A stretch of 60,041 bases of DNA from Sphingomonadales bacterium (GTDB lineage Bacteria; Pseudomonadota; Alphaproteobacteria; Sphingomonadales; Sphingomonadaceae): NCBI GenBank assembly GCA_027483465.1, contig JAIXUQ010000007.1, forward strand, positions 1 to 60,041, in the 5' to 3' direction. The notes under the pieces were generated by a model. It saw only the letters and a program-made list of their open reading frames with translations. It made no database searches and was not told where the DNA came from. Shown piece by piece: positions 1-60,041 of this stretch (positions are counted from its first letter, which is position 1; every line of letters begins with the position of its first letter). The position numbers and the translations under genes were made by a program.

Positions 1-299
1 CGGCCCCGCGCCAGCTCGATCACCAAGGCAGCACCGGCCGGCGGCAACGCGGCGCCGTGATCATCGACAATCACCGCTTCGGCAAAGCCGGGACAGTCGC
101 TCCCGGTCACTGGTGCCTCTGCGCCCACAGACAGCTTCTTGCGCCACGTGTACAACAGGCCCGTCGACACCTCGTGCCGGCGCGCCACCTCGGTCGGGCA
201 CGCCCCTGGCGCGAACGCCTCCGTCAGGATCTGCAACCGCTGCTCATCACTCCACCGCCGCCGCCGCTGCGGCCCCGAAAACACCGTGATCTGGCCCAC
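1..299 (-). CDS. tnpA: IS66-family accessory protein TnpA (partial, runs off the left edge)
   Basis: The minus-strand frame is open from a GTG at 299 to the window edge (99 codons). It begins MGQITVFSGPQRRRRW and contains the helix-turn-helix typical of IS66 OrfA: WSDEQRLQIL followed by PTEVARRHEVSTGLLYTW. IS66 elements encode tnpA-tnpB-tnpC from one end, so tnpB and tnpC would lie to the left, outside the window. An AGGAG ribosome-binding site sits just upstream of the GTG. The element terminus should lie between about 310 and 390, and a sequence ending in GGATAC near 386 is a weak candidate. The IS sits at the left of the visible island segment and indicates repeated insertion there. Confidence 0.8.
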   Translation of the reverse strand, partial: MGQITVFSGPQRRRRWSDEQRLQILTEAFAPGACPTEVARRHEVSTGLLYTWRKKLSVGAEAPVTGSDCPGFAEAVIVDDHGAALPPAGAALVIELARG

Positions 300-448
300 C
301 AACCGCTCCTAAGCGCGCTCAAAAGAGCCCTCTCAAGAGCGCTCCATCACAGCGCCGACAAGGCGGCCCCGGCCGGATGGATACTGAACATGAGGGCAGC
401 GCCAGCGCAATCGAGCCGCCGAAGTGCCTCATTTATTGGAGAAACTCG

Positions 449-697
449 ATGAGACTGTTCCAATGGCTGACCGATCTGTTCGCAGGATCAAGCGACCCGC
501 CGCGGCCCTCCTTCGACGAGGGCGTCTCAATCAACCCTGGCACTGGGCTCCCCATGACCGGACCGGGAATCGGCGGTGTCGATGTCGGCGGCAATCCCTT
601 CGGTCAGAATCTGGATCGCTGGGACGACCAACACGTCCATCACAGCCATAATCATCATGCGCCTGGGTCGACCGGTAGCGGGTTCGATCCTTGGTAG
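449..697 (+). CDS. Small hypothetical protein, Gly/His-rich C-terminus
   Basis: This 82-aa protein starts at the ATG at 449, chosen over an in-frame upstream ATG at 377 because the residues before MRLFQWLTDLF look like non-coding read-through. The N-terminus is a short amphipathic hydrophobic segment. The middle is Gly/Asn-rich (INPGTGLPMTG, GGVDVGGNPFG) and the tail has a His cluster (HVHHSHNHH). I recall similar short proteins scattered in alphaproteobacterial accessory regions without known function. No signal peptide or enzymatic motif is evident. It is followed by another plus-strand orphan at 763. Function unknown. Confidence 0.55.
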   Translation: MRLFQWLTDLFAGSSDPPRPSFDEGVSINPGTGLPMTGPGIGGVDVGGNPFGQNLDRWDDQHVHHSHNHHAPGSTGSGFDPW

Positions 698-762
698 ATG
701 CTCCAGCGCTGATTTGGTGGGTCGAGACACTTGTCCCACTCCGTCGTTCTGAAAGGCCCATC

Positions 763-1302
763 ATGACCTACAACCAACGCACCGCGTCTGGCCTGCGCTT
801 CATCGCGCGTCCCAAAACAACCTTGATCGAGCGAATCGTATTCTCAGCTGTGCGCCGTTGGCGCTGGACCGGAATTCTTGCCGCCATTGCTCTTACTGCC
901 GGCTCCCTGACATGCTCGGTCATACTGGCAAGGTGGCTATTCGCCGAAGATCCCGTTCGCTCCGGCTACATCGGCTTTCTGTTTACGATCCCCCTGATAA
1001 CGTTCTTGCTTTGGCAGGCGGCCACGATCGAGTTGCGTTCCGCACCCACATGGATGATCCGCGCAGCACTGGCCACCGCGACCGACGACGAGCGCGCCTT
1101 CCTTTTCGAAAGCCTCCTCCAGCTCGCCATGTCGGAATGGCGTCAGGATCCGATTACATGCGCGGCTCTGTTCGATCTGTTCAGGCAATCGAGGCGCAGC
1201 TTTGGCGATTGCGAGAACGGCAAACGGCAGCAGCTGATGGTGGAGCGCGACAGACAGGTGGCCGCGCTGCGAAACTTCGCGAAGAGAGGAGACATCTCAT
1301 AA
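763..1302 (+). CDS. Hypothetical membrane protein with two predicted TM helices
   Basis: This 179-aa protein starts at the ATG at 763 (MTYNQRTASG), preceded by a GAAAGG ribosome-binding site; the upstream in-frame ATG at 691 has no such site. A basic N-terminal stretch is followed by two hydrophobic helices (around residues 32-55 and 68-84) separated by a short loop, then a soluble, charged C-terminal part of about 95 residues. It converges on the minus-strand MAD8-like gene at 1401 with about 100 bases between. I do not recognise the family. A small inner-membrane accessory protein is possible. Confidence 0.5.
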   Translation: MTYNQRTASGLRFIARPKTTLIERIVFSAVRRWRWTGILAAIALTAGSLTCSVILARWLFAEDPVRSGYIGFLFTIPLITFLLWQAATIELRSAPTWMIRAALATATDDERAFLFESLLQLAMSEWRQDPITCAALFDLFRQSRRSFGDCENGKRQQLMVERDRQVAALRNFAKRGDIS

Positions 1303-1400
1303 CAGGACGCGCCCCATCGGCGGCTGACCATTCTGGCGCTTCGCCTTTGGCTGGCGAATGTCTGGCTACGGGTTCTTGGGACATTTCAACACTATTCAGG

Positions 1401-4400
1401 TCACCCAGCAAGCCGGGTTGTGGTCGGTCGCGGGGCCGAAGCTGTAAAGAACATGGCCGTGTATGGCTCCAACGCCTTTAGGCGATCGACCGTGCGCGCC
1501 TGATCAGCGGTCGGTCCAGTGTTCCGAGCGATCGTCCGTGCGTCCGTTTCAGTAACTCTTAGAACCAGGTAGCTGGCGATCGCTTCAAATAGCGCAGGGT
1601 CAAAGTCGCGCACACCCTGTGAAGCCAGGCCGAGCGCCAAGCCGTATTTGCGGCACTCCTTCGCTAAGCGAGGAATCAGCTTCAGCTTGGCGGCCCGGTG
1701 GGCTTCGTCAAAGATTACAGCGTGGGTCAGGCGGTCCTGTACGCCTCTTCGAAACATGTCCTTATAGATGTTGTAGAGCACGAATCCGGCAAAAGCCCGC
1801 TGTAGAATGTCGTTGGTGCTGAGATGGATACGCACCAAGATTGGACGCGCGTCTGCCAGCAGTCCGGAGCTATCGTCGCCGCCGTCAAAGAAACCATAGT
1901 CATCAAGCTCCTGAAGTCTGGCCAGTAGGTTCTGGTTTGGCTTCGGGCGAGCGCGCAGAATTTCGAGAAACCTTCTGAATGCAGGTGGTGCGGGTCGCTC
2001 TGCGTCGCGGCGGCCCCAACCAAGCTCGTCGTAGCTTTCGCGGATGGCAGCCCGCAGCTCTTCAAGTTGTATCTCGCCCAGATCAGGAAAGATTGAGCCA
2101 AAGATGTCACGAAGCGTACCGGCGACGTCGATGTGAGCTGTCGCGCCGGATGCGTCAACGCGCAGCGGATTGAAACCGAGTCCGTCGAAGTCGACAGTGC
2201 GGATCGGACCAACAACGGTCGCGAGCTTTTCGTCGATGTCATCGTGGTAAGAGAAGATGATGGGAGCGATGCCAGCATTTGTAAGCTGCTTGCAGATGTT
2301 CAGCAGCGCCGTCGTCTTTCCCATCCCAGGAAGACCGACGACCATGAGATGCGGATTCGACCGGATCGACAACTCCCAGTTGACAGGCGCGCCGGCCAGA
2401 GACTCTCCGAGGCCAATCTCGACAGTAGATAGCGATGTGCCCGAGTGGCCTTCCTCCGCCATTGGGACGCTTGGTTCTGTGTTCACATCCGCCAATGCCG
2501 CATTTGATTGGGTCCCCGCGCTCCGGTCATCTGCCGCAGCATCCTGATTGGCCACTTTGTCCAACGACTTTGGGGGATCAATTGGGCGTGCTTCGCCTTC
2601 ACTTTCGAGCACAGGCGACGGAGCGCGCAGTTGGCCGTCGCCACCTGAACCACCGTCGATTGAGAATGCTCCGTCGGGCAACATCGAAGGCCCAAACAGC
2701 CAGAGCCTCGCCTCGCCGCCGCTCTCTAAGTTGAGTGGCTCCGCGGAACCGGTCCGATGTTCCGGGCAGAAGACGTATCCAACATCCGGTATGTCGACGT
2801 CACCGGGTCGGTAGTTTTCTTTTAGCACAAGCTGGTCAGTTTCGCTTGAAAGCCTCGCGCGACCGCGTTCAGTTAAACGATGCCGTGCTGCGCGTTCGAT
2901 GTAGAAGCGTAGCAGCTTCGCTAGTTGCGAGCGGCGAACTACGCGTTCGAGCGGCGCCAGATCCTCTCCAAAGAACCACTGGTGCCAGCGACGCCTTAGT
3001 TCGCCCGTTTGCTCGACCATGTGCGCCAATAGGTCGGGTTGCCTGGCTGTACGCAGATGCTGCCGATGCTTCACCTCAACGAAGCGGAACTCGAGCGGGC
3101 CACGGGCCGGTGCGCTCACATGGATGAAGTCTGCGCGCAGGGCAGGCTCGCCGTCAGCCCCAGCCATTGTGACGATGGGCGCATTGCTCGCGATCTCGTC
3201 GACCGGAATAAGCAGGCCCTGCTCAAGCCCGAGCCAAGTCTCCATCTGCCCCTGTGCAGCGACGCAATTTGCGTGCATCAGTGCCAACGCAATGAGTTCG
3301 CCAGTTCGCGTGCCGCCGTCGGCCAAGCGAATTGCGAGTCTCCCACTCAGCGCCTTTAGGTGCCCCACCAAAAACCGACTATTCCGCTCGCTGCCGCTCA
3401 AGCCCATATCGGCCAAGGCCTGATCGACGAGATCGCGCACAGCATCGAGATTCGACGTGGACGTGACGAGCTGCATGGCGGTCAGATCAGAGCGATCGGG
3501 CACAGCGTCGATTACAAAACGCTCGTAAGTCTCCGCGTCCCGGCGGGGAGAGTCGAGATAATCGAGCACCGCATTCCGGTCTAAAGTGATGACCCAGTCG
3601 CTCTGTGCATGAAGGCGTTCGAGGCGCTGGCGATCCTGCGTCGAGAGGTGCGTCTGCAAGACGGGCCAATCGTCCGCGCTGCCTCCTAGAGCACGCGCAG
3701 TGGCTCGTGCAACCGCGCGATCCATCCGACGCAACCGGTCGCCCGCTATCTTTGCTTCGGGCGCAGATTCGCCCACCAGATCGGGCGGGGCGTAGCTGGT
3801 CCAGCAGAGCTCCTCGCCATCTGCAATGCGTTCAATCGCGCGTGTAAGGCCCCAACTGTGCAGCGGGCGCGCATCACCGAGGGATGCGGAAGGTACTGCT
3901 TCCAGACGCGAAGAGAACATATCAAACGCGAGGCTAAGATGCGTGGCGCCAGATCCCTTTCGTCCACCCTCTACTTCGAAATCAAATTCAGGACGCTTTG
4001 CCCATCGGAGCCGCGGGACCAAAACGCCTCCGGGTCGAACCGCCGTTTCGGTCATCCATCTGTCTTGGACGTCGAGCACCTGACCGCCGACCCTACGTCG
4101 TTGGCCTATGGTGGTAAGGAACCGGCCCGAGGCGACTGAATTGGGCGCGTGAAACAGGTCGAGCGTAAAGCACAAGGGAGACGTTTCGCCGTCCTCTTCG
4201 TCCCAATCCGCCTGCGATCGCAATGCCTTGCCCATCGCGCGCGCTACAGTCTGCCCGTCGCCCGCCCGCCACGCCTGAACACTGAGTACATCGGGACGGG
4301 CGTCGCTTGAGCCACCGTAGCAGTCAAGATAATGTCGGATCTCGCGTCCAATGGCGATGGCATTTTCGTCATCAGCAGACGAAGCAACATTGCGTCCGCC

Positions 4401-6395
4401 GCCTCCTAAACATGCGGAGAGCAGGGCTATGGCTGCCTTTGGCTCAGCCTCCCCCTCTACAGTCATCGCAACTACGTGGAACCCAAGCACGTCGGCGAAC
4501 AGATAGCCTCGGATGGCATCAGTGCCTGGAAGAGCGAAAGGAAAATAGGTTGAATCGATCGGCTGCGCGGCCTTGATCGCAGCGGATGGTGAAAGTCCTT
4601 GTTCGTACCGCGCATGGGCTACAGCTTGATCATAAAGGGCTTGCCAAGCGAACCGTGTAGGATGAAGCGGCGTTACGAGCAGTCCAATGACAGCTCCAGC
4701 CTGGTCACGGACTTCGATGGTGCCATGCAGAGCAATCGAAGGGTCTCCAGCTTCAAGCGCCTTCTCCCAAGCGTTGATATAACCGTCGGCGGCAGGCCAG
4801 CCATTGGTCAATATGCGTCCCAGGAGGCCCGCAGAACCTACTTCGCTCGCGAGTTTGCGGCACGCTTCGCGCACGCGGTCCAGCAGAGGGTTTTCACCGT
4901 CGTCGAGGACAACTAGCTCAAGCTCACCGATTGGCGACCCATCGGCTCGCACCACCTGAACCCAGCGGCTGACCGGCCCGCCTGCGCGCTGCCACGCTTC
5001 TTCCATTTGCCGCAGCAGCGATGGACGAAATACTCGAGCGCCGCGCCCGCCGACCTCTCCGTTCCAGTTGATGAAGCCTTTCTTGTCTTCAGCGGGTCGT
5101 GACGAAGCGACCAGCTCTTCGAACCGCGATCTGTCCGGCGCACTTATCGCGCCTTCAACGAGGGTCCGCACCAGCTGCCCTGACGCGGCTGACAGATCCT
5201 TTGTTGTGGTCCCAAACTCGATTGAGAACTGTTCGCTTAGTATCGGCTCGACATCCTCCAAGCCAATCGCTGATATTTGGACAAGAGCTTCGAATTTCTC
5301 ATCGCCTTCAAGGTCTTCGAAGCTCTCTATACCGATCGCCACTTGCTGCTGAGGCTTGTCGCGATGTGGGACCGTGAGTTCGACCAGAACATCTTCACCG
5401 GCGGTAACTGTGACGCGATAATCAACGGCTCCACCAGGAATATCATCTGGCTCGGTGGTCCAGCGGACAACGAGTTGCGCTCTGTCCTTCATGGCAGCGT
5501 TGCGGTCGAGAACGAGACGCGGGATCTGGTCCGCCGCCTCCGGTTTGGTCAGGCCAGACCATTTAAGCAGCGAGTTTTTGCTGTCGCGCCACGGCACCAG
5601 TGTGAGGTGTCGCAGGCTTTGGCTGGCAAAGCCAGGTGTCAATGGTCCCAGCCAAAGATCAGGTTCTGTCGCGATCGCGTCTGCTGCCGCTTCAGGACTT
5701 TTGCCGGTCAGCGAACGTAGCAGACGTTCAAGCTTGGGTTGCTGGACGGACGCGTCATCAAGGAGCAGAGAGCGAACTCGTTCGGCCACCGACCGGAAGT
5801 CGGCAGCGTAGAGAAGTCGGTCGGCGAGGTCTGCTGATAAGTCTAGCTGCGCATTTGTTGGCGTCCCCTCGCATGCCACGGGCCAAAGCCCCAACTTTCC
5901 CAGCGCCCGACCTTCGCCCTCGCTGGCGGCAGTCACGGTGAAGTCGAACCGTGACCATGGGGTCAGCCGTCGGCGGCGACCGAGCCGTTCGGCGCGACGC
6001 ACGGCGGCATCCAGAAACTGCATGCGACCCCAGAATGGCTTGCGCGCAAGCTCAAGCGCCTTGCCAAAAAGTTCAGCCTCGCCAATCTCCCGACCAGCGC
6101 TGTAGATGCCGTCCAAACCAGCACCAGCCCGAGAAGGGTCAATGAGAAGCAGTGCCGCTCCGGTCTTGTCCTCGCGCTGCTCAACAGCCTGATCGGCTGT
6201 GATCCGCCGGTCACCAACGACATCGACAACGGCCGCAATTGTCCAACCTGGAACAGAGAACTCGTCGTACGCAATCAACGAGTCGACTTGATCTGACGGA
6301 AGACATCGTACGAAGGCAACAGTGCCGTCCAATGGCTCGCCCAGCAACTTGCCCAATGCCTCGGCCAACAGCGCGGCGTGTTTGGGACCGATCAT
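1401..6395 (-). CDS. MAD8-like large ATP-binding defence protein (HerA/FtsK-type ATPase C-terminus)
   Basis: This 1664-aa protein is the last gene of a three-gene operon and overlaps the gene before it by ATGA. The C-terminal third is a HerA/DUF87-like ATPase: Walker A GLPGMGKTT with Lys1360, Walker B VIFDEAH with Asp1563-Glu1564. A possible PD-(D/E)xK nuclease core lies around residues 1085-1125, with FVEVKHR (Glu1107, Lys1109) preceded by a candidate Asp. Residues 1-1000 are not recognisable by eye. Length, position and the C-terminal ATPase fit MAD8, the ATP-binding component of the methylation-associated defence system (MADS). HerA-type proteins are DNA-translocating hexamers, often paired with nucleases. 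The alternative is a BREX/Pgl-related or unnamed HerA-nuclease system. Confidence 0.65.
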   Translation of the reverse strand: MIGPKHAALLAEALGKLLGEPLDGTVAFVRCLPSDQVDSLIAYDEFSVPGWTIAAVVDVVGDRRITADQAVEQREDKTGAALLLIDPSRAGAGLDGIYSAGREIGEAELFGKALELARKPFWGRMQFLDAAVRRAERLGRRRRLTPWSRFDFTVTAASEGEGRALGKLGLWPVACEGTPTNAQLDLSADLADRLLYAADFRSVAERVRSLLLDDASVQQPKLERLLRSLTGKSPEAAADAIATEPDLWLGPLTPGFASQSLRHLTLVPWRDSKNSLLKWSGLTKPEAADQIPRLVLDRNAAMKDRAQLVVRWTTEPDDIPGGAVDYRVTVTAGEDVLVELTVPHRDKPQQQVAIGIESFEDLEGDEKFEALVQISAIGLEDVEPILSEQFSIEFGTTTKDLSAASGQLVRTLVEGAISAPDRSRFEELVASSRPAEDKKGFINWNGEVGGRGARVFRPSLLRQMEEAWQRAGGPVSRWVQVVRADGSPIGELELVVLDDGENPLLDRVREACRKLASEVGSAGLLGRILTNGWPAADGYINAWEKALEAGDPSIALHGTIEVRDQAGAVIGLLVTPLHPTRFAWQALYDQAVAHARYEQGLSPSAAIKAAQPIDSTYFPFALPGTDAIRGYLFADVLGFHVVAMTVEGEAEPKAAIALLSACLGGGGRNVASSADDENAIAIGREIRHYLDCYGGSSDARPDVLSVQAWRAGDGQTVARAMGKALRSQADWDEEDGETSPLCFTLDLFHAPNSVASGRFLTTIGQRRRVGGQVLDVQDRWMTETAVRPGGVLVPRLRWAKRPEFDFEVEGGRKGSGATHLSLAFDMFSSRLEAVPSASLGDARPLHSWGLTRAIERIADGEELCWTSYAPPDLVGESAPEAKIAGDRLRRMDRAVARATARALGGSADDWPVLQTHLSTQDRQRLERLHAQSDWVITLDRNAVLDYLDSPRRDAETYERFVIDAVPDRSDLTAMQLVTSTSNLDAVRDLVDQALADMGLSGSERNSRFLVGHLKALSGRLAIRLADGGTRTGELIALALMHANCVAAQGQMETWLGLEQGLLIPVDEIASNAPIVTMAGADGEPALRADFIHVSAPARGPLEFRFVEVKHRQHLRTARQPDLLAHMVEQTGELRRRWHQWFFGEDLAPLERVVRRSQLAKLLRFYIERAARHRLTERGRARLSSETDQLVLKENYRPGDVDIPDVGYVFCPEHRTGSAEPLNLESGGEARLWLFGPSMLPDGAFSIDGGSGGDGQLRAPSPVLESEGEARPIDPPKSLDKVANQDAAADDRSAGTQSNAALADVNTEPSVPMAEEGHSGTSLSTVEIGLGESLAGAPVNWELSIRSNPHLMVVGLPGMGKTTALLNICKQLTNAGIAPIIFSYHDDIDEKLATVVGPIRTVDFDGLGFNPLRVDASGATAHIDVAGTLRDIFGSIFPDLGEIQLEELRAAIRESYDELGWGRRDAERPAPPAFRRFLEILRARPKPNQNLLARLQELDDYGFFDGGDDSSGLLADARPILVRIHLSTNDILQRAFAGFVLYNIYKDMFRRGVQDRLTHAVIFDEAHRAAKLKLIPRLAKECRKYGLALGLASQGVRDFDPALFEAIASYLVLRVTETDARTIARNTGPTADQARTVDRLKALEPYTAMFFTASAPRPTTTRLAG

Positions 6396-8218
6396 GCTAG
6401 CTCGCTCCCGCCGGTGAGAAGCTCTTCTGGCATGCCATAGCGCGGTTTCAGCTTTTTCATTCTCTCGGCGTCGTTGACGCCCGTCAGCAAACCAAGGTCG
6501 CGAAGGCGCCGTTCCAACACTCGCCGGTTGCTCTGAAGTAGCTCGCTTGGAACTTGCATATTGGGTGGAGAGCGGTCGACAAACAACCCGTGCCGCTCGC
6601 GAAGAATGCGAAGAAAATCCGGGTACGAGAGCAGCCTAAGCTTCTTTCCTTTGCCGGTCCGCCGCAGGTGCCGATGGACAAGATATTCGAGCATGGCATT
6701 GGTCAGCACGATCGATAGCGCATCGCCGGTCCTCTTCTGACCCTTGCTGCGTGCTCGGTTCAGCGTCACCTTCCGACGTCTCGCGAGCCCGTTCACTTCG
6801 TCCGTCATGAGCGCTGAAGTGAGAAAGCTGTTCAGCCGCTCGACCCCGCGATTAGAGGTTATGGTGAAGGACGTGCTGAGCACTTCGGCTAAAAAGCGGC
6901 CATGGCTCTCGACCTCGCCTTCTTCGCCGAGCAGATCGAGCAGTCCACCCTCCTCTTGATCTTGGGCCGCCGCCCGCAACTTGCGTGTGATCGAGCGGAA
7001 GTGCTTCTCGGCGTCCCGGGCTTCATCGTGCGACCGGTTGAGAAAGCTGCCGAGAAGATTAAGCCAATCCGTCCCATCCGGCATGCTTGCGGGCCTCGAT
7101 TTGGCCGGAATGTCTGACTCGTGCGTCACAAAGTAATCGATCAGGCGCGCATACATTAGAATGGCAGGCAACCTGTTCAGCGACTGCCGGAGAAGTCCGC
7201 TCGATACCTCAGACGCATCGCGAAGCCCGACGTCCGCTCCGTTTGAGCAGTCGACAAACAGCGGGAACGGGGAAGCTGCATCGCGCGCAGGCACCAAGCC
7301 ATCCGTTCCCCAGCGCGTGAGTATATCTACAGTGGATGTGACAATCGTTGTAAGGCCAATCGCCATAGCGGACTCGAGCATGGTTAGCAGGGCCGACCGC
7401 GGACAAGCGCCCTCGTGCGCATAGCAATCGAGGAAGGTCAGCAAGTCCTCGCGTAAGTCGTCGCTAGCCTTGGCAGCGATGGGCCGTTGATTGGGGATTG
7501 GACCTGGATTGCCCTTACCTACAGCTTTGCTGGGTGCCTCACCGCAGATCTGAGCGAGCCGGATCGTTATGAGCTGATCGAGTGGCAGAGGTAGAGTCTC
7601 ATCCAGTTCGTCTGAGCGGAGATCGCTTTTGCGCGAGCCGGATGTGATGATCCCAGGCCCCAGCGCTTTAAGGAGCGCGTTGTCCTCGACCCGGGTTCCC
7701 ACTGGATACTTGCCCGAGCTAGTGAATGGTTCGATATGGGCACCATCCTTCTGATTGCTTAGAAGCGCGGTAATCATCTCCGGGACGCCGCGCAGATTGG
7801 CAGCCGAAATCGGCAGATCAATCCACGAAGCTAAATAGTGATTGGCGAAGCACCTTTGCACCTGTTCTTCATGCGACTCAGAATGCCGTCTGTTTTCGAG
7901 TGTAGACGTAAGAAGGAAATCGCCGAGAATCGCCTTTTCTGTATCACTCTCAAAACCCTGAAGTGTTGGTTCCTCAGCGAGACGTGCCGCTACCGATCTG
8001 ATCGTTGGCTGTGATCCTGAGCCGAATGCTTCCGTAAAACGTCCTTTGCCGCGCCGGTGGCCCCAGCGAAACAGGTAGAGGACCATCGGCAAGAGCGCCC
8101 CGACTGAGAAGTCCTGAGGGGTGAACGGGAAGACCGGCTGATATGTACTCGTCCAAATCTGCGACGTCATGTGGCCGCCGATGACATCTTCGATGACCTT
8201 CTTCGCTCCAGCAGCCAT
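6392..8218 (-). CDS. MAD7-like protein of unknown function
   Basis: This 608-aa soluble protein is encoded between the kinase gene (TAATG overlap at 8218) and the HerA-type gene (ATGA overlap at 6392), so all three are probably translated together. No Walker, nuclease, methyltransferase or zinc motif is visible. The C-terminal third is Arg/Lys-rich and contains a segment resembling a winged-helix or DNA-binding region (LLSYPDFLRILRERHG). Size and order match MAD7 of MADS, which has no well-defined domain in my recollection. If correct, it acts with the kinase and ATPase as an adaptor or sensor; that is inference from gene order only. Confidence 0.6.
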   Translation of the reverse strand: MAAGAKKVIEDVIGGHMTSQIWTSTYQPVFPFTPQDFSVGALLPMVLYLFRWGHRRGKGRFTEAFGSGSQPTIRSVAARLAEEPTLQGFESDTEKAILGDFLLTSTLENRRHSESHEEQVQRCFANHYLASWIDLPISAANLRGVPEMITALLSNQKDGAHIEPFTSSGKYPVGTRVEDNALLKALGPGIITSGSRKSDLRSDELDETLPLPLDQLITIRLAQICGEAPSKAVGKGNPGPIPNQRPIAAKASDDLREDLLTFLDCYAHEGACPRSALLTMLESAMAIGLTTIVTSTVDILTRWGTDGLVPARDAASPFPLFVDCSNGADVGLRDASEVSSGLLRQSLNRLPAILMYARLIDYFVTHESDIPAKSRPASMPDGTDWLNLLGSFLNRSHDEARDAEKHFRSITRKLRAAAQDQEEGGLLDLLGEEGEVESHGRFLAEVLSTSFTITSNRGVERLNSFLTSALMTDEVNGLARRRKVTLNRARSKGQKRTGDALSIVLTNAMLEYLVHRHLRRTGKGKKLRLLSYPDFLRILRERHGLFVDRSPPNMQVPSELLQSNRRVLERRLRDLGLLTGVNDAERMKKLKPRYGMPEELLTGGSELA

Positions 8219-11200
8219 TACACCCTTCCTTCGGTGAGAACGATGATCTGACGGTCGCGATCTTGCTCGACGCTCAATCGATGCACAGTGTCGCCAGCGG
8301 CCGGGTTCCAGGCACGGAGTGCGCGCTCGTCCTCTTGGGCCAGTCGACGCGTGAACACGCTGAGGTTCGCAAAGATATCATCTGAGAAGGCGTCCAAAAC
8401 CTGCACGCCATCAGCGAGTTCCATGAGCAAAGTGTACAGCTCTAATGATACAATCAGCTCTTCTGGTGCCCCATGCAACATGTCGTAACTGAGCACTAGG
8501 TAGCGATGCAGCGTCTCCAACCCTTCCACGGATTGGAAGCGCTCGGCAGCGAGACTGAAGCGCGCTAGCGGCTTCTCAACCCAGAATGCGGTCTCTGTCG
8601 GTGTTCGCGGTACAATTCTGATAGGCACGATCTCGGCGTTACGATACGCCGGCTCAGGCAACGCCTCTAGTCGGGAAAGGCCGGCGCAAAGCTGAGCCTT
8701 CAATTCTTCCTGCGCTTGTGGCGCAAGTAGCGGAAACGATCGAAAATCGGTCGAATGTCGACCGTCACGCAAACTCAGGGCGAACTCGTCACCGCCAATC
8801 GCTTGGACCTGGTGCGGCGTCCAAGCAAAATAGGCGCGGCGGCGCGCTTGGCGCAAGTGCAAGGGCTGACCCAATACGTCACGGAAGCGAGGGGCGCCAT
8901 GAGCAGGATCGGGAGCGCCACGCGCAACTAGATAGCGGTCAACTCTGGCGTTGACATGGAGAGCCGGGTCGAGTCGGGCCAGCTCGCGCAGGAGTTCGCC
9001 TTGCCGATTGGGGGATTCGGGATCGAAAGCGTAATCTGCGGGATCATGCAGTTCGAGATCGGGATTACCGTGAATGTCCTCGCAGGAGTGGAGCCCGAAT
9101 AGCACATAGCTAATCGTCGCTTTCAGCTCGCGTGCGGTGATATGCACCTCGTTCCTCAGGTGTACGGCTTGCAGTGCTTCGGTTAACCGTCCCTTGAGAA
9201 GGTTACCGCGAGCTAGGACTGAGGCGTCATCGCTCGCGCCCATCATATCGGCGGAGCGCCGCATAGGGCACCGTTCGCGCGCGGTGCAGGTCCGGCAGGG
9301 GCGCCAGATATCCGGTGCCTGTTCGCCACCGACTAGGCGATCAATCATTTTGTCCACGAACTCTGTTGAGATCGTTCCGAGGTCGATTCTCATGCCTCCC
9401 ACAAGCGACCGATTGTTCAGTTCGACGAGCCGGATATGCTCGGGCAGCTGGTCACTCCCGTCACTGAGCGCATCCATCAGAGCTGCGGTCAACAGTGTCG
9501 CCCCGCCTCTGACGCTCTCGGCGTGGTCGATCCATTCCATAAGTCGCCCGTCGTTTACCGCAACAAGGTGTACCAGCGGACTTTTGGGCGGTCCGTCGAG
9601 AAAGGGGCCAAAGAGATCGTCGAGTAACTCATTCGCGGAGCGGCCGTTCCAGCTGGCAGCTCCATCGAGATTGATCTTGGAAGGCCGACCAGCCAATTGG
9701 CCTTCCCAGACTCGCTGGCTAGATGGTGCCGATGCTCCACCCAGCGAGCTGACTAGATTCTGCAGAAATGCTGTCTTGCCGTCGCCAGCGTTGCCGCAAA
9801 GGATTGCCAGGGACACCTTTCCTAAGCGGATGGCTTCAGGCAGTGCGGTATCGAGCTCAGTTCGAACATATGTGTCGAAAGCAAATTTGGTATCAAGGCC
9901 ACGCGTTTCAGCGTTTCCGAACCGAGAGCCAGGATAGGCGCTTAGAATATCCTTCACCCGATCAATGACATTGGGTCGGAGGATTTCAAGGTCCGGAGGC
10001 GTCGGTGCGGCAGTAGCGCCAGATGCCGAAGCCTTTCTGGCGAGCAACCAGTGCAATGCATCTGCGGCGTCACGAAACCGCATCTCAGGGTCTTGCGCCA
10101 TTGCTTTGTTTAGGAGGGCGGTTAGCGTGGGCCACTTGATCTGCTCTTCGGCTTGCCAAGGCAAACCGGACGGGCCGACCGCTGCAGGCGGCACTCGATC
10201 CGTGACTATGTGAAAAAAGGTGGCACCGAGGCTGTAGAGGTCATCACGTGGCAGGGCAGGTTTGCCCTCGCAACGTTCAGGCGATGCATAGAGAGTGGTG
10301 CCCGGGGACGCTGGCACATTGCCCGAGGCGCCTGCTAGGTCATAATCAATCAAAACGACGCGGTGCTCGTCGACCAAAACGTTGGAAGGGCTCACATCAC
10401 CGTGCAGCCATCCCTGAGCATGAAGGACCTGAAGGGCGTCGCACAGATCGCCGAACCAGCGAAGCGCGAGCTCTTCCACGCTATCGTCGCCTGCCTCGTC
10501 GGCGAGGAAGTCGAGGTCGCCTCGCCATGCGTCAAGCGGGGAACCTTGGACCCAACGCAGCAGTGCCATCAACTCGGAAGGTCGCCATTCGCTGCTGCAT
10601 GCTAAGACGTTTGACAACCCGTCATGTTGAGTGAGCGGGCGTAATCGTCGGTAAGCGTCCAATGATGTAGGACCGATCTCTTCATTGAAAACGACCTTGC
10701 CGACGTAGGTCCCGATCGGCTCGTCCCCCTTTCCCAACTGTTCGAGCTTGAACGTTTTTCCCGCGCCGCCCTGGCCAAGGACTGACAGAACCCGATAGCG
10801 GTCACCCTTCCACTCGGTGATGTAGCCCTCGTCCCATAACGCGGGAGACGGCGTAGTCTCAGTTTGGGGCAAGGCTGCCGCAGGCTCCAAATCGGCAAGT
10901 AGATCAACGAACTCTTGGGCGGTTGGACGTACTGAGGGATCGTGCGCGAGACCCATCTCTAGTAGCTCGACCATCTCCTCCGCCTCGGGCGACGCCTCAA
11001 GGAGCACCTTGCATAGGCTGAACACGTCTGACGCAGGGGTGGCTGCGGCCAGGCCGCCGCTTGTGACTTCGGGCGCGGCATAATCGCCGATCTCGTCCAC
11101 CGCATCGCCGCTGACTGTTTGTGCAGGTGCAAGGCGAGCCCAACGCCATCCGGCGAAGAGTGGCGCTCCATCAACTCGCATACGGACGCAGTTGTCGTCG

Positions 11201-12177
11201 ATTGCCCGGTGAATGAGTGGAGGATCGCCGGGCTCTGCTCCCTCGGCAAATTCAGCGAGAGCGGCGAAGGCCCGCCGCGCAAAGTCGAGGCCACGCGCCG
11301 AAGACCAGGCTCCCGATCGCACCAATTCGGCCACAGACTGAGCGGAACTGTCCGCGAGGCTAAAGAAATACACCTCGCCAGCGTAATTTGGGAGCGGCTG
11401 CCAACTATCTACCAAACTCGGAAGATGGCGCGATTTCTGGAATTTTCGAACTACATCGAACTCGCGTCGGGCGCGCCGCTCTGTACGCTCTGCGGCCTCT
11501 CCATCGGGTGCTGCCGACAGGTCGTAGAGGTGCACTGTCACCCGATCACCGTTCCAAGGGTCGCGGGCGGCATAGACCCGAGCGAAGCGTTCATGCTCTG
11601 GGGTCAGGAGCTGCAAACCATCAAATCTTCCAATGCGCTTAGGGCGTGCCGGATTGATTGCTGCCTGGCGTGGTGCGAGCATACCAGCTAATCGGCCTGG
11701 GTCAGCACGCCCAGGCGCCGTTGCTTCTGCAATCAAGGCGTCAACGTCTTTGAGTGAATATGTTTTTACGCCGAAGGAATGTTGAGCTTGTTTTCCGTTT
11801 CGTTTCAGCGACCCTACTTCTCGGGTGAATAGGAAAACAGCTGGAACAAACCCGATATTAGGTTCGGCAGCTTTGAGGCGGCCAGCGACACGCTTTGCCT
11901 TAGCAACGATGAGCTCGGCAGCTGCATCCGCATCCAATTGGCGCTTTAGCGCCGAACCGTCCCAGTGCTTGACCTCGATCACGACTGCGCCGCTGGGACC
12001 GATCACTACCATGTCGATCTCGTCAGCTTGGCCATGGGGATTCGGGTGAGTGAGGTTGGTTAGGACGTAAGCGGTCCCATCACGTTCGACGCGCCTGATC
12101 GCCTGATCTACAGCGTGGAATGCCCTTGCCTCGCTCGCATTAGCGAACGCTCCGCAAGGCAGATGCACGACGCGCAC
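8218..12177 (-). CDS. MAD6/PglW-like NERD-kinase-ATPase defence protein
   Basis: This 1319-aa protein is the first gene of the defence operon, with a GTG start at 12177 behind GAGGGGGAT. Domains in order: an NERD nuclease-like domain at about 1-115 (Asp55, Glu68-Val-Lys70); a degenerate kinase-like domain at about 185-430, whose catalytic loop reads HRAIDDN and lacks the catalytic Asp; a second kinase domain at about 455-715 with intact features (glycine loop GQGGAGKTF, Lys494, HGDVSPSN with Asp594, DYD at 611-613); and a P-loop domain with GNAGDGKT (Lys801) plus a Cys cluster (961, 964, 970). NERD plus Ser/Thr kinase is typical of BREX PglW and MAD6. The order with the two downstream genes favours MAD6. 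About 260 bases upstream separate it from the ParB-like gene. Confidence 0.7.
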   Translation of the reverse strand: MRVVHLPCGAFANASEARAFHAVDQAIRRVERDGTAYVLTNLTHPNPHGQADEIDMVVIGPSGAVVIEVKHWDGSALKRQLDADAAAELIVAKAKRVAGRLKAAEPNIGFVPAVFLFTREVGSLKRNGKQAQHSFGVKTYSLKDVDALIAEATAPGRADPGRLAGMLAPRQAAINPARPKRIGRFDGLQLLTPEHERFARVYAARDPWNGDRVTVHLYDLSAAPDGEAAERTERRARREFDVVRKFQKSRHLPSLVDSWQPLPNYAGEVYFFSLADSSAQSVAELVRSGAWSSARGLDFARRAFAALAEFAEGAEPGDPPLIHRAIDDNCVRMRVDGAPLFAGWRWARLAPAQTVSGDAVDEIGDYAAPEVTSGGLAAATPASDVFSLCKVLLEASPEAEEMVELLEMGLAHDPSVRPTAQEFVDLLADLEPAAALPQTETTPSPALWDEGYITEWKGDRYRVLSVLGQGGAGKTFKLEQLGKGDEPIGTYVGKVVFNEEIGPTSLDAYRRLRPLTQHDGLSNVLACSSEWRPSELMALLRWVQGSPLDAWRGDLDFLADEAGDDSVEELALRWFGDLCDALQVLHAQGWLHGDVSPSNVLVDEHRVVLIDYDLAGASGNVPASPGTTLYASPERCEGKPALPRDDLYSLGATFFHIVTDRVPPAAVGPSGLPWQAEEQIKWPTLTALLNKAMAQDPEMRFRDAADALHWLLARKASASGATAAPTPPDLEILRPNVIDRVKDILSAYPGSRFGNAETRGLDTKFAFDTYVRTELDTALPEAIRLGKVSLAILCGNAGDGKTAFLQNLVSSLGGASAPSSQRVWEGQLAGRPSKINLDGAASWNGRSANELLDDLFGPFLDGPPKSPLVHLVAVNDGRLMEWIDHAESVRGGATLLTAALMDALSDGSDQLPEHIRLVELNNRSLVGGMRIDLGTISTEFVDKMIDRLVGGEQAPDIWRPCRTCTARERCPMRRSADMMGASDDASVLARGNLLKGRLTEALQAVHLRNEVHITARELKATISYVLFGLHSCEDIHGNPDLELHDPADYAFDPESPNRQGELLRELARLDPALHVNARVDRYLVARGAPDPAHGAPRFRDVLGQPLHLRQARRRAYFAWTPHQVQAIGGDEFALSLRDGRHSTDFRSFPLLAPQAQEELKAQLCAGLSRLEALPEPAYRNAEIVPIRIVPRTPTETAFWVEKPLARFSLAAERFQSVEGLETLHRYLVLSYDMLHGAPEELIVSLELYTLLMELADGVQVLDAFSDDIFANLSVFTRRLAQEDERALRAWNPAAGDTVHRLSVEQDRDRQIIVLTEGRV

Positions 12178-12437
12178 GTCTGGATCCCCCTCAAATTTCT
12201 GTGATCATTACCTTTAGTGATGACTCTTGCAACAGCAAGCGATCAGAATGAGTTAGGCAAAGAATATCTCATTGGCGCTTTGGCTCGGCCGCCTATTTTG
12301 TCAATCGCCATCGGCGTAGCGGAGCTCCGGACAATGGAGGCTTTGGCGAACACCATGCCAACTCAAGTGATCTGAAAGAACGTCAGATACTGGAAGCCGC
12401 GAAACAACCGTGATTATGTCGTTACGGGTCGGTTGCG

Positions 12438-13394
12438 CTATCCTATGTCGGCAGAAATCGATCCGATCGTCTCGATCTCCGCGATGCGCTGAAACTCGGA
12501 AAGATATTCCTGCCGATGATTCGACAGCCAGCGAACCACCCGAGCGTTGCTAAGCAGCTTCGCGACATAACCGCGCGCAAAGGTGAGGTGAAGATTGTCG
12601 ATCCCGTAGCTGTCTTCGACCGACTTTACCTGCGTCTGGAGAGTGGCGAGCTCCCGCTCCATCCGGGAAATCTGCTGGCTGGTCGGACCCGCTAGATCAT
12701 TCTTGCGCGCCTTCTTCGCTGGCGCTGCCAACTGATCTTCGGGGGTGGCCGCAAGAAGCGCGCGTGCGAAGATCAGCGAGTAATTGTTCTGGCCGATCAT
12801 CAGGTCCGCTGCCTCGATCTGGCGCATTGGCGACATGCGGCGCAGCATGTCGAAGACCCGCATCGAGCAATTGGTGTCCTTGAGCATGTCCGCAGTCTCT
12901 TCGCAGATGCCGTCTAGCAGGCGGAACCGCGCACGGATTGATCCTACCTCCAGGCCGAGCGCGTCGGCGATAACGGCCTCGATGACACCGCGCTCGATGG
13001 CGCGCACGATCATCCGGTGCTCCTGGATCGGCGGCAGGCGATTGACGCGCTTGTTGTAGGTGTAGGTCTCGTCATCATTGGCGACGAGACACTCAACCGT
13101 ATCGATGCCGAGCTGCTTCAGGACTTCGATCCGCAAATGGCCGTCGAGCAGAAAGTATTGCTCTGCATTCTTCGGGTTGGGGACGACGGCAGGGGCTTCG
13201 ACCAACCCGATGGCTTTGATCGAGCTCACGATCTGGGCATATTTGCGGCTCTCCCGCACGCCCTCGCGCAATGCTTTAAGGGGTACGATCTGGTCGATGC
13301 GCACTGTTACAGTCTGGCGTTCGAAGCCTAGGCGGACACGATTGTCGGCGCCGGGATCTGCGGGCTGGCGTTCTGCTGATGGCCATTCAGTCAT
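12438..13394 (-). CDS. ParB/RepB-type DNA-binding protein (second of pair)
   Basis: This 318-aa protein starts at MTEWPSAERQ (13394), with its start inside the end of the upstream ParB gene (8-base overlap). The N-terminal part has the ParB-like fold region with LLDGHLRIEVLKQLG, which corresponds to the GxxR box but is less canonical than its neighbour. A helical middle (NRLPPIQEHRMIVRAIERG) and a coiled-coil-like segment (ISRMERELATLQTQVKSV) follow, resembling the RepB plasmid-partition C-terminal domain. It is the last gene of a recombinase-ParB-ParB operon. No parA/repA ATPase is nearby, so classical plasmid partition is unlikely. A role in regulating or assisting the recombinase is plausible but inferred. 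Confidence 0.7.
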   Translation of the reverse strand: MTEWPSAERQPADPGADNRVRLGFERQTVTVRIDQIVPLKALREGVRESRKYAQIVSSIKAIGLVEAPAVVPNPKNAEQYFLLDGHLRIEVLKQLGIDTVECLVANDDETYTYNKRVNRLPPIQEHRMIVRAIERGVIEAVIADALGLEVGSIRARFRLLDGICEETADMLKDTNCSMRVFDMLRRMSPMRQIEAADLMIGQNNYSLIFARALLAATPEDQLAAPAKKARKNDLAGPTSQQISRMERELATLQTQVKSVEDSYGIDNLHLTFARGYVAKLLSNARVVRWLSNHRQEYLSEFQRIAEIETIGSISADIG

Positions 13395-14286
13395 CAGTTT
13401 CCCCCGCGATCCGCATGGCCAGCGCCCGGGGCATCGTCTCAAGCCCTTCGGCCCTCAGCAGGGTCAGAAACCCGTCGTCCGTGAGCAAATCCTTGATTGC
13501 CTCGACAATGAACAGAAGACGGGTTTGGGTGAAATCCGACTTCTTCACGAGCAGACGCTGCTTTTCGGCCTCGCGCTGGTAAACCTGCATCAGGTCGCTG
13601 GCGGTCAGCTTGCGGGTGGAGCCCTTCCGCCCAAACTTCCCCGCCGATATAGACTTGCTGCGCCCACGCATGCGGAGGTCGAGGAGCCGACGAACCGAAG
13701 CCAGCTTCTTCCCTCTCAGCTTGCCGGTTTCGTAGGCTTCGAGCAGCAGGTTTTGCGCCTCTTCGCTTTCGGCGCGCGAGATCTCCATCGCAAGACTGAT
13801 CGGGATCAGCCCCGTCTCGACCGCTGACAGCAGCCGTTCCTCGCCGCGCTCGAGCAGGGTCACGATCATGCTGACCCACCCACTGGTGATGCCGATTTTG
13901 CGGGAAATCTCGGCTTCGGTGTAACCGCGTTTCCTCAGTGCCCCGATCTCGTTCATGACATCGATCGGACGCTGCACCCGGCGGGCAATGTTCTCCACCA
14001 GGCTCATGACGAGGCATTCGCTCTCGCTCGCTTCGATCACGACCGCCGGTATCTCGGTCTGACCCAGCATCTGGAAAGCCTCAAGCCGCCCTTCGCCGCA
14101 GACCAGATCGTAGCGCGTGCCGCCCGGACCATCATGCTTGCTGACCGTGATCGGACGCTTGAGGCCGATGGTCTCGATATTGTTGACGATCTCGCGGTGC
14201 TGACGCTTGTTGCGCGCCCGGGGGTTGAGCACGGTGATCCGCGAAATCGGGATCATCTCGATGGTCTGGGGACGGGTAACGGTCAT
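13387..14286 (-). CDS. ParB/RepB/Spo0J-family protein (first of pair)
   Basis: This 299-aa protein has its ATG at 14286 overlapping the recombinase stop (TGATG). It shows the ParB N-terminal nuclease/CTPase-like domain with VCGEGRLEAFQMLG and LVENIARRVQRP, then a helix-turn-helix (AEISRKIGITSGWVSMIV), then an RepB-type helical C-terminus. In plasmid systems these proteins bind centromere-like sites and slide on DNA. Here it lies between a large serine recombinase and a second ParB-like gene, with no ParA. I recall recombinase-RepB-RepB trios being common in alphaproteobacterial islands with no assigned job. Confidence 0.75.
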   Translation of the reverse strand: MTVTRPQTIEMIPISRITVLNPRARNKRQHREIVNNIETIGLKRPITVSKHDGPGGTRYDLVCGEGRLEAFQMLGQTEIPAVVIEASESECLVMSLVENIARRVQRPIDVMNEIGALRKRGYTEAEISRKIGITSGWVSMIVTLLERGEERLLSAVETGLIPISLAMEISRAESEEAQNLLLEAYETGKLRGKKLASVRRLLDLRMRGRSKSISAGKFGRKGSTRKLTASDLMQVYQREAEKQRLLVKKSDFTQTRLLFIVEAIKDLLTDDGFLTLLRAEGLETMPRALAMRIAGETDD

Positions 14287-15935
14287 CAGGCAGCCTCCGC
14301 AACACTGACGGGCGCCGCGATCTCGTAGAAGAAATCGAGGGCGTCGAACCGGTAGGCATCGAGCAGCAGGTCGTTGTCCTCGGCGAGCCGCACCCGTTCG
14401 GCCGCAACATCCAGCCTCGGGAAGAGATAGTAGTCGAAGGGCTGCCGGTTGCTGGCGTCCATGCGGACCACGAGGGTGATGTCCGGCATCTTCGAGGTGT
14501 CGAAGCGGATCTTCCAGCGCAGCAGTCCCGTCGGCGTGGGCGTGCAACGGACGATGACGACGGACAGGCTGAACTCATCGTTCACGATGACCCGGTCAGT
14601 CTCCAGATCCTGCCATGCTTCACTGCCCTGCGCTTTCAGGCCTTCGAGGACTTCGCGAAGAATGTCCGGGTGCAGTCGGCGCAGCGCACGATTGACAGCG
14701 AGGTAGCGATAGTCGCGATCCGGCGAATAGCCGACCAGGCTGTAGGCCCGCAGCAAGCTGCCAAACCGCGACGAATAGGCGCTGCTGGAGGGCAGGCCCT
14801 CACATTCGTCGATGATGATCCCCGAGAGCAGGCCCTTGCTTTCATAAACCGTGCGCAGCGCGTCGATCATTTCGGCATCTGAGAGCCTGAAGGACCGCGC
14901 GCCGATGAGCGCCTGCGCGGCATCGAACAGGTCGCGCTCGACGATGGCTTCGAACGCGCCGGGGCTGCGTATCCACATTTCGGGGTCGTTGCGGACCCGC
15001 TTCTTCTTCAGCTTGAACGACTGCCGGTTCCACACATTGTCGCCGACATACTTGCCGTTGATTAGGAGCTGATGGACCGTGCCGCGCGTCCATCGCCGCC
15101 CCAGATCGGTGACAATGCCCCGGCTGTTAAGGTCATCGGCGATTTCGCGCTCGCTCAGCCCGTCATGGACGAAAGCGGCGTAGACGCTGCGGACGATGGC
15201 GATTTCCTCATCCGGCCCCGGCGTCAAAATCACCCGATCGGTCTGGATGCTCTTGTGCTCGCCTCGCGTGAGCACGCCTTTGGTCGTGCCTGTTTCATCG
15301 ATCAAGGTCCGGCGAAGCCCGAACCCGGCAGGTCCGCCCTGGCGGTATCCTTTCTCGATCAACCGTCCCTGCCCGGCGAAGACCTTGGTCGACAGCTCCC
15401 GGCTGTACTCCCCGGCCATCGCGCGCTTGACGCCTTTCACGATGGTTGAGACCGGGCTGCCGTCATTCTCGAACTGCTCTGCGCAATATTGAACCGCGAT
15501 CCCGGCGCGCTTGCAGATGTACTCGTAGTAGGCGCTTTCATCCGCGTCCTGGAACCGGCCCCAGCGGCTGATGTCGTATACCAAGACCATAGTGTAGTCG
15601 GCGGCACCGGTCTGGACGTCATCGATCAACTGCTTGAGTGCGTCGCGGCCTTCGATCTTCAGCCCGCTTTTGCCCGCATCGGCATAGGTCCGCACGATCT
15701 CGATCCCACGTGCCGCGGCATAATGCCGGATCGCATCGGCCTGATTCTCGGTCGAGTATTTCTGGTGATCAGTCGACATGCGAACATACTCGGCCGCGCG
15801 CACGAGCCGCGGAGCCTGTTCCCTGCTGTCACTGTCGTCGTAGCCCCAATCCTTCAATTTCCGCCCTTTCGATGACGATGCTGCCGTGGCCAGGGCGACC
15901 AACCGCTGCAGCGTGAACCACGGACACTCCGCCAT
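14286..15935 (-). CDS. Large serine recombinase
   Basis: This 549-aa protein starts, as annotated, at MAECPWFTLQ. A longer start at 15995 would overlap the divergent gene, and the true start may lie even further downstream because family members usually begin shortly before the catalytic motif. The resolvase/invertase domain has the nucleophile motif YVRMSTDHQ (Ser54), followed by SGLKIEGRDALKQL and a recombinase domain. The usual CxxC zinc ribbon of large serine integrases is missing; the C-terminal part is instead a helical extension. Family members cut and join DNA at att sites through a serine phosphodiester. It is co-transcribed with two ParB-like genes and may be the integrase of a nested element. 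Confidence 0.85.
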   Translation of the reverse strand: MAECPWFTLQRLVALATAASSSKGRKLKDWGYDDSDSREQAPRLVRAAEYVRMSTDHQKYSTENQADAIRHYAAARGIEIVRTYADAGKSGLKIEGRDALKQLIDDVQTGAADYTMVLVYDISRWGRFQDADESAYYEYICKRAGIAVQYCAEQFENDGSPVSTIVKGVKRAMAGEYSRELSTKVFAGQGRLIEKGYRQGGPAGFGLRRTLIDETGTTKGVLTRGEHKSIQTDRVILTPGPDEEIAIVRSVYAAFVHDGLSEREIADDLNSRGIVTDLGRRWTRGTVHQLLINGKYVGDNVWNRQSFKLKKKRVRNDPEMWIRSPGAFEAIVERDLFDAAQALIGARSFRLSDAEMIDALRTVYESKGLLSGIIIDECEGLPSSSAYSSRFGSLLRAYSLVGYSPDRDYRYLAVNRALRRLHPDILREVLEGLKAQGSEAWQDLETDRVIVNDEFSLSVVIVRCTPTPTGLLRWKIRFDTSKMPDITLVVRMDASNRQPFDYYLFPRLDVAAERVRLAEDNDLLLDAYRFDALDFFYEIAAPVSVAEAA

Positions 15936-15975
15936 CCCCGCACTTTCACCAGTGTAGGCCGGAGAGGAGCGGAAG

Positions 15976-16590
15976 ATGTTGCCGAAAAAGGGCAAGAAGT
16001 TGCCGAAGTGGGAAGGAGTCCTGGCTGGAAGACAGGCCTATGCCGAAACCATCGCCCAGCTATTGGAGCGGGAGCACGGCGAAACGCACCGCGCGGTCAA
16101 GCAAGTGATGAAGCTGACTGACGCCAGCGAGCGGACCGTCAAGCACTGGCTATCGGGACAGCACGGTCCCGATACTGTCTTCTTTCTGCGCCTTTTGACG
16201 AGCTCACCAGTCATCAGAGCGTTTGTGATCGGGCTTATCGAAAGCTCTCAGGGGGCGGGCCATGATCGGCATGGAGCGGACCAACAAGCTGCTCGCCGAT
16301 CATCAAAAACGCCCGATACGCAGCCGCCACGGCAGGATCGGCGTCAGAATGACCGCATAAATGACCCTAAAACTGACCCTATAAATGACCCAATAACTGG
16401 CGAGATGAACGAGCGGCAGAGCTGGTTTCTCGCCCGAGTCGCAGCGGGCCATCGGTGCCGCGCGGCGGACATTTGTGACCACTGGAAGGTCAGTGCGAAA
16501 ACTGCGCGACGGGACATCGCAGCGCTCACCGATATGGGCTTGATCCGCTTCACGGGTGCGCGCCGCAATGGACGCTACCGACCGGCCTGA
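15976..16590 (+). CDS. HTH DNA-binding regulator, divergent from the recombinase
   Basis: This 204-aa protein begins MLPKKGKKLPKWEG after a GAGAGGAG ribosome-binding site, divergent from the recombinase operon. Residues about 20-75 hold a helix-turn-helix (LTDASERTVKHWLSG). Residues 140-204 hold a DeoR-like winged helix (RAADICDHWKVSAKTARRDIAAL). They are joined by a low-complexity linker with repeated NDPxTDPINDP units encoded by imperfect DNA repeats. In another frame at 16262 there is a short ORF beginning MIGMERTNKLL, so the linker could mark an old fusion or frameshift of two genes. It probably controls the divergent recombinase/ParB operon. Confidence 0.6.
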   Translation: MLPKKGKKLPKWEGVLAGRQAYAETIAQLLEREHGETHRAVKQVMKLTDASERTVKHWLSGQHGPDTVFFLRLLTSSPVIRAFVIGLIESSQGAGHDRHGADQQAARRSSKTPDTQPPRQDRRQNDRINDPKTDPINDPITGEMNERQSWFLARVAAGHRCRAADICDHWKVSAKTARRDIAALTDMGLIRFTGARRNGRYRPA

Positions 16591-16732
16591 GGATCCGCAT
16601 AGACCGGGGCGATCGCCGAGCTTGGCAGTAGCGCCCGATCCGATATCCAATCGATGCCAAGCCTATGGTGGACGCCGGGCAATGCAAAAGTGGAGAGGGA
16701 GGGGGGTGTCGAACCCAGCAAAGGAGATCGAC

Positions 16733-17461
16733 ATGCCTCTCTATCCCATCGATATCGAAAAGCGCCTCAAGGCCCTGCAGCGCCAGGCACGGCACGAGGC
16801 GGAAGGCGCGCCCTACGTTATCTATGCCCTTCTCGATCCTGGTGAGCCCGGCCTGCAGTTTGCAGAGGGTCCGTTCAACGGTATCCCGTTCTATGTCGGG
16901 CAAAGCTGCGAAATCGAGTGTCGACTGGGTCGGCATTTCCGAAAATCGCAGAAGCTCAACCCGGATTCCCAAATGGTCCATCGGCACATAGCGCGATTGT
17001 TCGCGATCGGCAGACTGCCGCGGCTTGCCATTCTCGAGACGGCCCAGACGCGCAGCCAAAGCCTGATGGCTGAATTGCGGTGGGGGCAGCGCCTGATGCG
17101 CGACGGGTATGAGCTGGCGAACACCAGCCCGGATATTGGCCGGATCATGGGTGTCGAAGAATTGACTGCCTGGCTGGATTTCCGTCGGTCATCGATGCTC
17201 GCCAGCGAGGCAGCACGGGAAGGGATCGTCATTGTTCACACCTGCACATGTGGACATGTGAACAGGTGGATCGACCCGGCGGACTATGTGGCGTGTTGGC
17301 CAAAGCGGTTGCGGGTCTCGAAAATCGCCAGTCGAACACAGCAATGCCCCGGCTGCGGCGAGGATTGCGAATGGTGGCTGGATGATCGCGAACTGCTCGC
17401 TTCGAGGTTTGGCCCAAGCTACCTGAATACCTGTTCCAGCTTGGCCTTGCGTCGCGCATGA
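16733..17461 (+). CDS. GIY-YIG-like nuclease with C-terminal zinc-binding motifs
   Basis: This 242-aa protein has its start fixed by AAGGAG in front of MPLYPIDIEKRL; the upstream 59 codons look like non-coding read-through. Residues 27-56 read YVIYALL...FYVG, matching the GIY-YIG core. Arg64 (RLGRH) and Glu114 (AELRWGQ) are at suitable distances for the conserved Arg and metal-binding Glu. The C-terminal part has CTC (171-173) and CPGC-x3-C (205-212), probably a zinc ribbon. Family members are single-strand-nicking endonucleases. The gene converges with the YgjP-like gene and overlaps its 3' end by 43 bases. Confidence 0.55.
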   Translation: MPLYPIDIEKRLKALQRQARHEAEGAPYVIYALLDPGEPGLQFAEGPFNGIPFYVGQSCEIECRLGRHFRKSQKLNPDSQMVHRHIARLFAIGRLPRLAILETAQTRSQSLMAELRWGQRLMRDGYELANTSPDIGRIMGVEELTAWLDFRRSSMLASEAAREGIVIVHTCTCGHVNRWIDPADYVACWPKRLRVSKIASRTQQCPGCGEDCEWWLDDRELLASRFGPSYLNTCSSLALRRA

Positions 17462-18129
17462 TCGGGCATCAGCTTCCCTAGCAGGTGGGCAAACTCCGGC
17501 CCGTGATTTGGGTGTGGGAGGTGGCAAAGCTCGTGGGTGATCACATAGTCGATCAGTGGCACCGGCACTTGCACCAGAACATGGTTGAGCACGAGGCTAT
17601 GCGACGCTGGAACATAGCTTCCCCAGCGACGCTCCATTTCGACGATCTTCAGCTTGGGGCGCTTGAAGTCGGAAACAAATGGCTGAATGCAAGCCGATAA
17701 TCGTTCGGAGAAGATGCGGTAGCCCTGAAGCTCATACCAGCGCACCAGGCGATTTCGAATCCTGCTCGGTTCATCTGAAGCCACGCCGCCAACAATGATT
17801 CGATCGTCCTCGCGGCGGGTGCCTTGTGCCTCCGGATCAACCCGCAATCGGTATTGGCGGCCGAGAAAATAGTGGGTTTCACCAGGGATGTATCGGCGAG
17901 GGGGCAAGGGCGGCGTGCGCAAGACAGACTCATCGACCTTGTCGAGGATCCATGAGGCTCGCTTGCGCAGAATGGCTTCGATCTGGCTTGCTTCGGCTGC
18001 CTCAGGGGCTGTGACCACAACGCTGCCGTCGGGCTTTACAGAGATTCCCAAGGTCTTTCGCGCAGATCTGCGGAGCGTGTAGTCGAACGCTTCCGTGCCG
18101 ATCTCCAATCGCCCGGACACTTGGGTCAT
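17419..18129 (-). CDS. YgjP-like (DUF45/SprT-type) zinc metallopeptidase of the R-M operon
   Basis: This 236-aa protein carries HELCH (His199, Glu200, His203) followed by His209, the zinc site of the YgjP/M48-like metal-dependent hydrolase family, and the family signature ERRWGSY at 167-172. The start overlaps the hsdR stop, so it is the last gene of the type I restriction operon. Such genes are very often found directly after hsdR; their contribution is unknown, with proteolysis of a restriction subunit a common guess. The 3' end overlaps the convergent GIY-YIG gene. Confidence 0.85.
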   Translation of the reverse strand: MTQVSGRLEIGTEAFDYTLRRSARKTLGISVKPDGSVVVTAPEAAEASQIEAILRKRASWILDKVDESVLRTPPLPPRRYIPGETHYFLGRQYRLRVDPEAQGTRREDDRIIVGGVASDEPSRIRNRLVRWYELQGYRIFSERLSACIQPFVSDFKRPKLKIVEMERRWGSYVPASHSLVLNHVLVQVPVPLIDYVITHELCHLPHPNHGPEFAHLLGKLMPDHARRKAKLEQVFR

Positions 18130-21100
18130 TGGGCCGCGAGCTTTCTGGCGCGGGCAATGGCCTGATCGAGCATCTCATCGATCAGATCGAAATCGAGCCC
18201 GTACTGACCCCTCTTGTTCTTGATCTCATCGATCAGGAAATCATCCATGTCCTGCCGCATCAGCTTTTCGATGTCGGCATCGTTGGTCCAGCCCACGCGG
18301 GCGTGCCGACTAATGATGTTCGCGAACTCGAGAGCGATGAGCGACGCAATATCTTCGGTCTGGGCGCCCGAGATTTCACGCATGGACGCGGCAGCCTGCC
18401 GATACAGCGCGCTGGTCAAGGGCGTGCCGCGAACCGCTTCGGGCAGGTCACCGCCGCCCTGCCCCTGAGACTCGCGCACGACAGTGGCACGCACTTCCTG
18501 CGCCTGGTTGAGGTATTCGGCCTCGCTCAGACGCCCCTCGCGGAAAGCGTCGATGATTTCCTGAACCATGCGCGAGAAGCGGGCATATAGCGCGGGGTCT
18601 TCCTCCATTCGCTCGTTGATGGTGCGGGTTGCTGCAGAAAGAATGGTGTCGGCGACTGAGGCTGGGCTTCCGCTCTGCCCTTCGACCACCTGCCGGAAGC
18701 TCTGATCGTCGAAGATATCGACGGGGGGAACCACGGACATCAGTTCGCTGGCATCGATATGCTTGTCGAGCAGCGCGCGGATGGCGGCCTGATAGCGGCG
18801 ATAGTCGTAATCCTCGTCAGCGTCGCCGTACCGAAGGCGGACCGCGCGGCGCAACTCCTCGAAGCGCTTGAGGTCCGCCTTGTAGTTGGCAATGACCCGC
18901 TCTTCGGTCTCTTCGATCCATTGCTGGCATGAGAACGCAGTCTGCAGGGTGCGTGCGAACGCACTCAACCTTTCATAGAAGCGCCTGCGGGTCAGCTCCT
19001 CGCGCAGGTGAAGCTGATAGGCTTCCATGTCGAACGCATTGCCGATGCCCTTGAACATATCGAGCAGCGCGGCATGCCGGTCTGGCAAAAGCTCTGCCTC
19101 ATCGTGAAGCGAAAGCATGGCCTGCGCGACGTCACTTTCGTCATAGCCCGCGAACTCGCGATAGCTGGTCAGCGCCTGATCGAGGTTGCCAAGGCTCCCG
19201 ACATAATCGACAATCCGGCCATGGTCCTTCTCGTGCAGCGGGCGGCCCATTTCGTCTTCTTCGCTTGACGAGAACAACCGGTTCACCCGCGCAATCGCCT
19301 GCAACAGCTTATGTTCGCGCAGTTCCTTGGCGAGATAGAGCGTCTGGTTGCGCGGCGCGTCGAAGCCGGTGAGCAGCTTGTCGACCACGATCAGCACATC
19401 AACCCCGGTGCCGGCGATGAACGCCCGGATCGTGTCCTTCTCAAAGGTCTTGAGCGGCTGCAACGCCGTCACCTGCTTGAGGTAAGCCTTGACGACATCA
19501 TCCTCGTCCTCGGCACCCACGGCTTCGTGGCCCTGCCGGTCGTCTTCTTCGGAGATGATGACCGCGCTGGTCACGAGCCCGGTTTCGTCGAGCAGTTTCT
19601 TGAGCAGCACCGCTTCCCGCTTGAACGGGGCGACCAGCTGCGCCTTGTACGGCGTGCCACGCAGGTTGCGGTCGAAATCGTTGGCGACGTCCCACGCCAC
19701 TTCCTGAAGCCAGGGCTTCACCCCCTGAACCACCTGCGCCCGGGCCATGCGCTTCTTGAGATCGGCGCACTGGTCGGCCGAAAGTTCCCGCGTCACGCGG
19801 TCGAACCACTTGTCGAGCGGGGCCTGCTGCACCGTCATGTCGACATGGCGACCCTCGTAAAGCAGCCGGACCACCGCCTTGTCCTCAACGGCGCGATCAA
19901 TCTTGTAGTCGTGGATCAACCCGCCGAACCGGTCGAAGGTGCTCTTTTCCGACTTGAGCAGGGGCGTGCCGGTGAAGCCGATATAAGCGGCACGCGGCAG
20001 CACCTTGCGCATCTGTGCGTGCAGGCTGTCGATATCGGTGACGGCCTGACTGCGATGGCTTTCGTCGACCAGCACGAAGATGTCCTGATCGTCGTCCACG
20101 AACTGACCGGCAGCGGCGAGGCCTGAACGGAACTTGTGGATCAGCGTTGTGACCACCGCGCGCTTTTCCCGGAGCAGCCGGATCAGCTCCTTGCCTGTCG
20201 CGGCCTGTTCGGGCGACTTGCCGGTGTCGCGGAAGGTGCCGGTAAGCTGGTCGTCGAGATCGACGCGGTCGGTTACCAGGATCAGCCGCGCGCGGGGATA
20301 GGCACGCTCGATCGCGCCCGCCAGCATCACCATGGTGAGCGACTTGCCAGACCCCTGCGTGTGCCAGATAACACCCCCGGCGCGCTTGCCCGCCTTATCG
20401 ACCTGCGCCACGCGCTCCAGCGTGCGCTCCACGCCGAAGAACTGCTGGTAGCGGGCGACCTTCTTCACGCCATTATCGAACAGGGTAAAGCCGCGCACGA
20501 TCTTGAGCAGGCGCTCGGGCGTGCAGAGGCCGATCAGCGTGCGGTCGAGTTCCGTGGGCAGGCGCCCGCCGCTGCCAGCATCCATCAGACGGTCATGGGC
20601 GCGGCGGAATGGGCTGAAATCGGTCCAGATCCGCGCCGCCTCTTCCGGGTCGAGCCCGCGGTTGACGCGCATGTGCAACTCACCCTCGCCATAGCCTTCC
20701 TCGCGCCAATGTGCCCAGAAGGGGGCGGGGGTGCCGGTGGTGGCATAGCGCGGGGCGCTGTCGTTGGCGGCAATCAGCAGCTGCCCAGGCACGAAAAGCC
20801 GTGGGATTTCGCCATCCGGGTTCTGGTTGCGGATCATCTGGCTGACGCCCTCGGCGGTGGCGACGGCGCTCTTCTTCACCTCGATCACCACCAGCGGCAC
20901 GCCGTTGACGAACAGCACGATGTCGGGCCGCCGGGTATCGTCCCGCCGTTCACGCCGCACTGCGAATTCGCAGGTCATGTGGAAGCGGTTGTTGCTGGGG
21001 TTGTCCCAATCGATGAAGCGCAGCTGCCGCCCCTTGGTCTCCCCCTCGATCGTCATGTCGACCGAGGTGCCGAGCCGCAGCATGTCGCTCGCTCTCCCGT

Positions 21101-21392
21101 TGGCGGTGAGCAGGCCTTCGGAGAGGTTGGCGGCCAAACCCTTCAGTCGGTCCACCGCCTCACGCGCGGCGCTTTCGGTCACAGGATGGCTGCGCCCGCG
21201 CTGGCGCACCGTGTTGAGCGCGAGAATGCGTTCGGCCAGCACATCCTCCAGCACAATGCCGTCAAGCCGCCCACGCCGCTCGGCATCCACCTCGGCGCGG
21301 GGCATGTAGCGCCAGCCATTGCGCGCGAGCGTCATCACAGCGGCGAGCTGCACACCGCCCATTTCCGAGGTCGTGAAGCGGGGCGCGCTCAC
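18126..21392 (-). CDS. hsdR: Type I restriction enzyme, R (motor/nuclease) subunit
   Basis: This 1088-aa protein contains an N-terminal endonuclease domain with the PD-(D/E)xK residues Asp157, Glu171 and Lys173 (RRPDIV, VVIEVKK). It is followed by a superfamily 2 helicase motor with Walker A QGSGKS (Lys350) and the DESH box at 443-446. HsdR translocates DNA toward the M2S complex and cleaves unmodified DNA away from the target. It is translationally coupled to the small Cys4 gene upstream and the YgjP gene downstream. Length and motifs are full and normal. Confidence 0.95.
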   Translation of the reverse strand: MSAPRFTTSEMGGVQLAAVMTLARNGWRYMPRAEVDAERRGRLDGIVLEDVLAERILALNTVRQRGRSHPVTESAAREAVDRLKGLAANLSEGLLTANGRASDMLRLGTSVDMTIEGETKGRQLRFIDWDNPSNNRFHMTCEFAVRRERRDDTRRPDIVLFVNGVPLVVIEVKKSAVATAEGVSQMIRNQNPDGEIPRLFVPGQLLIAANDSAPRYATTGTPAPFWAHWREEGYGEGELHMRVNRGLDPEEAARIWTDFSPFRRAHDRLMDAGSGGRLPTELDRTLIGLCTPERLLKIVRGFTLFDNGVKKVARYQQFFGVERTLERVAQVDKAGKRAGGVIWHTQGSGKSLTMVMLAGAIERAYPRARLILVTDRVDLDDQLTGTFRDTGKSPEQAATGKELIRLLREKRAVVTTLIHKFRSGLAAAGQFVDDDQDIFVLVDESHRSQAVTDIDSLHAQMRKVLPRAAYIGFTGTPLLKSEKSTFDRFGGLIHDYKIDRAVEDKAVVRLLYEGRHVDMTVQQAPLDKWFDRVTRELSADQCADLKKRMARAQVVQGVKPWLQEVAWDVANDFDRNLRGTPYKAQLVAPFKREAVLLKKLLDETGLVTSAVIISEEDDRQGHEAVGAEDEDDVVKAYLKQVTALQPLKTFEKDTIRAFIAGTGVDVLIVVDKLLTGFDAPRNQTLYLAKELREHKLLQAIARVNRLFSSSEEDEMGRPLHEKDHGRIVDYVGSLGNLDQALTSYREFAGYDESDVAQAMLSLHDEAELLPDRHAALLDMFKGIGNAFDMEAYQLHLREELTRRRFYERLSAFARTLQTAFSCQQWIEETEERVIANYKADLKRFEELRRAVRLRYGDADEDYDYRRYQAAIRALLDKHIDASELMSVVPPVDIFDDQSFRQVVEGQSGSPASVADTILSAATRTINERMEEDPALYARFSRMVQEIIDAFREGRLSEAEYLNQAQEVRATVVRESQGQGGGDLPEAVRGTPLTSALYRQAAASMREISGAQTEDIASLIALEFANIISRHARVGWTNDADIEKLMRQDMDDFLIDEIKNKRGQYGLDFDLIDEMLDQAIARARKLAAQ

Positions 21393-21826
21393 TCGTCCAC
21401 ATCCTGCGCGCGGGGATCACCCCCGGCGATGCACTGCCATTCGCCGGGGCGACGCTGGACATAGAGCTGGCCCGAGCCCCAACCTACGGCAACGCCGTCC
21501 CTCGAAAAGCATGCGAAGCACATGTTGGCCCAGGCGCCGATCTGTCGGGTGACACCGTCAGGGTCAGACACCGTCGTGCTATCGAGGCGGGTCTCGCCAT
21601 CGATGAACACCACTTCCTGCGCCAGATCAGCGGAGCACAGGTCGCAGTGCGCAGGCGGATCGACATGCATCGGGTTGGCACCGATCACGCCGACTTCGTC
21701 GAGGCAGACCAGCATCTGCGCCAGCAGGGTCGCATGCCGGGCGCGGAACGCCTTGCGATCATCGAAGCTGGCATAGGGGTTCGCCGCCGCGCGCAGTTCG
21801 TCCACGAAGGTGCCGAAATCGGTCAC
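21389..21826 (-). CDS. Hypothetical Cys4 protein inside the R-M operon
   Basis: This 145-aa protein is encoded between hsdS and hsdR with 4-base overlaps on both sides. Two CxxC pairs (Cys61/Cys64 and Cys103/Cys106) could bind one zinc ion. The rest has no known motif; the C-terminus includes WGSGQLYVQRRPGEWQC. Tight coupling implies it is made together with the restriction subunits. A regulator of HsdR or an accessory assembly factor is conceivable, but the function is unknown. Confidence 0.65.
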   Translation of the reverse strand: MTDFGTFVDELRAAANPYASFDDRKAFRARHATLLAQMLVCLDEVGVIGANPMHVDPPAHCDLCSADLAQEVVFIDGETRLDSTTVSDPDGVTRQIGAWANMCFACFSRDGVAVGWGSGQLYVQRRPGEWQCIAGGDPRAQDVDE

Positions 21827-23016
21827 GCCGCTACCCCGGTGGCACCGAGAAGCAGTGCGTCGATCCTTTCGGACACGCTCAACTGGCCGGTCAGGAGCCT
21901 TTGCATCAAGCCGCGCTTTTGATTGCGGAGTTGGGAAACGATCGCAAGGTTTAAGCCAATCTGTTCTTCGATTGCTTCTAGCGCCGCCGCCACCTTGGCT
22001 TGCTCTGGCAGAGAGGGGAGTGGGACCAACAACTTTGCCAGGTCGGGTGCTTGGATATGCACAACCGAATGTCCCTTGCCTGCGGCTGCCTTCTGCTTGG
22101 CAATCGGCTCAGAGTTCAGAATGTGGGCGAGGTACGCGGCGTTCTGACCATGGTCGGTGAGCACCACTGTGTCGCTTCCTACTACTGCCTCGTCATGGGC
22201 CAGATAAGCGAGAGCCTTCCCGATCTCTTCGGCCGTTTCGCCTGATGCCGCGAAAACGATATCGCCGTAGCGCAGAGGCTTACTCGATCGAGCGCCAGCA
22301 TTGGACGTTCTCGAGAACAAGGTCCGGGTTGTGTCCCGATATTGGGTGTAGATTTCGGCATACCGCAAGCATGGGACGCCGACCTCGGTAAGATCGGACT
22401 TCGGCAACCCTTTGCCCTTCACAAACCTTCCGACGCTACCCAACGCCACCAGTTCAGACACTGGCCGACTGGCATAGTGAAGCGTTAGCCCACGCCTCTG
22501 CTTTTCCTTTGCTGCGATAAGCCTTTCGGCAACTGTGATCGCCTCATCCCAAGCATCGAGGACTGCCGCGATCCGTCGCTGTTCGGCTACGTCAGGCCAT
22601 TGCACCGGAATTTGCAGGAACTCCTTGGGGTATAGACGCAGACGGTCATCCGTCAGCCCATAGGAAAAGGCCCAGAGCAGATAGAGTGCGCGATCCGATT
22701 TCAGCCAGTGTGCAGCAAAGCGGGGATCGAGCGTCGGCTTGGCCCGCATGACGACATAGGCGGGGCTCACATTGACCGGCGCGCTGGCGAGACCAAACGC
22801 GCCCTGCCACATCCGCATCATGTTGTAGGCGATGTCGCCCGGCTCGACGAGCGAATGCTCTTCGTCCGACAGGCTGGTATCCATCTTCCGGTCCATGTCT
22901 TCGCGCAGCACAAGGCCGTCGTTCATGGTAACGGAAGCGAGCGGCAGTCCCGGCGTGCCCTTACGCTTGCTGTGCGTGAAGTAGTAGGAGAGCTTTCGCG
23001 TCTGGGGTTCAGACAT
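21823..23016 (-). CDS. hsdS: Type I restriction enzyme, S (specificity) subunit, full length
   Basis: This 397-aa protein starts at MSEPQTRKL (23016); a longer frame to 23205 is low-complexity read-through. It has the usual layout: target recognition domain 1, a conserved spacer helix (PDVAEQRRIAAVLDAWDEAIT), target recognition domain 2, and a second helix (PSLPEQAKVAAALEAIEEQI). The two domains bind the two halves of a bipartite recognition site and hold two HsdM subunits. The recognition sequence cannot be read from the protein. A second, half-length S gene opens the same operon. Confidence 0.92.
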   Translation of the reverse strand: MSEPQTRKLSYYFTHSKRKGTPGLPLASVTMNDGLVLREDMDRKMDTSLSDEEHSLVEPGDIAYNMMRMWQGAFGLASAPVNVSPAYVVMRAKPTLDPRFAAHWLKSDRALYLLWAFSYGLTDDRLRLYPKEFLQIPVQWPDVAEQRRIAAVLDAWDEAITVAERLIAAKEKQRRGLTLHYASRPVSELVALGSVGRFVKGKGLPKSDLTEVGVPCLRYAEIYTQYRDTTRTLFSRTSNAGARSSKPLRYGDIVFAASGETAEEIGKALAYLAHDEAVVGSDTVVLTDHGQNAAYLAHILNSEPIAKQKAAAGKGHSVVHIQAPDLAKLLVPLPSLPEQAKVAAALEAIEEQIGLNLAIVSQLRNQKRGLMQRLLTGQLSVSERIDALLLGATGVAA

Positions 23017-23263
23017 CGTCCTTCCCCTTGCGCTTGGGCTTCTTCTTCTCCGCCGCGATCCGCTTGGCCGCCTGCGTCGCCTCCAGAAAATGCTGCTCGA
23101 CCGCGCTGGGGGCGTGGAGTTCGGCACGAACCTTTGAGCGAAACTCAATAGTTCGATCCGTAAAATTCGCGGCCAGTTGAAGCGTGGCGAAGTTTTCGCG
23201 GGCAACGTGTAAGGCTTGCTTACAAGTTGGGGTGCGCTGCTGCGGGGATACGTCAGCCAGCAT
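23009..23263 (-). CDS. Small basic hypothetical protein in the R-M operon
   Basis: This 84-aa protein starts at MLADVSPQQR, where AAGGA lies eight bases upstream; two in-frame ATGs at 23269 and 23272 are less well placed. The frame overlaps the end of the dinD-like gene and the start of hsdS. The body is predicted helical (CKQALHVARENFATLQLAANF) and ends in a Lys-rich tail (EKKKPKRKGK). The coupling suggests it is translated with HsdS. No family recognised. Confidence 0.55.
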   Translation of the reverse strand: MLADVSPQQRTPTCKQALHVARENFATLQLAANFTDRTIEFRSKVRAELHAPSAVEQHFLEATQAAKRIAAEKKKPKRKGKDDV

Positions 23264-24119
23264 CGCCATCATCCTTGGGCTTGCGGGCAATTGCCTTTTT
23301 CTGGGCGCGCTCAATTTGCGGGATGCTCTTTGCCGGCGTCGGCAGATGCTCGGGCATGGTGCCACCGAGGTCCTTGATCGTCCTGCGCACAGCCTTGCCG
23401 ACCTCAAGATGGGTGGCGTTGGCGCGCTGCTTGCCGCGAATGCCCTCACGCCGCAGCTTCTCTTCCGTCTGGGTCGCGCGGAACAGGTTGGCCGCAAGCT
23501 CAGTACTGCCCATATGGTCAAGGATCTTCTGGCTTTTCTTCAGCCCCTTGCGCTGGTGGATGTCCTTCGCACCTTCACCGCCATAAAGCCCACGATAGCC
23601 GTGATCCTGAAAGATGGCGTAGTCGAGAGGGGTATCGATGCCAGATTGCTTTGCCGCCGCGCTCAGAGCCTTGTTGTGCTCGGCCATCTCCTGACGCAGC
23701 ATCACGCGGCGTTCGTCCTCGGTCAGCGCCTGGAAATCCTGCTCGTCGCGCAGTTCCTGCCGCCGGGTCTGCGCTGCGAAATAGGTCTGGCCCATCGCAA
23801 TGACGGGCTTGGACGGATCGCCGTTCTGGACTGCCAAATAACAGGCATAACGGGATAGACGGACATCGGCGACCTGCCGCTTCGCGCCCGAGCCGATGTC
23901 GACCATATCGAGGACATCCTCGAAATGGTCCTCCACGTCCTGCCCGCTGTTGCGGCAAGCTTCCTTGGCGCGTTCGATGACCGGCAAAAAGTGGCGGTAT
24001 TCCGAGTATTCCAGCACCCGTGCCAGATCGCGCGCTAGCCAGAATTCCTGCTCGCCATCATCAATACGACGGATGGAGTCGAACGTCAGGTTCGCCCGGT
24101 TGGTAATGTCCTTGGCCAT
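23253..24119 (-). CDS. dinD: DinD-like DNA-damage-inducible protein
   Basis: This 288-aa protein begins MAKDITNRANLTFDSIRR and contains the Bro-N-like helix region FWLARDLARVLEYSEYRHFLPVI, followed by DIGSGAKRQVADVRLSRYACYLAVQNGDP, typical of DinD. E. coli DinD is SOS-regulated and inhibits RecA in vitro. Here the gene is coupled to hsdM (ATGA-type overlap) rather than standing alone. Its presence in R-M operons is recurrent and may link restriction damage to the SOS response. The full length is present. Confidence 0.85.
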   Translation of the reverse strand: MAKDITNRANLTFDSIRRIDDGEQEFWLARDLARVLEYSEYRHFLPVIERAKEACRNSGQDVEDHFEDVLDMVDIGSGAKRQVADVRLSRYACYLAVQNGDPSKPVIAMGQTYFAAQTRRQELRDEQDFQALTEDERRVMLRQEMAEHNKALSAAAKQSGIDTPLDYAIFQDHGYRGLYGGEGAKDIHQRKGLKKSQKILDHMGSTELAANLFRATQTEEKLRREGIRGKQRANATHLEVGKAVRRTIKDLGGTMPEHLPTPAKSIPQIERAQKKAIARKPKDDGDAG

Positions 24120-25675
24120 TAGAGATTCACTCCCAGTTCCTTCAGGAAGCCGTCCATGCGCAGCCTTGTCTCGGCAAGCTGCTTTTCCAGCGCCACAATC
24201 TCGGCCTGAACGGCGGCGATGTCGATTTCAGCTTCGGCCTCGAAGGTGTCGACATAGCGGGGGATGTTGAGGTTGTAGCCATTCTCCCGGATCTGGGCGC
24301 GCTCCACGAGGGCGGCATACCGCTCCACATCCTCGCGCGCCTGATAGGTGGCTACGATCTTGGCGATATGGCCTTCCTCCAGCTCGTTCTGCTTCTTGCC
24401 GGGGGTGAATTCGCGGCTCGCATCGATGAACATGACATCATCAACGCCAGCACGCGCGCCGCCCTTCTCCCGCGAACGGTCGAAGATCACGATGCACACG
24501 GGGATGCCGGTGGAGGGGAACAGCTGAGCGGGCAGACCGATGACCGCGTCGAGCAGGTTCTCCTCGATCAGCTTCTGCCGGATCACACCTTCGGCCGCGC
24601 CCCGGAACAGCACGCCATGCGGCGCGATCAGCGCAACCTTGCCCTCTCGCGGCCGCGCGCTTTCGATCATGTGGCTGACAAAGGCATAATCCCCGCGCGA
24701 CTGCGGCGGCAGGCCGCGGTGGTAGCGATGGAAGCGGTCGTTCTTCGCCGTCTCGCTGCCCCACTTCTTGAGGCTGAAGGGCGGGTTGGCGATCACCCGA
24801 TCAAACCGCATCAGCGCATCTTCGGTCAGGAACTTGGGGTTGGTCAGCGTGTCACCCCATTCGATGCGCGCGCTATCGAGCCCGTGAAGGAACATGTTCA
24901 TGCGGGCCAGCGCCGAGGTCTGGTTGGTGGCCTCCTGCCCGAACAGCGCGACATTCGCTTCGCTGGCGTGGTGCTTGCCTTCCTTCTCCGCCACATACTC
25001 GGCAGCGCGGATCAGCAGCGTGGAAGAACCGCAGGCCGGATCGCAGATACGGTTGCCCGGCTGCGGATCAGCCAGCTTGACTAGCAGCTCGGACACCTTG
25101 CGCGGGGTGAAGAACTCGCCCGCCTTCTTGCCTGCATCACTGGCGAAGCGGGAAATCAGGTAGATGTAGGTTTCGCCGATCACGTCTTCGGCGGTGTCCT
25201 TGCCCGAGAATCGCGAGGGCGAGAAATCGAGCGCCGGCTTGTGGAAGGTGTCGAACAGATCCTTCACGCGGCGGTTGCGATCGGCCGTTTCGCCAAGATT
25301 GTTGCGGCTGTTGAAGTCCACTGCCGTGAGCACGTTCTCCAGCTTCGCAAGGTTCGCATCCTCGATCGCTTCGAGGGCGATGTTGACCAGCTCACCAATG
25401 TTCTCGGCGTTACGCTGCGGGTAGAGGTCATGGAAGCTGGTGCCGTCAGGGAGCTGGAAGCGGAAGCGCGAAAGGCGGCGGGCGATCCGCGTTTCGTCAC
25501 CATCATACTGCTCGGCAGCCTGCTTGCGCTCGTCGGCCCAGATGTCGCTCAGGTACTTCCAGAACAGGAAGACAAGGATGTAGTCCTTGTAGTTGGCGGC
25601 ATCGATTGTGCCACGGAACGTGTCGCAGGCATCCCATGCGGCCTTGTTGACGTCGGACTGTTTGACGGGGGTCAT
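24119..25675 (-). CDS. hsdM: Type I restriction-modification system, M (methyltransferase) subunit
   Basis: This 518-aa protein starts at MTPVKQSDVN, with its ATG overlapping the stop of the half-length S gene (ATGA). It is an N6-adenine methyltransferase: the SAM-binding motif DPACGSS at 212-218 and catalytic NPPF at 297-300, with the HsdM N-terminal helical domain (DTFRGTIDAANYKDYILVFLFWKYLSD region) in front. The C-terminal coiled coil (EAEIDIAAVQAEIVALEKQLAETR) contacts HsdS. It modifies host DNA at the site selected by HsdS and is required for restriction. Confidence 0.95.
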   Translation of the reverse strand: MTPVKQSDVNKAAWDACDTFRGTIDAANYKDYILVFLFWKYLSDIWADERKQAAEQYDGDETRIARRLSRFRFQLPDGTSFHDLYPQRNAENIGELVNIALEAIEDANLAKLENVLTAVDFNSRNNLGETADRNRRVKDLFDTFHKPALDFSPSRFSGKDTAEDVIGETYIYLISRFASDAGKKAGEFFTPRKVSELLVKLADPQPGNRICDPACGSSTLLIRAAEYVAEKEGKHHASEANVALFGQEATNQTSALARMNMFLHGLDSARIEWGDTLTNPKFLTEDALMRFDRVIANPPFSLKKWGSETAKNDRFHRYHRGLPPQSRGDYAFVSHMIESARPREGKVALIAPHGVLFRGAAEGVIRQKLIEENLLDAVIGLPAQLFPSTGIPVCIVIFDRSREKGGARAGVDDVMFIDASREFTPGKKQNELEEGHIAKIVATYQAREDVERYAALVERAQIRENGYNLNIPRYVDTFEAEAEIDIAAVQAEIVALEKQLAETRLRMDGFLKELGVNL

Positions 25676-26253
25676 AGGGTGGCTTCCTTCATGGGCAGGG
25701 CAGCGGCCTCGGCCAGACAATGATTGATGAGGGTGGAGCGAAGGCGGGCAAGGTGATCGGCCAGGCGCCGCTCCTCTGCCGCCGCGCGTGCGAGAGAAAC
25801 AATCGCCAACTGACGTTGCCAGTCGGGAATGGGCACCTGAAGGCTCTTCAACGGGCCTAGCGGCAGGCGCTTGGCTTCGCGGCCTTCCGCCAGAACTGCT
25901 TGCGTAGCCGGAAGATTCAGGAAGGTAGCAATATAATGCGGGCTGACGCTCTCAGGATCGGCGAGCCTGATCACGGCCAGATCAAGGGTGGCGAACAATG
26001 TCGGGCCATCAAGATCGCTAGGGTCAATCACAGCGGCGTTGTTGGCATTGCCGCGCAATGAGATCACGACATCGCCAATGCGCAAGGCCGCTGAGCTTCC
26101 AGAGGGTGGGGCGCCCACTGTGGTAAGCAGCCGTGGAAGGACGCCGCTGCCATCGAGGTCGCCCACCATAACAGCGCGCGAGTCGTCCAAGCCCCTTGCC
26201 ACGGCGGAACCGCTGAATATGCCGGCGCATTCCTCAAGGCTGATTTTCATCAT
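25672..26253 (-). CDS. hsdS: Half-length type I S-subunit-like protein (single recognition domain)
   Basis: This 193-aa protein is the first gene of the R-M operon. It has one target-recognition-like domain (GDVVISLRGNANNAAVID, HYIATFLNLPATQAVL) and one terminal helix with PDWQRQLAIVSLARAAAEERRLADHL. Normal S subunits carry two such units in about 400 residues; this one has a single unit, and a full S gene lies further down. Single-domain S proteins can dimerise to give palindromic specificity. The start is one of two adjacent ATGs (26253, 26250) close behind the promoter, with no obvious Shine-Dalgarno. Confidence 0.75.
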   Translation of the reverse strand: MMKISLEECAGIFSGSAVARGLDDSRAVMVGDLDGSGVLPRLLTTVGAPPSGSSAALRIGDVVISLRGNANNAAVIDPSDLDGPTLFATLDLAVIRLADPESVSPHYIATFLNLPATQAVLAEGREAKRLPLGPLKSLQVPIPDWQRQLAIVSLARAAAEERRLADHLARLRSTLINHCLAEAAALPMKEATL

Positions 26254-26261
26254 GGAACGTG

Positions 26262-26289
26262 TTTCTAGTCAAAAATACGGAAATGTCAA
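26262..26289 (-). promoter_or_regulatory. Candidate sigma70-type promoter of the R-M operon
   Basis: On the minus strand TTGACA (26289-26284) is followed after 16 bases by TAGAAA (26267-26262). Transcription would begin about 26255, almost at the first ATG of the half-length S gene, giving a leaderless or nearly leaderless message. Seen by eye; not tested. Confidence 0.5.
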
Positions 26290-26475
26290 TAGAACGCGAT
26301 TCCATCGTATAATGTGGGTCCAATGAGGGTGCTTCCATGTGCAAGCCGTCGCCAGCAGCTTGGCGGACGGCGGCGCAGTCGCGCCCACACTACGCGAAGG
26401 CCCAAATCGTATCGACCCTTGGCCAACAGGAGATCGAGGTGGCCGATTCGGTGGTGGGTGGTCTGATTTTTGAAA

Positions 26476-26563
26476 CCACCCGGTCATGTATTCGATGCCA
26501 CCTGGGTCGAAATTCATAACCACCCGGGTCGAAATTCAACACCACCTGGGTCTGGATTCATGA
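26476..26563. repeat. Four tandem 22-base repeats (CCACCYGGGTCGAAATTCAT-like)
   Basis: Units start at 26476, 26498, 26520 and 26542, each exactly 22 bases long and beginning CCACC. Units 2 and 3 share CCACCYGGGTCGAAATTCA, unit 4 differs in the middle (TCTGGATT), and unit 1 is the most diverged. A fifth partial start (CCACGCA) follows. Such iterated sites are seen as protein-binding arrays near recombination modules or at the multi-repeat ends of IS21-type elements. There is no CRISPR-like spacer structure. Confidence 0.8.
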
Positions 26564-26728
26564 CCACGCAGAGCGGCGAAGGTGGGATCCGAACGTCAAA
26601 AGGCCCCAGAGGTCGCAAAAAGCTGCCAAAACTCAGCACGCGTTTGAGCGAAAGCTTCCAGCTCGTCCTTCGTCGCAATAAACCAGAACCAACACCCACG
26701 CTTCGATAACGGAGGTTGGATCTGCATC

Positions 26729-27082
26729 ATGTCTACGACAAGAAAGCCACCATCAGGCAAAAGCATGTTGAGCCCCAAAGAACTGGCAGAGCAGTCAGGA
26801 TGGCCAGAAGGACGAATTCGTCGCATGATCAAGGCGCGCATGCTGCGCTACGTTCGTGCAGGTGGCCTGATCTTGTTGCCATCGGATGCTATAGTCGAAT
26901 TTTGTGAGACCTTCGAGGTGCCGCCGTGCCAAGACAATCCATCGGCCCCAGACTCGTCCGCCGGAGCGGTAAGCCCAATTTCTACGTCCGCTACATCGAC
27001 CCCGCCACTGGCCAGCAGAAGGACGTATCAACAAACACTCGAGACAGCGAAGAAGCGCAGGAGGTCCTCGAGGAATTCCTGA
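26729..27082 (+). CDS. Excisionase/AlpA-like HTH protein
   Basis: This 117-aa protein begins MSTTRKPPSGKSML after an ACGGAGG ribosome-binding site. Residues about 14-60 form a MerR/excisionase-like winged helix (SPKELAEQSGWPEGRIRRMIKARMLRYVRAGGLILLP). The last 53 codons overlap the integrase gene in another frame and are low-complexity Ser/Thr/Arg, so the functional protein probably needs only the N-terminal half. It is likely the recombination directionality factor or regulator of the adjacent integrase. Confidence 0.65.
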   Translation: MSTTRKPPSGKSMLSPKELAEQSGWPEGRIRRMIKARMLRYVRAGGLILLPSDAIVEFCETFEVPPCQDNPSAPDSSAGAVSPISTSATSTPPLASRRTYQQTLETAKKRRRSSRNS

Positions 27083-27999
27083 GGGATCGGCGCCTATCGA
27101 AGAGCAGCCGGGCTTTGCCACCCTATCGGGTCAAGATCGCAGACGTTCTCGATGCCCATCACGCGCGCCTTTCAAAGACTGGTCGCGGAGACAGGTTCTT
27201 CTCGTCGATGCAGCACATTCTCGAGTTCTGGAAGGATGCGTGTCTCGATGCGATTACGCCTGACGCTGTGCTGGACTACGAGAGAACAAACGTCCGGAGC
27301 GGCAAGAAGCCCGGTCGATCCCGCGCGACAATCCGCCGTGAGCTGAGTGACCTCAGGGCTGCCGTCAAGGCGGCGGCAGTCAACCACAAGGTGCACGCCA
27401 TCGTGTTCCCGAAGCTTCCTCGCGACGGAGCACCGCGGAAGCGCTGGCTGAAGCGGCACGAGTTCGATCAGCTGTTCGCCGAGGCAGCCAAGGAGTATCG
27501 CGCTGCCGAGCCACTCCAGCTGTTTCTGATGATCGCCTACTACACCGGCGCGCGCAGCGGTGCGATCATGGACCTGCGTTGGTCGAACATCGACTTCGAC
27601 CGGAACGTGATCGATTACCGTCTGCCCGATCGCGGTGAACTGATCGTCGACCACAAGCCGCGCGCGGTAACGCCGATGGCACCGCCACTGCGAGCCTATC
27701 TGTTGCAGCGATACAAAGCCTACGAGAAGGTTCCCGAGTTCGTGTTCCACCAGAAGCTCGACCACACGCGGCGCGTCAATTCGGTCGTGAAGGGCTTTCG
27801 TGCCACGGTGGAGCGATGCGGCTTCAAGGATGTCACCCCGCACACGCTTCGCCACACGAGGGTCACAGAGCTACGGAACATGGGGATGCACAGCCACCAG
27901 GTCGATGCATTTCTGGCCATGACCGCTGAGACGCAGGATCGGGTCTACACCCACGCTGACCACAGTGATCTTCAGGCATTGGCCTTGCAGATCGCCTGA
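26926..27999 (+). CDS. int: Tyrosine recombinase / phage-type integrase
   Basis: This 357-aa protein starts at a GTG (26926). It has an N-terminal arm-binding domain (FYVRYIDPATGQQKDVSTNT), a SAM-like core-binding domain (about 70-165) and the catalytic domain with Arg210 (YYTGARSG), the His306-x-x-Arg309 pair (TPHTLRHTRVTEL) and the nucleophile Tyr341 (DRVYTH). It lies about 480 bases from a tRNA-Arg 3' fragment and is the best candidate for the enzyme that inserted the island there. The gene overlaps the excisionase-like gene by 157 bases. Confidence 0.93.
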   Translation: MPRQSIGPRLVRRSGKPNFYVRYIDPATGQQKDVSTNTRDSEEAQEVLEEFLRDRRLSKSSRALPPYRVKIADVLDAHHARLSKTGRGDRFFSSMQHILEFWKDACLDAITPDAVLDYERTNVRSGKKPGRSRATIRRELSDLRAAVKAAAVNHKVHAIVFPKLPRDGAPRKRWLKRHEFDQLFAEAAKEYRAAEPLQLFLMIAYYTGARSGAIMDLRWSNIDFDRNVIDYRLPDRGELIVDHKPRAVTPMAPPLRAYLLQRYKAYEKVPEFVFHQKLDHTRRVNSVVKGFRATVERCGFKDVTPHTLRHTRVTELRNMGMHSHQVDAFLAMTAETQDRVYTHADHSDLQALALQIA

Positions 28000-28102
28000 G
28001 GTGATCAGCGCTTTGCGAACGAGCATGCTACGCCCGGACGCTGCGGCTCCCTGTTCCGCAATTGAGCAGTATCGGCTATAGATACGTGATCAGGAGACCG
28101 AG

Positions 28103-28309
28103 ATGGCAACCCACACTTCGATGCTGCATGTCCGATTGGATGCTGAACTGAAAGCGCAGGCGATAGAAGCGCTGAGCGCGATGGGCCTGTCGACTTCTGA
28201 TGCTGTGCGGTTGTTGTTTCACAGGATCGTGGCTGACCAGGCTTTCCCGCTGGAATTGCGGGTGCCGAACGCAAATCGACCTGCTGAGCTGCAGCCTGTA
28301 GATAAATGA
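28103..28309 (+). CDS. RelB/DinJ-family antitoxin, orphan
   Basis: This 68-aa protein, preceded by GGAGACCGAG, has the ribbon-helix-helix motif of RelB/DinJ antitoxins: HVRLDAELKAQAIEALSAMGLSTSDAVRLLFHRI. Antitoxins of this type pair with a RelE/YafQ toxin that overlaps or follows. Here only a 21-codon frame (28306-28371) follows by ATGA overlap and it does not resemble a toxin, so the partner appears lost. It may persist as a transcriptional repressor, an anti-toxin to incoming elements, or an island-stabilisation relic. Confidence 0.8.
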   Translation: MATHTSMLHVRLDAELKAQAIEALSAMGLSTSDAVRLLFHRIVADQAFPLELRVPNANRPAELQPVDK

Positions 28310-28370
28310 CGCTACCCAGTGGTGGCCAATTGAGATACATAATCGAGTACCGGCAATTCCGGTGCACATG

Positions 28371-28434
28371 AGTTCACAGAACGTCTGAAAGGTTCCATCA
28401 AAAAGCGCGGAAATCCGTCAAAGTTCACAAAACG
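28371..28434. repeat. Direct repeat pair AGTTCACARAACG near the attachment site
   Basis: AGTTCACAGAACG at 28371-28383 and AGTTCACAAAACG at 28422-28434 differ at one base and are 51 bases apart, about five helical turns. Their place between the integrase/antitoxin genes and the tRNA fragment is where arm-type integrase sites are expected. Role inferred. Confidence 0.5.
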
Positions 28435-28454
28435 ACGATAAGGAAAATCCTAAT

Positions 28455-28476
28455 GATTCCATATAGATATGGAATC
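28455..28476. repeat. Perfect 10-base inverted repeat with 2-base spacer
   Basis: GATTCCATAT-AG-ATATGGAATC is fully self-complementary outside the AG centre and abuts the tRNA-Arg fragment. It could be a binding site for integrase or excisionase, or a cruciform-forming element. It is not followed by a T-tract, so a terminator is unlikely. Confidence 0.75.
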
Positions 28477-28481
28477 TGGAA

Positions 28482-28529
28482 GCCCTCCGAAGGCAAAGGC
28501 CACAGGTTCGAATCCTGTCGGGTGCGCCA
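28482..28529 (+). pseudogene. 3' fragment of tRNA-Arg(CCG): island attachment site
   Basis: The sequence matches the 3' part of alphaproteobacterial tRNA-Arg(CCG). It has the anticodon loop CTCCGAA within GCCCTCCGAAGGC, an ACAGG-TTCGAAT-CCTGT T-arm, an acceptor 3' strand ending CGGGTGC, and GCCA at 28526-28529. No 5' half (GCACCCG and D-arm) exists upstream, so the gene is not intact here. Integration into a tRNA gene duplicates its 3' end, so this is the att copy at the right border. The functional tRNA should lie at the other border, outside the window. Confidence 0.85.
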
Positions 28530-28660
28530 GCCCAATCTGATGCGAAGCGGCGGGACGAAAGGCCGGGTGACCACCGGGTTGCCGGGTGTCGTGCGCACCT
28601 GTGCGCAGCCGGGTTCAAGCCCAGGCGGCATACCTTTCATCCGCAGCAGGCGTCATGGCA

Positions 28661-30052
28661 TCAGGGCCCGGCCTGCACGGATTGGACCAGCATTGCCAGG
28701 GTGGCAGGCGATGGCAACCAGTGGCCGGCCAGCACGCCGTTCGCGCCAAACAGGCCGTGCACGGCATCGTCGGCCGTGCCGCCATCCCACAGGGACTGCA
28801 AGGCGGTCGCCGCCGGATCTGCCAGCGGGCCGGCCTTGTGCTGATTGTCTCCACGGATATGGCGCAGCCACGCGGCCAGCGCCGCCATGATTGCAGGGCA
28901 ATCGCGGCCCTTCACCCGGTTGGCCTCCAGCGTCGCCAACCAGCGTTGCGGGATCTTCTGGCTGCCGTCCATGGCGATCTGGGCCAGCCTGTGGGCCAGG
29001 GCCGGGTTCTCGAACCTTGCAAGCAGCGTGGCGGCATAGGCCTCCAGATCCTGCCCCGGCGCACAGGCCACGCTGGGCGCCGCCTCCTCCCGCATCAGCC
29101 GCAGCACCAACGCGCGCAGCGGCGGATCGGCAATCGCCTCGTGCACATGGTCATGCCCGCGCTCCAGCCCCAGATAGGCCAGCGCCGAATGGGCACCGTT
29201 CAGCATGCGCAGCTTGGCCTGTTCATACGGCGCCACATCCGCGACCAGTTCGGCGCCCACCGCTGCCCAATCCGGGCGGCCGGCGGCAAAATCATCCTCC
29301 ACCACCCACTGGCTGAACGGTTCGGTGATCACGGCGCCGGCATCGGCCATGCCGATCAGGGCTGCGGCCATGTCAAGATCGGCCGGCGCGGTGGCGGGCA
29401 CGATGCGATCCACCATGGTGGATGGAAAGCGGCAGTGCTGCGCCGCCCAATCGGCCGTGGCCGGATCATGGGCCGACAGCCAGGCCAACAGGAGGCGGCG
29501 CAGCACCGGGCCGTTGTTGGCGATATTGTCACACGGCAGCAGCGTGATGCCGCTCAGGCCGGCCGCGCGCCGGGCCGCCAGGCCGGCGGCCAGCAGCGGG
29601 TAGATGCTGGCATCGGCGGCCTGCGCCTGGTTGAGGCCGCCGTCGGCTGCGCGGCAATAGGCTTTTTCGGTGATGGTGAAGCTGGCGATGCGGGTGGCGG
29701 GTGCGGCCACGGCGGCGATCACCGCGGCCGGCGCCTGCGGCGCGACCAGCACGCGGCCGACCGCGCCGATCACCCGTGCGCCGGCGCCACGGCCATCACG
29801 TTCGATCAGGCTGTAGAGCCCGTCCTGCGGATTGAGGCGGGTGGCGACATCGGCGGAGCGCATCGACACGCCGGTGATCAGCCAATCGCGGCCGCCCGCA
29901 TCAAGCGCGCGATCGGTGTACCAGGCCATGTGGGCGCGGTGGAAGGCGCCGATGCCGAAATGGACGATGCCGGTGGCCATCGCCGCCCGGTCATAGCCAA
30001 AGCGGTCAACCGCGGCCGGCAGCCGGGGCAGGCTGGCAGCAGCGAGCCTCAC
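28661..30052 (-). CDS. uxuB: D-mannonate oxidoreductase / fructuronate reductase (mannitol dehydrogenase family)
   Basis: This 463-aa polyol/mannitol dehydrogenase family protein has an N-terminal Rossmann region (IVHFGIGAFHRAHMAWYTD) and the family motif LLPCDNIANNG near the middle. In the glucuronate pathway it interconverts D-fructuronate and D-mannonate with NAD(H). The start overlaps the uxaC stop, so the two are co-translated. It is the first backbone gene after the island border. Other polyol dehydrogenases share the fold, but the context settles the call. Confidence 0.88.
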   Translation of the reverse strand: MRLAAASLPRLPAAVDRFGYDRAAMATGIVHFGIGAFHRAHMAWYTDRALDAGGRDWLITGVSMRSADVATRLNPQDGLYSLIERDGRGAGARVIGAVGRVLVAPQAPAAVIAAVAAPATRIASFTITEKAYCRAADGGLNQAQAADASIYPLLAAGLAARRAAGLSGITLLPCDNIANNGPVLRRLLLAWLSAHDPATADWAAQHCRFPSTMVDRIVPATAPADLDMAAALIGMADAGAVITEPFSQWVVEDDFAAGRPDWAAVGAELVADVAPYEQAKLRMLNGAHSALAYLGLERGHDHVHEAIADPPLRALVLRLMREEAAPSVACAPGQDLEAYAATLLARFENPALAHRLAQIAMDGSQKIPQRWLATLEANRVKGRDCPAIMAALAAWLRHIRGDNQHKAGPLADPAATALQSLWDGGTADDAVHGLFGANGVLAGHWLPSPATLAMLVQSVQAGP

Positions 30053-31461
30053 AGCTTGTAGGCCTGACGGACCAGCGTGCTGGTCAGATCATGGGCCAGT
30101 TCGGCGGCCTCCCAATCCTCCAGCTGGTGCTCGGCAACCAGTTCGGCCAGCACGCCGCAATCGATCCGCCGGGCGACATCGTGACGGGCGGGGATGGAGA
30201 GGAAGGCGCGGGTATCGTCGTTGAAGCCCACCGTGTTGTAGAAGCCGGCGGTTTCGGTGGTGGCGCGGCGGAAACGGCGCATGCCTTCCGGGCTGTCGTG
30301 GAACCACCAGGCCGGGCCCAGCTTCAGGCAGGGATAATGGCCGGCCAAGGGCGCCAGTTCGCGGGCGTAGGCGCTTTCATCCAGCGTGAACAGGATGATG
30401 GACAATGTGGGCGCATTGCCGAACCGGTCGAGCAGCGGCTTGAGCGCGTGGACGAAATCGGTGCGGGTGGGAATGTCGGCACCCTTGTCCCGGCCAAGGC
30501 GGGCAAACACGCTGGCATTGTGGTTGCGGAACGATCCGGGATGGATCTGCATCACCAGCCCGTCATCCAGGCTCATCGCCGCCATTTCGGTGAGCATCTG
30601 GGCACGGAACAGCTCGGCATCGCCCGTTGTGACCTTGCCGCTGCTCACCCGCTGGAACAGCGCCTCGGCTTCGGCGGCCGACAGGTTCGCCGTCCGCGCG
30701 GTGGGGTGGCCATGGTCGCTGCTGGTGGCGCCCACGGCCTTGAAATCCGCGCGGCGCTGCCGGTGGGCGGCCAGATAGCCTGACCAGCTGAAGCAATCCT
30801 GCCCGGTCACTTCGGCAAAGCGGGCAAGATTGGCGCGGAAATCCTCGTGATCGGGATCAATCACCGGATCGGGGCGATAGGCGGTGATCACCCGGCCCTG
30901 CCAGCGGCCGGCCTGGTTGTCGGCCCGGATGGCCTGGTGGTGGTCCAGCGGGTCGAGCGGGCTTTCGGTGGTGGCGATCACCTCGATCCCGAACCGGTCA
31001 AACAGGGCGCGCGGGCGGAACGCATCGGTGGCCAGTTGCGCGGTGATGGCATCGAAATGGCGGTCAGCCGTTTCGGCATCCAGCCGGGTTTCCAGGCCGA
31101 ACACTTCGGCAAACACCCAATCCAGCCACAGCCGGGAGGGGGTACCGCGAAACAGGTGATAATGGCTGGCAAACAATCGCCAGGCGGCGCGCGGATCGGC
31201 AGCGGGATTGCCCACCCCCAGGCGCTCCATCGCGATCCCGTGCGAATACAGCATGCGGAACACATAATGATCCGGCACCAGCAGCAGATCGGTGGCGTTG
31301 CCGAACGGGGCATTGCTGGCGAACCAGGCCGGATCGGTGTGGCCATGGGGGCTGATGATCGGCAGGCCGGCCACCTGCGCATACAGGGCCCGGGCGATGG
31401 CGCGGGTGGCGGGATCGGCGGGGAACAGCCGGTCAGGATCAAGGCGAAGCGGCTTGGGCAT
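30049..31461 (-). CDS. uxaC: Glucuronate (uronate) isomerase
   Basis: This 470-aa protein of normal UxaC length has the amidohydrolase-like metal motif near the N-terminus (ISPHGHTDP, His-x-His) and the family segments FRNHNASVFARLG and GWWFHDSPEGMRRFR-like (AWWFHDSPEGM). It converts D-glucuronate to D-fructuronate (or galacturonate to tagaturonate). It is upstream of and coupled to uxuB, forming the first two steps to D-mannonate, which ManD across the divergent region dehydrates. Confidence 0.93.
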   Translation of the reverse strand: MPKPLRLDPDRLFPADPATRAIARALYAQVAGLPIISPHGHTDPAWFASNAPFGNATDLLLVPDHYVFRMLYSHGIAMERLGVGNPAADPRAAWRLFASHYHLFRGTPSRLWLDWVFAEVFGLETRLDAETADRHFDAITAQLATDAFRPRALFDRFGIEVIATTESPLDPLDHHQAIRADNQAGRWQGRVITAYRPDPVIDPDHEDFRANLARFAEVTGQDCFSWSGYLAAHRQRRADFKAVGATSSDHGHPTARTANLSAAEAEALFQRVSSGKVTTGDAELFRAQMLTEMAAMSLDDGLVMQIHPGSFRNHNASVFARLGRDKGADIPTRTDFVHALKPLLDRFGNAPTLSIILFTLDESAYARELAPLAGHYPCLKLGPAWWFHDSPEGMRRFRRATTETAGFYNTVGFNDDTRAFLSIPARHDVARRIDCGVLAELVAEHQLEDWEAAELAHDLTSTLVRQAYKL

Positions 31462-31523
31462 TGATCATCATATCCCGTTGGGTTGCGGTTGCCGGGCGCA
31501 GGGCCCGGCCGCCCTTTGTGCGC

Positions 31524-32276
31524 TCATCCCGCCGTGCCGGCATAACGCCGGCGCTTGGCATCGATCTCGCGGCGGGCGGCGGCAATGGCCTGTTCTTCGG
31601 TGGCAAACAGCAGATAATCCAGCACGGCGGCCAGGTGCGCGCGCATGGCGGCGCGGGCGGCGGCCGGATCGCGGGTGCGCAACGCGGCGACGATGGCGGC
31701 ATGTTCCTCCACCACCGGCTTCACATTGGCGGTGCGCGCCTTGGCGTGCAGCAGGGCGCTTTCCGGCGAATTGGCGCGCAGATTCCACAAGGCCTCGATG
31801 GTGTTGAACACCGCCGTGTTGCGGCCGGCGCGCGCGATCGCGAGGTGGAAGGCGCGATCGGCCTGCTCGCTGCCACCCGGCGCCTGGTTTTCCGCGGCGA
31901 TATCCTGCACCAGCTGGTCCAGCTGCCCCAGTTCCTCGTCGCTGATCTGGCTGGCCGCCAGCGCCGCCGCCTCGCCTTCGAACATCATGCGGGCTTCGGT
32001 CAGTTCAAAGGCGGTGATGCCGAAACCGGGAATATCGTCCCGCCCCGGCAGCCGGCGCACATAGGCGCCCGATCCCACGCGCACCTCCACCAGCCCCTGC
32101 ACTTCCAGCGCGATGATGGCTTCCCGCACGGTTGGCCGGCTGACAGCGTGGGTGAGCGACAATTCGCGCTCGGCCGGCAGGCGATCGCCCACCGCATAGC
32201 GGCCGGAGGCGAGCTCACCCATCAGGCGACGGGCCAGATCCTGATAGAGCCGATCCTGATTTTGCGTCTCGTTCAT
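31524..32276 (-). CDS. uxuR: GntR/FadR-family regulator of hexuronate genes (UxuR-like)
   Basis: This 250-aa protein starts at [10 protein letters not shown] (32276). The N-terminal winged helix [25 protein letters not shown] is typical of GntR; the C-terminal FCD domain has the metal/ligand-type helices ([10 protein letters not shown]). It lies in front of uxaC-uxuB and divergent from manD. It probably represses the cluster in the absence of a uronate-derived inducer by binding TTGGTC-N-GACCAA-type palindromes found at 32292 and 40489. Confidence 0.88.
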
Positions 32277-32291
32277 GCCAAACTCCGAAAA

Positions 32292-32304
32292 CCGGCCTGA
32301 CCAA
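32292..32304. promoter_or_regulatory. Candidate UxuR operator in the uxuR-manD divergent region
   Basis: CCGGCCTGACCAA agrees at 10 of 13 positions with TTGGTCTGACCAA, the perfect palindrome at 40489. It lies between the divergent uxuR and manD starts, and a TTGACA (-35 candidate for manD) follows at 32316. Confidence 0.45.
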
Positions 32305-32386
32305 TTGCATTCAACTTGACAGGCCAAAAAGAGATGGTCAAGACTCTACCACGTCGCTCCGCCGCCTGTCAGGGATTGGTTCCATC

Positions 32387-33595
32387 ATGCGTATCGTTTC
32401 CGCCAAGGTCATTGTCACCTGCCCCGGCCGCAATTTCGTCACCCTGAAGATCGTCACCGATCAGGGCGTGCATGGCATCGGCGATGCCACGCTGAACGGG
32501 CGGGAAAAGTCTGTGGTCGCCTATCTGGAGGATCATGTCATCCCCTGCCTGATCGGCATGGACCCGCAGCGGATCGAGGATATCTGGCAATATCTCTATC
32601 GCGGCGCCTATTGGCGGCGCGGGCCGGTGACGATGCGCGCCATCGCGGCGGTGGACATGGCCCTGTGGGACATCAAGGCCAAGCTGGCCGGCATGCCGCT
32701 GTACCAGTTGCTCGGCGGCCGCAGCCGCGATGGCGTGATGGTCTATGGCCATGCCAACGGCAGCGACATCGCCGAAACGGTGGATGCGGTGGGCCAGTAT
32801 ATCGACATGGGCTACAAGGCGATCCGCGCCCAGACCGGCGTGCCCGGCATCAAGGACGCCTATGGGGTGGGGCGCGGCAAGCTTTATTACGAGCCGGCCG
32901 ATGCCGCCCTGCCCTCGGTCACCGGATGGGACACGCGCAAGGCGCTGAACCATGTGCCGAAACTGTTTGAAACATTGCGCGCCACCTATGGCTTTGATCA
33001 TCACCTGCTGCACGACGGCCACCACCGCTACACCCCGCAGGAGGCTGCCAATCTGGGCAAGATGCTGGAACCCTATCAGCTGTTCTGGCTGGAGGATGTG
33101 ACCCCGGCGGAAAACCAGGAGGCGTTCAGGCTGGTGCGCCAGCACACGGTGACGCCGCTGGCGGTTGGCGAGATCTTCAACACCATCTGGGACGCCAAGG
33201 ACCTGATCCAGAACCAGTTGATCGACTATATCCGCTGCACCGTGGTCGGCGCCGGCGGCCTCACCCATCTGCGCCGCATCGCCGATCTGGCCAGCCTGTA
33301 CCAGGTGCGCACCGGCTGCCATGGCGCCACCGATCTGTCGCCGGTCACCATGGGCTGCGCCCTGCATTTCGACACCTGGGTGCCCAATTTCGGCATCCAG
33401 GAATATATGCGCCACACCGAAGCCACCGATGCGGTGTTCCCCCACGATTACCGGTTCGAGGCCGGTTACATGTATTGTGGCGAAACGCCGGGCCATGGCG
33501 TGGACATCGACGAGGACCTGGCCGCCCGATATCCCTACAAGCCCGCCTATCTGCCGGTCGCCCGCCTGGAAGACGGCACGATGTGGAACTGGTAA
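32387..33595 (+). CDS. manD: D-mannonate dehydratase, enolase superfamily
   Basis: This 402-aa protein belongs to the ManD/RspA group of the enolase superfamily, distinct from the UxuA type. It begins [17 protein letters not shown] and contains [25 protein letters not shown], the barrel metal-ligand regions ([24 protein letters not shown]) and [10 protein letters not shown]. It dehydrates D-mannonate to 2-keto-3-deoxy-D-gluconate. A structurally characterised ManD comes from Novosphingobium aromaticivorans, consistent with a sphingomonad host. kdgK, now broken, starts one base after its stop codon. Confidence 0.95.
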
Positions 33596-34151
33596 GTGCC
33601 CCGCGTCGTCCTGGTTGGCGAAGCCATGCTGGAGCTGCGCCGCATCGGCGATGGCTGGCAGTTGGGCCATGGCGGCGACACACTCAACACGGCGATCCAT
33701 CTGGCGCGGGCCGGCTTTGACACCGCCTATCTGATGGCGCTGGGCGATGACGGGTTCAGTGCCGGCCTGCGTGCCGATTGGCGCACCGAAGGTCTTGATA
33801 CCAGCCTGGTTCTCACCCACCCAAGCCGCCAGACTGGCCTGTATGCCATCATAACCGATGTTCGGGGGGAGCGCAGCTTCACCTATTGGCGCGACAGCAG
33901 CGCGGCCCGCGCCCTGTTTGATTGCCCCGGCATTGCCGCGGCCGAAGCGCAAGCCGCTGGCGCCGATCTGCTGGCCTTTTCCTTGATCACGCTGGCGATT
34001 CTGCCGCCGGAGGGGCGGCAGCGGCTGCTGGCGCTGGCACGCCGGGTGCGCGACCGCGGCGGCCTGGTGGCCTTTGCCGGCCGCCCGTGCCGGCCATGAC
34101 CTGGCCGGCTGGACGATCATGCGGCCGGGTGCCATCCCGCCGCGTGATTGA
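33596..34151 (+). pseudogene. kdgK: 2-keto-3-deoxygluconate kinase remnant with internal deletion
   Basis: The frame opens with a GTG directly after manD and encodes a good PfkB-family N-terminal half: VVLVGEAMLELRRI, GGDTLNTAIHLARAGF and SFTYWRDSSAARALF. It stays homologous to about GGLVAF near 34077. It then stops at 34099, where the family continues with about 150 more residues including the GAGD catalytic motif. A shifted frame from about 34078 to 34151 reads RAGHDLAGWTIMRPGAIPPRD and stops, matching the expected kinase C-terminus. The middle is deleted, so active KdgK cannot be made from this locus. Confidence 0.8.
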
Positions 34152-34166
34152 CGGGCTGGCCCGGCA

Positions 34167-36698
34167 TCACTGGTCGATCACGCCGGCCTGAACCAGATCG
34201 GCGGGCGCAGAGGAACGGCCGGCCCACAGCGTGTAGCGGCCGGCCGGCATGTCCCAGCGCTTCGCCTGCTCGTTCCACACGCTCAGGGGATGGTTGCTGG
34301 CGGCGGGATCAATGCTGATCGTCGCGGTCCCGGACGCGCCGGGCGCCAGTTCGATGCGCTGAAAGCCGATCAGGCGCCGCGGCGGCTGGGCCGCGCCCAC
34401 CGCACTGGCCGACGGGGGCAGCGACACGTAAAGCTGCACCACCTCGGCGCCGGCGCGCTTGCCGCGGTTGGTGACACGGGTGGTCACCTGCCAGGTGCCG
34501 CGGGCGGCATCCTGCACCAGCTGCGGCCGATCCATGCGGAAGCTGGTGTAGGACAGGCCATGGCCGAACGGGAAGGCCACGCACGGGTTGCGCCCACCCT
34601 TCACCGCGCACTGGCCGCTGACATTGGCATCATACCAGCGATAGCCAATGGCCAGACGCTCGGCATAGCTGACCGTTTGCGTCTTGCCATCGGCACCCAG
34701 CGTGCCGGGGAATTGGCCGGGCGAGGCGTGATCAAGAAAGCCCTTGCCCACGAAGGGGATGGTCACCGGCAGCTTGCCCGAGGGGTTGACCCTGCCGAAC
34801 AGCACATCGGCAACGATATTGCCATCCTCCTGGGCCGGGAACCAGGCCTCGACAATGGCCGGGCCCTGCTTGCCCACCAGCGCCGGCGGCAGGGCGACAC
34901 CCGCATTGTCCTTCAGCACCAGCACCGATTTGGCGGCCATGGGCCGGCCGCTGGTCGAACGCAGCGCCATGATGGCCGCAATCATCGCGCTGGTCTGGCT
35001 GTTGCGCGCCGCGTTGGGGCCCGTGGTGGTGGCGATGCGGTTGGACCGGGCGGCATACCAGTCCAGCCCGCTGCCGGCCGCCGCCGGGGCGGCCAGTTTC
35101 GTGCCGCCGGCATCGGTGAAGGTGGCGCGATCGGCGCCTTCCTCGGCGATGGTGCCGGCCATCATCACCACCGCATCGGCGGCGCCAGCCGCGGCCAGAA
35201 CATCGGCAAATGCGGCCGGCTGGCCATCGATGGTCGCCGTCTGATTGGCATCGTCCACCAGCACAAGCTGAACCCGCGCCGCTGCCGACAGGGCATTGCG
35301 CAAGCCCTCGATCGGCGAAACCGTATAGGCCGGCACCACATCGGAACTGCCGCCCCCTGCCCCCATCGGTTCGCCGGCAACGGCACCACCGGCCACGGCC
35401 TGCCGGGCATAGACCTGGCTGGCCTTGCCAATGAGCAGGACGGACTTGAGATCGGGGGACAGCGGCAAGGCGCCATTGTTCTGGAGCAGCACGGCGCCGC
35501 GGCCGCCGATCAGGCGCGCCGCCTTGCCGCCGGCGGCAAAATCGATGTCGGCGCGCGCCAGCGGCCGGTCGAAAATGCCCAGCTTGATCGCCTGGGTATA
35601 GCGCCGCTCCAGCGCCCGGTCGATCTGCGCGATGGTCAGTTCGCCCGTGTCCAGCGCGGCGGTCAGCTTGGCGGGCGCCCAATGCAGCGGCATCGGCATT
35701 TCATGGTCCATGCCGTTGGCCAGCGTCGCCACCGTGCCCTTCATGGCAAAGAAGTCTGATTGCACATAGCCGGTAAAGCCCCAGTCACCGCGCAGGATAT
35801 CGGTGAGCAACGCCTTGTTTTCGCAACTGGATTCGCCGTTGACATAGTTGTAGGCGCACATGATCGCGGCAGCCTTGCCATCCTTCACCGCCATTTCGAA
35901 GGGCAGCAGATAGAGTTCGCGCAGCGTCTGGCGATCCACATTGGTCTGGATCGTCATGCGGTTGGTTTCCTGCTCGTTGGCGGCATAATGTTTGGGCATG
36001 GCGATCAGGCCGCGCGCCTGGATGGCGCGGGTTTCGGCCACCGCCATCACGCCGCTCAGATAGGGGTCCTCACCGAAATATTCGAAGTTGCGGCCCAGGA
36101 TCGGCAGGCGGGCAAGATTGACGCCCGGCGCCTCGAACACGTGCAGCCCCAACTGGTGCATCTCCGCGGCAATCACCTCGCCATAGAGGGCGGCCATCGC
36201 CGGATCAAAGGAGGCGGCGGCCGCCATGGCCGACGGCAGCGCCGTGGCCCGGGCCGAACTGGGATGGGTATAGGCACCGGCCTGGATCGGGCCAAAGCCC
36301 AGATCCTGCGCCGGCTCCCGGGCGACATCCAGCGAGACGCAGTCGTTCTGGCCAAGGCCAACCGGGCCATTGGTGATGCGGAAGGTGGGAACGCCCAGCG
36401 CGCCGATGCCGCTGACATGGCGGGCGCCAAAGCAGCCGGGCAGATCGGGCAACACCTCGGGGCGGGCACCGGTCAACTGTTGCAGCTTCTGTTCCAGCGA
36501 CATGCCCGACAGCAGCAGGCGGGCGCGGCGGTTGGCCAGCGCCTCCCGCGCGGCGTCCGTGGCGGCGGCCCCCATTTCGCGCACCAGGGCCGGATCCTTC
36601 CATGCCGGTGCATCCTGCGCCGCGGCCGATCCTGCACAGGCGAGGGCCAGCAGGGCAGCGTGCAGGGCCGGGACGGAGCGGGCAGTCGATGTCATCAT
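34167..36698 (-). CDS. Glycoside hydrolase family 3 beta-glucosidase-type enzyme, secreted
   Basis: This 843-aa protein starts at one of two adjacent ATGs (36698/36695) behind GAGGTGAG. A signal peptide (LHAALLALACAGSAAAQ) directs it to the periplasm or outside. It has the GH3 N-terminal barrel with the nucleophile in YVQSDFF (Asp315), a C-terminal alpha/beta sandwich, and a fibronectin III-like tail (RVTNRGKRAGAEVVQLYVSLP). It probably removes terminal sugars from uronate-containing oligosaccharides; the exact substrate is unknown. It lies in line with the MFS transporter and TonB receptor. Confidence 0.9.
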   Translation of the reverse strand: MMTSTARSVPALHAALLALACAGSAAAQDAPAWKDPALVREMGAAATDAAREALANRRARLLLSGMSLEQKLQQLTGARPEVLPDLPGCFGARHVSGIGALGVPTFRITNGPVGLGQNDCVSLDVAREPAQDLGFGPIQAGAYTHPSSARATALPSAMAAAASFDPAMAALYGEVIAAEMHQLGLHVFEAPGVNLARLPILGRNFEYFGEDPYLSGVMAVAETRAIQARGLIAMPKHYAANEQETNRMTIQTNVDRQTLRELYLLPFEMAVKDGKAAAIMCAYNYVNGESSCENKALLTDILRGDWGFTGYVQSDFFAMKGTVATLANGMDHEMPMPLHWAPAKLTAALDTGELTIAQIDRALERRYTQAIKLGIFDRPLARADIDFAAGGKAARLIGGRGAVLLQNNGALPLSPDLKSVLLIGKASQVYARQAVAGGAVAGEPMGAGGGSSDVVPAYTVSPIEGLRNALSAAARVQLVLVDDANQTATIDGQPAAFADVLAAAGAADAVVMMAGTIAEEGADRATFTDAGGTKLAAPAAAGSGLDWYAARSNRIATTTGPNAARNSQTSAMIAAIMALRSTSGRPMAAKSVLVLKDNAGVALPPALVGKQGPAIVEAWFPAQEDGNIVADVLFGRVNPSGKLPVTIPFVGKGFLDHASPGQFPGTLGADGKTQTVSYAERLAIGYRWYDANVSGQCAVKGGRNPCVAFPFGHGLSYTSFRMDRPQLVQDAARGTWQVTTRVTNRGKRAGAEVVQLYVSLPPSASAVGAAQPPRRLIGFQRIELAPGASGTATISIDPAASNHPLSVWNEQAKRWDMPAGRYTLWAGRSSAPADLVQAGVIDQ

Positions 36699-36703
36699 GA
36701 TCC

Positions 36704-37960
36704 TCACCTCAAGACAGGGGGTTTTTCCCTGAGCAGCGCCCACAACACCGCGGCCCCGATCAGATCGAGACCGGCCAGCGCCACAAACAGGGGATTATAC
36801 CCGAATTGATCGGCGCTCTGGCCGATCAGCAGCGTGAACAACATGCCGCCCACCCAGGCCGCCGTGCCAGCCATGCCGCTGGCCGAACCAACGGCGCGCG
36901 CATCGAACACATCGGCGCACAGCGTGATGAGCGCTCCATTGAGCATCTGGTGGGCAAAGCCGCCGATGCAGAACAGCGCGATGGCCATGCCCGGCGACGT
37001 GGCCAGGCCGATGCAGGCCGGCCCCAGCATGCACAGGGCGCCCAGCGTCATGGTGATCTTGCGGGATGCCAGCAGGGACGCGCCGCGGCGCATCAGGCGG
37101 CCGGGCAGCAGGCCGGCGGCCAGGCTGCCGAAATCGGCGGCCAGAAACGGCAACCAGGCCCACAGCGCGATCGACTTCAGATCGAGATGCCAGACCGCGA
37201 CCAGATAGAGCGGAATGAAGAAGTTGAAGGTTTGCCACGCCGGTTCGGCCAGAAAGCGCGGCACGGCAATCGCCCAGAAGCCGCGGTTGCGCAGCACGGC
37301 CGCCCGCGTTGCCGGCTGGCCATCAGCCCCGGTGCGGGTCTGGCCGGCGATGATCGCGGCCCGTTCCGCATCCGACAATTTCGGGTGATCCTGCGGCGCG
37401 CGATAGCCGAACCACCACAGCCCGGCCCAGACAAGGCTGAGCGCGCCGGTGACGATGAAGGCGGATTGCCAGTTCCACGCCAGGATGCAGAAGGCCACCA
37501 GCGGCGGCGCGATCATGTTGCCCACGCTGGTGCCCATCTGGAACAGGCTGGTGGCCAGTGGCCGTTCCCCGGCGGGAAACCATTCGGCCACCGTCTTGGT
37601 GCCGGCCGGAATGGCCGCCGCCTCGGTGGCGCCCAGCAGGGCCCGGAACGCCGCCAGGCTGATCGTGCCGGTGGCCAGCGCATGGGCCATGTTGGACAAG
37701 GCCCAGCCCACGGCAAACAGGAAAAAGCCCAGCCGGGTGCCCAGCGCATCAAGGATCACGCCCGCCACGGTCTGCATCACCGTGTAGCTGGCCTGAAAGG
37801 CGAGCACGACCCAGCTGTAATCCTCGGTCGACATCGCAAACGCCTCCTTCAGCGTGGGCGCGGCGACCGAAAGCGTGGACCGGGCGAGGTAATTCAGGAT
37901 GGTGCCCAGCGTGACCAGGCCAATGATCCACCAGCGCAGCGGCAATCGACGTGGTGACAT
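36704..37960 (-). CDS. exuT: Hexuronate MFS transporter (ExuT-like)
   Basis: This 418-aa protein has 12 predicted membrane helices and the anion:cation symporter-type features of ExuT (LNYLARSTLSVAAP, GTRLGFFLFAVGWALSNMAHALA, EAAAIPAGTKTVAEWFPAGER). It should carry glucuronate or related hexuronate into the cytoplasm with protons. It is preceded by the TonB-dependent receptor gene and followed five bases later by the GH3 gene, forming an uptake operon. Confidence 0.88.
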   Translation of the reverse strand: MSPRRLPLRWWIIGLVTLGTILNYLARSTLSVAAPTLKEAFAMSTEDYSWVVLAFQASYTVMQTVAGVILDALGTRLGFFLFAVGWALSNMAHALATGTISLAAFRALLGATEAAAIPAGTKTVAEWFPAGERPLATSLFQMGTSVGNMIAPPLVAFCILAWNWQSAFIVTGALSLVWAGLWWFGYRAPQDHPKLSDAERAAIIAGQTRTGADGQPATRAAVLRNRGFWAIAVPRFLAEPAWQTFNFFIPLYLVAVWHLDLKSIALWAWLPFLAADFGSLAAGLLPGRLMRRGASLLASRKITMTLGALCMLGPACIGLATSPGMAIALFCIGGFAHQMLNGALITLCADVFDARAVGSASGMAGTAAWVGGMLFTLLIGQSADQFGYNPLFVALAGLDLIGAAVLWALLREKPPVLR

Positions 37961-38031
37961 GGCCTTTGGTCCCTTCCGCCGGGCGCATCCGGCGCCTGCG
38001 CTTCCGTCAGGTGCGGCAGGCGCCGGACGGC

Positions 38032-40437
38032 TCAGAAGCCAACGCTCAGCTTGAGACCGGCATAGCGCCAGGAATCACGCGGCAGGAACTGGTAGACGAC
38101 ATGGGTATCGTTGGTGGCGCTGCCGCCCAACACGCCATAGCCATCCGACATGCTGGCCGCATAATGCAGGTTGAACAGATTGTTGACGAAGGCGACCAGC
38201 TTGACCCGGCCGAACTCGGCACCGATGCTGGCATTGACGATGCCATAGGCTTTCTGGACAAGATCGGGATTGCCGAGCAGATCGAAATTGACGCTGCTCT
38301 GATGCTGGTAGCTCAGCGTTGCCAGACCCTTCACCTCATCGGTGACCGGGAAATCCGCGGTGGCGGCAAGGCTCCATTTGAACTGCGGCGAGTTGGGCAG
38401 ACGCGCGCCCGACCGATCCTGGAAGGCACAGGTGGTGCGCGGCGCGGCGGCAGTGGCGGCGGCGGCCGACACGCACGGCGCCACCAGCGCCGAAGCGGTG
38501 CCGTTCCACAGCTGGCCGGTCTGGCCCGGAAAGCCCTGGGCCTGCGGGAAGCTGCGCATGATGGCATCGGCATAGGTTGCGCCGCCATCGATCCGCAGCC
38601 AATCCAGCGGCTTGGCCGACAGTTCGACCTCGAAGCCACGGGTGCGCAGCTTGCCGACATTGTTCAGCACGAACTGCGGCGCCGGCGGCGTGCCGAGCAG
38701 GATGGCCGATTGCGCCTGGAAATTGTCATAATCGGTCTGGAACGCGATGACATTCAGCTGCACCTTGTTGCCCAGGAAACGGCTCTTGATGCCGGCTTCC
38801 CAGGCGATCGAGGTTTCCGGCTGCACCGGGCCAACGCCCAGCAGGCCCGGTGCGGTGCCGTTCAGCGCGCCGTTGATGCGGGCGGGGTTGAACCCGGTGG
38901 TGATGTCATAGGCGAAGCCCTTGTAGCCGCTGGCGGCGCTGGCATAGAGCAGCACGGCCGGCGCCAGTTCCTGGCCCACCGAGAGCTTCCATGTCACCAC
39001 CGAGTCGCTGTTCTGGCCGCGGCACTGCGGATTGCCCTTGGCGCACTGGTTTGCGGTGGCGCCGGGAACCAGATTGTCAAACGCCACCGTGATGCGCTCG
39101 TGATTGTAGCGCACGCCGCCGCTGATCGTGGTGTTGGTGGGCAGCGTGTAGTCCAGCTGGGCAAACAGCGCGACGCTTTCGCTGACATTGCGGGCACTCC
39201 AGTTGGCCACGGCCACCACCGGGCCGCGCAGGAAGGCGCGATCGGTGCGGGCGTTGGAGTAGAAGCCGCCAACAATGTATTTCACCGCCGAATCCGGCCC
39301 TGACACCAGGCGCACTTCCTGGGTGAAGTTGCCGGAATGATAGGGGCCGCTCTGGGTGACACCGCCATTCACCGCCCCGGCCGTGAGCGCGCCCAGCACA
39401 TTCAGATCCGTGCCGTCGAAATCATTCTGGAAATCGAATTTCCAGTCCTGATAGGCGCTGATGGCGATCAGATCGGCAAAGCCCAGATCAAGGGCAAAGC
39501 GGGCCTGCACGCTGGCGGTCTCGTTGCGGGTGGCGCCCAGGGCATCCACACGGGCCGTGTAATTGCCTTCGCCCGGCGTGATGCCGCTCAGGCTGGGCAG
39601 CAAGGGCAGCGCCGCATTGCCGAACACGCGCGGCGTGCCGGTGCCGCGCACCGCGCGGATGCTGGTGGCGGTGCCATCCTGCATCGCCTTGCTGTAGGCG
39701 CCGGTCAGCGTCATCGACAGCGTATCGGTCACCTGGGCCTTCAGCTTGGCGCGCACGCCATAATTCTGCTGGTCGTTCAGCTTGGTGCCGCTGGTGAGGT
39801 TGCGCACATTGCCCGGAAAATCATGGAAGAAGCCGGTGACGCGCAGGCCGACACTGTCCGAAAGCGGGGCAGACAGCACGCCTTCCAGCCGCACATCCCC
39901 GTCTGTTGCCACCGAAACGCTGGCATTGCCTTCCAAGTCCCGGCCGGGATCCCTGGTGACGATGTTCACCACACCGGCCGAGCTGTTCTTGCCGAACAGG
40001 ATGCCCTACGGGCCCATCAGCACCTCGATCCGCTCCAGATCGGCCAGATTGTCAAAGGCCTGAGCCTGCTGCACCACCGGCATGTCGTCAATCAGCACGG
40101 CAACGCTGGGTTCCACGCCGATCGAGAAGGCAAAGGTGCCGATCCCGCGCAGGATGATCGAGTTGTTGGGCGACGATGTGGTCTGCGTGATCGTCATCGA
40201 CGGCACGACGCGGGTGAGATCGGAAAAATCGGCCAGGCGGTTGTTGGCGATGGCGTCGGCCGAAAGGGCGGTCACCGAAACCGGCACGGTCTGCAACCGC
40301 TGCTCGCGCTTTTGCGCGGTCACGACAATCTCTTCCAGGCCTTCCTCGGCCTCAACCACCGGCGCCGAGGCCGCCTGGGCCAGAGCCTGCGATGCGAACA
40401 ACAGGCTGGTTCCGGCCAGCAGCAGATGCTTTACCAT
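38032..40437 (-). pseudogene. TonB-dependent outer-membrane receptor interrupted by an amber codon
   Basis: The complete frame of 801 codons starts at ATG 40437 (MVKHLLLAGTSLLFASQALAQ, a signal peptide). It includes a TonB-box-like EEIVVTA and the plug domain, then meets TAG at 40008-40006. The same frame resumes at once with GILFGKNSSAGVVNIVTR, the usual plug ending RGPQGILFGKNS, and runs through the 22-strand barrel to a C-terminal Phe (KLSVGF). A single C-to-T change of the conserved Gln codon CAG explains it. It would import uronate oligosaccharides. Sequencing error is possible. Confidence 0.88.
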
Positions 40438-40488
40438 GACATTCCTCACCAACGACCGGCCTAGCCACTCTACAATGAAATGCCCTTT

Positions 40489-40528
40489 TTGGTCTGACCA
40501 ATTATTGTTATATGGAATGACCTGTCAA
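40489..40528 (-). promoter_or_regulatory. Promoter with overlapping UxuR-type operator for the uptake operon
   Basis: On the minus strand TTGACA (40528-40523), 16 bases, AATAAT (40506-40501) form a good promoter. Directly downstream is the perfect palindrome TTGGTC-A-GACCAA (40501-40489), covering the expected start point. This is the classical position for a GntR/FadR-family repressor, here probably UxuR. Confidence 0.7.
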
Positions 40529-40757
40529 GCGCTACCGGTAAGCCAGGCTGAATTCATCGGCAGCCGGGTGCCGCAGAGCGCTTCGCCATGGCCCGGCGCG
40601 GTTGGCCGGCGCCGAATCGCCTCCTGGCCGAGCCGGATGGCGGCGCCGTGGCCTGTCCCGCCGATGTCGACAACGCCATCGACCGCCGTCACCCCGACCA
40701 CCAGGCCGGGATGGCGCCTGCAACTTGGGCGTGACGCTGTGGACGCCGTGCCGGCGC
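40529..40757. other. Intergenic sequence between the receptor promoter and btuD
   Basis: No assigned gene. A minus-strand frame here reads VGVTAVDGVVDIGGTGHGAAIRL and stops near 40525. It may be the tail of an eroded protein, but it has no start and its upstream part is only a shadow of btuD. No terminator hairpin with a T-tract is visible. Confidence 0.3.
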
Positions 40758-41531
40758 TCAGCCAAGCCGGCCGGTGATCACCAGCCCCGCGCTGCCATCC
40801 GGCAGCGCCACCCGCGCGGTGGTGACGCCATAGACATCGGCGATCCGTTCCGGGGTGAGCACAGTTTCGGGCGGGCCGGCCGCCACCACCCGGCCGGCGG
40901 CCATCAGCACCAGATGATCGGCGATGCGGGCGGCGTGGGCCAGATCGTGCAGCACGATGGCCACGCCGGCGCCGGCCGCGGCGGCAGCGCGCAGGCAGGC
41001 CAGCGTGTCCCACTGGTGGGCGGGATCGAGATTGGCCAGCGGCTCATCGGCCAGCAGCCAATGGGGCTGGCCGGCCAGCACCCGGGCCAGCAGCGCCCGC
41101 GCCCGCTCCCCGCCTGACAGGCTGTTGACCACCCGGCCGGCCAGGCCGGCCAGATCGGTGGCGGCGATGGCGGCGGCGATGGCGGCGGCATCGGCGGGCG
41201 ACGGCCCGGCCCAGCCGCGCCGGTGCGGCAGGCGGCCCAGCGCCACCAATGTGGCCACATCAATCTCCCAATTCACCTCGGCCACCTGCGGCAGGAAGCC
41301 GATGCGGCGGGCGCGATCAGCCGGCGGCAGCGCCGCCAGGGGGCGCCCATCCAGCATCACCTGCCCGGCTTCGGGGGCGCTGAGGCCAGCCAGACAGGCC
41401 AGCAGGCTGGATTTGCCGGCGCCGTTCGGCCCGATGATGGCGGTGACGCGGCCGGGCGGCAGCGCCACGCTGACATCGGCCAGCACCGGCGTGCCGCCCA
41501 GCGCCAGCGCAAGATGATCGGCCGCCAGCAT
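40758..41531 (-). CDS. btuD: Cobalamin ABC transporter, ATP-binding protein
   Basis: This 257-aa protein starts at MLAADHLALAL (41531), overlapping the btuC stop. It has Walker A GPNGAGKSS, the Q-loop (LPQVAEV), the signature LSGGERARA, Walker B WLLADEP and the H-loop VLHDL. As the last gene of btuB-F-C-D it energises import of B12 or a related corrinoid across the inner membrane. The family also includes haem and siderophore importers; the riboswitch upstream of the operon favours cobalamin. Confidence 0.9.
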   Translation of the reverse strand: MLAADHLALALGGTPVLADVSVALPPGRVTAIIGPNGAGKSSLLACLAGLSAPEAGQVMLDGRPLAALPPADRARRIGFLPQVAEVNWEIDVATLVALGRLPHRRGWAGPSPADAAAIAAAIAATDLAGLAGRVVNSLSGGERARALLARVLAGQPHWLLADEPLANLDPAHQWDTLACLRAAAAAGAGVAIVLHDLAHAARIADHLVLMAAGRVVAAGPPETVLTPERIADVYGVTTARVALPDGSAGLVITGRLG

Positions 41532-42496
41532 CAGGCCAGCCGCCGGCGCAGGCGCAACAGCAGCGCCAGAAAGAAGGGCGCGCCGATCAGCGACATGGCA
41601 ATGCCCAGCCGCAATTCGGTGACCGTGGGCGCCGCCCGCACCGCCGCATCGGCCACGCACAGCAGCAACGCGCCGGCCAGCGCCGAGGGCAGCAACACCG
41701 CCGATGGCCGCCGGCTGGTGAGCGGGCGCACCATGTGCGGCACCATCAGGCCGACAAAGCCGATCACCCCGGCCGCCGCCACCACGGCGCCCACGATGCA
41801 GCCCACGCCCAGCACCACCAGCCATTGCAGCCGCAGCGGATCAATGCCGAGCGAACGCGCCGCCGCCTCCCCCAGCGTGAGGGCATCAAGGCCGCGTGCT
41901 GCTGCCGCGATCAGGCCGGCCCCCAGCGCGATCAGCGGCGCCGCCACCGCCACATCATTCCAGCTGCGATCGGTGAGCGCGCCCATCAGCCAGGTGATGA
42001 TCTGCCCGGTGGCAAAGGGCGTGGGCGCCAGGCTGATCACCAGTGCGGTGAGCGCACCGGCCAGGCTGGAGACAACGACGCCGGCCAGGGTGAAGACGAT
42101 GATCGAGGCGCTTTGCCCGGCGATCAGCGCCAGCAGCGCCATCGCCCCGGCCGCACCGGCCAGCGCCCAGCCCGACAGCACGCCCGGCGTGGCCGAAAAG
42201 CCCAGCAGGATGGCCAGCACCGCCCCCAGCGCCGCACCGGCCGACACGCCGAACAGGCCGGGATCGGCCAGCGGATTGCGCAGATAGGCCTGCATCGCCG
42301 CCCCCGCCAGCCCCAGCCCGCCGCCCACCAGCAGCGCCAGCAGGGTGCGCGGCAGCCGCAACTGGGCGATGATCGGCCAGCGTTCATCCCCCACCACGAA
42401 GGCCGCCGGCGGAATCCACACCTTGCCGGCCAGCAGCGACAGGCCGGCCGCCAGCAGCAGCGCCAGCAACAGCGCAGGGATGAGCCAGCGCTTCAT
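41531..42496 (-). CDS. btuC: Cobalamin ABC transporter, permease (FecCD family)
   Basis: This 321-aa protein starts at MKRWLIPALL (42496), overlapping the end of btuF. About ten hydrophobic helices are visible, with the FecCD-type segments LRLPRTLLALLVGGGLGLAGAAMQAYLRNPLADPGLFG and GFVGLMVPHMVR. It forms the membrane channel with BtuD. It is very Ala/Leu-rich and its codon use matches neighbouring backbone genes. Confidence 0.92.
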   Translation of the reverse strand: MKRWLIPALLLALLLAAGLSLLAGKVWIPPAAFVVGDERWPIIAQLRLPRTLLALLVGGGLGLAGAAMQAYLRNPLADPGLFGVSAGAALGAVLAILLGFSATPGVLSGWALAGAAGAMALLALIAGQSASIIVFTLAGVVVSSLAGALTALVISLAPTPFATGQIITWLMGALTDRSWNDVAVAAPLIALGAGLIAAAARGLDALTLGEAAARSLGIDPLRLQWLVVLGVGCIVGAVVAAAGVIGFVGLMVPHMVRPLTSRRPSAVLLPSALAGALLLCVADAAVRAAPTVTELRLGIAMSLIGAPFFLALLLRLRRRLA

Positions 42497-43299
42497 TTGA
42501 GTTGCGCCCGCGCCGCGCGCAGTTGCGCCAATGCCGGGATCAGCACCGGCCCGGCACAGCGCAGCAAGCGTTCGGGAAAGGCGGCGCGCTGCATGCGCAC
42601 CTGTGCCAGCACCGGATGGCCGTTGATGCGGTTGCCGGCGGCGGCGGCCGGATCGCTGAGCAGCAGGCGCGGCGGGCGGGCCACCAGATATTCGATCGGC
42701 AGCACATCCCATTGATTGAGGCCATAATCGGCGCTGGCGTTGCGAAAGCCGGCGGCGCGCAGCAGATCATCGGCCAGCGTGCCCGCCCCCGGCACCAGCC
42801 CGCCGCCCTGCCAGATCAGCGCCGGCACCGGCGGGCCCGGCCGCCGCGCGGCAGCGACGGCGGCATCGATGCGCGCCGCCAGCGCCGCCCCGCGCGCCGG
42901 CTGGCCGGCGGCAGCGGCGATGCCCAGCACCTGCGCCCGGGCTTCGGCCAGGCTGGCCGGCACCGGGAAACTGGCCACCGGCACCCGCAGCCGTGCCAAC
43001 GCGGCGGCGGTGGCAGGATCGACATGGCCGCCGGCCAGCACCAGATCGGGGCGCAGGGCCACCACCTCCTCGGCCGTGCCGGCGGTGGCCGGCCAGCGCC
43101 GGGCCAGCGCCAGCGGGATGGAGGTGGCGGCCGGGTCTTGCGAATAATGGCTGATGGCGGCGATCTGGCCGGGATCGGCCACCGCCACCAGCACGGCATC
43201 GATGCACGGATTGATCGAGACGATGCGCGCCGGCCGCGCCGCCGCCGGGCCTGCCAGCGCCAACAGACCCGCCACCAGCCGGGCGGCGCGACCGCCCAT
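42493..43299 (-). CDS. btuF: Cobalamin-binding periplasmic protein
   Basis: This 268-aa protein has a signal peptide (ARLVAGLLALAGPAAA) and the class III substrate-binding fold of BtuF: ARIVSINPCIDAVLVAVADP near the N-terminus, SHYSQDP, and DLVLAGGHVDP at the domain hinge. It delivers the ligand to BtuCD. It starts one base into the btuB stop region and is coupled to btuC. Confidence 0.87.
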   Translation of the reverse strand: MGGRAARLVAGLLALAGPAAARPARIVSINPCIDAVLVAVADPGQIAAISHYSQDPAATSIPLALARRWPATAGTAEEVVALRPDLVLAGGHVDPATAAALARLRVPVASFPVPASLAEARAQVLGIAAAAGQPARGAALAARIDAAVAAARRPGPPVPALIWQGGGLVPGAGTLADDLLRAAGFRNASADYGLNQWDVLPIEYLVARPPRLLLSDPAAAAGNRINGHPVLAQVRMQRAAFPERLLRCAGPVLIPALAQLRAARAQLK

Positions 43300-45206
43300 C
43301 AGATGCGCACCCGCGCGCCGATGTAGCCGGCGCGGCCCGGCTGGCCAAAGCGCAGCGCGGTTTCATAGGCGGCGTTGAACAGATTTTCGATCCGCGCCGT
43401 CAGCTCCAGCCGCTTGCCCACCGGCAGGGCAGCGCGCACATCCACCAGCGTGTAGCCGGGCAGCCGGGTGGCGTTGCTGGCATTTTCAAACGACGGCCCG
43501 ACATTGAGCAGGCTCACCCCGGTTTCCAGCCCGAAGCCCCAGCGATAATCCACCGCCAGGCTGCTGCTGTGTTCGGGCCGGCGCGGCAGCCGGCGGTTGA
43601 GATTGGCATTGCCGGGCGTGCGGTTGCGGCTGTCGACATAGGTGTGGCTGGCCTGCAGCGTCAGCCCGTCCACCGGTTTCAGGGTGAGCGCCGCTTCCAG
43701 GCCCTCGGCCCGGGCGCGGGCGATATTGTCGTAGGTGCCGAACGGCCGGCCGGTGCAGATGCCGGCCAGCGGCTGCGGGCAGGAGATGAAGATGATCAGA
43801 TCGCGGCTGTCGCGCTGGAACCAGGTGGCGGCAAGCTGCAGGCGGCCGCCGGCCAGCGCCTGGGTGACGCCGGCATCCCAGCCGCGGGCGCGTTCGGGGC
43901 GCAGCAGGCTGTTGCCGAAATTGCTGAGCAGTTGGAACAATGACGGCGCCTTGAAGCCTTCGGCATAGCTGGCGCGCAGCGTGGTGCCGCTGGCGCCCAG
44001 CGTGTAGACGCCGCTGGCCGCCAGGCTGGTGGCATCGCCAAAGCGATCATGATCATCACGCCGCACCCCGCCGGTGAGGGTGAGGCCGGCGGCCGGGCTG
44101 GCGACCAGATTGGCATAAAGGCTGTACAGCCGCGCCCGCCCGCTGGTGACGGCGCCGCCGTTGCTGCTGGTGGCAAAGCGGGAGATTTCCTGTTCGGCCC
44201 CGAACGTGGCTTCCCAGCCATCGGCCAGCGCGGCGATGCCCTGATATTCGATGCGTTCATTGCGGCCCTCGCCGGCAAAGCTGGGCACGCTGCTGGTGGG
44301 CACGCTGTTGCGGCGATCGGTATCGGTGATGGCCAGGCCCAGCCGGTTGCGCAACCGGCCGCCAAACAGCGCGGCGTTGATGCCGGTATAGCCGACAATC
44401 TCGCGGGTGACGGCGGTTTCGTTCACGTCAGCAAAGGCAAAGCTGGGCGGCGGGAAGCCATCCTGGTTGACCCGCCCGCGCGACAGCCAGCCGCGCGCAT
44501 CAACCGAGACATCATCGCCCAGCGCCAGGGTGAGATTGGCATTGGCGCCCCAATTCTCATAACCATCCGGCTCCCGCCCGCCGCGCGATTCGGCAAAGGC
44601 GGAAATGCCGTCGCTGCGCAGCCAGCCGCCGCCGACACTGGCCGAAAGCGGCCCGGCCTGGCCCGACACATTGGCAACCAGATTGGCGGTGCCGCGATAG
44701 CCAACTTCGCCGCGCGCGTTGACGGCGAGGCGTTCGGTGGGCCGGCGGGTGATCATGTTGACCACGCCGGCGATGGCCTGGCTGCCCCACAGCACCGATT
44801 GCGAGCCGCGCAGCACCTCGATCCGTTCGATGTTGCCGATCATCAGATTGCCGAAGTTGAAACCGCCGCCGGGGGTGGAGGGATCATTCAGCTTCACCCC
44901 GTCGATCAGCGCCACGGTCTGTTCGCTGTCAGCCCCGCGGATGAACACCGAGGCAACGCCGCCCAGGCCGCCGTTGCGGGCGATGGTGACCCCGGGGATG
45001 GTGCGCAACACATCGGCGACCGTCTGGCTCTGCCGCCGCTCCAGTTCGGGCAGATCGATGATGCTGATGCTCTGGCCCACCCGCGCCAGCGGCGTGGGCG
45101 TGCGGTTGGCGGTGACGACAATGGTGGGATCGGGAAGGGCGGGATCGGCTTCAGCGGCGTGCAGTGGCGCGGCCAGGGTGGCCGCGATGAGGGCGATGGT
45201 GCGCAT
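43299..45206 (-). CDS. btuB: TonB-dependent cobalamin receptor
   Basis: This 635-aa protein starts at MRTIALIAATLAAPLHA (45206), a signal peptide preceded by GGAGCACCC. It has a TonB box-like segment (PTIVVTANR), a plug domain ending VLRGSQSVLWGSQAIAGVVNM, and a barrel ending in IGARVRI, close to the aromatic C-terminus seen in BtuB relatives. It captures B12 at the outer membrane. Its 160-base leader carries a cobalamin riboswitch. Intact, unlike the sugar receptor at 38032-40437. Confidence 0.93.
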   Translation of the reverse strand: MRTIALIAATLAAPLHAAEADPALPDPTIVVTANRTPTPLARVGQSISIIDLPELERRQSQTVADVLRTIPGVTIARNGGLGGVASVFIRGADSEQTVALIDGVKLNDPSTPGGGFNFGNLMIGNIERIEVLRGSQSVLWGSQAIAGVVNMITRRPTERLAVNARGEVGYRGTANLVANVSGQAGPLSASVGGGWLRSDGISAFAESRGGREPDGYENWGANANLTLALGDDVSVDARGWLSRGRVNQDGFPPPSFAFADVNETAVTREIVGYTGINAALFGGRLRNRLGLAITDTDRRNSVPTSSVPSFAGEGRNERIEYQGIAALADGWEATFGAEQEISRFATSSNGGAVTSGRARLYSLYANLVASPAAGLTLTGGVRRDDHDRFGDATSLAASGVYTLGASGTTLRASYAEGFKAPSLFQLLSNFGNSLLRPERARGWDAGVTQALAGGRLQLAATWFQRDSRDLIIFISCPQPLAGICTGRPFGTYDNIARARAEGLEAALTLKPVDGLTLQASHTYVDSRNRTPGNANLNRRLPRRPEHSSSLAVDYRWGFGLETGVSLLNVGPSFENASNATRLPGYTLVDVRAALPVGKRLELTARIENLFNAAYETALRFGQPGRAGYIGARVRI

Positions 45207-45362
45207 TGGGTGCTCCTGTGGATTGAACAGGAGGCGACGCCCGCCAGCGCGGACAGAAAAAATTGTTGGCCGGCACCGGCATGCGTCACCTCCTCGTCTG
45301 TCGTCACGCGGAGGCTCTGCTCCGATCGCGCGGATGGTCCCGTCCGCGAGAAGGATCGACGG

Positions 45363-45545
45363 CACCGGGCAGGTCTCCTGGCTTCCGGGTCATCACGTTC
45401 GCCCTGCCTTCCCAATCCCGGAGGATCAGTGGCGTCGTCGGGCGACCGCTCACCGGTCACAGTTGCGGGCACAGCCCCGGCCTTGGCGGCAAAACCGCCG
45501 TTCCGGGTTCCCTTTTCAGCCCCTCGCGGGGCACCTGATGCAGCC
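45363..45545 (-). ncRNA. Cobalamin (AdoCbl) riboswitch controlling btuB-F-C-D
   Basis: On the minus strand the leader contains the hallmarks of the cobalamin riboswitch. These are GGTGCCCCGCGAGGGGCTGA near its 5' side, AAAAGGGAACCCGG, GCCCGCAACTGTGACCGGTGAG, GCCACTG, and the B12 box AGCCAGGAGACCTGCC at 45383-45368. B12 binding should lower expression of the uptake operon. Limits are approximate; a sequestering element would lie between 45363 and 45206. Confidence 0.92.
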
Positions 45546-45586
45546 CCGCCATGCCAAGCCGGCGGGCATTTGGCAAGGGTGGGAGG

Positions 45587-46498
45587 CTATAGCGCGAAGG
45601 CCGCCAGCGCCGCCGCCGCAATGATGTCACCCTTTTCCTGCACGAAATGGCCGCCATCGGCGATCTCCAGCGGCGGCGGGCAGCCGTGGATGGTGGCGCG
45701 CAGGCGGGCCATCACGTCCGGGCCCAGCACCGGATCGGCCATGCCCACCGCCATGAAGGTGGGGCCGCGCCATTCATCCTGCCACCAGCGCGCGGCGGCG
45801 CGGGCGGTGGTGACCCCGGCCATGGCGGGCGCGGTCATCACCAGTTCGGGAAAGCGGCGCACCCCGGCCTTGTGGCGGGCATCGGGAAAGGGAGCGGCAT
45901 AGGCGGCGGCCTCGGCGGCGCTGATATCGGGCTGGGAACGCTGCATCAGGGCGGCAATGTCGAGATCGGGGCGGCTGCGGTTGAAGTCGCGCCAGCGCGC
46001 GAAGCCCTCGCTCACCGGTTCGCCCAGCGGGATGGTGGTGTTCATCACCAGCAGGCGGGTGAAGCGTTCGGGCATGGCCGGCGGCAGGGTGAGGCCCAGG
46101 ATGCCGCCCCAATCCTGGCAGACGAGGCAGACATTGGCGAGATCGAGCGCGGCGACGAAGGCCAGCAGCGTTTCGCGATGAAAATCGAATGTATAGGTCG
46201 CCTCGTCCACCGGCTTGTCAGACCGGCCGAAGCCGAACAGATCGGGCGCCACCACCCGGTGACCGGCCGCGACAAACAGCGGGATCATCTTGCGATAAAG
46301 ATAGCACCAGGTCGGCTGGCCGTGCAGGCACAGGAAGGTGACGGCGGCATCGGCCGGGCCTTCATCGAGATAATGCAGCCTCAGGCCGGCAAAGCCGGGC
46401 AGATCATCGCGATATCGCGGCGCAAAGCCAAAGCCGGGCAAGCCGGCAAAGCGGGCATCATCGGTGCGCAGGGCAGGCAGGGCGGGCGGCACGGTCAT
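45587..46498 (-). CDS. Haloalkane dehalogenase-like alpha/beta hydrolase
   Basis: This 303-aa protein starts at MTVPPALPAL (46498). It contains the oxyanion motif HGQPTW (59-64), the nucleophile in CQDWGG (Asp129 with Trp130, the halide-binding pair of haloalkane dehalogenases), an acid candidate in GMADPVLGPD, and the catalytic His in GGHFVQEKG. This arrangement fits the DhmA/haloalkane dehalogenase subfamily; an epoxide hydrolase is less likely because of the adjacent Trp. It is divergent from a small membrane-protein gene across a palindromic operator. Confidence 0.8.
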   Translation of the reverse strand: MTVPPALPALRTDDARFAGLPGFGFAPRYRDDLPGFAGLRLHYLDEGPADAAVTFLCLHGQPTWCYLYRKMIPLFVAAGHRVVAPDLFGFGRSDKPVDEATYTFDFHRETLLAFVAALDLANVCLVCQDWGGILGLTLPPAMPERFTRLLVMNTTIPLGEPVSEGFARWRDFNRSRPDLDIAALMQRSQPDISAAEAAAYAAPFPDARHKAGVRRFPELVMTAPAMAGVTTARAAARWWQDEWRGPTFMAVGMADPVLGPDVMARLRATIHGCPPPLEIADGGHFVQEKGDIIAAAALAAFAL

Positions 46499-46528
46499 GG
46501 CGGTCCTCGGCTGATGGATCGAAATTAA

Positions 46529-46544
46529 TGTAGCATACGCTACA
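46529..46544. promoter_or_regulatory. Palindromic operator TGTAGC-N4-GCTACA
   Basis: A perfect 6+6 inverted repeat with 4-base centre lies between the divergent hydrolase gene and the membrane-protein gene. This size suits a TetR/MarR-type dimer. No such regulator gene lies next to it in the window. Confidence 0.55.
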
Positions 46545-46581
46545 TATCTGCGCCATGATGGCGTGGAGAGGAGTTCGGGCC

Positions 46582-47004
46582 ATGACCATCGCACAGCAGC
46601 GCCGCTGGCTGAAGTTCACCGCCATCGGCATCGCCCTGTTCGGGCCGGTCTTCTCGCTGGGCACCATCCCGGCGCTGGCCGAACCGGCGCGCTGGTCGCT
46701 GGATCTGCTGGCCTGGCCGCTGGACGGCGCCCAGAATTATGCAGCCGATACCAGCCGCTTCCTCACCGCCATCACCGGCGGCTTCCTGCTTGGCTGGGGC
46801 GTGATGGTGTGGCTGCTGGCGACGCGCGTGCATGCCCTCGCCCCCGAACCGGTGCGCCGCACGGTGGTGACCGGCCTGGTCGCCTGGTTCCTGCTCGACA
46901 GCGCGGGGTCGATCGCATCGGGCCATGCCGCCAATGCCGGCTTCAACATCATCGTACTGCTGATCCTGGTGGGGCCGCTGTGGTGGCCGGCGCACGAAGG
47001 TTGA
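46582..47004 (+). CDS. Small integral membrane protein, four predicted helices
   Basis: This 140-aa protein starts at MTIAQQRRWLKF (46582) with GAGAGGAG upstream; an earlier ATG at 46555 is also in frame. Hydrophobic stretches lie around residues 11-30, 58-82, 95-112 and 115-132. The family is not certain, though it resembles small uncharacterised membrane proteins found in proteobacteria. The VOC gene starts two bases after its stop, so the two are probably one transcript driven from the palindrome-containing region. Confidence 0.65.
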   Translation: MTIAQQRRWLKFTAIGIALFGPVFSLGTIPALAEPARWSLDLLAWPLDGAQNYAADTSRFLTAITGGFLLGWGVMVWLLATRVHALAPEPVRRTVVTGLVAWFLLDSAGSIASGHAANAGFNIIVLLILVGPLWWPAHEG

Positions 47005-47006
47005 AC

Positions 47007-47393
47007 ATGGCGCTGCCGCTCGATCATCTCACCATCCTGTCCCGCGATCCCGCGGCCAGCGCCGCCTGGTATGGCGTGCTGCTGCCGCTGCTCGGCTTTG
47101 TGCCGGTGAAGGATCATATCTGGCGCAACGCCGCCGGGCTGCACCTGCAATTCGGCGCGGCCCGGCCGGAAACCCGGCCCTATGAGCGTTATGGCGCCGG
47201 CATGAACCATATCGGCTTTGCCGCGCCCGATGTTGCCTTTGTGGAGCATGTGGCCGCCGCGATGCGCGCCGCCGGCCACGAGGCGCGCCTTCAGCGGTTC
47301 GACGGCGGCACCGTGGCGCTGTTCCTGCCCGATCCCGATGGCTTCCGGGTGGAATTGTCGTGGTATCCGCCGGGGGTGCCGCCGGTGGATTGA
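47007..47393 (+). CDS. VOC-family (glyoxalase/bleomycin-resistance-like) protein
   Basis: This 128-aa single VOC module begins DHLTILSRDPAASAAWYG and ends with DPDGFRVELSWYPP. Metal ligand candidates are His7, His68 (MNHIGF) and Glu117 (RVELSW). The fold supports dioxygenases, isomerases and resistance proteins; the substrate cannot be told. It lies directly behind the membrane-protein gene and opposite a dehalogenase-like hydrolase, which would suit a detoxification unit. Confidence 0.82.
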   Translation: MALPLDHLTILSRDPAASAAWYGVLLPLLGFVPVKDHIWRNAAGLHLQFGAARPETRPYERYGAGMNHIGFAAPDVAFVEHVAAAMRAAGHEARLQRFDGGTVALFLPDPDGFRVELSWYPPGVPPVD

Positions 47394-47404
47394 GGCCGCC
47401 TGGC

Positions 47405-47421
47405 CATAGCATTTGCCTATG
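47405..47421. promoter_or_regulatory. Inverted repeat CATAG-N7-CTATG upstream of the redoxin gene
   Basis: The repeat contains ATAG-N7-CTAT, a T-N11-A arrangement typical of LysR-type sites. A similar ATAG-N7-GTAT stands upstream of the LysR gene at 56346. Candidate binding site only. Confidence 0.4.
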
Positions 47422-47476
47422 CACTCCATGACGGCGGGGGCCTTTGCGGCGCCGCGGGCCGGGCCTATGGGGGGCC

Positions 47477-48136
47477 ATGGCCAGTGCCGATTCCCGCCCG
47501 CCCGCGCCGGACCAGCGGCCCGATCCGGCCCCCGCAGCCCCGGATGTCGATCCCGTCTGGCATGCCCGCGCCGATGCGCTGGTGGCGCGGCTGGCGGCGC
47601 TGGGCTGCGGCCGGATGGCGCCCGTGGCCGGTCAGCATTTCCCCGATCTGGCCCTGCCCGATTGGCAGGGCCGGCTCACCCGCCTGTCAGACCTGTGCCG
47701 CGATGGCCCGATCCTGCTCAGCTTCCACCGCGGCCTGTGGTGCCCGTGGTGCCGGGCCGAGCTTGACAGTTGGCAGGCGGCCCGGCCGGCGCTCAGCCAG
47801 TCCGGCTGCCGGCTGGTGGTGGTGACGCCGGAAACCGGCGCCCATGCCGAAGCCATGGCCGCCCGGCTCGGCCCCGGGGCGGTGGTGCTGTGCGATGTCG
47901 ATTTCGGTGCCAGCGGCGCGCTGGGCCTGGCCTTCTTCATGGGGCAGTCCCTGATCCGGGCCTATGCCGAGGCCGGGCTTGATCTGGCCGCCCATTATGG
48001 CGCCATCAGCGGCATCCTGCCGATCCCGGCCAGCTTCGTGATCGAGGTGGGCCTCAGGGTGCGGTTCGCCCATGTCGATCCCGATTTCCGCCGCCGCGCC
48101 GATCCGGCAGCGGTGCTCGCCTCATTGCGGGCCTGA
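47477..48136 (+). CDS. Peroxiredoxin/AhpC-TSA-like redoxin (first paralogue)
   Basis: This 219-aa protein starts at [11 protein letters not shown] (47477). The thioredoxin-fold core has the CPWC motif in [14 protein letters not shown], with [13 protein letters not shown] in front and [11 protein letters not shown] and [10 protein letters not shown] behind. It is a peroxiredoxin-like thiol peroxidase or reductase of unknown partner. It is clearly paralogous to the gene at 54793-55422, and the two flank the bufferin clusters. The 3' end overlaps the convergent doxX-like gene. Confidence 0.82.
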
Positions 48137-48562
48137 GGGCTCCAGCCCCAGCATCCGGTCAAGCGAGAATGCCCCCGGCCCGCGCGCGATGATCGGCAGC
48201 AGGATCGCTGCCCAGCTCAGATGGGTGGGCCAGGCATCGGGATAGACGAAGATCTGGATGGTGGCCGTCATGCCCAGCAGGCCCAGTGCGCCCGCCCGCG
48301 TGAACAGGCCCAGCGCCAGCAGGATGGGAAAGGCATGTTCGGCATAGGTGGCGGCATGGGCGGCGATGTCGGGCGGCAGCAGCGGCAGCGCATATTCATA
48401 TTCGAACAAGGTGTAGGTGCTGTCCTTCAGGGTGATCAGCCCTTCCACCTTGGTGCGGCCCGACAGGAAGAAGATGGCGCCGATGCCCAGCCGGCACACC
48501 AGCAGCCACAGCGCTTCGGGGATGCGCGCCAGCAGCGCGGCCAGGGCGTGATACAGCGTCAT
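48122..48562 (-). CDS. DoxX-family membrane protein of the bufferin operon
   Basis: This 146-aa protein starts at one of two adjacent ATGs (48565/48562) overlapping the bufC stop. It has four hydrophobic helices and the DoxX signature [19 protein letters not shown] and [26 protein letters not shown]2282-DUF692-DUF2063-DoxX is a known operon order (gig / bufferin operons induced by gold, copper or related stress). The last gene probably anchors or feeds the redox chemistry at the inner membrane. Confidence 0.88.
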
Positions 48563-49272
48563 CATCCGTCTCCAATGGCGGGAACCAGGGCGCCGGCGGC
48601 GGCCAGCGCCGGCAAATGGGCAAGCTCGGCCGCCGCCAGATGGCCAAGCGGCACCCGCCGGCGCAGCGCCAGCAGCAGCGGCAGCGCGGCGGCCGGCAAG
48701 CAGCTGACCACCACCCCCGCCGCCGGCCGGCTGACCAGCGCCAGTTCGCCTTGGCGCGGAAAGCGGCGCGGCCAGCGCGCGCCGGGCTGGTGGGCCTGCC
48801 ACAGGCTGTTGACCGGAAAGGGCGAGGCCAGCCAGCGGGTGGCCGCCGCCAGCGGCCAGGGCCGATCAGGGTGCAGGCGGCGCGGGCGGCGCGGCGGCGG
48901 CGCGGCAAACAGCGCCTCCACCACCAGCCATTCCAGCCGCGCCAGATCGGCCAGCCAGGGCCATGCGGCCAGTTCGGCGGTGCGCGCCACCAGCCGCGGC
49001 AGGCCGCGGCCATAAAGGCACAGGCGCGGATCGGCCGGTGGGTGGGCGCGGGCATGGCGGCGGGCCAGCGCGGCAAAGGCGGCATCGCCCAGCGCGGCGC
49101 GCAGCACTGGATAATTGCCGGCCAGCGCCGCCGTGGCCGCCGCCAGCGCATTGTTGGCATGGATCGCCACGGCGCGGGCCAGCGCCGCATCGGCCGGCAC
49201 GCCATGGCCGCACAGCCACGTGGCAAAATCCCCTTCGAACCGGGCCGGGGCGGGCCGCGCTTCAAGCGGCAC
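48562..49272 (-). CDS. bufC: BufC/HvfC-type partner protein of the MNIO enzyme (DUF2063)
   Basis: This 236-aa protein starts, as annotated, at the GTG at 49272, overlapping the end of bufB by 11 bases; the open frame extends to 49458 but that part is a shadow of bufB. It contains [30 protein letters not shown], the N-terminal helical domain of DUF2063/BufC, which recruits the precursor peptide to the MNIO enzyme. Product role: helps BufB install thiooxazole-type modifications on bufferin cysteines. Confidence 0.85.
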
Positions 49273-50161
49273 CGGCGGGCTCCAGCAGGGCGGCGGGCTC
49301 CAGCAGGGCGGCGGCTTGGTGCGCTTCGGCCAGCAGATCGGCCAGGGCCGGCAGTTCGCCGTCGCGCTCCACCATGATCGGGCGCGGCCCGATGCGGGCC
49401 AGCAGCCGGGCGGCCAGCGCCCACACCGGGGCGGCCACCGGGGCATCATGGCTGTCAATCAACAACGGGCTGCCGGCATCGGCGCGGTGGCCGGCCACAT
49501 GGATCTCGCCGATCAGATCGCCGGGCAAACAGTCAATCAGCAGGCCCGCATCCAGCCCCAGATTGTGCGCCGAAACATGGATATTGTTGACATCCACCAA
49601 CAGGCCGCAGCCGCTGGCCAGCGCCAGTTCGGCCAGGAATTCATGCTCGGGCAGATCATGGCCGCCAACATCGGCATAGTGGGACGGGTTTTCGATCAGC
49701 AGGCGGCGGCCCAGCCCATCCTGCGCGCGGTGCACATTGGCGATGCACAGCGCCAGCGCGGCGCGGGTGCGTGGGAATGGCAGGAAATCCGGCACATGCC
49801 AGCGCCCGCCATCAATCCGCTGCCAGGCGAGATGATCAGACAGCAGCACCGGGCCGATCCGGTCACACAGACGGCGAAGCTGGCCGAGATGGCGGGCCGG
49901 CGCCGGGCAGGTGCCGGCCAGCGCCAGGCCAACGCCGTGCAGCGCCACCGGCGAGCGCGCCGCCACGGCCATCAGCGCCTCCAGCCGGGGGCCGCCGGCC
50001 ACCATGAAATTTTCGGCATGCACCTCAAACCACAGGCCCGGCGGCGGCGCGGGCGGATCGCCGGCCGCCAGCGCCGCCAGATGGGGCAGGCGCAGGCCGA
50101 TGCCGGCGCCCAGCCCCATGGCCAGACCCTGTGTGATCCTGCCTGTGATCCTGCCGTGCAT
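49262..50161 (-). CDS. bufB: MNIO-family bufferin maturase (DUF692)
   Basis: This 299-aa TIM-barrel protein of the multinuclear non-haem iron oxidase family carries the expected ligands [44 protein letters not shown] and HVAGHR. These enzymes use iron and oxygen to convert cysteines of the partner peptide. It starts 10 bases after the bufA1 stop and is followed by bufC, giving the standard order. Confidence 0.92.
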   Translation of the reverse strand: MHGRITGRITQGLAMGLGAGIGLRLPHLAALAAGDPPAPPPGLWFEVHAENFMVAGGPRLEALMAVAARSPVALHGVGLALAGTCPAPARHLGQLRRLCDRIGPVLLSDHLAWQRIDGGRWHVPDFLPFPRTRAALALCIANVHRAQDGLGRRLLIENPSHYADVGGHDLPEHEFLAELALASGCGLLVDVNNIHVSAHNLGLDAGLLIDCLPGDLIGEIHVAGHRADAGSPLLIDSHDAPVAAPVWALAARLLARIGPRPIMVERDGELPALADLLAEAHQAAALLEPAALLEPAGAA

Positions 50162-50171
50162 GGCCGCCGGA

Positions 50172-50432
50172 TCAGGCCGGGGTCAGTGAGCCGGCGCCCT
50201 TGGGCGTCTTGATCTTCGTGCAGGTGCCCGCCGGCACCAGCTTCCAGGCGTTTTTCTGATAATCCACCGTCGAGGTGCCGGCACAGCTGGTGCCCGCGCC
50301 AGCGGCGCAATCATTCTGCCCGGCCTTGGAGACGCCATAGCATTTTTCCATCTTCGGCTTGTCGGCCGCGCCCGCGGCGCCGGCGGCCAGCGCCGCCAGC
50401 ACGGCGGCGCCCAGCATCGTCTTGGCTGTCAT
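50172..50432 (-). CDS. bufA1: BufA1-type bufferin precursor (DUF2282 metallophore)
   Basis: This 86-aa protein starts at [10 protein letters not shown] (50432), six bases after GGAGG; a tandem ATG at 50435 is too close to it. A signal peptide ([13 protein letters not shown]) is followed by a mature peptide with four cysteines (31, 42, 50, 71): [29 protein letters not shown]. Bufferins are post-translationally modified periplasmic metal-binding peptides that protect against copper. The upstream promoter fits an ECF sigma factor of SigF type. Confidence 0.9.
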
Positions 50433-50565
50433 CATCTGCCTCCACCTGCCGCCTGCCCGCACCGGTTGCGCGGCTGCCCCGGAAAAAACGGAGTGCAAGG
50501 GGCAGCCGCGCCGGCACCAGCGGGGGGGAGGCGGATCAACACGGCCGCAGGCACCTGCCCAGCAA

Positions 50566-50591
50566 TTCGCCGGGCGCGGCCGGCCGGTTAC
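50566..50591 (-). promoter_or_regulatory. ECF (SigF-type) promoter of the bufA1 operon
   Basis: Minus-strand GTAACC (50591-50586), 16 bases, CGAA (50569-50566). This agrees exactly with the GTAACC-N16-CGAA motif I recall for Caulobacter SigF, which controls bufferin operons. It implies a leader of about 125 bases. Confidence 0.75.
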
Positions 50592-50604
50592 AGCCGGCCC
50601 ATTT

Positions 50605-50630
50605 GTAACCGGCGGGCAGCGGTGAGCGGA
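50605..50630 (+). promoter_or_regulatory. ECF (SigF-type) promoter of the bufA2 operon
   Basis: Plus-strand GTAACC (50605-50610), 16 bases, CGGA (50627-50630). Its -35 box is only 13 bases from the -35 of the divergent bufA1 promoter, so the two polymerases would share one face-to-face region. Confidence 0.65.
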
Positions 50631-50705
50631 CAAGCCCATGCCGGCTGCCATGGGGGCAGCGGCACCGATCGCCGCCAGCCCTGGCGCCCATCATTGGAGA
50701 TGATC

Positions 50706-50957
50706 ATGCTTGCCACCCGACTCTCGCTTGCCACCGCCGCGGCCGCCATCGCCGTCACCGGTGCCGCCGTCGCCCAGGCCGCGGCCGCCGATGAAAAGGT
50801 CGTCCACTGCTATGGCATCAACACCTGCAAGGGCAGCTCTGACTGTGCCACCGCCAAGAGCGCCTGCAAGGGCCAGAACGCCTGCAAGGGCCAGGGCTTC
50901 AAGGCCTTGACCGTGAAGGCCTGCAAGGCCGCCGGCGGCCGCCTCACCGAAAAATGA
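50706..50957 (+). CDS. bufA2: BufA2-type bufferin precursor
   Basis: This 83-aa protein starts at MLATRLSLAT (50706), with GGAG seven bases before it. A signal peptide (TAAAAIAVTGAAVAQA) is followed by a Cys/Lys-rich mature peptide with six cysteines (35, 41, 47, 54, 60, 73) in repeated CKG units: HCYGINTCKGSSDC, SACKGQNACKGQG. This is a bufferin type different from bufA1. It is served by its own MNIO and BufC genes downstream. Confidence 0.88.
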   Translation: MLATRLSLATAAAAIAVTGAAVAQAAAADEKVVHCYGINTCKGSSDCATAKSACKGQNACKGQGFKALTVKACKAAGGRLTEK

Positions 50958-51014
50958 GGCCGATGGGGGCCGGCGCGGTTGTGCTGCCGCCGGCCCCTGT
51001 TGCCGGGTATCGCC

Positions 51015-51833
51015 ATGATCCCGCCCTCCTGCCTGTTCGGGCTTGGCCTGCGCCGCCCCCACCATGCCGAATTCCTGGCCGGGCGGGTGAAGGTGGATTT
51101 CGTCGAGGTCATCTCGGAGAATTTCATGGTGGATGGCGGCCGGCCGGCGGCGGTGCTGGCCGGCGTGCGCCGCCATTATCCGGTGGCGCTGCACGGCGTG
51201 TCGATGAGCCTGGGCACCGCCACCGGCCTCAACCCGGCCTATCTGGCGCGGCTGCGCGCGCTGGCCGATGCCATTGATCCGCTGTTTGTCTCCGATCATC
51301 TGGCCTGGACCGGGATTGACGGGGTGAACAGCCATGATCTGCTGCCCCTGCCCTACAGCGAGGAGGCGCTGGCCGTGGTGGCGCGCAACATCGATCAGGC
51401 GCAGGCGGCGCTGGGCCGGCCGCTGCTGATCGAAAACCCCTCCACCTATCTGGATTTCCACGCCAGTTGCATGGGGGAAGGCGAATTTCTTGCCGCGCTG
51501 GTGGCGCGCACCGGCTGTGGCCTGCTGCTTGATGTCAACAACATCCATGTCTCCGCCCATAATCACGGCCGCGATCCGCTGGCCGAACTGGCCGCCATCC
51601 CGTGGCCGGCGGTGCGCCAGCTGCATCTTGCCGGGCCCAGCCGGGGCCATGACGGGCTGTTGATCGACACGCACGACTCGCCGGTGCCGGCGCCGGTGTG
51701 GGCGCTCTATGGCGAGGTGCGCCGCCGCGCCGGGCCGGTGGCGGTGATGATCGAGCGTGATGATGACATCCCGCCGCTAACCGATCTGCTGGATGAACTG
51801 GCGCTGGCCCGGGCGCCGCTGGCCGCCGCCTGA
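51015..51833 (+). CDS. bufB: Second MNIO-family bufferin maturase (DUF692)
   Basis: This 272-aa protein starts at [17 protein letters not shown] (51015). It has MNIO motifs [50 protein letters not shown] and [11 protein letters not shown]. It is a paralogue of the enzyme at 49262-50161, but clearly diverged from it and paired with BufA2. The stop overlaps the next start (ATGA). Confidence 0.92.
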
Positions 51834-52549
51834 TGAGCGGGCTGGCCGCCTTGCAGCGCCGTTTTCAGGCCGGGTTGATCGCCGGCGATCTGGCCGGCCT
51901 GGCCGCCGAGGTGCGCCACAGCGCCGGGCTGGCCGTGCATGTCCACGCCGCCCGCGCCATGCTGGTGGAGGGGCTGGCCGACAATTTCGCCAAGACCCTG
52001 CACTGGCTGGGCGGCGATGCCTTCACCGCGCTGGCGCTGGATTATGCCGCCATCACGCCATCGGGCAGTTGGACCCTGGCGGATTATGGCGATGATTTTG
52101 CCGAATATCTGCGCCGGCACTGCCCCGATGCACCGGAAGTGGCCGATCTGGCCGCGCTCGATTGGGCGTTGCGCACGGCCTTTGCCGCTACCGATCCGGT
52201 GCCGTCTGACTGGGCCAGCGCGCCGGGCGTGGATTGGGAACGGCTGCGCCTGGCGCTGGCCCCCGGTGCCACGCTGATCGCCATGGCCAGCAATGCCGAT
52301 GCGATCTGGCAGGCCATCCCCGATCGGCCGATCGCGCCGGCCGCCACGCCCGGCGTGGTGCTGGTGTGGCGGCAGCGGCTGGAGCCGCATTTCCGCCGCC
52401 TGCCCGCCGCCGAAGCCGGCCTGCTGGCGGCGCTGGCCGACGGCCTGCGCTTTGGCCCGGCCTGCGATGCCAGCGGCGCCACCTCGCAGCAGATCGGCGG
52501 CTGGCTGCAAGCCTGGCTCAGCGACGGGCTGGTGGTGCCACGGGCCTGA
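51833..52549 (+). CDS. bufC: Second BufC/HvfC-type partner protein (DUF2063)
   Basis: This 238-aa protein is coupled to the second bufB. Its N-terminal domain has [44 protein letters not shown] and [23 protein letters not shown], typical of DUF2063. The C-terminal half is the usual alpha/beta partner domain. The 3' end converges on and overlaps the YeeE gene by 32 bases. No doxX follows this copy. Confidence 0.87.
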
Positions 52550-53441
52550 GCCGCGGCACCATCGCCAGCAGCAGGATCACCAGATTCATCAGGCCAAAGG
52601 CGACCAGCGCGCTCCACGCGCCGGCCGGGGCCGCTCCCAGCAGCAGCGCATCATTGCCGCCGGGGATCAGCCGCACGCCCAGCATCATCACCACCCCGCC
52701 CAGCAGGCTGCGCGCCGCCGCCGGCCAGCCGCGCCATTTCAGATGCAATTGCCCGCTGATCCAGCCTGATGCCAGGGCTCCGGCCAGCGTGGCGATGCTG
52801 GCGCGCACCGCCGCCTCCCCGGCCTGGGGCAGCTGGCGGGCATGGGCAATCAGCACATCGGCCCAGGTCCAGCCCGGCAGCGCCACAAACAACAGGCTGC
52901 CGGCCGCGCCCATCGCCGCCATGGTGGCCGCCAGCCGCGCCGCGCCCAGCCCGCCCAGCCGCCGCCACGCCAGCCCCAGCAGCAGCACGCCGCCCAGCAC
53001 CAGCAGCACGCCGGCGGCATCGGGCCGGGCAAAGCCGCTGGCCGGCGGCTCCACCCGCCAGCCCAGCGCCGCGCCCAGCATGTCCCCGGCCACCAGCCCG
53101 GCCGGCAGCGCCAAGAGATGCGCCTCGCCATTGCCCAGCCGCCACAGGGAGCCCACCAGGCAGGCGCCGTTCACCACCGCGCCCACCCCCAGCAGCACGG
53201 CACCGGCCAGCAGCGGCGGCGCCAGCGGCACGCTGCCCGGCAGGCTGGCACCGCGCCCCAGCAGCCAGGCCAGCGGCAGGCACAGGGCGGTGGCCGCGCC
53301 CAGCGCCACGCCAAAGCCCAGCAACAGCCGGGCATCGCGCGCCTCCACCCAGCGCCGCACCGCCACCACCCCGCAGGTGCCGCCCTGGTGCGCGGCAAAG
53401 CCCACGATCGCCGCGGCCAGCAGGCACAACAGCATCAGCAT
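52518..53441 (-). CDS. YeeE/YedE-family (sulphur compound) transporter
   Basis: This 307-aa protein has about nine hydrophobic helices and the two half-site motifs of YeeE/YedE permeases: [15 protein letters not shown] near the N-terminus and [22 protein letters not shown] in the middle, both with the conserved Cys. Characterised relatives import thiosulphate. It starts at the stop of the dehydrogenase gene (overlap) and should be transcribed from its GTAACC-type promoter, so it may supply reduced sulphur during metal or oxidative stress. Confidence 0.85.
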
Positions 53442-54712
53442 CAGCCCATCCCGTCGCGCTGGGTGATCAGCTTGGCCGCCGCATCAAAGGTGAGATAGCG
53501 CCACAGCCAATTCGCCCCCACCACCAGCCGGCTGCGGAACCCCACCAGCCCCCACAGGTGCACGGTGCACCAGAGCAGCCAGGCCGGATGGCCCGACAGG
53601 CGCAGCCAGCCCAGATCGGCCACCGCGCGCGAACGGCCGATGGTGGCCATGCTGCCGGCATGGCGATAACGGAAGGGTGGCACGGCGCGGCCGGCGCGGC
53701 GGGCGATGATGGCCTTGGCGGCATGAAGGCCCATCTGGCTGGCCGCCGTCGCCACCCCCGGCACCGCGGCGCCATCCGGGCCGGTGGCCGCGGCGGTATC
53801 GCCCACCACATAGACGGCCGGATCGTCAGGCAACGCCAGATCGGGGCCCACCCGCACCCGGCCGCTGGCATCGGCCGCCGCCCCCAGCCACAGCGCCGCC
53901 GGCGATGCCACCACCCCGGCCGCCCACAGGGTGACACAGGCGGCCAGGCTGTCATCCCCGATCATGATCCGGCCCGGCGCCAGACCGGTCACCCGCGCGT
54001 TCAGCCGCACCTCCACCCCCAGCCCGGCCAGCGCCCGCGCCGCCGCGGCCGAAAGCGGCGGCGGCAGCGCCTTGAGCAGGCGGTCGCCGCTGTCCACCAG
54101 CACCACGCGCACACAGGCGCGGGTGATGTGGGGAAAATCGCGCTCGGCGCTGTGGCGGGCCAGTTCGGCGATGGCGCCGGCCATCTCCACCCCGGTGGGG
54201 CCGCCGCCCACCACCACGAAGGTGAGATGTTCGGCCCGGGTCTCACGCTGTTCGGCGCGCAGCGTTTCGGCGCGTTCCAGCGCCAGCAGCAGATCGCGCC
54301 GCACCCGGATGGCATCATCGATCGTCTTGATGCCGGGCGCGTGCGCCGCCCATTCGGGATTGCGGAAATAGGCATGGCGGGCGCCGCTGGCCACGATCAG
54401 TTCGGCAAAGGGCAGCGTGCCGCCGCTGGCCAGCCGCACCAGCCGCGCCGGCCGGTCGATGCCCACCACCTCGTCCATCAGCACGCTCACGCTGGGCCGG
54501 CCGCGCATGATGGTGCGGATGGGGGCGGCGATATCGGCGGCCGAAAGCCCGGCGGTGGCCACCTGATACAGCAGCGGCTGGAACAGATGATGGTTCTGCC
54601 GATCGATCAGCACGGTGGCGATGCCCGCCGCACCCAGCGCGCGCGCCGCCGCCAGGCCGGCAAAGCCGGCGCCGATGATCACCACCGGCAGCTGCTGTTG
54701 TGGATGGGCCAT
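53441..54712 (-). CDS. ndh: NAD(P)/FAD-dependent oxidoreductase, type II NADH dehydrogenase-like
   Basis: This 423-aa protein has the N-terminal FAD-binding motif VVIIGAGFAGLAAARALG and HHLFQPLLYQVATAGL. The NADH-binding motif is VVVGGGPTGVEMAGAIAELA, and VYVVGDTAA sits near the end of the second half. The C-terminal amphipathic region (LWGLVGFRSRLVVGANWLWRYLTF) is the usual membrane anchor. It passes electrons from NADH to quinone without proton pumping. The ATG lies only 9 bases from the -10 box of its promoter, suggesting leaderless translation. Confidence 0.88.
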   Translation of the reverse strand: MAHPQQQLPVVIIGAGFAGLAAARALGAAGIATVLIDRQNHHLFQPLLYQVATAGLSAADIAAPIRTIMRGRPSVSVLMDEVVGIDRPARLVRLASGGTLPFAELIVASGARHAYFRNPEWAAHAPGIKTIDDAIRVRRDLLLALERAETLRAEQRETRAEHLTFVVVGGGPTGVEMAGAIAELARHSAERDFPHITRACVRVVLVDSGDRLLKALPPPLSAAAARALAGLGVEVRLNARVTGLAPGRIMIGDDSLAACVTLWAAGVVASPAALWLGAAADASGRVRVGPDLALPDDPAVYVVGDTAAATGPDGAAVPGVATAASQMGLHAAKAIIARRAGRAVPPFRYRHAGSMATIGRSRAVADLGWLRLSGHPAWLLWCTVHLWGLVGFRSRLVVGANWLWRYLTFDAAAKLITQRDGMG

Positions 54713-54720
54713 GCCGCTGG

Positions 54721-54746
54721 TTCGCCGGCCGCGCCCGCCGGGTTAC
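54721..54746 (-). promoter_or_regulatory. ECF (SigF-type) promoter of ndh-yeeE
   Basis: Minus-strand GTAACC (54746-54741), 16 bases, CGAA (54724-54721): the same motif and spacing as at the two bufferin operons. It predicts a start point within a few bases of the ndh ATG at 54712. Confidence 0.7.
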
Positions 54747-54792
54747 CGGGCCTCTGGCGCCGGCGGCGGCTGCCGGTTAATCAGGCCAGCCG

Positions 54793-55422
54793 ATGATGCC
54801 GATTGCCCCTGCCCTGGCGGCCGAAACCCGGCGCCTGGCCGCCTATGCCGCGGCCTATGACGATTTGGTGGCGCAATTGGTGGCGCTGGGGGCCGGCCGG
54901 CGGGCGCCGCGCGTGGGGCAGCGTTTTCCCGGCTTTGCGTTGCCCGATGCCGCCGGGCGCTTTCACCGGCTGGGCGATCTGCTTGCCCCCGGCCGGCCGC
55001 TGGTGATCAGCATCCATCGCGGCCAATGGTGCCCCTGGTGCCGGGTGGAAAGCGCCGGCTGGGCCGATGCCGCCGGCGCGCTGGCCGCCGCCGGGGCGCG
55101 GCTGGTGACGATTTCGGCCGAAGTGGCCGGCGGTGCCGCCTGGCTGGCCGAACGCAGCGGCAGCCTGGCGCTGGTGGATGTCGATCTGGGCCTGTGTCTG
55201 GCACTGGGGCTGGTGATCAGCCTGCCGCCGGCGCTGGCCGCAGCCTATGCGACAGGCGGTGATGATCTGGCCGCGCTGCTGGGTGGCAGCGGCCGGCTGC
55301 TGCCGATCCCGGCCACCTATCTGATCGATGGCGCCGGCGTGGTGCGCTTTGCCTTTGCCGATCCCGATTTCCGCCGCCGCGCCGAACCGGCCGCCGTGCT
55401 GGCGACGCTCAGGTCAGGCTGA
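54793..55422 (+). CDS. Peroxiredoxin/AhpC-TSA-like redoxin (second paralogue)
   Basis: This 209-aa protein begins with tandem ATGs (MMPIAPALAAET). It shares with the redoxin at 47477 the features GQRFPGFALPDAAGR, ISIHRGQWCPWCRVES with CPWC, RLLPIPATYLID and [19 protein letters not shown] Ser/Ala-rich thioredoxin-like fold is expected. It is convergent with the LysR gene and divergent from ndh. Probably a thiol peroxidase or disulphide reductase; the electron donor is unknown. Confidence 0.82.
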   Translation: MMPIAPALAAETRRLAAYAAAYDDLVAQLVALGAGRRAPRVGQRFPGFALPDAAGRFHRLGDLLAPGRPLVISIHRGQWCPWCRVESAGWADAAGALAAAGARLVTISAEVAGGAAWLAERSGSLALVDVDLGLCLALGLVISLPPALAAAYATGGDDLAALLGGSGRLLPIPATYLIDGAGVVRFAFADPDFRRRAEPAAVLATLRSG

Positions 55423-56292
55423 GGGCGCATCCCAGCGCCGCGCCCGGCTGGCGCGCACGAAACTGTCGGCCGCCAGGCTGCGGCGGCGGCCCTGGATGCC
55501 GGCCAGCACGACATCGGCACTGATCGCGGCATCCGCCACCGGCACCGCGCACATCGCCGGATCGCGCGGCGCGGGCATGAAGCCGGTGCCCAGACCGGCC
55601 GAGATCAGCCGGCGCAACTGGCCGACATCGCGGGCGGCATGGCGCAGATTGAGGCTGAGGCCCACCACCTCGGCCTGGCGGCGCAAGGCGGCCATGCCTT
55701 CGCAGGCGTGATCGATCAACGGTTCGGCCGCCAGATCGGCCAGCGCCACCGCAGCCTGCCCGGCGGCCGGATGATCGCGGCGCACCACCATGCGGTAATC
55801 ATGGCGGAACAGGCACCATGCCTCGAAGCGTTCGGGCGCGTCGGCCGGGGCCTCGATGATCAGCAGGTCAAGCCCGCCGGCCAGCGCCTGCGCCAGCAGA
55901 TCGGCGCTGGTGCCGCCCACCACATTCAGTTGCAGGCCCGGCATCGCCGTGCCCAGTTCGGCCAGCACCGCATCCAGCGTGGCGGATTCCACCAGCGAGC
56001 ACACGCCCAGCACCAGCGGCGCCACCTGGCCCTGGCCAAAGCCGCGCGCCAGCGCCTTGGCATCCTCGGCGGCGCGATAGGTGCGTTCCAGATGCGGCAG
56101 CATCAGCCGGCCCAGTTCGGTCAGGTGGGTGCGCGCGCGTTCGCGGCGGAACAGCGGCCCGCCCAGTTCCTCCTCCAGCTTCTGGATGGCGCGGGTGAGC
56201 GAGGGCTGGGCGACATGGCATGCCTCGGCCGCGCGCGTGAAGTTGAGCAACCGCGCCGCCGCGAGAAAATAGCGGATCTGATGCATTTCCAT
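55414..56292 (-). CDS. LysR-family transcriptional regulator
   Basis: This 292-aa protein has the N-terminal winged helix MHQIRYFLAAARLLNFTRAAEACHVAQPSLTRAIQKLEEELGG and a C-terminal periplasmic-binding-like effector domain. It is not clearly OxyR: the Cys pair for peroxide sensing is not evident, although Cys117 and a few other Cys exist. It is convergent with the redoxin gene. Candidate sites ATAG-N7-GTAT upstream of itself and ATAG-N7-CTAT upstream of the other redoxin suggest those two as targets. Confidence 0.88.
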   Translation of the reverse strand: MEMHQIRYFLAAARLLNFTRAAEACHVAQPSLTRAIQKLEEELGGPLFRRERARTHLTELGRLMLPHLERTYRAAEDAKALARGFGQGQVAPLVLGVCSLVESATLDAVLAELGTAMPGLQLNVVGGTSADLLAQALAGGLDLLIIEAPADAPERFEAWCLFRHDYRMVVRRDHPAAGQAAVALADLAAEPLIDHACEGMAALRRQAEVVGLSLNLRHAARDVGQLRRLISAGLGTGFMPAPRDPAMCAVPVADAAISADVVLAGIQGRRRSLAADSFVRASRARRWDAPSA

Positions 56293-56345
56293 GCCTGCGA
56301 CACTCTATCATTGCCGCACCGCAGCACAAGAGGCGGCCTGCCGCC

Positions 56346-56382
56346 ATAGCCGTTCCGTATCAAACCCATGCACCCTTCATGG
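56346..56382. promoter_or_regulatory. Candidate LysR autoregulatory site and adjacent inverted repeat
   Basis: ATAG-N7-GTAT (56346-56360) followed by CCATG-N7-CATGG (56366-56382) lie in the 145 bases between the LysR gene and the sigma-factor gene. The first resembles the site at 47406-47420. Confidence 0.4.
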
Positions 56383-56437
56383 CTGGGCGCTGGCGGCGTG
56401 CGGCGCAACACTGGCGGCGTGAATGGAGGGCAAGGCC

Positions 56438-57007
56438 ATGACCATCCCCAAGCCGCCGGCCAGCCGGCCGCGCCGCGCCGCACCCCGTGATGCCACCGCC
56501 CACTGGGCCGATCTGATGGCGCGCGGCCGCGCCGGAGACCGCCGCGCCTATGACCGGCTGCTGGGCGAAACCGGGGCCTGGCTGGCGCGCTATTTCCGGC
56601 GGCGGCTGCCGGCCGCGCATGTTGACGATGCCGTGCAGGACACGCTGATCGCGCTGCACAACCGCCGCCATGATTTCGATTGCGCCCAGCCGCTGCGGCC
56701 CTGGCTGGCCACCATGGCCCGCTTCAAGTGGGTGGACCGGCTGCGCCTGATGGAGCGTGACCAGAATGAGCCGGCGCCCGAAAGCAGCATTGCCAGCCAC
56801 GAGATCGATGTCGTCTCCTGCCATGTCGTGCGCGGCCTGCTCGGCCAGTTGCGCCCGGCGCAGGCCGATGCCATCCGCATGGTCAAGCTCGACGGCCTGT
56901 CGATCATCGAGGCGGCCGAACGCAGCGGCCAGTCGCAATCGCTGGTGAAGATCAACATCCACCGCGGGCTGAAGCGGCTGGCCGCCGGCTTCACACCATC
57001 GCCATGA
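56438..57007 (+). CDS. ECF RNA polymerase sigma factor
   Basis: This 189-aa protein starts at MTIPKPPASRP (56438) behind GGAGG; an in-frame ATG at 56423 is less well placed. Region 2 is YDRLLGETGAWLARYFRRRLPAAHVDDAVQDTLIALH with WLATMARFKWVDRLRLM; region 4 is LLGQLRPAQADAIRMVKLDGLSIIEAAERSGQSQSLVKINIHRGLKRL. Many relatives stand next to a membrane anti-sigma (DUF1109/NrsF); none is beside it here. It may read the GTAACC-N16-CGAA promoters in this window. Its end overlaps putA by 17 bases. Confidence 0.88.
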   Translation: MTIPKPPASRPRRAAPRDATAHWADLMARGRAGDRRAYDRLLGETGAWLARYFRRRLPAAHVDDAVQDTLIALHNRRHDFDCAQPLRPWLATMARFKWVDRLRLMERDQNEPAPESSIASHEIDVVSCHVVRGLLGQLRPAQADAIRMVKLDGLSIIEAAERSGQSQSLVKINIHRGLKRLAAGFTPSP

Positions 57008-60000
57008 GCGCGGCATTGCCGCCGGCCGCCGCCAGATTGATGGTGGTGGTGACTTCATCGACCAGCCAATCGGCACGGTAACCGCCGGCGGCATCGGCCC
57101 CGCCGATGATCGGGATCGGCCCGGCCATGGCCGCCACCGCGATGCGCAGGCCGGGATCATCCGCCTCGATCAGCGCGGCGCCAAATGCGCCATGCGCGGG
57201 CAGATGATCCAGCCAGTGCAGCCTGGCTGCCACCGCCGCCGGCAGGCCGGCGGGCGGCCCGGCCGGCCACAGCACATGGCCGCGATTGCCCTGCGCCAGC
57301 GCCGCGCCGATCTGGCGGAACAGGCCATCCTGGGTGGCCGGCAGCAGCAGCACATCGCCGCGCGGGTGGAAGGCGAGCCGGTTCTCCTCCCCCACCGGGC
57401 CGGGCAGGGTGAGGCTGAGACCCGCGAGGCGCGCGGCCGCCGCATCGCGCACCGCCGCCGCCTGCGCCGGCCGGCCGGTTGCCGCCAGCCAATCGGCCAG
57501 CGCCAGTGCCGCCGCATCGGGCGGCCCGGCCGCAACCAGGCCATCGGCGGGCCGCGCCCGCACCAGCCGGCCCAGATAGAGCGGCCCGCCAGCCTTGGGC
57601 CCGGTGCCGGACAGCCCGCGCCCGCCAAAGGGCTGCACCCCCACCACCGCGCCGATGATGCTGCGGTTGACATAGAGGTTGCCGGCCCTGATCGCGCCGG
57701 TCACCGCCGCGATGGTGGCATCCAGCCTGGTGTGCAGGCCAAAGCTGAGGCCATAGCCGGTGGCGTTGATGGCTGCGACCACGTCGGCCATCGCCTCCCG
57801 GCGGAAGCGCAGCACGTGCAGAACCGGGCCGAACACCTCGCCGCCAATCTGGTCGATGGCATCGATCTCGATGATCGTGGGGGCGACGAAATGGCCCTGC
57901 GCGCAGGCCGGCGACAGCAACAGCCGGTGCACCGGGCAGCCCAGCGCCGCCAGCCGCGCCACATGCGCCTCGATCCGCGCTTTGGCCGCGGCGCTGATCA
58001 CCGGGCCGACATCGGTGGCCAGCCGGCCGGGATTGCCTACCGCCAGTTCGGCCATGGCGCCCCGGATCATCGCCAGCTGGCGATCGGCAATGTCGGATTG
58101 CAGGCACAGGAGCCGCAGCGCCGAACAGCGCTGGCCGGCGCTGTCAAAGGCCGAAACCAGCACATCGGCGGTCACCTGTTCGGCCAAGGCCGAGGAATCG
58201 ACGATCATCGCGTTGAGGCCGCCGGTTTCAGCGAGCAGCGGCACCGGCGTGCCATCGTGCAGGGCGCGCGGTGCCAGCTGCCGGCGGATCCGCTGCGCCA
58301 CTTCGGTGGAGCCGGTGAACAGCACGCCGGCCACCCCGGCCTGCGCCACCAGCGCCGCGCCGACGGCGCCATCGCCGGGCAGCAGGTGCAGCGCGCCGGC
58401 CGGCACCCCGGCGGCATGCAGCAACCGCACCGCCTCGGCCGCGATCAGCGGGGTTTCCGCCGCCGGCTTGGCCAGCACGGCATTGCCGGCGGCCAGCGCG
58501 GCGGCAACCTGGCCGATGAAGATGGCGAGCGGGAAATTCCACGGGCTGATGCAGGCCACCACGCCCAGCGGCGGCTGGCCATCCAGCGTGGCGCGCGCCT
58601 GCACTGCATAATAGCGCAGGAAATCCACCGCCTCGCGCACTTCGGCGACGGCATTGGCGGCGGTCTTGCCGGCCTCGCGGATGATCAGCGCCAGCAGCCC
58701 CTCCATCCCGGCCTCCAGTGCATCGGCGGCCCGCTCCAGCACGGCGGCGCGATCCGCGGCCGGCAGTGCCGCCCAGCCGGGCGCGGCGGCCTGCGCCGCC
58801 CTGACCGCCGCCGCCACATCATCCGGCGTTGCCCAGCACATGGCGCCCACCACATCGCGCCGATCGGCCGGGTTCAGCACCGGGGCGGCGCTGGCGCCGG
58901 CCGGCGGCGCGATGCCGCTGCCCTGCGCCAGCGTTGCGGCCAGGCCCGCCAGCACCGCCGGGCAGGCCAGATCCAGCCCGCGCGCCGCCCGGCGGGTGCC
59001 CAGCAGGTCGGCCGGCAGGCGGATCAGCGGGTGCGGCGCACCGGGTATGGCAGCGGCACGCACGGCGGCCACCGGATCGGCGGCCAGCGCCGCCGGGCTG
59101 ATGGCGGGATCGCGGATGCGGCTGACAAAGCTGCTGTTGGCGCCATTTTCCAGCAGGCGGCGCACCAGATAGGCCAGCAGCGTGTCATGCCCGCCCACCG
59201 GGGCATAGATGCGGCACGGCCGGTTCAGCCGGTCAGGCCCCACCACCTCGTCGTACAAGGGCTCGCCCATGCCGTGCAGGCACTGGAATTCATAATCGCC
59301 CGGGGCGAAATCCGGCCCGGCCATGTGATAAATGCTGGCCAGTGTGTGGGCATTGTGGGTGGCAAATTGCGGGAACACCGCGTCGCGTGCCGCCAGCAGC
59401 GCCCGGGCGGCGGCCAGATAGGCGATATCGGTGTGGGATTTGACCGTGAACACCGGGAAATCCGCCAGCCCGTCCACCTGCGCCCGCTTGATCTCGCTGT
59501 CCCAATAGGCGCCCTTCACCAGCCGCAGCATCAGCCGGTGGCCGCTGCGCCGCGCCAGATCGATCAGCCATTCGATCACCGGCAGGCAGCGCTTGCCATA
59601 GGCCTGCACCACAAAGCCCAGCCCATCCCAGCCCTTGAGCGCCGGATCGAAGGCCAGGGCTTCCAGCAGATCGAGCGACAGGTCGAGCCGGTCCGCCTCC
59701 TCGGCATCGATGTTGAAGCCGATATCATGGGCGCGGGCCAGCCGGGCGAGATGGGTGAGGCGCGGCAGCAGTTCGGCCCGCACGCGCGCCGTCTGCGCCC
59801 GGCCATAGCGCGGGTGCAGCGCCGACAGTTTCACCGAAATGCCCGGCCCGGCCACCGGCCCGCGCCCGGCCGCCGCCGCGCCGATGGCGGCAATGGCGGC
59901 TTCATAATCGGCGGCATAGCGATCGGCATCGGCCATGGTGGTCGCCGCCTCGCCCAGCATGTCATAGCTGTGGGCAAAGCCGCGCGCCGCCAGCGGGGCT

Positions 60001-60041
60001 GACCGCGCCAGCGCCTCGGCGATCGTCTCGCCGGTGACGAA
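56991..60041 (-). CDS. putA: Bifunctional proline dehydrogenase / P5C dehydrogenase (partial at 5' end)
   Basis: The frame is open from the right window edge (first visible codons FVTGETIAEALARS) to the stop at 56991, at least 1016 residues. The proline dehydrogenase barrel shows SYDMLGEAA, SVKLSALHPRY, VKGAYWDSEIK and ATHNAHTLASI. The aldehyde dehydrogenase domain shows ISPWNFPLAIF, FTGSTEVAQRI, the catalytic Glu in LAETGGLNAM and the catalytic Cys in AGQRCSALRLL. It oxidises proline to glutamate in two steps with FAD and NAD. The N-terminus, possibly including an RHH DNA-binding domain, is missing from the window. Confidence 0.95.
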   Translation of the reverse strand, partial: FVTGETIAEALARSAPLAARGFAHSYDMLGEAATTMADADRYAADYEAAIAAIGAAAAGRGPVAGPGISVKLSALHPRYGRAQTARVRAELLPRLTHLARLARAHDIGFNIDAEEADRLDLSLDLLEALAFDPALKGWDGLGFVVQAYGKRCLPVIEWLIDLARRSGHRLMLRLVKGAYWDSEIKRAQVDGLADFPVFTVKSHTDIAYLAAARALLAARDAVFPQFATHNAHTLASIYHMAGPDFAPGDYEFQCLHGMGEPLYDEVVGPDRLNRPCRIYAPVGGHDTLLAYLVRRLLENGANSSFVSRIRDPAISPAALAADPVAAVRAAAIPGAPHPLIRLPADLLGTRRAARGLDLACPAVLAGLAATLAQGSGIAPPAGASAAPVLNPADRRDVVGAMCWATPDDVAAAVRAAQAAAPGWAALPAADRAAVLERAADALEAGMEGLLALIIREAGKTAANAVAEVREAVDFLRYYAVQARATLDGQPPLGVVACISPWNFPLAIFIGQVAAALAAGNAVLAKPAAETPLIAAEAVRLLHAAGVPAGALHLLPGDGAVGAALVAQAGVAGVLFTGSTEVAQRIRRQLAPRALHDGTPVPLLAETGGLNAMIVDSSALAEQVTADVLVSAFDSAGQRCSALRLLCLQSDIADRQLAMIRGAMAELAVGNPGRLATDVGPVISAAAKARIEAHVARLAALGCPVHRLLLSPACAQGHFVAPTIIEIDAIDQIGGEVFGPVLHVLRFRREAMADVVAAINATGYGLSFGLHTRLDATIAAVTGAIRAGNLYVNRSIIGAVVGVQPFGGRGLSGTGPKAGGPLYLGRLVRARPADGLVAAGPPDAAALALADWLAATGRPAQAAAVRDAAAARLAGLSLTLPGPVGEENRLAFHPRGDVLLLPATQDGLFRQIGAALAQGNRGHVLWPAGPPAGLPAAVAARLHWLDHLPAHGAFGAALIEADDPGLRIAVAAMAGPIPIIGGADAAGGYRADWLVDEVTTTINLAAAGGNAALMAMV

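Follow-up and report, generated by a model that had tools for sequence, protein, structure and literature searches.

The window analysed here, a whole contig of 60,041 nucleotides from a Sphingomonadales bacterium, carries three overlapping minus-strand genes at positions 1401-12177, which we call F, G and H (Table 1). The ORF calls, with overlaps of 1 nt and 4 nt, bear out the three genes of the sequence-only reading. The window ends with the contig, which leaves only 1.4 kb in view beyond H. A Pfam scan identified two RepB/ParB genes and a recombinase gene directly upstream of F, in place of the methylase, specificity-type and AAA genes of MAD1-5, whose absence from the operon had been claimed from the start. 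No methylase or specificity-type gene adjoins F, the nearest being the HsdS and HsdM genes of the type I system on the same island, 10-14 kb upstream. Across the organism's own genome, a search run without a positive control did not find MAD5, and the DndC family was likewise not found. Of its six N6_Mtase stretches, two HsdM-like genes reached 21-24 bits with a MAD2 seed, compared with 883-969 bits for two MADS loci. Phosphorothioate-modification genes were not named among the Pfam-scanned neighbours in the window.

Table 1. Genes and domains of the F-G-H operon in the window. Residue counts refer to 55 complete F and 52 complete H proteins with near end-to-end alignments, a selection that favours intact copies.
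Feature	Position	Strand	Description
H	1401..6395	-	1664-aa MAD8/DndH-like protein
HerA-type ATPase of H	1437..2414	-	Residues ~1328-1653; Walker A and B in 52/52
PD-(D/E)XK-type nuclease region of H	2796..3278	-	Residues ~1040-1200, approximate boundaries; motif-based reading
G	6392..8218	-	608-aa MAD7-like protein
F	8218..12177	-	1319-aa MAD6/DndF-like protein, GTG start; NERD, pseudokinase, kinase and DndF-type P-loop core
DndF/SspF-type P-loop core of F	8248..9945	-	Residues ~745-1310, approximate; three conserved Cys; Walker A in 55/55
Ser/Thr kinase of F, predicted active-type	10141..10797	-	Residues 461-679; K494, D594 and D611 each in 53/55
Pseudokinase of F	10858..11625	-	Residues ~185-440, approximate boundaries, inferred; Asp at third HRD position in 0/55
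NERD nuclease-related domain of F	11947..12114	-	Residues 22-77; D55, E68 and K70 in 55/55

Profile searches agreed with the proposed kinship to MAD6, MAD7 and MAD8. In F, Pfam recognised the NERD domain (37 bits) and the protein kinase (64 bits). The best NCBIfam match of F was MADS6 (141 bits against a cut-off of 460), and PADLOC ranked the kinase PD-T4-6 first (92 bits), ahead of MAD6 (78 bits) and of SspF, which matched residues 773-1031 (54 bits). Aligned with the MAD6 proteins from five MADS loci, F scored 229-367 bits, near full length in four of them and piecewise in the fifth (L099), and its core aligned with one DndF (hhalign 75.7%, E 2.4e-5). The idea that MAD6 and SspF/DptF had been newly fused in F was rejected, since MAD6 of the MADS loci shares the long architecture.

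The C-terminal end of H gave DndH, MAD8 and HerA matches. H scored 135-203 bits against MAD8 of the five MADS loci, aligned with one DndH over a stretch that takes in the DndH EVK motif (hhalign 96.5%), and matched DptH (7es4) at E 5.6e-12. The region that we read by motif as a PD-(D/E)XK nuclease retains D1089 and E1107 each in 50 of the 52 complete H and K1109 in 48, and Q1593, which we take to be sensor 1, is kept in all 52. A nuclease (REase) followed by a HerA/FtsK ATPase with a glutamine at sensor 1 is how DndH is described in PMC10853773, and H shows this arrangement. The same source assigns helicase-like, beta-sandwich and inactive methylase domains to the N-terminal part of DndH. For the predicted model of H (pLDDT 83.7), the top Foldseek matches include methyltransferase folds and beta-sandwiches, none of them at E<=0.001. 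One of the 52 H has the motif [DNS]PP[YFW], located C-terminally at residue 1488.

G had no Pfam match. Its one clear family was NCBIfam MADS7, matched over nearly the full length (90 bits against a cut-off of 410), and its residues 199-600 could be aligned to one MAD7 (hhalign 98.1%). The predicted model is confident (pLDDT 91), but a fold search returned no PDB match at E<=0.001, and the attempt to place G by its fold was therefore dropped. No relation was detectable to the sole DndG tried (hhalign 0.3%). DndG is described in PMC10853773 as three winged HTH domains in 450-500 residues, which makes G the longer protein. In three loci (L035, L047 and L076), G is present in two to four tandem copies.

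To see how general the arrangement is, we surveyed 80 loci (the window, two plasmids and 77 genome contigs) from at least 18 phyla. F, G and H lie in this order on one strand in 73 of them, so the association goes beyond chance. Almost every complete copy retains the nuclease, kinase, ATPase and translocase residues. Among viral contigs, none of 600 pattern-matching stretches encoded an H relative. Neighbouring ORFs, taken from a simple longest-ORF caller, did not reveal any neighbour that is conserved: at most seven loci share a cluster of related ORFs, which represents a small gene inside the operon, and the largest clusters outside it cover five loci each (one HsdM-like, the other of no named family).

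The resemblance to MADS extends to gene order and protein size. In five MADS loci, MAD6, MAD7 and MAD8 measure 1379-1407, 528-562 and 1804-1858 aa, respectively, in line with the match in size and order proposed by the sequence-only reading. The trio thus consists of MAD6, MAD7 and MAD8 homologues in MADS order, although the MAD6 and MAD7 scores fall below the curated cut-offs. A methylase and a specificity-type gene lie directly upstream of MAD6-7-8 in all five MADS loci examined, whereas few neighbours recur around the trio and no MADS arrangement was seen in the available flanks of 67 loci. The survey was built on H peptide patterns and hence samples the trio clade rather than MADS. The relatives that lack MAD1-5 in their available flanks contradict the notion that homologues always sit within complete MAD1-8 loci. 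Homology and order would also fit a reduced MADS that has lost MAD1-5 and is decaying or left with a residual function. We built trees from 33 of the 55 complete F and 25 of the 52 complete H, picked by us for spread, together with five MADS loci, L093 and, for F only, two Ssp and one Dnd locus, the Dnd and Ssp branches being very long. The trio did not fall inside the MADS clade in either tree, but formed a group apart in both (support 95/89 for F; SH-aLRT 100 for H), indicating a separate lineage and not a decayed MADS. Together with the spread over phyla, the near-complete retention of active-site residues in complete copies, and interruptions confined to some single loci (L054 and L078) rather than the clade, this makes a reduced MADS highly improbable. 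Of the initial interpretation, what stands is a set of MAD6-7-8 homologues without MAD1-5, shared by the relatives as far as their flanks reach; its "reduced MADS" option does not.

A different possibility is that the trio depends on modification, as MADS does, but with an exchangeable partner: it would recognise methylation that an unlinked methylase of the host or the island deposits in trans, for example the type I enzyme encoded 6-14 kb upstream. In MADS and in L093, FGH is tied to both a methylase and an S-type gene, and one other locus (L009) has a related type I cassette, YgjP-HsdR-HsdS-HsdM, beside the trio (581 bits for HsdM, 526 for HsdR and 354 for HsdS). A DNA-methylase candidate was found within 3 kb in nine of the 80 loci, on the same strand in five of these (L004, L013, L015, L017 and L020); L035 additionally has a 122-aa stretch similar to the L005 ISP enzyme. 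However, the neighbourhoods do not have any one methylase family in common, the HsdM-like cluster comprising 5/80 loci, and the methylases that are near differ in family and side. The 102 nearest flanking ORFs gave at least four methylase matches (at least two N6_N4_Mtase and at least two N6_Mtase) in the 25 of 102 matched families listed. All 13 trio host genomes tested contain an N6_Mtase match, the one methylase family counted; in the Bosea genome (L007) it is a single weak one (E 2e-4). Because all 13 have some, these counts are uninformative, and we dropped them as a means of inferring host methylation. On balance, we regard a mark supplied in trans as less probable than a stand-alone complex.

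The trio could also be aimed at plasmids, conjugation or replicon maintenance and not at phages, where HerA would meet DNA during transfer; a HerA/FtsK capture model is put forward in PMC10853773, a recombinase and RepB/ParB genes adjoin F, and two relatives lie on Rhizobium plasmids typed as conjugative. In contrast, relatives of the RepB/ParB and recombinase genes were not found in the available flanks of the other 79 loci, which therefore show none of the recombinase-ParB-ParB co-occurrence asked about in the sequence-only reading. Moreover, SspFGH and DndFGH are reported as anti-phage by experiment (PMC8092258; PMC11662687), and MADS is so by the title of its paper. A non-phage target therefore seems unlikely to us.

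Gene order, homology, conserved active-site residues and available flanks in which no linked modification gene is conserved together suggest that the trio is probably a stand-alone FGH-type restriction complex that acts on invading DNA with no linked modification module, akin to MAD6-7-8 and more distantly to SspFGH and DndFGH. By analogy with the Dnd and Ssp experiments, the three proteins may form a complex that translocates and nicks: the HerA motor of H would scan and move along DNA, its PD-(D/E)XK domain would cut or nick, and G might serve as adaptor or DNA-reading subunit. F would act as sensor and switch through its nucleotide-binding core and its active kinase beside the pseudokinase, with the NERD nuclease as a putative second effector. 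Counted against this reading are the methylase candidates within 3 kb at nine loci, the N6_Mtase match in each of the 13 host genomes tested, the deviations at kinase positions (2/55 F at each of three) and nuclease positions (2-4/52 H), and the harm that SspFGH and DndFGH do to cells without their mark, whose own DNA they damage (PMC8092258; PMC11662687), which implies that a stand-alone version would need a safety mechanism. F might provide it by keeping the complex off until infection, in place of the missing DNA mark. More tentatively, the trio may be an ancient mark-free restriction machine in which the pseudokinase-kinase pair of F senses infection and, through phosphorylation, lets the translocating nuclease go. 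On that view, MADS would be related to this kinase-armed machine but operate together with a methylase, and G would be an exchangeable targeting subunit, as its tandem copies could suggest. In either case, the trio and its relatives resemble the part of a known anti-virus system that cuts DNA and mostly have no DNA-marking part adjoining, which raises the question of how the own chromosome is spared. Since the lineage is widespread, keeps its enzymatic parts and mostly has no adjoining marking genes, this self/non-self question is directly testable.

The broader kind is already in print: stand-alone DndFGH, with a subset whose DndF carries NERD, pseudokinase and kinase, is described by Rakesh, Aravind & Krishnan (2024; PMC10853773), the main text of which does not use the term MADS. 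Our literature searches, whose scope did not take in the MADS paper's own text on MAD6-8, found no report of a MADS-Dnd link or of this trio clade. As in the trio, the DndFGH of PMC10853773 combine nuclease and HerA in H, form a three-gene operon often without a linked modification module, and place NERD, inactive and active kinase ahead of the P-loop core of F. DndFGH is reported to assemble at 2:2:1 and to couple nicking to translocation (PMC11662687). According to a review (PMC12707154), restriction was never lost completely when dndF, dndG or dndH was deleted singly, an argument against a strictly joint action. SspFGH, in which all three genes are needed and unmodified DNA is damaged, shares the F-G-H order, a Walker A in F and an FtsK/HerA-like end of H (PMC8092258). 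Similarity to it is weak (19-31 bits for F, 13 bits for H to one of two), the two SspF seen are too short (606-635 aa) for NERD and kinases, and the two Ssp loci adjoin SspA, SspB or SspC genes, none of which was named among the scanned neighbours in the window. PglW of type 2 BREX (PMC12839542) has the order NERD, pseudokinase, kinase in common with F; its best matches fall in the NERD and kinase parts, whereas the DndF-type core makes up the C-terminal half of F. MADS, whose mode of restriction is still given as "unknown" in a 2026 review (PMC12904381), is alike in gene order and in having counterparts of F, G and H of similar size and architecture, and differs in having MAD1-5, in its place on the F and H trees and in the curated MAD6 and MAD7 cut-offs, which the trio does not reach. 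The trio thereby ties MADS to the better studied Dnd and Ssp restriction modules.

Three minus-strand genes, F, G and H, overlap by 1 and 4 nt in the window, an entire 60,041-base contig from an assembly of 3.58 Mb. Family profile searches divided F into NERD, kinase and C-terminal SspF/DptF-like regions, with MADS6 as its best family in NCBIfam and the kinase PD-T4-6 as its best in PADLOC, and gave G a single clear family, MADS7 (NCBIfam), with no match in Pfam. The G model was confident (pLDDT 91, pTM 0.92) and found no PDB match at E ≤ 0.001; profile comparisons with single proteins indicated that G is MAD7-like (98.1% for MAD7; a weak 14% for SspG, at the C-terminal end of G; 0.3%, no detectable likeness, for DndG). 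The C-terminal end of H is HerA-type, and a D...E-V-K set at residues 1089-1109, invariant across four aligned H proteins, was read as a putative PD-(D/E)XK nuclease. For H residues 1-1200 (pLDDT 83.7, pTM 0.67), the top Foldseek matches, none at E ≤ 0.001, included methyltransferase folds and beta-sandwiches, which would fit, and do not prove, what PMC10853773 reports for DndH, namely inactive-methylase and sandwich domains.

Coordinates of the trio and of other features in the window and in surveyed loci (L-numbers)
Feature	Locus	Coordinates	Strand	Length
F	window	8218-12177	minus	1319 aa
G	window	6392-8218	minus	608 aa
H	window	1401-6395	minus	1664 aa
Recombinase-RepB/ParB genes	window	12438-15995	minus	
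Type I R-M cassette	window	17419-25720		
Tandem repeat-like units	window	26474-26561		
Methylase-containing variant	L093	8907-19899		
PP2C phosphatase gene	L099	21106-21771		
Tandem G	L035	6290-9996		
Tandem G	L047	1385-4989		
Tandem G	L076	2267-9996		
wHTH-nucleotidyltransferase-like gene	L068	8991-9978		
UPF0175 and DUF3368 genes	L026	7371-8148 and 15828-18243		

Scanning 84,980 species genomes with the H alignment gave 318 pattern matches and from these 77 loci (two, L026 and L074, in the same genome), which together with the window and two Rhizobium plasmids made 80. The order F-G-H on one strand was found in 73 of them. In the other seven not all three genes were visible: contig ends seem to have cut L034, L041, L048 and L074, and in L075, L077 and L079 the start of H is present with no G or F shown. 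Eighteen named phyla account for 75 of the 77 loci, 35 of these being in Pseudomonadota, and two have no phylum. Within the window's class, H occurred in 2 of 385 genomes, the window's own counted, which makes the trio rare and patchily distributed in that class. G was present in 2 of 72,556 plasmid records, and a pattern-based search of viral contigs found no H. Three Sinorhizobium plasmids (H13-H15) matched only about 100-120 residues of H and are perhaps relics.

Among 55 complete F proteins, the NERD residues D55, E68 and K70, the Walker A residues and three cysteines were invariant, and kinase K494, D594 and D611 were each kept in 53; the pseudokinase had Asp at the HRD position in none. 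HerA Walker A and B were present in all 52 complete H proteins, and the nuclease D, E and K in 50, 50 and 48; the [DNS]PP[YFW] motif was missing from 51. Judged by these residues, the kinase, the P-loop core, the translocase motor and both nuclease domains of the trio are retained across the phyla.

For comparison with MADS, the MADS7 model was searched against 398 genomes of the window's phylum and matched seven: three above the cut-off, the window's genome, one further trio (L094, genome G519) and two weak matches, which are Ssp loci. Two of the strong matches, L091 and L092, are MADS loci, in which genes resembling MAD2, MAD3 and MAD5 stand upstream; only L092 also gave a MAD4 match. In the third, L093, F lacks the NERD and kinase part, and a MAD2-like methylase and a MAD5-like S-type gene lie between G and H. 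Three more MADS loci came from plasmid records: upstream of MAD6, L097 has a methylase plus further genes, and L098 and L099 have just a methylase and S subunit. All five MADS loci have a methylase and a specificity-type gene upstream of MAD6; the specificity-type gene of L097, annotated as hypothetical, matches those in the MAD5 position of L091 and L092. MAD6 has 1379-1407 residues, and its alignment with F runs from NERD through to the P-loop core in four of the five (it is in pieces in L099), so the fused F architecture is not peculiar to the window. The Bacteroides MADS-like locus L099 also has a PP2C phosphatase gene directly 3' of MAD8, which may be a counterpart of the kinase in MAD6.

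A tree of the F core (42 rows, including L093, Dnd and Ssp) placed the 33 trio rows on one side of a branch (95/89), grouped the five MADS rows (98/95) and joined the kinase-less L093 to MADS (96/79); Dnd and Ssp rows sat on very long branches, their position unsure. A second tree, from a short search on H (residues 440-1215, 31 rows), gave the 25 trio rows as one group (SH-aLRT 100), opposed to MADS and L093, which were not separated from each other. The sequence-only reading had considered a reduced MADS; on both trees the trio forms one group and is therefore no collection of scattered MADS losses.

An intact F had 3 kb or more of upstream sequence in 40 loci, an intact H had 1 kb or more downstream in 51, and 67 of the 80 loci had a flank of 1 kb or more on one side. 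Seeds scoring 883-969 bits (MAD2) and 244-281 bits (MAD5) on two MADS loci reached at most 67 and 20 bits in trio flanks, both downstream in L043; in L021 and L040 the MAD3 seed gave 24-39 bits, for genes lying 5-8 kb downstream on the opposite strand. No methylase-plus-S pair lay directly upstream of F in the available trio flanks. Together with the 73 F-G-H loci, this upholds, as far as the flanks extend, the proposal of a MAD6-7-8-like triad standing without MAD1-MAD5, and the surveyed homologues do not always lie in complete MAD1-8 loci. As to the co-occurrence with recombinase-ParB-ParB genes that was proposed as a check, the available flanks of the other 79 loci contained no relatives of the window's recombinase and ParB genes. 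In the window, a serine recombinase and two RepB/ParB genes lie directly upstream of F, about 260 bp away. The window also carries a type I cassette, YgjP-HsdR-(145 aa)-HsdS-BRO-HsdM, and a related YgjP-HsdR-HsdS-HsdM set adjoins the trio in Novosphingobium fuchskuhlense (L009). Near the window's integrase lie four tandem repeat-like units of 22 nt, which may be an insertion-sequence end.

Operon variants were also observed. Tandem G copies stand between single F and H genes in L035 (two, 94% identity), L047 (two, 51%) and L076 (four, 56-87%). A wHTH-nucleotidyltransferase-like gene lies just upstream of H in L068 (Pfam NTP_transf_2 for this copy) and recurs in L027, L028, L033, L041, L071, L073, L075, L077, L079 and L081; it sits between G and H in all eight loci with a visible G, and in nine of the eleven (not L033 or L079) it has a small partner, HEPN-like by eye alone, with no Pfam match. 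L026 carries toxin-antitoxin-like UPF0175 and DUF3368 genes between F and G, where L022 has a different insert, and pieces of a second H downstream.

DNA-methylase candidates within 3 kb of the trio were found in 9 of 80 loci, on the same strand in L004, L013, L015 (by similarity to L013), L017 and L020, and on the opposite strand in L029, L040 and L043 (both by seed and motif only) and L061 (weak); in addition, L035 has a 122-aa piece resembling the ISP enzyme of L005. No cluster of related ORFs from outside the operon covered more than five loci; of the two that reached this number, one was HsdM-like (window included). Taking on each side the closest ORF of 130 aa or more, up to 4.5 kb away and leaving out the window, gave 102 ORFs; among the 25 of 102 matched families listed for them were at least two N6_N4_Mtase, two N6_Mtase, five ResIII and three integrase matches. 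Since nearby methylases are few and the candidates belong to several families, no partner is obligate by linkage; occasional recruitment is possible. In the window's own genome, five contigs hold six N6_Mtase matches, of which three are HsdM-like. MAD5 and DndC were not found there and are likely, not certainly, absent, given a MAD5 search without positive control and a 96% complete assembly.

DndFGH (PMC11662687) and SspFGH (PMC8092258) are reported to work as three proteins jointly, with a DNA mark protecting self DNA, and DndFGH to translocate and nick (PMC11662687); contrary to strict joint action, single dndF, dndG and dndH deletions left restriction partly intact according to a review (PMC12707154). 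From its conserved domains, the trio would be a machine like these, without a linked mark. Either a resident methylase would supply the self mark in trans, or the machine would be off by default until an infection signal releases it, for which F, with its conserved kinase-pseudokinase pair, has a plausible switch. Our preferred hypothesis is release by infection rather than a mark from a resident methylase.

The relation to MADS and the separate clade of the trio were not found in the literature searched; neither PMC10853773 nor PMC12839542 uses the term MADS in its main text, and the data set of the former may hold these proteins. Rakesh, Aravind and Krishnan (2024, PMC10853773) describe DndFGH as commonly decoupled from its modification module, name it a stand-alone counter-invader system and list NERD and tandem inactive and active kinases ahead of some DndF; two of these authors restate this in a 2026 paper, where it is compared with PglW (PMC12839542). 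This makes the trio a variant of an already described kind.
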